DNA of 24,676 nucleotides from JBGPLH01 sp041486365 [NCBI: Thermodesulfobacteriota bacterium] (GTDB lineage Bacteria; JAUYMQ01). Shown here one piece after another: positions 1 through 24,676 of this stretch (position 1 is the stretch's first letter; the number at the start of each line of letters is the position of its first letter). The position numbers were made by a program, and so were the translations under genes. The notes below the pieces were generated by a model. The model was given only the letters and a program-made list of their open reading frames with translations. It did no database searches and was not told the origin of the DNA. Location of the stretch: contig JBGPLH010000003.1 of assembly GCA_041486365.1 (NCBI GenBank), forward strand, positions 1 through 24,676, in the 5' to 3' direction.

Positions 1-1864
1 CCGGCGTCACCGCGCGGGCTCGAGCGCTCGCCGCAAGGACGGTGGCGCCGAGCGCGGCGGCGAGCGTGGAGCCCATGAGGACGCCGATCTTGGCAATGGC
101 GGAATCGGGCCCCTGCGGGAACGCCTGATCGGCCATGAGCAGCGCGACGGTATCCCCCACCCCACACAGGCATGCCGCTCCGATGAAACTGCCAACCGTC
201 ACATCGTCGGACGCGCGCGCGATACCCGCCTTGATCGCCAGCAGGGAAGCGAGCGAGATCCCCAGCGGCTTGCCGAGCACCAGCCCCAGGATCACCCCCA
301 GCAGGATGGGCCGGGCACCGGGCGACAGCAGATCCACCGATAGGCTCACGCCCGTCGCGGAGAACGCGAAAAGCGGCAGGATCACATAGGCGGTCCAGGG
401 CGCGATCGCCCGCTCGATGCGATCGGCCGGCGACAGGAGCCGCTCGCTCGCCGCGGAAAGGTTGCGGCTTGCCCAGTCCCATATGGGCTCCTGCTCGAGC
501 CGCCGCTGCTCGGACCCGGCCTGCTTCGCTTCGCTCTCCGCATGCTCGAGCGCCGCAAGCGCCGTGGCTGCCTGGGCCAGCAGGGGTCCCGCCGCGGGCG
601 CCGGTCGAGTGGGCAGGCACGCCGCCAGGATCACCCCGGTCAACGCGGCGTGGACGCCCGCGGCGTGCAGCGAGAGCCCCAGCGCGACCGCGATGACGAC
701 GTAAGGCCAGCTCGCATAGACGCGCCAGCGGTTGAGCGCGAGCATGAGTACGATCGCCAGCCCGCTGGGGAGGAGCCAGGTCAGGTCGAATGCGTGCGGA
801 TAGAAAATGGCGAGCGTCAGTACCGAAAGCACGTCGTCCACGACCGCAAGCGCGGCCACGAAGACGCGGAGCCCCGAAGGAATTCGCTCACCCAGCAACG
901 CGAGGATGCCCAGCGTGAAGGCGACATCGGTCGCCGTCGGAACCGACCAGCCGGGCGCGGTGGGCCCCCGGTTGAGCGCAAGATAGATCGCCGCCGGTGC
1001 GAGCACGCCCCCCACAGCAGCGACAACCGGCAGGATTGCCGCGCGGCGATCGGCGAGCGCACCCGCGGTCATCTCCCGGCGGATCTCCAGCCCCACGAGC
1101 AGGAAGAAGATCGCCAGCAGGCCTTCGGAAAACCACGCTCCGACCGTGAGCGACAACTGGCTTCCGGGCGCGCCCATGCTGAAGGAGGAGTCGACGAGCA
1201 GCCGGTAGTAGTGCGCGAGCGGCGTGTTCGCGCAGACGAGCGCCGCCGCCGCCGCGAGCAGCAGGGCGAGACCGCCCGAGGCCGGAAGACTTGCGAAAAC
1301 ACGCGCCGAGCGCTGAACCCGCTCCGCGAGCGGGCGCTCCAGCGCCTCCAGCATGGAGTAGAAATCCCAGGCGCCGTCGTAGCGCATCCCGTCGACGAAG
1401 AGGGTCGGCGTGCCCGTCACGCCGTTGCGCCTGCCCTCGGCGCGATCATCGTCGACTCGCCTTCGGGTTTCATCGGCTTCCAGGTCACGATTGAACCGCT
1501 CCATATCGAGCCCGAGCGCACCCGCGAATGCGAGCGCATCCGTCTCGGTGATCGGAGGTTCCTGTTCATAGAGCCGGTCATGCATCTCCCAGAAGCGGCC
1601 CTGCCTCGTGGCGGCCTCCGCGGCGCGCGCGATGAATTCCGCGCCGGGATGCGCGCGCTCGTTCGGAAAGTGGCGGAAGACGTAAGCGAGACGCTCTCCG
1701 AACACCTTACGCAGCCTCGCGAGAACATGGCGGAGCCGCCGGCAGTAGGGACAGAGGAAGTCGCCGTAGACGACGATGCTCACCCGGCCGTCCGAGGTCT
1801 TGCCGCCTCGCACGTGATCCCGGGCGGAATCGATGGGGCGCTGGAGCCTGTACGCTTCACTCAT
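1..1864 (-). CDS. nhaA: Thioredoxin/DsbA-like domain fused to Na+/H+ antiporter NhaA (3' end outside window)
   Basis: Open from ATG at 1864 to the window edge with no stop (621 codons seen). Residues about 10-180 form a DsbA/thioredoxin-like domain with a C38-P-Y-C41 active site after VVYGDF and a cis-Pro type segment GTPTLFVDG. No signal peptide precedes it, so with the usual NhaA topology it should be cytoplasmic. From about residue 205 the protein is NhaA: FFLLVGLEIRREM before residue 265, the TATDVAF motif with D313, and the VVDD pair D343-D344, spaced as D133 and D163/D164 in E. coli NhaA. The antiporter exchanges Na+ or Li+ for H+ at the inner membrane. The NhaA-thioredoxin fusions I know of in actinobacteria carry the redox domain at the C-terminus; here it is N-terminal. 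It is divergent from a thioredoxin-reductase-like gene 113 nt away. The 3' end is missing only because of the window limit. Confidence 0.9.
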   Translation of the reverse strand, partial: MSEAYRLQRPIDSARDHVRGGKTSDGRVSIVVYGDFLCPYCRRLRHVLARLRKVFGERLAYVFRHFPNERAHPGAEFIARAAEAATRQGRFWEMHDRLYEQEPPITETDALAFAGALGLDMERFNRDLEADETRRRVDDDRAEGRRNGVTGTPTLFVDGMRYDGAWDFYSMLEALERPLAERVQRSARVFASLPASGGLALLLAAAAALVCANTPLAHYYRLLVDSSFSMGAPGSQLSLTVGAWFSEGLLAIFFLLVGLEIRREMTAGALADRRAAILPVVAAVGGVLAPAAIYLALNRGPTAPGWSVPTATDVAFTLGILALLGERIPSGLRVFVAALAVVDDVLSVLTLAIFYPHAFDLTWLLPSGLAIVLMLALNRWRVYASWPYVVIAVALGLSLHAAGVHAALTGVILAACLPTRPAPAAGPLLAQAATALAALEHAESEAKQAGSEQRRLEQEPIWDWASRNLSAASERLLSPADRIERAIAPWTAYVILPLFAFSATGVSLSVDLLSPGARPILLGVILGLVLGKPLGISLASLLAIKAGIARASDDVTVGSFIGAACLCGVGDTVALLMADQAFPQGPDSAIAKIGVLMGSTLAAALGATVLAASARARAVTP

Positions 1865-1977
1865 GTGGGACGCACCTGTGCTCGCCATCGCTCGTTCGCC
1901 CCGAGCGAATGGATTCGCCGGGGACGCATTTCATGCTAGATTCCGCGAGACGGCGCACGCATATCGTGGAGTTGACC
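1865..1977. promoter_or_regulatory. Divergent intergenic region between Trx-NhaA and the reductase-like gene
   Basis: This 113-nt gap separates two divergent start codons and must hold promoters for one or both genes. A weak extended -10-like sequence for the plus gene, TGCTAGATT at 1934-1942, lies about 35 nt before its ATG. TTCGCC sits 17 nt upstream of the -10 but matches a -35 box poorly. A small dyad, CGCTCG / CGAGCG, lies around 1889-1907. I found no sequence with the sigma-54 GG-N10-GC spacing here. The promoter assignment is tentative. Confidence 0.3.
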
Positions 1978-3669
1978 ATGTCTGCCACTCCGGCTTCGAT
2001 CATCGAGACCAGGCACCACCAGATGTTTCCGAAGCTGACGCCCGCGGAGATCGATCGCCTGCGTCGGTTCGGCGAGGTGCGATCCTACCGCGCGGGTGAC
2101 TATCTGGCGAGGACCGGCGTGGTGGGACCCGGGATGTTCGTCATCCTGGCCGGCGAGGTCACCATCACGCAGCATGACGCCCGTGTGTCCCGTCCGCCCA
2201 TCGTCGTCCACGGTCCCGGCTCGTTCATGGCCGAGCTCGCCCAGCTCTCAGACCGGCCGGCTCTGGTGGACGGGATCGCGCAGAGCGCGGTGGAAGCCAT
2301 CGTCATTGCACCGGAGAGGCTTCGCAACCTTCTCGTGGAAGAGGCGGAGCTGGGTGAGCGCATCATGCGCGCCCTCATCCTGCGTCGCGTCGGACTCCTC
2401 GAGACGGGCGGCGGCGGACCGGTGATCGTCGGCCGCGCGGAGCAGGGCGACGTCCTCCGGCTGGAAGGATTTCTCGCGCGCAACGGGCACCCGCACCAGA
2501 GGCTCGACCCCGACACCGACCCGGACGCGAAGGCCCTGATCGAGCGCTTCCACCTTGATCCGCGCCGGCTGCCGATCGTGCTCTGCCCCAACGGGCAGGT
2601 GTTGCACAATCCAAGCGAAGCCGAGCTCGCGCGCTGCATCGGCCTCCTCAAACCGATCGATTCGACGAAGATCTACGACGTGGCCATCGTCGGCGCCGGG
2701 CCGGCCGGTCTCGCCGCGGCGGTCTACGCCGCTTCCGAGGGGCTCTCCGTGCTCGTGCTGGATTGCCGCGCCTTCGGGGGACAGGCGGGCGCCTCCGCGC
2801 GGATCGAGAACTATCTGGGCTTCCCGACTGGAATTACCGGTATAGCCCTCATGGCCAGAGCCTACAATCAGGCGCAGAAGTTCGGAGCCGAGATGGCCAT
2901 ACCTAACGAGGTGGTGCGTCTTCAGTGCCACCCGGATTCTGCTGACGCGCGATTCCAGCTCAGCCTGTCCAATGATGAGCGCGTCAGCGCGAAGGCCGTG
3001 ATCGTCGCCAGCGGCGCGAAGTACCGACGGCTCGATTGCAAGGAGCTCGCCACATTCGAGGCCTCCTCCGTCCACTACTGGGCCTCGCCCCTGGAGGGCC
3101 GACTCTGCGCCGGGCAGGAGGTGGCGCTGGTCGGTGCCGGCAACTCCGCGGGACAGGCGGCGGTCTACCTGGCCAGTCAGGTCACCAAGGTCTGGCTACT
3201 CGTGCGTGGTCCCAGCCTGGAGGCGAGCATGTCGCGCTATCTGGTCGACCGCATAGCCGCTTTGGTCAACGTCGAGGTCCTGGCTCAGACCGAAATCAGC
3301 GCTCTCGAAGGCCGGGATGGAATCCTGGAGGCAATGCGCTGGAGGCGACAGCCGTCGGGAGAGGAAACGCGACGGCCGATCCGCCATCTCTTCCTGTTCA
3401 TCGGCGCGGACCCGAACACCGCGTGGCTGTCGCAGTATGACGTGGCGCTCGATGAGAAGGGTTTCGTGCGCACGGGGGCGGATCTTGGTGGCGATCACCG
3501 GTCGCTGGAGACGAGCCGCCCCGGGGTCTTCGCTATCGGGGACGTCCGCTGCGGGTCGGTCAAGCGGGTCGCCGCCGCGGTCGGAGAGGGCGCCCAGGTG
3601 GTGGCGGCGCTTCACACCTTTCTGGCCCAGACCGGCGACCGGCCCGGGATCGTTGCCGGAGTTGCCTGA
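1978..3669 (+). CDS. cNMP-binding / thioredoxin-fold / thioredoxin-reductase-like FAD oxidoreductase without CxxC
   Basis: The ATG at 1978 is preceded by GTGGAG with a 6-nt spacer; an in-frame ATG at 1909 lacks that site. The protein has 563 residues and three parts. Residues about 15-135 resemble a CRP-type cyclic-nucleotide-binding beta-barrel. Residues 147-225 resemble a thioredoxin/glutaredoxin fold but have only a single Cys (VLCPNG). Residues 232-563 are a pyridine-nucleotide disulfide oxidoreductase with the FAD motif GAGPAGLAAA near 239, the NAD(P)H motif GAGNSAGQAA near 387 and the C-terminal FAD segment FAIGDVRCGS. Where thioredoxin reductases carry CxxC, this protein reads HYWASPLEGRLC, so the redox disulfide is absent. 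Fusions of this type are known, but their substrate is unclear. A ligand-gated flavin oxidoreductase is likely; classical thioredoxin reduction is not. Confidence 0.85.
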   Translation: MSATPASIIETRHHQMFPKLTPAEIDRLRRFGEVRSYRAGDYLARTGVVGPGMFVILAGEVTITQHDARVSRPPIVVHGPGSFMAELAQLSDRPALVDGIAQSAVEAIVIAPERLRNLLVEEAELGERIMRALILRRVGLLETGGGGPVIVGRAEQGDVLRLEGFLARNGHPHQRLDPDTDPDAKALIERFHLDPRRLPIVLCPNGQVLHNPSEAELARCIGLLKPIDSTKIYDVAIVGAGPAGLAAAVYAASEGLSVLVLDCRAFGGQAGASARIENYLGFPTGITGIALMARAYNQAQKFGAEMAIPNEVVRLQCHPDSADARFQLSLSNDERVSAKAVIVASGAKYRRLDCKELATFEASSVHYWASPLEGRLCAGQEVALVGAGNSAGQAAVYLASQVTKVWLLVRGPSLEASMSRYLVDRIAALVNVEVLAQTEISALEGRDGILEAMRWRRQPSGEETRRPIRHLFLFIGADPNTAWLSQYDVALDEKGFVRTGADLGGDHRSLETSRPGVFAIGDVRCGSVKRVAAAVGEGAQVVAALHTFLAQTGDRPGIVAGVA

Positions 3670-3675
3670 CCCCGA

Positions 3676-4458
3676 TCATTCTTTCCAGCTCTGGTTCCTC
3701 TCCTTCTTCTCGTTCACCTTCCTCTTGCCCGGCGTCATGCCGGTGGTCAGCCGTTCGATGGTCTTCTCCATCGACATCCCGTCAAAATTCATGGCCGTCC
3801 CCATGTCGCTCCAGAGCACGTCGCCGGTGGTCCCGTCCACGAGTCCGATCTGGACGACGGCGGCCTCCCCGGACGCCGGATCCGGCCAGGCGCCGGTCGT
3901 GACCCCGATCAGGGTGTCCAGAAATAAACCGAATTTGCGCTGGCCCTCGGACTCCCGCACACCCTTGACCCTGACAAAGAGCAGACCATCAACTTGAGCG
4001 CGATCCGAAAACACGTTCACATCGGAACCCAGGCTGTGCCTGGACTGGAAGGCCTTCGAGCGCCGCATCGTCTCTTTTTCGTAGGCCTCGCCCATCTCGC
4101 GCGCGAAGGCTTCCTGTATCTGGGTCAGCTTGAACCGCAGTTCGGGTTTCTCCTTAAGCGCAGGCTCATCGAGATTCGCCTTCCTGGCGTCGACGCCCTG
4201 CTCCGAGAGCACCCTCGCGGCCATCGAGACGAGGTTGAGCCTCACGATCTCCTCATCCTCCCGGAGGCGCTTGCCGCTCCCCTTGAAGGCGTGCTCGAGC
4301 ACCTCGACATCCGCGGGCATCACGGCCACGCTCTCGATCCGGGCCCTGCGCTCCTCGAAGTCCGGTGCCTTCCTCATGGTGGAGGAGCACCCGGAGCAGG
4401 CCACGAGCAGCAGCCCCACGGACACTAGCCGCTGGGAGGAAGCGCCGCGCCCGCTCAT
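3676..4458 (-). CDS. Predicted lipoprotein of unknown function
   Basis: This is a 260-residue protein. Its N-terminus has a short basic region, a hydrophobic stretch (LVSVGLLLVAC) and a plausible lipobox LVA-C21, so it is probably a lipid-anchored envelope protein. The body has a FEERRARIESVAVMPADVEV segment and a C-terminal half with VVQIGLVDGTTGDVLWS, which resembles beta-rich lipoproteins of the curli-assembly CsgG / DUF799 kind; I cannot assign a family with certainty. The C-terminus is very basic and hydrophilic. Its ATG overlaps the TGA of the upstream M48 protease gene by 4 nt, so the two are almost certainly co-translated and may act together in the envelope. It converges with the reductase gene only 6 nt away. 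Confidence 0.75.
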   Translation of the reverse strand: MSGRGASSQRLVSVGLLLVACSGCSSTMRKAPDFEERRARIESVAVMPADVEVLEHAFKGSGKRLREDEEIVRLNLVSMAARVLSEQGVDARKANLDEPALKEKPELRFKLTQIQEAFAREMGEAYEKETMRRSKAFQSRHSLGSDVNVFSDRAQVDGLLFVRVKGVRESEGQRKFGLFLDTLIGVTTGAWPDPASGEAAVVQIGLVDGTTGDVLWSDMGTAMNFDGMSMEKTIERLTTGMTPGKRKVNEKKERNQSWKE

Positions 4459-5756
4459 GGTCCCGCCTTCCGGAGGACCTCTTCGATGTATTTCCTGTCC
4501 TCCACGCCGGACTGGCTCGCGAGGTAGATCTCGAGCTCCGCTTTCGCCTCTCCGTACTTCCCCTCCTCGGACGCCAGCAGACCCAGGCCGCGATGCGCCC
4601 GCGCCAGGCTGGGATCCAGCTCCAGCGCCCGCCGGAACCCGCTTCGGGCCGATTCGCGCTCGGCCGCCGAATGCTGACCAAGCTCCTTGGCCATGGAATC
4701 CTCGTACTCCTTCCGGTGCCGCATCGCATCCTCGCGCGCGGCCCCTTCGGGATCCTCGGCGATGCGACGGTGGGCCTCGGCGACGAGATACTGGACCTGC
4801 GCGTCGCCAGGAGAGCGGCGGAGCAGGATCTCCGCCTCCTGGAGCGCGTACCGGTAGTGCGCGGCCGCCAGCCGCAGCTCGACATTCTCCAGAGCGAGAC
4901 GCCGCGTGGCCTGCCGGTATTGTTCGGCATGGACGGCCCCGTCCGGCCTGCTCGGGATCGCGCCGGATCGGATCAGCGATTCGATGTCGCGCGCCCGGCT
5001 CTTGTTGGAGGGGTGATCGGCGTAGAAGAACCCCTCCAACCAGCCGGGATCATCGATCTCGTTCAGCGCCATGAACAGTTTCGGAAACTCCTCCACCCGG
5101 TAACCCGCCCCGGCGGCGAGAAGCGCTCCCTGCCGATCCGCATCCCGCTCGAGATCACGTCCGTAGCCCCTCACGGAGGTCGCGTAGGTTGCACCAACGA
5201 GGATCGACGCCAGGTCGGCCCCTGCACCGCCGGCGAATACCGCCGCGCCGGAAGCCAACACCGCGCCAACGACATTGGCGCCCGCCTCACGGTTCTCGAG
5301 CCCCCGGTGCACGCGAAGCTGATGTCGCAGGACCGTGTGCGAGATCTCGTGCCCGAGCACCTGGGCGAGCTGGGCCTCATTCTCCAGGCGCGCCAGCATT
5401 CCGGAATGAATGCAAATGACACCCTGGGCAAGCGCGAAAGCGTTGATCGTGGGGTCGCGAATGACGAGGAACCGGAAGCGGAGACGCCCTCCGGCCAGAG
5501 GCGGAACGAGCTTCGATCCGACGCCGTCGAGGTAGGCCTGCAGGCCGGGATCCTCGACGATCATCCCCTTGCGCTCGAGCTCCCGGACGAGATCATCCGA
5601 CTCGCTCCAGAGCCGGACCTCATCCTTGTCGGCCCGCAGGCGTGCGGCGGGATCGGTGAGCGGGGCGAGGTTCGTGCTCGCGCAGGACCACGCGGTCGCG
5701 CTGGCGTAGAGCGCGACCACCAGAAGGCGCGAGCGGAAGGAGACGGGGGTGGGCAT
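4455..5756 (-). CDS. M48-family zinc metalloprotease with C-terminal TPR-like repeats
   Basis: The ATG at 5756 follows GGTGG closely; an in-frame TTG at 5768 would add four residues. The 433-residue protein begins with a hydrophobic export signal (LLVVALYASATAWSC); the Cys at 25 may be lipidated, although Trp at -2 is atypical for a lipobox. The zinc site is H136-E-I-S-H140, with the third ligand probably E203 in RDLERDADRQG, the usual M48 arrangement. Residues from about 275 onward are helical with Ala/Leu spacing typical of TPRs. This architecture matches BepA/YfgC-type periplasmic proteases that act on outer-membrane proteins. It is followed by a 4-nt-overlapping lipoprotein gene. The RAYT relic at 5886-6129 lies just upstream and may have disturbed its original promoter. 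Confidence 0.88.
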   Translation of the reverse strand: MPTPVSFRSRLLVVALYASATAWSCASTNLAPLTDPAARLRADKDEVRLWSESDDLVRELERKGMIVEDPGLQAYLDGVGSKLVPPLAGGRLRFRFLVIRDPTINAFALAQGVICIHSGMLARLENEAQLAQVLGHEISHTVLRHQLRVHRGLENREAGANVVGAVLASGAAVFAGGAGADLASILVGATYATSVRGYGRDLERDADRQGALLAAGAGYRVEEFPKLFMALNEIDDPGWLEGFFYADHPSNKSRARDIESLIRSGAIPSRPDGAVHAEQYRQATRRLALENVELRLAAAHYRYALQEAEILLRRSPGDAQVQYLVAEAHRRIAEDPEGAAREDAMRHRKEYEDSMAKELGQHSAAERESARSGFRRALELDPSLARAHRGLGLLASEEGKYGEAKAELEIYLASQSGVEDRKYIEEVLRKAGP

Positions 5757-5885
5757 GCCATCCACCAAGCCGAGCGGCGCCCCGACGGGGCGACCACCGC
5801 GGCCTCACGCGAAGACGATGGGCTGAACAGCCTGAAATGTCCGGAACGGCAGTCTACACGCGATACGCCAAAACATGAAGCGCTG

Positions 5886-5914
5886 GGGGTCAGGCTTGAC
5901 TTATTGACTTTTGC
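5886..5914 (+). repeat. Left terminal inverted repeat of the RAYT relic
   Basis: GGGGTCAGGCTTGACTTATT followed by GACTTTTGC is identical over 29 nt to the left end of the intact element at 23047-23075. It contains the TAA that ends the transposase fragment. Confidence 0.85.
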
Positions 5915-6060
5915 AGAGCGGTTCGGCGTGGCAGGCAACCATCCGGCGGAGCTTGGCGTCCCTCCCGATCTCCCCTCGCAAGCTCGTGACACATCGGCGA
6001 ATCGAAGTCGGATTTCGGCCGAGGCGCATCCACAGTCGGTATTCGTTCCGCGGCCTTATT
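5901..6060 (-). pseudogene. C-terminal fragment of a RAYT transposase
   Basis: Reading backwards from a TAA at 5901-5903 inside the inverted repeat, the last codons give LRGEIGRDAKLRRM, then VACHAEPLCKSQ. The intact transposase has LRGEIERDAALRRM, then IACWSEALSKSQ at the same place. Near 6000 one extra A shifts the frame; in the neighbouring frame the homology continues as RLGRNPTSI against RFGRDPSAL. No start or catalytic HUH region remains. It is a dead remnant of a DnaA-domain-IV-like C-terminus. Confidence 0.75.
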
Positions 6061-6099
6061 CAAGGAGGAGGATCGGCCGAGGACGGGCTAGTCGCAGGG

Positions 6100-6129
6100 G
6101 CAATAAGTCAATAAGTCATGCCTGACCCC
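6100..6129 (-). repeat. Right terminal inverted repeat of the RAYT relic
   Basis: On the minus strand it begins GGGGTCAGGCATGACTTATT and continues GACTTATTGC. It pairs with 5886-5914 apart from a few substitutions. Confidence 0.82.
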
Positions 6130-6131
6130 AA

Positions 6132-7637
6132 TCAGAATCCGAAACGGAACATCTTGGGGCTGCTGCGCGCGTAGTCGCGGGCGAAATCGAGCTGGGCCCG
6201 GCTCATGGCGTGGATCTCGAGGATCGGCTCCCCCGTCGCGACTACCTCGCCCAGCGTGCGGAGGAGCCACACGCCCGACGCGGGATGGGCGGGGGCGCCC
6301 GCGAGCTTGGCCACGCGGGCGATCTCCCAGCAGTCGATCTCCCGGACGCGCCCGTCGGCGGCCGATTCGACGGTCGCGCGGAAGGGCGCCTCCGGGGGAA
6401 GCGCGCGCTCGCCCTGGGCCTGCACGATTCGCTGGAAGGCGCGCTCGGCGGCGCCCGAGTCCAGCGCCTTCTGCGCCTCCCGGTATCCCGCCGCGCTCTG
6501 CACCGCGCCCGTCATCTCGAGGATCCGCGCCGCGAGGTACAGCGATTTCTCGCGGAGGTCCGCCGGCGCGTCGCCCGCCCGCGAGAGGACCGCCAGCACG
6601 TCGAGCGCCTCGAGGCGCGGGCCGATTCCCCGCCCGACGGGGCCCCGCGCCTCGCTGATCACCGTGTCGATCCTCAGATCGATCCGCTGCGCCACGTCGC
6701 GGAAGAGCCCCGCGAGCCGCTCGGCCTCGGGGATCGTGCGCACCTTGGCGCTCCGACCCACGGGAATGTCCAGCAGGAAGTGCGTTGCCCCCACGGTCTT
6801 CTTCTTCGCGAGGATCGAGGCGACCATCTGCGACTCGGTGTCTATTTCCATGGGCCGTTCCACGGTGATCAGGATGTCGTCCGCCGGCGCGAGCGACAGC
6901 GCCCCGCCCCAGGCAATGCAGCCGCCCGTCTCTTCCACCACGCGGCGCAACTTCTCCGGCGAGAGGGCAACCTCGGCCAGCGTCGCCATCGTGTCGGCCG
7001 TGCCGGCCGGGCTCGTGATGGCGCGGGAGGAGGTCTTCGGCACCCTGACGCCCAGCGCCACGAGGATCGGCACGACCACCATCGTCGTCCGGTTCCCCGG
7101 CACGCCTCCGATGCTGTGCTTGTCGGCCACCGGCCCCGCACCGAAATCGAGGCTGCCGCCCGTGGCGATCATCGCGCGCGTGTAGTCCACCACCTCTTCC
7201 AGGTCCAGCTCCCGCAGCGCGCAGGCGAGCACGAACATGGAGAGCTCCACCTTGGAGTAGCGCCGCCGCACGACGTCCGAGAGGATCGCCTCGAAGGCCG
7301 CGCGATCCAGCCGCCCTCCCCCGAGCTTGCGCCGGACGAAATCGACGCTCCGGGGCGCGGGCGAGAGCGTGGCGCGCACCTGCGTCCCCTCCGGGAGCCC
7401 GAGATCGTGGAAGGCGTCCTCGGACAGGCCGATCTCCTCCGGCGCGATGATCTGGTCGCTGCAGAAATTGAGGACGCCGATCACCTCCCGGGTGCCCCCT
7501 TCCTCCGGGTGCTCCCCCACGACTAGGACCCGGTCGAGCGGCCGGAAGCCGAGGTTCCCGGCGCGCACCGCGGCTTCGTGGATGAAGATCACGTGCTCGC
7601 TCAGCGTGTCGACGCACAGATGTTTGACCCGGAACAC
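6132..7637 (-). CDS. AMP phosphorylase-like member of the thymidine phosphorylase family
   Basis: The GTG at 7637 is preceded by a strong GGAGGA; the stop of the upstream gene lies 10 nt away. The 501-residue length fits the archaeal-type AMP phosphorylase / long thymidine phosphorylase group, not the roughly 440-residue DeoA. Residues about 1-85 are the extra N-terminal domain. A nucleoside-phosphorylase N-domain follows (about 95-160), then the phosphate-binding motif DKHSIGGVPGNR (172-183), where DeoA-type enzymes have DKHSTGGVGD. SSRAITSPAGTADTMATLAE and a PYNP-like C-terminal domain complete it. Archaeal homologues convert AMP and phosphate to adenine and ribose-1,5-bisphosphate. Substrate choice here is inferred from the motif. 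It is the last gene of a tight run with an RNase-like and a PRPP-synthetase-like gene. No RubisCO or ribose-bisphosphate isomerase is visible in the window. Confidence 0.88.
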   Translation of the reverse strand: MFRVKHLCVDTLSEHVIFIHEAAVRAGNLGFRPLDRVLVVGEHPEEGGTREVIGVLNFCSDQIIAPEEIGLSEDAFHDLGLPEGTQVRATLSPAPRSVDFVRRKLGGGRLDRAAFEAILSDVVRRRYSKVELSMFVLACALRELDLEEVVDYTRAMIATGGSLDFGAGPVADKHSIGGVPGNRTTMVVVPILVALGVRVPKTSSRAITSPAGTADTMATLAEVALSPEKLRRVVEETGGCIAWGGALSLAPADDILITVERPMEIDTESQMVASILAKKKTVGATHFLLDIPVGRSAKVRTIPEAERLAGLFRDVAQRIDLRIDTVISEARGPVGRGIGPRLEALDVLAVLSRAGDAPADLREKSLYLAARILEMTGAVQSAAGYREAQKALDSGAAERAFQRIVQAQGERALPPEAPFRATVESAADGRVREIDCWEIARVAKLAGAPAHPASGVWLLRTLGEVVATGEPILEIHAMSRAQLDFARDYARSSPKMFRFGF

Positions 7638-7647
7638 GTCTCCTCCG

Positions 7648-9063
7648 TCAGTCCAGCCGCACCTGCTCGAGGTACTTCGGCACCACCGACGTCCAGCCCA
7701 GCTCTCCGCTGATGCCCTGCCGGAGCGATTCCGCGGCCTCGGGCTCGCCGTGCACGACGAGGGCCGCCTCGGGCTCGCGCGGCGCGCCCCGAAGCCAGTC
7801 GAGGATCTCGGCGCGGTCCGCGTGGACGGAGAGCGCGGCGATATCAACGATCTCCGCACGCACCGGCACGTAGCGCCCCAGCATCTTCACGGCCCGCGCG
7901 CCCTCCGCGAGCAGCCGACCGCGCGTCCCCGCCGCCTGGAAACCCACGAGGATCACCGCGCTCCGGTGATCGGGAAGCCGCTGGGCCAGATGATGCAGCA
8001 CGCGGCCACCCGTTGCCATCCCCGATGCGGAGATGATGATCGACGGGAAGCGCTGCGCGTTGATCGCCCTGGACTCCTCCACGCTCTGAACTTCCTTGAG
8101 CTGCCCTGGGTCGAAGGGATCCCCGTCCCCGGCAATCCGCGGGCGCAACTCGGGGCTCCCGGAGGAGAGGGCGTCCCGGTAGACCCTGAGCGCGGCGGAG
8201 GCCATGGGGCTGTCCACGTAGATGGGCAGGCGGGGCACCGCGTTCTGCCGGATCATGCGGCGCAGGTGGAAGAGGACGACCTCCGTCCGGTCCACGGCGA
8301 AGGAGGGGATCACCACGGTCCCGCCCCGCTCGGCGGTGCGGGTGATCGCCTCCGCGAATCGCAGGAGGGCTGCCGTCTCGTCCTCGTGCCGCCGATCGCC
8401 GTAGGTCGACTCCGTGACGATGAAGTCCGCCTCGGGGATCGGCGCCGGAGGCTTGAAGATCGGGTGGTTCTGACGCCCGAGATCTCCCGAGAAAACGATC
8501 CGCCGCGGGGCGGGCCCATCGAGCGTGAGCAGCACCGACGCGGATCCGAGGATGTGCCCCGCCGGCTGGAACGACGCCCGCACCCCCGGCGCGATCTCGA
8601 GGGGCGCCCCGAAGGGAACCGCCTTGAATCGCTCGAGCGCCCCCTGGGCGTCCTCTTCCGTGAAGAGCGGGAGCGCCGGCTCATGTTTGGAGAATCCCTT
8701 CCGGTTCGCGTAGGCCGCGTCCTCCTCCTGAATGCGTCCCGAGTCGGGGAGGACGATCCGCGAGAGCGCTTCGGTGCCCTCCGTGGAGAAGATCGACCCC
8801 CGGAACCCGTCGCGCCAGAGCGCCGGCAGGTAGCCCGAGTGATCGACGTGGGCATGGGTCAGGACGACGGCGTCGATCGCCGCGGGATCGACCGGGAAGG
8901 GATCCCAGTTGCGCAGCCGAAGCGCCTTGAGGCCCTGGAAGAGCCCGCAGTCCACGAGCACGCGCGCGCGCGGCGTGTCCAGCAGGAAACGGCTCCCGGT
9001 CACCGTCTCCGTCGCGCCGAGAAAGCGGAGGATCGGGACGGCGGGGCGGCGTCGGTCGGTCAT
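7648..9063 (-). CDS. Metallo-beta-lactamase / beta-CASP RNA-processing nuclease-like protein
   Basis: This 471-residue protein has the metallo-beta-lactamase motif H70-A-H72-V-D74-H75, further metal-ligand segments PAGHILGSAS and FSGDLG, the TESTYGDR motif, and the C-terminal SVHAD and VVHGEPEA motifs of the beta-CASP / RNA-specificity (CPSF73, Ysh1-like) group. Members are endo- or exoribonucleases that use two zinc ions. Its ATG overlaps the TGA of the upstream PRPP-synthetase-like gene. The downstream phosphorylase starts 10 nt after its stop. The tight coupling suggests a pathway from RNA to nucleotides to sugar phosphates and bases. Confidence 0.9.
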   Translation of the reverse strand: MTDRRRPAVPILRFLGATETVTGSRFLLDTPRARVLVDCGLFQGLKALRLRNWDPFPVDPAAIDAVVLTHAHVDHSGYLPALWRDGFRGSIFSTEGTEALSRIVLPDSGRIQEEDAAYANRKGFSKHEPALPLFTEEDAQGALERFKAVPFGAPLEIAPGVRASFQPAGHILGSASVLLTLDGPAPRRIVFSGDLGRQNHPIFKPPAPIPEADFIVTESTYGDRRHEDETAALLRFAEAITRTAERGGTVVIPSFAVDRTEVVLFHLRRMIRQNAVPRLPIYVDSPMASAALRVYRDALSSGSPELRPRIAGDGDPFDPGQLKEVQSVEESRAINAQRFPSIIISASGMATGGRVLHHLAQRLPDHRSAVILVGFQAAGTRGRLLAEGARAVKMLGRYVPVRAEIVDIAALSVHADRAEILDWLRGAPREPEAALVVHGEPEAAESLRQGISGELGWTSVVPKYLEQVRLD

Positions 9064-9977
9064 GCCGCGTCTCCCGCGAGGACCCGGGCGACGAGGGGCG
9101 CCACGGGGATCGCGTTGGTGGCATGGGGAATCGTGTCGGTCGAGAGGACGCGACGGATCCCCGCGGCGCGGCAGCGCCCCAGCGCGCCCGGCGCGAAGAT
9201 CGCGTGGACCACGATGGCGTCCACCGTGGCGGCGCCCGCCTTCCTGAGCGCGCGCGCCGCCGCGGCGAGCGTGGCGCCGGAGCTGGCGATGTCGTCGACG
9301 ATCACCGCGCGGCGCCAGGCCCGGCGCGCGGCGCCCGGAAGATCGGGGAAATCGATCCGCACGGAGTGGTCCGAGGTGCGCGTCTTGCGCCCCACGACCC
9401 AGGGCAGACCTGCGGCCCGTGCGATGGCGCGCGTCCAGCGGGCTGACTCCTCGTCGGGTCCCGCCAGGAGGCAGCCCCGGGCGTCCTCGAGATGGGCCGC
9501 CACCGCCGGGGCCGCGGAGATCGCCCGGGCGCGGCCCGGCACCACGTCGCCGAGACGCCGCGCCCGGTGGAGATGGGGCTCGATCGTGATCACCCGGTCA
9601 AAACGCTCGCCCAGGAGGGAGCCGATCACACGCTGTGAAACCGGCTCGCCAGCAGCGAAGACGTCGTCCTGGCGCATGTAGGGAAGGTAGGGGGCGACGA
9701 GCGTCACCCGGCGCGCGCCGGCACGGCGAAGCGCGTCGGCGGCCAGCAGCGTCTCGACGATCCTGGCGTTCGGGTCGTGGAGCGAGCGGACGAGCACCGC
9801 CCGGGGCGGCGCGGGGGCCCGGACGTGGAGGAGGCTTTCACCGTCGGGGAAGATGTGGACGCGCACCGGCGCCGAAGCAAGACCCGCCGCGCGGGCGAGC
9901 CCCAGGGCGAAGGAGCGCGCGTCGGGGAAGTAGTGGACCATCGCCACCGGGCGGATCCGGACGGGCCGGCGGCTCAT
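9060..9977 (-). CDS. Ribose-phosphate pyrophosphokinase (PRPP synthetase)-like protein
   Basis: The 305-residue protein is near the usual Prs length of about 310. Recognisable segments are FPDGESLLHV (Prs FxDGE), SLHDPNARIVETLLAADALR, APYLPYMRQD (the ATP-site Y-x-R-Q-D) and the PRPP-binding loop VIVDDIASSGATL. It would make PRPP and AMP from ribose-5-phosphate and ATP. The sequence is divergent from housekeeping Prs, so it is probably an accessory paralogue. It overlaps both neighbours by 4 nt (kinase stop/start at 9974-9977, nuclease at 9060-9063), placing it under the same transcript as the globin kinase. An internal Met13 (MVHYFPD) is a possible alternative start. Confidence 0.85.
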   Translation of the reverse strand: MSRRPVRIRPVAMVHYFPDARSFALGLARAAGLASAPVRVHIFPDGESLLHVRAPAPPRAVLVRSLHDPNARIVETLLAADALRRAGARRVTLVAPYLPYMRQDDVFAAGEPVSQRVIGSLLGERFDRVITIEPHLHRARRLGDVVPGRARAISAAPAVAAHLEDARGCLLAGPDEESARWTRAIARAAGLPWVVGRKTRTSDHSVRIDFPDLPGAARRAWRRAVIVDDIASSGATLAAAARALRKAGAATVDAIVVHAIFAPGALGRCRAAGIRRVLSTDTIPHATNAIPVAPLVARVLAGDAA

Positions 9978-11656
9978 CCCCTCGACCGACGCGCGACGTC
10001 GGCGGCGCCCACGGGGATCTCCAGCGTAAGCGTGGTCCCCTTCCCTTCCGCGCTCGACACGTCCACATGCCCGCCGTGCTGCTGGATGATCCCCTCGACG
10101 ATGTTGAGGCCCATGCCCGTCCCCTTGGACTTCGTCGTGAAGAACAGCTCGAAGACGTTGACCCCCGGCGGGATGCCCGGGCCGGTGTCGCTCACCTCGA
10201 TCCGCACGTTGCCGTTCGCGCGGCGCGTGCGCACGCGCAGCGTCCCGCCCTCGGGCATCACGTCGAGCGCGTTGGTCACCACGTTCATCAGGGCCTGCTT
10301 CACCTTGTCATGGTCCGCCTGCGCGATGGGGACGCCCGGGTCGAAGTCGCGCTCGATCCGCACGCCCTGCCGCTCGGCCCGCAGCTCCTCGAGCTGGAGC
10401 ACCTGGTCGACGACCGCCTGCACCGACACGGGACCTCGCCGCAGGTCGCCCGGGCGGGCGAGCAGCAGGAAGTCGTTCACCAGCTCGTTCAGCCGGGTCA
10501 CCTCGCTGCGGATGCTCCCGATGGCGCGCTGCATGCTGGGGCGAAGATCCCCCTCCGCGTCGGAGGCCCGGCGGTCGAGGAGCGTGAGGTACAGCTCCAT
10601 GGCGTTCAGCGGGTTGCGCACCTCGTGGGCCAGGATCGCCGCGAGCTGCCCCACGGCGGCGAGCTTCTGCGCCTGGTGCACCTGTCGCGTCATCCGGTTG
10701 CGCTCGGTCACGTCCCGCAGCCACACCCGGAGCGGAGAGCCGGGCACATGCGCCTCCACGACGATCGCGGAGGCCTCCGCCTCCACGCGCTGGCCGTCCT
10801 TCGCGGCGAGCACGATCTCGAAATGGTGGGAGCCCGCCTTCCGCGCCCGCACGATTTCCTTCAGGTAGGTGTCCCGCTGCTCGGGGGCCACGATCACGTC
10901 GTGCGTCTTGCCGATCAGCTCCTCGCGTTCGTAGCCGAGACGCTCGACGAGCGTGCGGTTGAGCGACTCGAACCGCCCGTCCGGCTCCACCTGGTAGATC
11001 AGGCTCGGGCTCTGCTCGATCGTGCTGCGGTAGCGCGTCTCCGACGAGGCCAGCGCACGGGTGCGCTCCTGCACGCGCACGTCGAGCTCCTGGTTGAGCC
11101 GTTCCAGCTCCCGGTTGGACCAGCGCAGCTTTTCCTCGGAGGCGAGGATGTAGGACTCCATGGCGAGCTGCATGTCGATATTCAGGACCTTGTGCAGGGC
11201 CATGACGGCCGCAGACCCGCGCTCCGGGTCGTCGGAGAAATGATCGATGATGGGGGGGGTGAGGAGCGAGATGTAGAGCGCGTAGGCGCCGAGATACCAC
11301 TTGGGACGCAGCCGGATCCGCTCGTGGGTGAACCCGATCCGCAGCCGGCTCTCGTAGTGGTCCGGGCCGTACTCACCCGAGAAGAGGCTGACGAGGTACT
11401 CGCGCTGGGCGATCAGCAGGCGCATGCGCACCTCCTCGTCGGCCAGCAGTGCGCGCGTGTCGCCGAACTTGAGGAGGTGCTCGTAGAAGTTCTGGACGAA
11501 GGCGTCGGCGAAGGGCTCGATGACCGGCCGGAGGTCCCGGAGAAGGGCGCATTCCTGCTCGGTGAGACGGACGAAGGACGCCCGCTCCGCGCGCTCCGCC
11601 GCGCCGTAGCCGATCCCCTCGGCAAACCCCCTCTTCGTGGGGTCGATCTCGCTCAT
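9974..11656 (-). CDS. Globin-coupled sensor histidine kinase (protoglobin-PAS-HisKA-HATPase)
   Basis: I chose the ATG at 11656 because GGGAG precedes it by 7 nt; in-frame ATGs at 11698 and 11722 have weaker sites. The 560-residue protein is soluble, with no membrane segment. Residues about 25-165 are a protoglobin-type heme domain; H111 in IGFTHERIRLRPKWY is the likely proximal heme ligand. A coiled-coil-like linker (about 172-205) leads to a PAS domain (about 206-320). The HisKA domain follows, with phospho-acceptor H344 in AHEVRNPLNA. The ATPase domain has the N-box N458/N462, DTGPGIP (490-496) and GTGMGLNIV. It should sense O2, NO or CO and phosphorylate a response regulator; the NtrC-type regulator at 15695-17095 is the only one in the window. 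It is co-transcribed with the nucleotide genes downstream. Confidence 0.92.
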   Translation of the reverse strand: MSEIDPTKRGFAEGIGYGAAERAERASFVRLTEQECALLRDLRPVIEPFADAFVQNFYEHLLKFGDTRALLADEEVRMRLLIAQREYLVSLFSGEYGPDHYESRLRIGFTHERIRLRPKWYLGAYALYISLLTPPIIDHFSDDPERGSAAVMALHKVLNIDMQLAMESYILASEEKLRWSNRELERLNQELDVRVQERTRALASSETRYRSTIEQSPSLIYQVEPDGRFESLNRTLVERLGYEREELIGKTHDVIVAPEQRDTYLKEIVRARKAGSHHFEIVLAAKDGQRVEAEASAIVVEAHVPGSPLRVWLRDVTERNRMTRQVHQAQKLAAVGQLAAILAHEVRNPLNAMELYLTLLDRRASDAEGDLRPSMQRAIGSIRSEVTRLNELVNDFLLLARPGDLRRGPVSVQAVVDQVLQLEELRAERQGVRIERDFDPGVPIAQADHDKVKQALMNVVTNALDVMPEGGTLRVRTRRANGNVRIEVSDTGPGIPPGVNVFELFFTTKSKGTGMGLNIVEGIIQQHGGHVDVSSAEGKGTTLTLEIPVGAADVARRSRG

Positions 11657-11732
11657 GAGAAGGCTCCCGCCGGAAGGCGTGAGCCAGAAGTCTATCATGG
11701 GTCCGCCGGCCTCACACGGCACGGGCCGCCGC

Positions 11733-12668
11733 CTATCCCTCTCGCGACGTCCGGATTTCCTCGTTCACCTCGGCGACGAGCGACTCCGGCTCGACGCCGT
11801 GAATCTCCGCGGCCCGGCGCAGCGTCTCCGCAGCCAGGCCTGGGCACGTCAGGGTCTCCGTCCCGAACCGCCTTGCCAGCACGGCTTTCGCGGCCGGCCA
11901 GGCGCGGATCAGGTCGCCCACGCCCGAGTCCAGACGCACGGGCCCGTCCCCGCCGGGCGGGACCTCCGCGGCGGGGGGCCGGCCCTGGATGCGGCCCGGG
12001 CCCGGGAACTCGCCATCAATCACCGGGAGGGGAATCTCCCCGGCCGCCACGTGACGATCGAGCGCGGCGACGAACGCCTCCGCGTTCACCCTGTGGATCC
12101 GGCACGCCTTCTCCACGCTGACGAGCCTGGCGAAGGTGGCGCGGGCAACCGGGTTGGCGAGGGCAGTGAAGCCCCAGGCCTTGAAGATCTCGAGCGTCGA
12201 GGGCCAGCGGTCGAGCACTTCCGACACCTTCATTTCGCGGCGCGCCTTCCCCGCGATCTCGGAGACCTTCTCACGCCGGAGCACGGGGAACGCGTTGAAC
12301 ACGAAGATCCAGATCCCGAGCATGGCCAGCGTCGCGAACAGGGGGAAGATCGGGAGCCCCGCGTTCGTGATTCCCGCGGCGGCGAGCGCCCGCGTTCCGA
12401 GCATCCCCAGGAGCCCCACGTTCGCGAGCCAGAAGTGCGCGCCGATGAGCCGGGGGTGCCGCACGGGCCTGCCGGCGAAGCGCGGGAGCACGTGGTAGGC
12501 GACGCCCGAGATCATCATCGTCACGAAGCCGAGAAGATTCAGGTGGATGTGGACGTAGCGCCACGAGAAGCGGTTGAGCGCGTCCGCGCCCATGAGGGCG
12601 CCGAGCGTGGTCCCGATCGCTAGGTAGACCAGGCTCACCTGGACGAAGAGCCTCGGATAGACGTCCAT
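11733..12668 (-). CDS. Four-helix heme-copper-oxidase subunit I-like membrane protein with C-terminal DUF1858-type domains
   Basis: The 311-residue protein has four predicted membrane helices in residues 1-130. His residues sit at the helix ends in RYVHIHLNLLGF and GVAYHVLPRF, as in truncated NorB/CcoN-like proteins linked to nitrogen-oxide metabolism. The remaining half is soluble and holds two helical repeats: about 147-210 (VSEVLDRWPSTLEIFKAWGF, then ending near AALDRHV) and about 243-305. The second ends ETLRRAAEIHGVEPESLVAEVNEEI and contains TCPG, which fits DUF1858 well. It is too short to be a working oxidase. A role as a heme-bearing sensor or as an accessory to NO/O2 metabolism is inferred. 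It follows the scdA-N-like gene by 33 nt and precedes the globin kinase. Confidence 0.8.
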   Translation of the reverse strand: MDVYPRLFVQVSLVYLAIGTTLGALMGADALNRFSWRYVHIHLNLLGFVTMMISGVAYHVLPRFAGRPVRHPRLIGAHFWLANVGLLGMLGTRALAAAGITNAGLPIFPLFATLAMLGIWIFVFNAFPVLRREKVSEIAGKARREMKVSEVLDRWPSTLEIFKAWGFTALANPVARATFARLVSVEKACRIHRVNAEAFVAALDRHVAAGEIPLPVIDGEFPGPGRIQGRPPAAEVPPGGDGPVRLDSGVGDLIRAWPAAKAVLARRFGTETLTCPGLAAETLRRAAEIHGVEPESLVAEVNEEIRTSREG

Positions 12669-12701
12669 CGTGCTCCATTCCCCTTCGAGAACGTGGCGGG
12701 A

Positions 12702-12932
12702 TCAGAAATGCCGATCGATCTCCCTGGACAGGCGCTCCGCCTCCTCGGCTTCCCGGCGGATCTCCTCCAGAAGGGCAAATACGTCGAAGCCGCGATGCTC
12801 GCCCATCTGGGCGAGCGTGTGCTCCCCGCCGCAACAGGCGTCGATCCCCCGTCGCTTGAACACCGACACCGACGTGGGAACCCGCCGCACCACCTCGTTC
12901 AGGGTCATGCTCTCGTCGATCGGGACCGCCAT
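12702..12932 (-). CDS. ScdA/RIC N-terminal domain (DUF542) protein
   Basis: This small protein has 76 residues. The ATG at 12932 has AAGGA about 7 nt upstream. TLNEVVRRVPTSVSVFKRRG followed by IDACCGGEHTL is the signature of the N-terminal domain of the RIC/ScdA/YtfE di-iron proteins that repair Fe-S clusters damaged by NO or oxidants. The conserved DxCCGG cysteines are present (C33, C34). The C-terminal hemerythrin-like domain of full RIC proteins is missing, so it is a stand-alone domain. The frame stays open further upstream to 13502, but that stretch runs through the terminator-like hairpin and into the CBS gene, so it is not coding. It is the first gene of the run that continues to the oxidase-like protein and the globin kinase. 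Confidence 0.82.
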   Translation of the reverse strand: MAVPIDESMTLNEVVRRVPTSVSVFKRRGIDACCGGEHTLAQMGEHRGFDVFALLEEIRREAEEAERLSREIDRHF

Positions 12933-12988
12933 CCTCCATTCCTTCCCGGCCGCGCGCGCGCTCTGCGCGGACGCATAAATGGATCGAA

Positions 12989-13014
12989 GGCGGCCTCCCT
13001 TTCGGAAGGCCGCC
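12989..13014 (-). terminator. Hairpin, probable intrinsic terminator after the CBS gene
   Basis: GGCGGCCT (12989-12996) and AGGCCGCC (13007-13014) form an 8-bp GC stem. In the minus direction the stem is followed by TTCGATCCATTTATG, only a weak U-tract. It lies in the 152-nt gap between the CBS gene stop and the scdA-N-like start, and could terminate or attenuate readthrough. I found no clear promoter in the rest of the gap. Confidence 0.5.
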
Positions 13015-13084
13015 CCCTCCACTCCCGGCGCCGAGGCACCCCTCGCGGGTCCTTCCCGGAAGGCGGCGCGGGATGTTCGTGGCT

Positions 13085-13540
13085 CTAGGGCGCTCCGCTC
13101 GCCGCCGGCGCCATCGCGAGCGGCCGTTGATCCAACAGGTTGGCCAGTGCCCAGAGGATATCCGTCTGCGTCACGATGCCGATCACCTTGCCCTCGTCCA
13201 CCACCGGGAGGGCGCTGATCCGCCGCTCGAGCATCACGCGGGCGGCCTCGGTCACGGAGTGGTAGGGTCCGATCGACACGGGATCCGATGCCATCGCTTC
13301 CTCCACCCGTACGCGATCGAGAAGCGCCGCATAGTTTCCCATGCCGGCGAAGGGGACGGGCGGCGGGAGATACACGCGCAGGTAGCGATCGCTCAGGATC
13401 CCGATGAGCCGGTCGCCGCTCAGCACGGGCACGTGACGAATTCGGCGGCTCTCCATGAGGCCGAAGGCGCGACGCAGCCGGTCGCTCCCCTGGAGCGTCC
13501 ACACCGGCGTCGTCATCACGTTCAGCACCGCAATGTCCAC
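13085..13540 (-). CDS. Tandem CBS-domain protein
   Basis: The GTG at 13540 has GGGAGG with a 5-nt spacer; an in-frame ATG at 13567 has a poorer site but is possible. The 151-residue protein consists of two CBS motifs: the first with NVMTTPVWTL and RRIRHVPVLSGDRLIGILSD, the second with EEAMASDPVSIG and RRISALPVVDEGKVIGIVTQ TD. Stand-alone CBS pairs bind adenine nucleotides (AMP, ATP, SAM or NAD) and act as energy sensors. The gene follows the ferritin-like gene closely and probably shares its sigma-54-type promoter. A second, different CBS-pair protein is encoded at 18584. The terminator-like hairpin follows. Confidence 0.85.
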   Translation of the reverse strand: MDIAVLNVMTTPVWTLQGSDRLRRAFGLMESRRIRHVPVLSGDRLIGILSDRYLRVYLPPPVPFAGMGNYAALLDRVRVEEAMASDPVSIGPYHSVTEAARVMLERRISALPVVDEGKVIGIVTQTDILWALANLLDQRPLAMAPAASGAP

Positions 13541-13571
13541 CACAACCTCCCGTGTCCCGACGACCATCGCC

Positions 13572-14549
13572 TCAAGCCGACGCCGGCAGGTGTTCGAACT
13601 CGAGCACGCCGAGGGCCTCGTAATGCGGGCGCAGCCGCTCGGGCAGGAGCCCCACCTGCTTCAGATTGGGGATCAACGTGCTGAACAGCTCCTTGCGGAA
13701 CACCTTCCGGATCGGCGACTGCAGAACGGCTTCCCGGAGCCCCTTGATGTCCGTGAAGCCGAGCTCCTCGTAAACCGGCTGCGCGAAGAAGCCGTCGTGC
13801 ATGAGCACGCAGGCCTGGTAGGCGATGTCCTCGAGGTCGCGCTTGAAGCCTTCGGCCATGTCCTTCACGTCGTGCTTCAGGCTCAGGACGCCGAACGCCA
13901 CGTGCCGCGCCTCGTCGAGCCGCACGTGCTTCACGATGTCCCGGATCAACGGATCGACCGCGGACACGTGGATCGTGGTGAAGGCCGCCATGGCGAGGCT
14001 CTCCACCATGAGCTGCATGCCGAGCACCTTCACCTGCCAGGCCTCGTTCGAGAGGATCATCTGCAGCACGTTGTGCAGGTCCGGATCGATCGGGTACTCC
14101 TTGCGGAGCTTCTCGTTGAGGTACCGGTGGAACACCTCGACGTGCCGCCCCTCGTCCATGACCTGCGTGGAGGCGTAGAGCTTCGCCTCGATGTCGGGCA
14201 CGCTGTCGACGAGCTGGCCGCAGGTGAGCAGAGCGCCCTGCTCGCCGTGGAGGAACTGCGAGAGCCCCCAGCAGGACTCGAAGTAATTGAGCTTCGCGCG
14301 GGTTTTCTCGTCGAGCTTCTCCCACAGCGGCGTGCCGAAGATCGCGATCCGCTCGTACTGGAGGATCCCCTTCTCCACGTCCACGTTCATCGACCAATCG
14401 ATGTCCGTCGACGCGTTCCACTGGTTCAGCTTGGCCTTCTCGTACAGCGCGAGCAGATCGCTCCGGAGGCCGTGGTAGTCGTAGTTGAGAACCGAGTGAA
14501 CGGTGGAAGCGATGTCCTCTCGCACAACCGGCGTGCCCGTCTCCAGCAT
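13572..14549 (-). CDS. Ferritin-like diiron protein (RNR-R2/AurF-type oxygenase-like)
   Basis: The ATG at 14549 has GGGGAG at a 6-nt spacing; the in-frame ATG at 14570 lacks one. The 325-residue all-helical protein carries diiron ligand motifs: E103 in LHGEQGALL, E133-x-x-H136 in DEGRHVEVFH, an E in MVESLAMAAF, and a second DExxH-like motif in VRLDEARHVAFG. LNQWNASTDIDW near the N-terminus is typical of ferritin-like oxygenases and R2-like proteins. It probably activates O2, oxidises a substrate or scavenges oxygen; the substrate is unknown. It has its own upstream sigma-54-type promoter at 14639-14654, and is followed by a CBS-pair gene. Confidence 0.8.
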   Translation of the reverse strand: MLETGTPVVREDIASTVHSVLNYDYHGLRSDLLALYEKAKLNQWNASTDIDWSMNVDVEKGILQYERIAIFGTPLWEKLDEKTRAKLNYFESCWGLSQFLHGEQGALLTCGQLVDSVPDIEAKLYASTQVMDEGRHVEVFHRYLNEKLRKEYPIDPDLHNVLQMILSNEAWQVKVLGMQLMVESLAMAAFTTIHVSAVDPLIRDIVKHVRLDEARHVAFGVLSLKHDVKDMAEGFKRDLEDIAYQACVLMHDGFFAQPVYEELGFTDIKGLREAVLQSPIRKVFRKELFSTLIPNLKQVGLLPERLRPHYEALGVLEFEHLPASA

Positions 14550-14638
14550 TTGAATCTCCCCGGGGGTCATCTCGATGGCCGTCGCGCCTTTCCCGTCCCG
14601 GCGCTGGGCCCTGCTTCCAGGAACCTGGCCGGAGGGGT

Positions 14639-14654
14639 TGCAACGCCTGTGCCA
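14639..14654 (-). promoter_or_regulatory. Sigma-54 (-24/-12) promoter before the ferritin-like gene
   Basis: The minus strand reads TGGCACAGGCGTTGCA, one mismatch from TGGCACG-N4-TTGCW, with GG and GC exactly 10 nt apart. The predicted start of transcription is near 14628, about 80 nt before the ATG at 14549. The site lies in the 225-nt intergenic gap 14550-14774, which contains no gene. It is the best match of the four. Confidence 0.72.
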
Positions 14655-14774
14655 GCGAGGAATTCCGCGCAGTTCGGGGGGATCCGGTGAGAGCGCCGCT
14701 GCAGGAGATGCGTGAACGGATTGGAAGGACGTTCAGTTTTGCAAGGCATGCAGCCTGCGCGCGGACGAAAAGCG

Positions 14775-15698
14775 TCACCGCGCGGAGGGCTTCCAGTCGA
14801 GGGGCTTCACGGCAAGGACCGGGCAGGGGGCCGAGCACAGGAGGCCCTGCGTCGTGGTGCCCAGCACGAAGCGGCGGAGGCCGCCCGCTCCGTGGGTCGC
14901 CACCACGATGGCGCCGGCGCCGAAGGCGCTCGCCGCGCGGCACAGCTCGCGCACCGGATCGCCGGCGACGACACGGCTCGTGATCTTCAGGCCCGCGCGC
15001 GCCATGGTCTTCGCGCGGGGTTTCAGGCGCTCGAGCAGGCGGCGACGCTCCCCCGCGATCGCGGCGGGATCGGGGGTGACGGGGAAGCCGAGGCCGCCCA
15101 GGTAGCGCAGCGCCCGGAGATCGATCACGTGGAGGAGGAGCACACGCATCCCGGCGTGATGGGGAAAGGATGCCGCCGCGCGGAGGGCCTGGTCGCTCCC
15201 GCGGGAGAAATCGTCGGCCACGAGTACCCGGCGAAGGGCGGGTGAGGGGCCGCGGGTGACGAGCACGGGGATCGGGACGTGCATCACCACCTCGGAAGCG
15301 ACGCTTCCGGGCATCACGCCGCGGACGCCGCCGTAGCCCCGGGTCCCCATCACCACCAGATCGGAGCCGAGCTCGCCGATCAGATTGGGAATCTCCTCCC
15401 CCGGGATTCCGAGCACGAAATGGCGATGGACGGGAACACGGGTGCGGGCGGCGCGGGCGCGCCATTGCTCCAGCGTGGCGCGCGCGCGGTCCACCGCGCC
15501 GCGGCTCGCCCGCCCGCCGTCGCGGACGAAGTCGGCCAGCGCGGCTGTTGCGTTGGAGATTCCCTTGCGGAAGGGATAGACATGGACGACGTCGAGGGTG
15601 CCGCCCGAGGCGCGGGCGAGCCTCGCGGCCATGCGAAGGGCCGACGCGCTCGGGGCAGAGAAATCCACCGGAACGAGGATCCGGTGGAAACCGGTCAT
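14775..15698 (-). CDS. Tandem universal stress protein (two Usp domains)
   Basis: The ATG at 15698 overlaps the TGA of the response-regulator gene by 4 nt. The 307-residue protein has two Usp folds. The first starts HRILVPVDFS and ends with GTRGYGGVRGVMPGSVASEV and VPVPVLVTRG-like sequence. The second starts RRVLVADDFSRGS and ends with THGAGGLRRFVLGTTTQGLL. Both keep the Gly-rich G-x2-G-x9-G-[ST]-like ATP-binding motif, so ATP binding is likely. Tandem Usps accompany low-oxygen and dormancy responses in many bacteria. Translational coupling to the NtrC-type regulator puts it in the same regulatory unit. Confidence 0.9.
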   Translation of the reverse strand: MTGFHRILVPVDFSAPSASALRMAARLARASGGTLDVVHVYPFRKGISNATAALADFVRDGGRASRGAVDRARATLEQWRARAARTRVPVHRHFVLGIPGEEIPNLIGELGSDLVVMGTRGYGGVRGVMPGSVASEVVMHVPIPVLVTRGPSPALRRVLVADDFSRGSDQALRAAASFPHHAGMRVLLLHVIDLRALRYLGGLGFPVTPDPAAIAGERRRLLERLKPRAKTMARAGLKITSRVVAGDPVRELCRAASAFGAGAIVVATHGAGGLRRFVLGTTTQGLLCSAPCPVLAVKPLDWKPSAR

Positions 15699-17095
15699 CC
15701 CTCCGCCCGGCCGGAGCCGCCCGTCTCGCGGCCGTACTCCTTGAGCCGGTAGTAGATCTTCCGGGCCGATATGCCCAGCAGCTCCGCCGCGCGCGGGACC
15801 TGCCCGCCCACCGCGTCGAGCGTTCCGAGAATCAGCTCGCGCTCGGCCTCCTCGAAGGAGATCCCCGGTGTGAAGCGGATACGTCTTCCCTCGGTCTCCG
15901 GCATTCCCACCAGCTCCGGGAGGTGCTCGATGGCGATCCGCGGGCCCACGCACAGGACCACGGCCCGCTCGATGATGTTCTCCAGCTCGCGGATGTTGCC
16001 GGGCCAGTCGTACCGGATCAGCCCCTGCAGCGCCGCCTCATCGATCCCCGTCACCTGCTTCTCGTTCTCCGCGGCGTAGCGCCGGAGGAAATGGTCCACC
16101 AGGGCCGGGATGTCGGCCTTCCGGTCCCGGAGCGGCGGCATGACGATCTGGATCACGTTCAGGCGGTAGTAGAGGTCTTCCCGGAACTTCCCCTCCGCGA
16201 TGAGCTTTCGCAGATCCATGTTCGTGGCCGCCACGACGCGCACGTCCACGCGAAGCGTCTCGCTCCCTCCCACCCGCTCGAACTCGCGCTCCTGCAGGAA
16301 GCGAAGGAGCTTCACCTGGGTCGGAAGGGGCACGTCGCCTACCTCGTCGAGGAAGAGCGACCCGCCGTCGGCCTGCTCGAAGCGCCCGCGGCGGCGCGCG
16401 AGGGCGCCCGTGAAGGATCCCTTCTCGTGGCCGAAGAGCTCACTCTCGAGCAGGGTCTCCGAAAGCGACGCGCAGTTCAGCACGATGAAGGGCTTGTCCT
16501 TGCGCGGGCTGTGCTGGTGGATCGCCTGCGCGATCAGCTCCTTCCCGGTGCCGCTCTCGCCGGTGATCAGCACGTTGGAGCGGCTGGGCGCCACCTGGGC
16601 CACCGTCTTGAAGACCGCCTGCATCTGCGGACTGTTGCCGATGATGTTCGAGAAGCGGTAACGCTCGTCGATCCGCTCGCGCAACCCCCGGGCCTCCTGC
16701 ACCAGGTGGCGCTTCTCGAGGCAGCGCTCGACGCTGATCTCCATCTCCTCGGTGTCCACCGGCTTCACGAGGTAATCCGCGGCGCCGTGCTTCATCGCGT
16801 CGACCGCGGTCTTGATGGTGCCGAAGGCCGTCATGAGAATGAACCCGACGTCGGGGTCGGTTTCGAGCGCTTTCTCGAGCAGCTCCATGCCGTCGACCTT
16901 GGGCATCTTCAGATCCGAGATGATCACGTCGTGGCCCTTGGCGCGGAGCATCTCGAGCGCCTCTTCCCCGTCCGCCGCGGCATCGACCTCGTAGCCGTCC
17001 TCCTTCAGGATCTCCGAGAGCCCTTCCCGTGTGCCCTGCTCGTCGTCCACGACCAGCAGGCGCCCACGCAGCTCCGCGTTCCGGGGTGCATTCAT
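15695..17095 (-). CDS. NtrC/AtoC-family sigma-54-dependent response regulator
   Basis: The frame is open to 17365, but the start is the ATG at 17095, where REC homology begins. The 466-residue protein has a receiver domain with VVDDE near 15-19 and phospho-acceptor D61 (ISDLKMP). A central AAA+ domain carries Walker A GESGTGKE (179-186), the sigma-54 contact loop GSFTGA (226-231; the family consensus is GAFTGA) and Walker B GGSLFLDE (244-251). A Fis-type helix-turn-helix follows (AAELLGISARKIYYRLKEYG). When phosphorylated it should bind enhancers and drive open-complex formation at sigma-54 promoters. It is preceded by a sigma-54-type promoter itself, suggesting autoregulation. The globin kinase at 9974 is the likely partner. 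Confidence 0.93.
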   Translation of the reverse strand: MNAPRNAELRGRLLVVDDEQGTREGLSEILKEDGYEVDAAADGEEALEMLRAKGHDVIISDLKMPKVDGMELLEKALETDPDVGFILMTAFGTIKTAVDAMKHGAADYLVKPVDTEEMEISVERCLEKRHLVQEARGLRERIDERYRFSNIIGNSPQMQAVFKTVAQVAPSRSNVLITGESGTGKELIAQAIHQHSPRKDKPFIVLNCASLSETLLESELFGHEKGSFTGALARRRGRFEQADGGSLFLDEVGDVPLPTQVKLLRFLQEREFERVGGSETLRVDVRVVAATNMDLRKLIAEGKFREDLYYRLNVIQIVMPPLRDRKADIPALVDHFLRRYAAENEKQVTGIDEAALQGLIRYDWPGNIRELENIIERAVVLCVGPRIAIEHLPELVGMPETEGRRIRFTPGISFEEAERELILGTLDAVGGQVPRAAELLGISARKIYYRLKEYGRETGGSGRAEG

Positions 17096-17203
17096 GGGGT
17101 TTCCCCTGTCCTTCGGTTGAAGCGCATGCATTCCCGCTCCGGTCCTTTCGCGGTCCCAACCTGGACCCGTCCCTTTGCCTATCACCGGCTTCCCCCTTCT
17201 CAA

Positions 17204-17219
17204 AGCAAGCGATATGCCA
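17204..17219 (-). promoter_or_regulatory. Sigma-54 (-24/-12) promoter before the response-regulator gene
   Basis: The minus strand reads TGGCATATCGCTTGCT, matching TGGCACG-N4-TTGCW at 10 of 12 defined positions with correct GG-N10-GC spacing. Predicted transcription starts near 17193, giving a leader of about 100 nt before the ATG at 17095. It would make the activator gene part of its own regulon. Confidence 0.65.
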
Positions 17220-17517
17220 CCGTCACGCGCGCTCCCTTTAGAGTCGAATTTTTCCCTTGTCTCCAAGGAATTTTCCTCACGTCGGACATCAAAGCGGCCC
17301 TTCGCGCAGCCTGATTGCGCACTATTTTCACAATTCGGCGGATAATTGCAATCGTTGCGTATCATCTATATAGCGCTCTGGCCGGAGCCACCGGAAGGCA
17401 TCCGATGGGCCCGGACGGGCCTGACCGAAATCCCCGGGAACAGGCGAGATCGCGACCGGGGCTCGCCTCGAGCGTACAGTCCCGACAGGGCTGCCCGGGA
17501 CAGGCCCCGAAAGCGGG

Positions 17518-17533
17518 CGGCATGATTTTTGCT
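17518..17533 (+). promoter_or_regulatory. Sigma-54 (-24/-12) promoter before the DksA-like gene
   Basis: CGGCATGATTTTTGCT keeps GG and GC 10 nt apart, with a perfect TTGCT -12 element and a T-tract spacer favoured by this sigma factor. Predicted transcription starts near 17544, exactly where the tandem hairpin repeat begins. Confidence 0.62.
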
Positions 17534-17538
17534 CCTTT

Positions 17539-17612
17539 CAGATTTTGTCGGCCCGCCCTTCGGGCGGGACCTCTGGTCAGATTTTGTCGGCCCGCCCTTC
17601 GGGCGGGACCTC
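17539..17612 (+). repeat. Tandem 39-nt direct repeat, each copy with a GC hairpin
   Basis: The 35 nt at 17539-17573 recur identically at 17578-17612 with a 39-nt period. Each copy contains the perfect 7-bp stem CCCGCCC-TTC-GGGCGGG (17552-17568 and 17591-17607). No T-run follows on either strand, so they are not standard terminators. They would form the extreme 5' leader of the DksA-like mRNA if the promoter at 17518 is used. A REP-type doublet is an alternative, since a RAYT transposase is present. Confidence 0.85.
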
Positions 17613-17673
17613 CGGCTCGTTCCCAGAGAAGTGTTTCGTCGTTTCAATGCGATTCGATCGCGAGGGGGTTGGG

Positions 17674-18255
17674 ATGGGAAAGCGGGCAGGCCAGCGGGCC
17701 GGCCGATCGGCCGGTTTCGTGACCGCGAAGAAGGTGAAGGGAAAGAAGGCCAAGCACGAGGCGATTCACGACGAATCGCTAGCGGGGCCCGCCGCGACCG
17801 AGCCACGGCACGGCGCCGCGAACCCTCCTGCGCCGGACCAGGTATTCCCTTCGGGTCCCTCGGCCGACCCGGAAGCCGAGCACGTCGGAAGACTTCCCCT
17901 GGGCCCGGACGATCTCGACAGGATCCGCGCTCTCCTCGTGGCTCGACGCGTTCGCGCGCTTCGTACATCGGGCGAATTGCACCGGGACGAGTCGGATCTC
18001 GAGGAAGCGGAAACGCAGAGCGCGGAGCTCATGGAGAAGAGCACCGATCGCACCCTGGAGAGCGCGCTGCAGACGGAAGAGGAGGCCGAGCGGTCCCTTC
18101 TCGGAGAGCTGGACGCCGCGCTTGCTCGCATGGAGAACGGGACTTACGGTCTCTGCGAGGAGTGCGGGGAGCGCGTCGCCCTCCCGCGGCTTATGGCGAT
18201 CCCGGAAGCCCGTCGGTGCATCCGGTGCGCGCGGGACGCGTCCCGCAGACGCTGA
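17674..18255 (+). CDS. DksA/TraR-family zinc-finger protein with a basic N-terminal extension
   Basis: The ATG at 17674 has GAGGGG about 7 nt upstream; an in-frame ATG at 17647 and a TTG at 17545 have none. The 193-residue protein starts with a Lys/Arg-rich tail (KRAGQRAGRSAG, AKKVKGKKAKH) and a Pro/Ala-rich linker to about residue 75. A helical coiled-coil region follows (80-155), with an acidic turn RDESDLEEAE where DksA places its catalytic tip. It ends with a C4 zinc finger (C161, C164, C182, C185). DksA-type proteins enter the RNA polymerase secondary channel and, with ppGpp, reset transcription under stress. It has its own sigma-54-type promoter. Confidence 0.88.
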   Translation: MGKRAGQRAGRSAGFVTAKKVKGKKAKHEAIHDESLAGPAATEPRHGAANPPAPDQVFPSGPSADPEAEHVGRLPLGPDDLDRIRALLVARRVRALRTSGELHRDESDLEEAETQSAELMEKSTDRTLESALQTEEEAERSLLGELDAALARMENGTYGLCEECGERVALPRLMAIPEARRCIRCARDASRRR

Positions 18256-18468
18256 CTCGCCCGACGCGCGCGGGAGTCTCTCTTGCGTCGACGCAAGGCG
18301 TGGATGCAAAATCTGCCATCGCTGCACCGCGAGCCCTCCGGGAGCGCACTTCTGGCAGGGGCGAATCATCTCGCGATGGCGTTCCTTGGGATGCGTCCGG
18401 CCTCCGCGGTTCCTGGTTTTAGCCCCGGGCCCCGTCCGCTGCGTGGCCGACGAGCCCGCTCCGGGCCT

Positions 18469-18484
18469 TGGCATGGAACCTGCT
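18469..18484 (+). promoter_or_regulatory. Sigma-54 (-24/-12) promoter before the CBS-HPF-Lon-Usp group
   Basis: TGGCATGGAACCTGCT differs from TGGCACG-N4-TTGCW at two positions and keeps GG-N10-GC exactly. A preceding T gives the favoured TTGGCA. Predicted transcription starts near 18495, about 90 nt before the ATG at 18584. Confidence 0.67.
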
Positions 18485-18499
18485 TTACGCAGTAATGCA
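18481..18499. promoter_or_regulatory. Dyad overlapping the -12 element and transcription start (possible operator)
   Basis: TGCTTTAC-GCA-GTAATGCA is an inverted repeat with 7 of 8 arm positions matching, centred next to the predicted start site. A protein bound here would block the promoter. No known operator consensus is recognised, so it is only a candidate. Confidence 0.3.
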
Positions 18500-18583
18500 C
18501 CAGCCGGATCCGCTCGCAAACGCAACGGCTGCCCTACGTTTGCAACGGATCCCTCGGCGCGATCAAGGGATGGGAGGACCGCT

Positions 18584-19060
18584 ATGAACGTCGAACAGTT
18601 GATGAGCAAGAACGTGAGCACCTGCCGGCCGGAGGAGAGCCTGAACGAGGCCGCCCGGATCATGTGGGAGACCGATGTGGGATGCGTGCCCGTGGTCGCC
18701 AGCGACGGGACGGGCCAGGTGGTCGGGATCGTCACCGATCGCGACATCTGCATGGCTGCTTACACAAAGGGCAGGGCCCTGTATGAGATCGCCGTCTCGG
18801 ACGCCATGTCGAAGAACATCGTGGCATGCCAGCCGGACGACACCATCGTGCGGGCCGGGGAACGCCTGCGCCAGCACCGCATCCGGCGGCTTCCGGTGCT
18901 CGACGACGCGGGGCAGCTCCTGGGCGTGATCTCGCTCACGGACATCGCCCGCGAGGCGGCGAAGGAACGCCGGAAGAAGACCAAGAGCGTCTCGGACGCC
19001 GACGTCGGCAAGACCCTCTCGGCCATCTGCGAGCCCCGACTCCCCGCCTCGCTCGCGTGA
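18584..19060 (+). CDS. Tandem CBS-domain protein
   Basis: The ATG at 18584 has GGGAGG with a 6-nt spacer; upstream open frame to 18122 overlaps the DksA-like gene and is not used. The 158-residue protein has CBS1 (LMSKNVSTCRPEES, then TDVGCVPVVA and VGIVTDRDIC) and CBS2 (DAMSKNIVACQPDDT, then HRIRRLPVLDDAGQLLGVIS). The tail is basic. This order resembles hypoxia-induced CBS-pair proteins such as mycobacterial Hrp1. It probably senses adenine nucleotides. It is the first gene of a plus-strand group of four. Confidence 0.88.
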   Translation: MNVEQLMSKNVSTCRPEESLNEAARIMWETDVGCVPVVASDGTGQVVGIVTDRDICMAAYTKGRALYEIAVSDAMSKNIVACQPDDTIVRAGERLRQHRIRRLPVLDDAGQLLGVISLTDIAREAAKERRKKTKSVSDADVGKTLSAICEPRLPASLA

Positions 19061-19105
19061 CGGCGATTTCGAAATCTGATCCAGGAAGCAGAACCGGGAG
19101 AGGAC

Positions 19106-19642
19106 ATGGAAATCCACTGGAGCGGTCTTGACGAGATCGGCGGCCCGGAGAAGGAGCGCGTCGAGGAGCGCATCGAGTCCCTCCTGGAGGGGCATCAAGA
19201 TCTGATCGACGTGCGGATCGCCGCCCGGCCGACGAACCACCACCGCCACGGCGGGCAGGAGATCCACATCACCTGCGAAGCCCGGGGCCAGCAGATCGTC
19301 GCCGCGCGCGCACGGGAAGATCTGGGGCTCTCGCTCAACGAGGCGCTCGACGCCTTCGAGCGGGAGGTGCGGCGGATGCGCGAGAAGAGGCTCGAGCGGA
19401 GCACGCGAGGCGCGCCCACGCCGTCCGTCCACGGCGTCGTGCGGCGGATATTCCCCGATCGGGGTTATGGCTTCGTCCGGACGGACGAGGGGAAGGAAGT
19501 CTACTTCCACCAGAACGCCGTGCACGGGGGGCTCGACTTCAAGCATCTCGAGGAAGGCCAGCGTGTCGCCCTCGACGTCGAGCAGGGGCACAAGGGACTG
19601 CAGGCCATCACGATCAACCCGCTCCCGCCCGAGGCGACCTGA
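19106..19642 (+). CDS. Ribosome hibernation (HPF/RaiA-like) domain fused to a cold-shock domain
   Basis: GGAGAGGAC precedes the ATG. Residues 1-100 form the S30AE/HPF fold: MEIHWSGLDEI, then ERVEERIESLLEGHQDLIDV, then EIHITCEARGQQIVA and a helix with DALDAFEREVRRMREKR. Residues 113-175 are a cold-shock OB-fold with RNP1-like RGYGFVRTDEG and RNP2-like VYFHQNAV. The long-HPF dimerisation domain is replaced by the cold-shock domain. It should bind the 30S decoding region and RNA, silencing or protecting ribosomes in resting cells. It lies 45 nt after the CBS gene. Confidence 0.9.
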   Translation: MEIHWSGLDEIGGPEKERVEERIESLLEGHQDLIDVRIAARPTNHHRHGGQEIHITCEARGQQIVAARAREDLGLSLNEALDAFEREVRRMREKRLERSTRGAPTPSVHGVVRRIFPDRGYGFVRTDEGKEVYFHQNAVHGGLDFKHLEEGQRVALDVEQGHKGLQAITINPLPPEAT

Positions 19643-19796
19643 CGCAGGCGGGGCTGTTTCGCGCGCCGGCGCCACGGCCGGGGCGGGCAATTGCGACGAG
19701 ACCAGGCAAGGGAGCGCCCTCTCACGGGTCGATGCCGGAGGACGGGTGTTCCTGCGCCTGCGTGCCCACGCTCCTTCCGGCTCCGAGGTGACGCGG

Positions 19797-22208
19797 ATGC
19801 CCACCGTGAAACCGCTCGACCCCGCCCTGCTCTGCCGGCGTTGCGATCCGGACATCCTTCCCTTCCAGACCACCGAGGAGATCGAGGATCTTGACCGCAT
19901 CGTGGGCCAGGCCCGCGCGGTGGATGCCGTGCGCTTCGGGATCGAGATGCGCCACGGCGGCTACAATATCTTCGCTCTCGGCCATCCCGGCACCGGCCGC
20001 CACGCCCTCGTGCGCCAGTTCCTCGAGGAAGAGGCGGTGACGATGCCACCGCCCCCCGACTGGTGCTACGTCAACGATTTCGCGCAGCCCCACAAACCGC
20101 GGGCGCTGAGCCTCCTGCCCGGGCGCGGGATCGCGCTCCGGCGCGACATGGAGCGCCTCGTCGAGGATCTGCGAACGGCCATCCCGGGCGCCTTCGAGAC
20201 GGAGGAGTACCGCGCGCGCAAGCACGTGATCGAGGAGGAGTTCAAGGAGCGCCAGGAGAAAGACTTCGGCGCCGTCGAGCAGGAGGCGAAGGCGCAGGGG
20301 ATCGCGATGCTGCGAACACCGGTGGGGCTCGCCTTCGCGCCCCTCCAGGACGGCGAGATCCTCCCCCCGGACAAGTTCGAGGAGCTGCCCGAGGCCGAGC
20401 GCAAGCGGCTCGAGGAGAAGGTGGGGGCGCTCAAGGAGCGGCTCCAGCAGTCGCTCCACCAGATGCCGCGCATGGAGCGGGAGGCGCGGGAGAAGGTCAA
20501 GGCGCTCAATCGCGAGGTGACGACCTTCGCCGTGGGGCACCTGATCGAGGAGCTGAAGAGGGACTACGCCGATCTCCCGGAGGTGGTCCGGTACCTGGAG
20601 GAAGTGCAGCAGGACGTCGTCGAGAACAGCGACGAGTTCCGCCGCCCCGAGGAAACGCCGACCCTGATGGGGATCCCCCTCCCCGCCATGAAGCCTTCCT
20701 TCGCCCGTTACCAGGTGAACCTCCTCGTCGATCACAGCGCCTCGAAGGGCGCCCCGGTCATCGACGGGGAGTATCCGACCTACCAGAACCTCCTGGGGCG
20801 CATAGAGCACCTCGCGCAGATGGGCGCCCTGACCACCGACTTCACGCTGATAAAGGCGGGGCTCCTGCACAGGGCCAACGGAGGCTACCTGCTGCTGGAC
20901 GCGCAGCGGGTCCTCTCCCAGCCCTTCGCCTGGGAGGGGCTCAAGCAGGCGCTGCGCTCCGGGAACGTGCAGATCGAATCGCTGGCCCAGGCCCTGTCCC
21001 TCGTGAGCACCGTCTCGCTGGAGCCGGAGCCGATCCCGCTCGATCTCAAGGTCGTCCTCGTGGGCCCCGCCTGGATCTACTACCTCCTCTGCCAGCTCGA
21101 TCCCGACTTCAACGAGCTCTTCAAGGTGGCCGCCGACTTCGACGATCAGATTCCGCGCGACGGGGAGACCGGCACCCTGTACCTGCGCATGATCGCCACC
21201 GTGGCCCGCAAGGAGAAACTGCGCCCGCTGGACCGGGCTGCCGCGGCCCGCGTGATCGAGCGAAGCGCCCGGCTGGCCGGCGACGGCGAGAAGCTCTCGG
21301 CGCGCATCCAGAGCATCACGGATCTCCTCCGCGAGACGGACCACTGGGCAGGCCGCGCGGGCCGGAAGGTCGCCACGGCGGAGGACGTGCAGAAGGCCAT
21401 CGACGCGCAGGTCCACCGCTCCGACCGGCTGCGCGAGCGCATGCAGGAGGAGATTCGCCGCGGGACGATCCTCATCGACACGAAGGGATCGAAGACCGGC
21501 CAGGTGAACGCCCTCTCGGTGATCGATCTGGGCCAGTTCGCCTTTGGCCGCCCGAGCCGCATCACGGCCCGCACGCGGCTGGGAACCGGCGACGTCGTCG
21601 ACATCGAGCGCGAGGTGGAGCTGGGCGGACCGATCCACTCGAAGGGCGTGCTGATCCTGTCATCTTATCTCGGGGGACGCTACGCGACGGACCGCCCGCT
21701 CTCGCTTCAGGCGAGCCTCGTCTTCGAGCAATCCTATTCGGGCGTGGAGGGGGACAGCGCATCCTGCGCGGAGCTCTACGCGCTCCTGTCGGCGCTCTCG
21801 GAGACGCCGATCCGCCAGTCGCTCGCGGTGACGGGATCGGTGAACCAGCACGGCGAGGTGCAGGCCATCGGCGGCGTGAACGAGAAGATCGAGGGGTTCT
21901 TCGACCTCTGCCAGGCGGGAGGGCTCACGGGCGAGCAGGGCGTGCTCATGCCGGCCTCCAACGTGAAGCACCTCATGCTGCGGCAAGAGGTCGTGGACGC
22001 GGCGGCGGCCGGCAGGTTCCAAATCTACGCCGTGGAAACCATCGACCAGGGGATCGAGCTGCTCACGGGCGTTCCCGCCGGGGAGCGCGACGTTGCCGGC
22101 CAGTTCCCGGAGGGGACCATCAATCAGCGTGTCGAAGCGCGCATGATCGATCTGTCCGAGAAGCGGATGCGCTACGGCGGCGCCGGGAAGCCGGAGGGCG
22201 AGGCGTGA
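19797..22208 (+). CDS. Lon-like ATP-dependent protease (AAA_32 / LonB-type)
   Basis: The ATG at 19797 has GAGG 9 nt upstream; the 154-nt gap before it shows no strong promoter. The 803-residue protein lacks the long Lon N-domain. The P-loop region reads LGHPGTGRHALV, with Arg68 where Lys is usual. A charged helical insertion follows (about 130-260). The AAA core has YQNLLGRIEHLAQMGA, LHRANGGYLLLDA (Walker B-like) and a sensor region. The C-terminal protease domain has catalytic Ser654 in EGDSAS and Lys697 in GGVNEKIEGFF, 43 residues apart as in E. coli Lon (S679/K722). It should degrade damaged or regulatory proteins. It overlaps the Usp gene by 4 nt. Confidence 0.92.
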   Translation: MPTVKPLDPALLCRRCDPDILPFQTTEEIEDLDRIVGQARAVDAVRFGIEMRHGGYNIFALGHPGTGRHALVRQFLEEEAVTMPPPPDWCYVNDFAQPHKPRALSLLPGRGIALRRDMERLVEDLRTAIPGAFETEEYRARKHVIEEEFKERQEKDFGAVEQEAKAQGIAMLRTPVGLAFAPLQDGEILPPDKFEELPEAERKRLEEKVGALKERLQQSLHQMPRMEREAREKVKALNREVTTFAVGHLIEELKRDYADLPEVVRYLEEVQQDVVENSDEFRRPEETPTLMGIPLPAMKPSFARYQVNLLVDHSASKGAPVIDGEYPTYQNLLGRIEHLAQMGALTTDFTLIKAGLLHRANGGYLLLDAQRVLSQPFAWEGLKQALRSGNVQIESLAQALSLVSTVSLEPEPIPLDLKVVLVGPAWIYYLLCQLDPDFNELFKVAADFDDQIPRDGETGTLYLRMIATVARKEKLRPLDRAAAARVIERSARLAGDGEKLSARIQSITDLLRETDHWAGRAGRKVATAEDVQKAIDAQVHRSDRLRERMQEEIRRGTILIDTKGSKTGQVNALSVIDLGQFAFGRPSRITARTRLGTGDVVDIEREVELGGPIHSKGVLILSSYLGGRYATDRPLSLQASLVFEQSYSGVEGDSASCAELYALLSALSETPIRQSLAVTGSVNQHGEVQAIGGVNEKIEGFFDLCQAGGLTGEQGVLMPASNVKHLMLRQEVVDAAAAGRFQIYAVETIDQGIELLTGVPAGERDVAGQFPEGTINQRVEARMIDLSEKRMRYGGAGKPEGEA

Positions 22209-23068
22209 CGGACCCCGAAGGCGCGGGCGCGATCCGGCGGATCCTGGTGGCGCTCGACGCGTCGCCGGACAGCCTGGCCGCGCTGGAGGCGGCGGCGGAG
22301 CTTGCGTCGCGGCTCGACGCCGAGCTGGCCGGCCTCTTCGTGGAGGACGTGCGCCTCGTGCAGGCGGCCGCGCTCTCGCTCGCGCGGGCGGTGAACGTGC
22401 CCTCGGCCACGGAGCGGGAGTTCGATGTCGAAGCGATCGAGCGGGAGCTGCGGGTTCAGGCCGCGCGGATCCGCCGGGAACTGTCGGCGATCGGAGAGCG
22501 GCTCCAGGTCCGCTGGACGCTGCGCGTGGCGCGGGGACAGGTTGCCGCGGAGGTGATCGGCGCCGCGCGCGACGCCGATCTGCTCCTGATGGGGCGCGGC
22601 GGCCGCCCGAGGGTACGCGATGCCCGACTCGGATCGGTGGCGCGCTCCGCCGCAACGGAAGCGACGGCTCCGGTGCTGCTCCTGCGCGCGGGGACGCGGA
22701 TCACCGCGCCGGTCCTCGTGGGATACGATGGATCCCCCGGTTCCCGGCGCGCCCTCGTGCTCGCCGCGGCGCTGGCCCGCGCGGAGAGCGGCGGGCTCAC
22801 GGTGCTGGTGGGGGGCGTGAATGGAGAATCGGCGCGGCGCCTCGAGGAGGACGCGGTGGCGCGGATCGGGGGTGCCGGTGTTCAGACGCGATTCAGGCGC
22901 GTGCCCCCGGGCGACGGACGCCTGCTGCGCGAGGCGGTGATCCGGGAAGGCGCCGGCGTGCTCGTGCTCGGCGGACGGCGGGACGAGACGGAGCTGCAGG
23001 ATCTCGCGCGATGGCTAGCGGAGCTGGACCAGCCGGTACTGATATTGGGGTCAGGCTTGACTTATTGA
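22205..23068 (+). CDS. Tandem universal stress protein, 3' end supplied by the mobile element
   Basis: The GTG at 22205 overlaps the Lon-like TGA. The 287-residue protein has a full first Usp domain (IRRILVALDASPDS to GRGGRPRVRDARLGSVARSA, VLLLRAG) and a shorter second one (APVLVGYDGSPGSRRAL to LDQPVLILG). The last codons, GSGLTY and the TGA at 23066-23068, lie inside the left inverted repeat of the RAYT element. The original C-terminus has therefore been replaced, though probably by only a few residues because Usp domains normally end after this strand. ATP binding is plausible for the first domain. Confidence 0.88.
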   Translation: MTDPEGAGAIRRILVALDASPDSLAALEAAAELASRLDAELAGLFVEDVRLVQAAALSLARAVNVPSATEREFDVEAIERELRVQAARIRRELSAIGERLQVRWTLRVARGQVAAEVIGAARDADLLLMGRGGRPRVRDARLGSVARSAATEATAPVLLLRAGTRITAPVLVGYDGSPGSRRALVLAAALARAESGGLTVLVGGVNGESARRLEEDAVARIGGAGVQTRFRRVPPGDGRLLREAVIREGAGVLVLGGRRDETELQDLARWLAELDQPVLILGSGLTY

Positions 23069-23075
23069 CTTTTGC
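23047..23075 (+). repeat. Left terminal inverted repeat of the intact RAYT element
   Basis: It begins GGGGTCAGGCTTGACTTATT and ends GACTTTTGC. It is identical over 29 nt to 5886-5914. It carries the stop codons of the transposase (minus) and of the Usp gene (plus). Confidence 0.88.
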
Positions 23076-24006
23076 TGAGCGCTTCGGACCAGCAGGCGAT
23101 CATCCGTCGCAGCGCGGCGTCTCTCTCGATCTCCCCCCGCAGGCGCGCCACGCCCCGGTGAAGCGCAGACGGGTCACGGCCGAAGCGAGCCCCCAGCTCG
23201 GTCAACGTCCCACCGCCCCTTTCGAGGCTGAAGAAAGCAATCACGTGCCGCGCGCGGGCCATCCGCCTCGCCCGCGACGCCCCTGAAAGCTCGCGCTCGC
23301 TCAATCCAAGCGTCCTGCAAACCAGCGCGCAGATCTCGTCGATCGATGGGCCGGCGAGCGCCGCGTGCTCGGCCCCCTTGCAGAGCTCGGCCGGGAATTC
23401 CTCACCGGGAAATAGCTTCCCTGGGTCCATGCCCTCGGATCCGGCTTCGCCGCCGCCCTCGGTCATCTCTTCGTTCACGAAGGCCTTGAAACGACGACGG
23501 CTCTCTCCCTGGCGCTTCGCGAAGCATCGGAGAACAGGCCCGGTCGAGAGCCACGGCACTGCCGCCAGGCCGAGATAGGCGCGATGGCTGCTCCATCGAT
23601 ACGCCTCGGGGCGCGTCACGAGCCCCGCCTTCACGGGATTCAGGTGGATGTAGCGCACCAGGGCCAGCAGGTAACGGTCCCGGTCCACGAGGAGGGCCCG
23701 GTAGCGCCCCTGGAAGAGGTGGCCCATGCGGCCCCGGCGCTTGTTGATGCGGCGGGCGTGACGGAAGGCGAGGTTCTGGATGATCTTCGAAAGCGGGACG
23801 TCGCCGACCTGGATGGCCAGGTGCACGTGATTCGTCATCCAGCAGTATGCGTGGATGAGGTGCTTGAATCGCTCGACCCCTTCGGCGACGAGAGCCTCGA
23901 GGCGCCGGCGGTCGCGGTCGGAGAAGAAGAGGTCATCGCCGCCGTTGCCGCGGAGCATGACATGGTAGAGCGCTCCCGGCGCGTGGATGCGTGGCTTTCT
24001 GGCCAT
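23062..24006 (-). CDS. REP-associated tyrosine transposase (RAYT, Y1/HUH) with DnaA domain IV-like C-terminus
   Basis: The 314-residue protein starts at the ATG at 24006 with GGAG 4 nt before it. It carries the Y1 transposase hallmarks: HUH pair H60-V-H62 in MTNHVHL and the likely catalytic Tyr119 in LVRYIHLNPVKAGL. GHLFQGRYRALLV and YRWSSHRAYLG are typical of the RAYT group. The C-terminal segment, about 255-300 (ARARHVIAFF, then LTELGARFGRDPSALHRGVARL), resembles the DnaA domain IV helix-turn-helix that binds duplex DNA. It has no accessory gene. The TAA stop is in the left inverted repeat. It looks intact. Confidence 0.9.
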   Translation of the reverse strand: MARKPRIHAPGALYHVMLRGNGGDDLFFSDRDRRRLEALVAEGVERFKHLIHAYCWMTNHVHLAIQVGDVPLSKIIQNLAFRHARRINKRRGRMGHLFQGRYRALLVDRDRYLLALVRYIHLNPVKAGLVTRPEAYRWSSHRAYLGLAAVPWLSTGPVLRCFAKRQGESRRRFKAFVNEEMTEGGGEAGSEGMDPGKLFPGEEFPAELCKGAEHAALAGPSIDEICALVCRTLGLSERELSGASRARRMARARHVIAFFSLERGGGTLTELGARFGRDPSALHRGVARLRGEIERDAALRRMIACWSEALSKSQ

Positions 24007-24078
24007 GCGGCTCCAGCATCGCAGGGAACGATCTTCAAGGAGGAGGTTGGGTGGATGACGGGCGAGGATCGCATGACG

Positions 24079-24104
24079 AAAGTCAAGAAGTCAAGCCTGA
24101 CCCC
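24079..24104 (-). repeat. Right terminal inverted repeat of the intact RAYT element
   Basis: On the minus strand it reads GGGGTCAGGCTTGACTTCTT followed by GACTTT, one mismatch from the left repeat. It holds the stop codon of the hydrolase gene. Confidence 0.85.
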
Positions 24105-24676
24105 AGCCCTGACCCCAGCCCCACCCTGCGCCGGATCTGATCGTAGACAGCGGGGTGGTTGAGCAGTCGCAGGTGGGTCATCGCTCCGAGATGGTGGCCA
24201 TGCTCGTCCCGGAAGGGAATCCGTTTCGCGGCCCGCGCTCCGCGACCCGAGGCGCTGGGGAATCTGACCAGCGTGTCCCCGATCAGGAAACCGAGGGGGT
24301 GGTCCGGGTTTTCCGTCACCGTCGCCGCGATGAAGTAGTGCGTGGCCGAGTCGAGAAACGGGATGTCATGACGGTTGTTATCGAGCAGCGCGTCGACGTC
24401 CCTTCCCCGCCAGTCCTCCTCCACGAGATAGCCGAAACGGAGGTCCTTGATGCCGGCGCTCCGGCCGTTGACCATCCTTGCGAAGGGCCTCGTCGCGTCG
24501 AAGGCGTTCAGGACCCATCCCATGACGTTGCCGAGCTTCTCGAGGGGCGCTCCGAGGTGCGGGGTGCCGACGCAGAAAACGTGCCGAACCGAATCGACCC
24601 AGCCGTTTCCGCGCTGCTTTCCCTGATGACAGGCGCTTCTGGAGACCAGCCCGCCCATGCTGTGACCGACGAGGAC
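24083..24676 (-). CDS. Lipase-like alpha/beta hydrolase, C-terminal part (5' end outside window)
   Basis: The frame is open from the window edge; 197 residues are visible and begin VLVGHSMGGLVSRSAC. GHSMGG is the nucleophile elbow with the catalytic Ser, so the Met inside it is not a start. VRHVFCVGTPHLGAPLEKLG is typical of PGAP1/lipase-type hydrolases, and the catalytic His is probably in MTHLRLLNHPAVYDQIRRRV. The product likely cleaves an ester; the substrate is unknown. The last residues, GLGSGLGSGLTS, and the TGA at 24083-24085 are encoded by the outer repeat and right inverted repeat of the RAYT element, so the natural C-terminus is replaced. Confidence 0.82.
   Translation of the reverse strand, partial: VLVGHSMGGLVSRSACHQGKQRGNGWVDSVRHVFCVGTPHLGAPLEKLGNVMGWVLNAFDATRPFARMVNGRSAGIKDLRFGYLVEEDWRGRDVDALLDNNRHDIPFLDSATHYFIAATVTENPDHPLGFLIGDTLVRFPSASGRGARAAKRIPFRDEHGHHLGAMTHLRLLNHPAVYDQIRRRVGLGSGLGSGLTS

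What the first reader, a model, noticed from the sequence alone, without database searches (positions are those of the whole stretch)
9974..18584. Candidate globin-kinase / NtrC / sigma-54 regulon for low-oxygen or NO survival
Four sigma-54-type promoters (minus 14639-14654, minus 17204-17219, plus 17518-17533, plus 18469-18484) all keep GG-N10-GC and share TGGCAyr-N4-yTGCw. All sit 80-140 nt before a start codon, in intergenic DNA, in the correct orientation. The locus also encodes a sigma-54 activator and a protoglobin histidine kinase. The controlled genes (two CBS pairs, tandem Usps, HPF-cold-shock, DksA-like, Lon-like, ferritin-like) resemble a DosR-type dormancy set run by unrelated regulators. 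That the kinase and regulator are partners is inferred from proximity; they are not adjacent.
Basis: partly seen in the sequence, partly recalled or inferred. Interest (0 to 1): 0.78.

Follow-up and report, generated by a model that had tools for sequence, protein, structure and literature searches.

The report
Globin-kinase sigma-54 stress regulon
This stretch of bacterial DNA looks like a self-contained gas-sensing switch, in which a heme-globin kinase would control an NtrC-type activator that turns on its own genes and a set of stress-survival genes; it is a simpler version of an oxygen switch known from the soil bacterium Myxococcus xanthus.

Summary
In detail: the four sigma-54 sites are the four best of about 49,300 scored positions, all intergenic and correctly oriented; three fit the stated consensus exactly, the fourth (17518) has one mismatch. 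The interpretation mostly holds and has a published counterpart, NmpRSTU of Myxococcus xanthus (protoglobin kinase NmpU, relay kinase NmpS, NtrC-like NmpR). Tests: the window NtrC falls in one clade (100/99) with 44 relatives, apart from 20 paralogs. A protoglobin kinase lies near the NtrC in 24 of 40 clade loci, 0 of 20 paralog loci. NmpR's core motif GCA-N5-TGC lies upstream of all four promoters (one copy shared by two). Apparently new: the window's globin kinase carries a catalytic half like NmpS, the kinase that phosphorylates NmpR, not like NmpU, so one protein may replace the relay. Of the 24 clade loci with a globin kinase, 12 look like relays and 12 direct. The gene set (HPF, LonB, DksA-like, AurF-like) is larger than the published regulon. 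Untested: rpoN, the organism, site conservation in close relatives, and whether low oxygen, oxygen or NO switches it on. A new variant of a known kind.

The parts
14639..14654 (-). sigma-54 -24/-12 promoter (TGGCACAGGCGTTGCA) of the AurF-like to globin-kinase gene run
   Evidence: rank 1 of the matrix scan, 20.1 bits, intergenic, 69 nt before the AurF-like start
14701..14711 (.). NmpR-type enhancer core GCA-N5-TGC, proximal, 46 nt upstream of the AurF promoter
14741..14751 (.). NmpR-type enhancer core GCA-N5-TGC, distal, 86 nt upstream of the AurF promoter
17204..17219 (-). sigma-54 promoter (TGGCATATCGCTTGCT) of NtrC and tandem Usp
   Evidence: rank 2, 19.3 bits, intergenic, 109 nt before the NtrC start
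17348..17358 (.). NmpR-type enhancer core GCA-N5-TGC between the divergent NtrC and DksA-like genes (128 and 159 nt upstream of their promoters)
17518..17533 (+). sigma-54 promoter (CGGCATGATTTTTGCT) of the DksA/TraR-like gene
   Evidence: rank 4, 15.3 bits, intergenic; one mismatch to the stated consensus
18306..18316 (.). NmpR-type enhancer core GCA-N5-TGC, 152 nt upstream of the CBS promoter
18469..18484 (+). sigma-54 promoter (TGGCATGGAACCTGCT) of CBS, HPF, LonB, Usp
   Evidence: rank 3, 16.9 bits, intergenic, 100 nt before the CBS start
9974..11698 (-). protoglobin-PAS-HisKA-HATPase histidine kinase; Tyr72 and His125 align with AfGcHK Tyr45 and His99; phospho-His358 in HEVRNP
   Evidence: Pfam PF11563 1.3e-37, PAS, HisKA, HATPase; alignment to 5ohe; residue numbers; H-box
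15695..17095 (-). NtrC-type response regulator: receiver (Asp61), sigma-54 AAA+ with GSFTGA loop, Fis-type HTH
   Evidence: Pfam, tree, residues
14775..15698 (-). tandem universal stress protein, overlaps the NtrC stop
   Evidence: Pfam PF00582, two stretches
13572..14570 (-). AurF-like diiron protein, first gene after the 14639 promoter
   Evidence: PF11583 6.7e-19
13085..13567 (-). CBS-domain pair
   Evidence: PF00571, two stretches
12702..12932 (-). DUF542/ScdA_N protein
   Evidence: PF04405 3.7e-11
11733..12668 (-). COX1-like membrane segment with two DUF1858 stretches (hybrid-cluster-protein-associated domain)
   Evidence: PF08984, PF00115; TIGR03980 over cut-off
9060..9977 (-). ribose-phosphate diphosphokinase, overlaps the globin kinase stop
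7648..9063 (-). MBL-fold beta-CASP hydrolase
6132..7649 (-). thymidine/AMP phosphorylase family protein (start codon not settled)
   Evidence: NCBIfam PRK04350, 591 bits against cut-off 434
17647..18255 (+). DksA/TraR zinc-finger protein (start 17647 or 17674)
   Evidence: PF01258 7.4e-13
18584..19060 (+). CBS-domain pair
   Evidence: PF00571, two stretches
19106..19642 (+). hibernation-factor-like (S30AE) domain plus cold-shock domain
   Evidence: PF02482, PF00313
19797..22208 (+). LonB/LonC-like AAA+ protease
   Evidence: PF13654, PF20437, PF05362
22205..23068 (+). universal stress protein (one Pfam stretch passes; the length would fit two domains)
   Evidence: PF00582

Best explanation
The region 6132-23068 is a compact, self-controlled sigma-54 regulon of the NmpR type. 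The globin kinase (9974-11698) is proposed to bind O2 (or NO) at a heme held by His125 with Tyr72 on the distal side, and to phosphorylate or dephosphorylate the NtrC-type regulator (15695-17095) directly, because its catalytic half is of the type that in Myxococcus-like loci belongs to NmpS, the kinase that phosphorylates NmpR. Phosphorylated NtrC binds GCA-N5-TGC elements and drives sigma-54 polymerase at four promoters. The targets are NtrC with a tandem Usp; a run AurF-CBS-DUF542-COX1/DUF1858-globin kinase-PRPP synthetase-MBL-phosphorylase; a DksA-like gene; and CBS-HPF-LonB-Usp. Sensor and regulator are therefore both autoregulated. By homology the set is switched on when oxygen is limiting, slowing and protecting the cell (ribosome hibernation, CBS/Usp, DksA, protease). 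Shown by sequence: genes, sites, enhancer cores, clade membership of the regulator, kinase-domain type. Inferred: direct phosphotransfer, operon extents, the signal, and above all the sign of the response.
For: Sites. NtrC tree: window, 40 orthologs and 4 globin-picked rows form one 100/99 clade without any of 20 paralogs. Globin kinase in the fetched stretch of 24 of 40 clade loci, 0 of 20 paralog loci (Fisher 1.7e-6, rows not independent). Usp in 23 of 40 against 1 of 20, CBS 17 of 40 against 0 of 20, DksA-like 10 of 40 against 0 of 20. NmpR core GCA-N5-TGC, taken from PMC11841059 before counting: 5 of 14 window copies lie in the 7.5% of start positions that are intergenic; within 170 bp upstream of 4 of 4 promoters, 0.37 expected. 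In clade loci 22 of 45 sigma-54-like sites have it within 250 bp upstream, 4 of 45 downstream; in paralog loci 1 of 12 and 1 of 12. It ranks first of 1,024 trinucleotide dyads scanned in both sets. Kinase half: in the 13 clade loci that have both a globin kinase and a separate kinase, the best separate kinase matches the window's kinase half better than the globin one in 13 of 13; in the 11 loci with a globin kinase only, that kinase matches at E 8e-38 to 8e-45, against 3e-29 to 4e-22 for the globin kinases of 12 of those 13. Window joined with the 12 NmpU-like kinases is rejected, p-AU 0.0066; joined with the other 34 it is not, p 0.155. H-box HE[IV]xNP in the window, 18 of 18 NmpS-type and 16 of 16 direct-type; H[ED]LRNP in 12 of 12 NmpU-like. 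Published NmpR regulon: CBS, Usp, cbb3 oxidase, HemN-hemerythrin, its own kinases; its leading promoter is hypoxia-induced (PMC11841059, abstract, passages, sections 16 and 22).
Against: No whole genome is held, so rpoN and a separate NmpS/NmpT outside the window cannot be checked. Three of the four promoters have a single enhancer core, at 128-159 nt, farther than the 71-76 nt seen at 9 of the 22 sites in relatives; the AurF pair is 40 nt apart, not about 29; none of the 14 cores has the full GCGCA-N5-TGCGC form. NtrC and DksA-like share one core, so the four promoters are three independent cases. 16 of 40 clade loci show no globin kinase in the stretch fetched (9 with no kinase match, 7 with a plain one, 2 of these weak and 2.5-4 kb off). 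Relatives of LonB, AurF, phosphorylase, PRPP synthetase, MBL and DUF542 occur in 0 of 40 clade loci, HPF in 2 of 40. The names 'NmpS-type' and 'direct-type' were first drawn by similarity to the window (E below 1e-36), so the class means are partly circular; support for the window's exact place in the kinase tree is weak (92/53, 87/83). In M. xanthus the globin kinase NmpU did not phosphorylate NmpR (PMC6211767), and AfGcHK is active when O2 is bound (PMC8697598), which taken alone would make a direct system oxygen-ON.
Confidence: 0.72

Rival explanations
1. The system is oxygen-ON, not hypoxia-ON: like AfGcHK, the globin kinase is active with O2 bound and, lacking the inverting NmpS step, switches the set on when oxygen appears or when NO or redox stress oxidises the heme.
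For: AfGcHK is active as Fe(II)-O2, Fe(II)-CO and Fe(III), inactive as Fe(II) (PMC8697598, abstract and passages). The heme His is kept in 29 of 29 and the distal Tyr in 27 of 29 globins aligned, the window included. No separate NmpS in the window. The AurF-like diiron protein may need O2 (inference). DUF542 and DUF1858 suggest NO or redox stress (recalled association; TIGR03980).
Against: The gene set overlaps the hypoxia-linked NmpR regulon (CBS, Usp; PMC11841059). HPF, DksA and Usp fit growth arrest (general knowledge). The window globin is only 20-32% identical to the 28 clade globins, so AfGcHK's sign need not carry over.
Confidence: 0.25
2. The sigma-54 promoters and the NtrC form the regulon, but the NtrC answers to another kinase encoded elsewhere; the globin kinase serves a different regulator and is only one of the target genes.
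For: Kinase and regulator are 3.9 kb apart and in different transcription units. In 5 of 40 clade loci a plain kinase lies within about 1 kb of the NtrC and no globin kinase is seen, including all 3 from the phylum of G003 (L151-L153). NmpU itself does not phosphorylate NmpR (PMC6211767).
Against: The window kinase half is of the NmpS/direct type, not NmpU-like. In 11 of 12 direct-type loci no separate kinase match (E up to 1e-8 over at least 180 residues) is present in the stretch. In 5 of 5 loci picked by full-length match to the globin kinase (L081-L085), an NtrC at 53-55% identity to the window's lies directly beside it.
Confidence: 0.15
3. A general nitrogen- or starvation-type NtrC locus with no link to a gas; the sites are real but the low-oxygen story is coincidence.
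For: NCBIfam's best names for the regulator and kinase are AtoC/AtoS and NtrC or ZraS, all below cut-off. Usp, CBS, HPF and DksA are generic stress genes.
Against: The clade is linked to globin kinases (24 of 40 against 0 of 20) and to the NmpR motif.
Confidence: 0.08

Closest known systems
NmpRSTU of Myxococcus xanthus (PMC6211767, PMC11841059)
   Same: NtrC regulator in the same clade by tree (with a Myxococcus-type locus, L168, as stand-in); protoglobin kinase; sigma-54 sites with GCA-N5-TGC cores; promoters at the regulator and at the sensor's gene run; CBS and Usp targets.
   Different: No separate NmpS (receiver-kinase) or NmpT (double receiver) in the window; globin and PAS sit on an NmpS-type kinase half; enhancer cores more distant and mostly single; the set includes HPF-CSD, LonB, AurF-like, DUF542, PRPP synthetase, MBL and phosphorylase instead of cbb3, HemN and hemerythrin.
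AfGcHK, Anaeromyxobacter globin-coupled kinase (PDB 5ohe, PMC8697598)
   Same: Protoglobin sensor on a histidine kinase; distal Tyr and proximal His aligned.
   Different: AfGcHK is the homologue of NmpU and has no PAS; the window globin scores higher against 2w31 (a globin sensor, Geobacter as recalled) and HemAT (1or4) than against 5ohe; different kinase-domain class.
DosR-DosS/DosT dormancy regulon of Mycobacterium tuberculosis (recalled)
   Same: Heme sensor kinase controlling Usp, CBS and other dormancy genes.
   Different: DosR is a NarL/LuxR-type regulator without sigma-54, and DosS/T use GAF heme domains: analogous, not homologous.

Membership tests
NmpR-type (NmpRSTU) system | NtrC regulator belongs to the NmpR clade | tested here: met
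   100/99 clade with 44 relatives, 20 paralogs outside. It includes L168, taken as a Myxococcus-type nmp locus from the title of its genome's record and its layout; M. xanthus NmpR itself was not in the set.
NmpR-type (NmpRSTU) system | protoglobin histidine kinase encoded in the locus | tested here: met
   PF11563 in 9974-11698
NmpR-type (NmpRSTU) system | GCA-N5-TGC enhancer core upstream of sigma-54 sites | tested here: met
   4 of 4 promoters within 170 bp, 0.37 expected; one core shared by two promoters; 2 of 4 within 160 bp
NmpR-type (NmpRSTU) system | two enhancer sites per promoter, 14-15 nt apart, full GCGCA-N5-TGCGC | tested here: not met
   only the AurF promoter has two cores, 40 nt start to start instead of about 29; none of the 14 cores listed has the full form. 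In print two of seven bound promoters also had other spacings (PMC11841059).
NmpR-type (NmpRSTU) system | separate receiver-kinase NmpS and double receiver NmpT | tested here: not met
   no second kinase or receiver protein among the 20 window proteins scanned; the partial frame at 24083-24676 was not scanned and the rest of the genome is not available
NmpR-type (NmpRSTU) system | regulator and sensor genes are themselves under such promoters | tested here: met
   sites upstream of NtrC and of the AurF-to-kinase run; operon continuity is inferred from spacing, with no terminator-like site in the 152-nt gap
NmpR-type (NmpRSTU) system | regulon of oxygen-use genes (cbb3, HemN, hemerythrin) | tested here: inconclusive
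   not in the window apart from a COX1-like segment; CBS and Usp are shared
NmpR-type (NmpRSTU) system | induction by hypoxia | not testable with these tools
   needs experiment
DosR-type dormancy regulon | NarL/LuxR-type regulator and GAF-heme kinases | tested here: not met
   regulator is NtrC-type and the sensor is a protoglobin; the definition is recalled

The most novel reading that the evidence does not exclude
The NmpR regulator clade has been coupled to globin gas sensors in two wirings: a relay (a globin kinase that inhibits a separate NmpS kinase) and a direct form (globin on an NmpS-type kinase). The window is a direct form whose globin is of a separate origin from the clade's other globins, so globin control of this regulator arose more than once. 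To keep the set on at low oxygen, the direct kinases must have the opposite oxygen sign to AfGcHK, that is, O2-inhibited globin kinases.
Probability: 0.3. Interest if true: 0.75.

Novelty: new variant of a known kind. Interest (0 to 1): 0.6.

Why it matters
It carries the worked-out globin/NtrC oxygen circuit (NmpRSTU) into a lineage outside the genomes sampled here, in a form with a single kinase, and predicts a larger, dormancy-like gene set run by it. The split between relay and direct wirings makes a clear question testable with purified proteins: does removing the relay reverse the oxygen sign of the kinase? It also gives a motif pair (GCA-N5-TGC with a sigma-54 site) that may help to read this regulon in uncultured bacteria.

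Tried and rejected
Chance sigma-54 matches: rejected. GG-N10-GC alone: uninformative. AurF as a guide to syntenic relatives (the best 80 of 109 loci kept): 18 of 80 loci match any further window protein, mostly distant kinase or NtrC matches, and the best hit at 51% (L001) shares nothing else. Closer relatives by NtrC in six phylum-level draws of 112, 149, 140, 193, 101 and 99 genomes, partly overlapping (with different E-value limits): best identity about 60%, so the organism stays unplaced. Globin-kinase search in 396 genomes of the phylum of G003 at E up to 1e-62: 2 hits. One is on a 4.1-kb contig; the other is a globin-PAS kinase beside a tandem Usp, without an NtrC match in 17.5 kb; neither locus has a sigma-54 site of 13.5 bits. 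One protoglobin in 60 genomes of the same phylum at E up to 1e-15 had only weak matches to the window; by eye it looked like a chemotaxis-type locus and was not used. The class of G316 holds that genome alone. Genome-wide composite pattern in 25 genomes: 25 + 13 hits against 7 + 6 for the reversed control. Hits include CBS, Usp, NtrC and Hsp20, but also genes with no clear link (acyl-CoA dehydrogenase, thiolase, glycogen debranching), so this scan is only about threefold enriched. Rfam: none at gathering scores. Phosphorylase on plasmids: no globin or NtrC annotation in the two regions looked at of 166 records.

Choices made after looking: the E 1e-36 line between NmpU-like and other kinases was drawn at a visible gap in scores and rests on similarity to the window, so the class means are partly circular; the count of loci with and without a separate kinase and the H-box are the checks. 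One search left out six rows (the L175 duplicate and five kinases remote from the clade's). The AU test was run after the tree was seen. In one search only dyads found at 6 or more clade sites, or 3 or more window promoters, were scored. The 170-bp limit there was chosen after the distances were known; chance for a single region at 250 bp is 5-11%, and at 160 bp only 2 of 4 promoters hold a whole core. The 40 clade loci are the first 20 rows plus 20 (12 of the 24 listed), chosen by score; two lie in one genome (G027). The paralogs were picked further down the capped list, so the lower edge of the clade was not tested. Loci cut by contig ends make the neighbourhood counts lower bounds, and related rows are not independent.

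Full report
What was claimed and what is there. The four sites exist at the stated places: three fit TGGCAYR-N4-YTGCW exactly, where 0.01 is expected in shuffles, and the fourth has one mismatch. A sigma-54 matrix with recalled, approximate weights ranks exactly these four as the best of about 49,300 positions on both strands. The next hit is 3.4 bits lower and inside a gene; all four are intergenic and point at the next gene. Pfam confirms protoglobin-PAS-HisKA-HATPase, receiver-sigma54-Fis, CBS pairs, Usp, S30AE with cold shock, DksA/TraR and LonB-like proteins. The 'ferritin-like' protein is AurF-like.

Layout. On the minus strand the promoter at 14639 precedes a run AurF-like, CBS, DUF542, COX1-like/DUF1858, globin kinase, PRPP synthetase, MBL and phosphorylase. 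Gaps are short or overlapping, except one of 152 nt after CBS, where no terminator-like site is listed (such sites are at chance frequency there). The promoter at 17204 precedes NtrC and a tandem Usp that overlaps it. On the plus strand 17518 precedes the DksA-like gene, and 18469 precedes CBS, HPF-CSD, LonB and Usp. Operon extents are inferred.

The published counterpart. A paper search found NmpRSTU of Myxococcus xanthus. There the protoglobin kinase NmpU acts on the receiver-kinase NmpS, which phosphorylates the NtrC-like NmpR. NmpR binds GCGCA-N5-TGCGC, and all bound sites keep GCA-N5-TGC. Its regulon is a CBS protein, a Usp, a P-type ATPase with a cbb3 oxidase set, HemN-hemerythrin, pilR and its own kinases; mxan_4236, the CBS gene heading the nmpR operon, rises under hypoxia (PMC11841059: abstract, passages, sections 16 and 22). 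NmpU does not phosphorylate NmpR, and unphosphorylated NmpS is the more active form (PMC6211767, passages). The same paper reports nmpSTU homologues outside the delta-proteobacteria, as in Planctomyces, speaks of divergent domain architectures in a supplementary figure that I did not see, and expects the system to be more widespread (passages); a direct globin form may therefore already be drawn there. AfGcHK, the homologue of NmpU, is active with O2 bound (PMC8697598, abstract and passages). In the library held, three papers contain both 'protoglobin' and 'NtrC' (listing): the two Nmp papers and one whose abstract names NmpRSTU.

Is the window regulator of that clade? I fetched 40 such loci and, as a control, 20 loci around paralogs at 47-51%. 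In the tree the window, the 40, and 4 loci first picked by the globin kinase form one clade with 100/99 support, with all 20 paralogs outside. The window sits on a long branch inside it and is no closer than 60% to any row.

Is the globin kinase linked to that clade? A protoglobin profile finds one in 24 of 40 clade loci and 0 of 20 paralog loci. Usp occurs in 23 of 40 against 1 of 20, CBS in 17 of 40 against 0 of 20, and DksA-like in 10 of 40 against 0 of 20. HPF (2 of 40) and the COX1-like segment (5 of 40) are not significant, and LonB, AurF, phosphorylase, PRPP synthetase, MBL and DUF542 are absent from both. So the globin, Usp, CBS and DksA company is a clade trait; the rest is special to the window.

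Enhancers. With the NmpR core taken from the paper, the window holds 14 copies, 5 of them in intergenic DNA (1,850 start positions), all in the three promoter regions, one of these downstream of its promoter. Within 170 bp upstream, 4 of 4 promoters have one, 0.37 expected; of the 64 x 16 trinucleotide dyads scanned this is the top one. In clade loci 22 of 45 sigma-54-like sites have it within 250 bp upstream against 4 of 45 downstream, 9 of the 22 with a core 71-76 nt away. It is again the top dyad (16 of 36 sites at 14 bits or more, 5.1 expected, 2 of 34 downstream), while in paralog loci it is 1 of 12 on each side. Genes behind such sites in relatives include NtrC itself, globin kinases, Usp, CBS with hemerythrin, HemN-type and Hsp20 proteins, much as in the published regulon, but also sigma-70-type factors and proteins with no family match. 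The window differs in detail: single cores at 128-159 nt for three promoters, and a pair 40 nt apart at the fourth.

One kinase instead of two. Thirteen clade loci hold both a globin kinase and a separate kinase; in 13 of 13 the best separate kinase (the NmpS position) matches the window's kinase half better than the globin kinase does. In 12 of these the globin kinase matches only at E 3e-29 to 4e-22; in the 11 loci with a globin kinase alone it matches at 8e-38 to 8e-45. The 12 weak ones form their own 100/99 clade, NmpU-like. Placing the window with them is rejected (p-AU 0.0066), while placing it with the other 34 is not (0.155), though its exact place is weakly supported. The H-box agrees: HE[IV]xNP in the window, 18 of 18 NmpS-type and 16 of 16 direct-type; H[ED]LRNP in 12 of 12 NmpU-like. 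Mean alignment scores are 436 (18 NmpS-type), 384 (16 direct), 298 (7 paralog), 267 (12 NmpU-like) and 265 (2 others), partly circular because the first two classes were drawn by similarity to the window. Of 40 loci, 12 are of relay type and all 12 have the separate kinase; 12 are direct and 11 lack one; 7 have only a plain kinase; 9 have none in reach. The window is of the direct type. Its globin domain, however, is only 20-32% identical to the clade's globins, which average 41% between the two groups, and its best PDB matches are 2w31 and HemAT before AfGcHK. A separate origin of that globin is possible but was not tested by a tree.

The open point. In the relay model, oxygen activates NmpU, which turns NmpS off, so the regulon is on at low oxygen. 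A direct globin kinase skips the inversion. Either it is inhibited by oxygen, unlike AfGcHK, or the set is on in oxygen, or the ligand in life is NO or the heme redox state. DUF542 and DUF1858 hint at NO or redox stress (recalled association). Sequence does not decide this.

Limits. No genome of the window is held, so rpoN, other kinases and a genome-wide site count could not be checked. No close relative was found, so conservation of the four sites themselves is untested; what is shown is recurrence of the motif pair across the clade. Clade loci are related to each other and were chosen by score.

Noticed in passing
17538-17612: A 39-nt direct repeat (1.9 copies, 100% match), each copy holding a TTCG-loop hairpin, lies between the DksA promoter and its start codon; the leader folds at -47.1 kcal/mol, z -2.6. 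Possibly REP-like or a leader control element.
   Followed up: partly
23062-24006: Y1/IS200-type transposase with a DnaA-type HTH domain (Y1_Tnp plus Bac_DnaA_C), REP-associated in type (recalled); a link to the hairpin repeat was not tested.
   Followed up: no
17304-17320: GCGCA-N7-TGCGC palindrome 27 nt from the shared enhancer core; may be a second, wider-spaced regulator site or a weak terminator-like hairpin.
   Followed up: no
18522-18532: A further GCA-N5-TGC core lies in the CBS leader, downstream of the promoter; it could be a repressing site or chance.
   Followed up: no
6132-9977: PRPP synthetase, beta-CASP MBL hydrolase and thymidine/AMP phosphorylase as an overlapping trio behind the globin kinase; an Azospirillum plasmid also has the phosphorylase next to an MBL protein.
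   Followed up: partly
2-1888: DsbA-like thioredoxin domain fused to a NhaA Na+/H+ antiporter.
   Followed up: no
1909-3669: Thioredoxin-reductase-like flavoprotein with an N-terminal cyclic-nucleotide-binding domain.
   Followed up: no
L239:5996-7573: In a genome of the phylum of G003, a globin kinase matching the window's over residues 42-563 lies beside a divergent tandem Usp, with no NtrC match in 17.5 kb.
   Followed up: partly
L158:5878-7434: In a relay-type locus, one sigma-54 site (14.1 bits) with paired enhancer cores lies ahead of a DksA-like match and then the NmpU-like globin kinase, echoing the window's DksA promoter; the start of the DksA-like gene was not settled and may lie upstream of the site.
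   Followed up: partly
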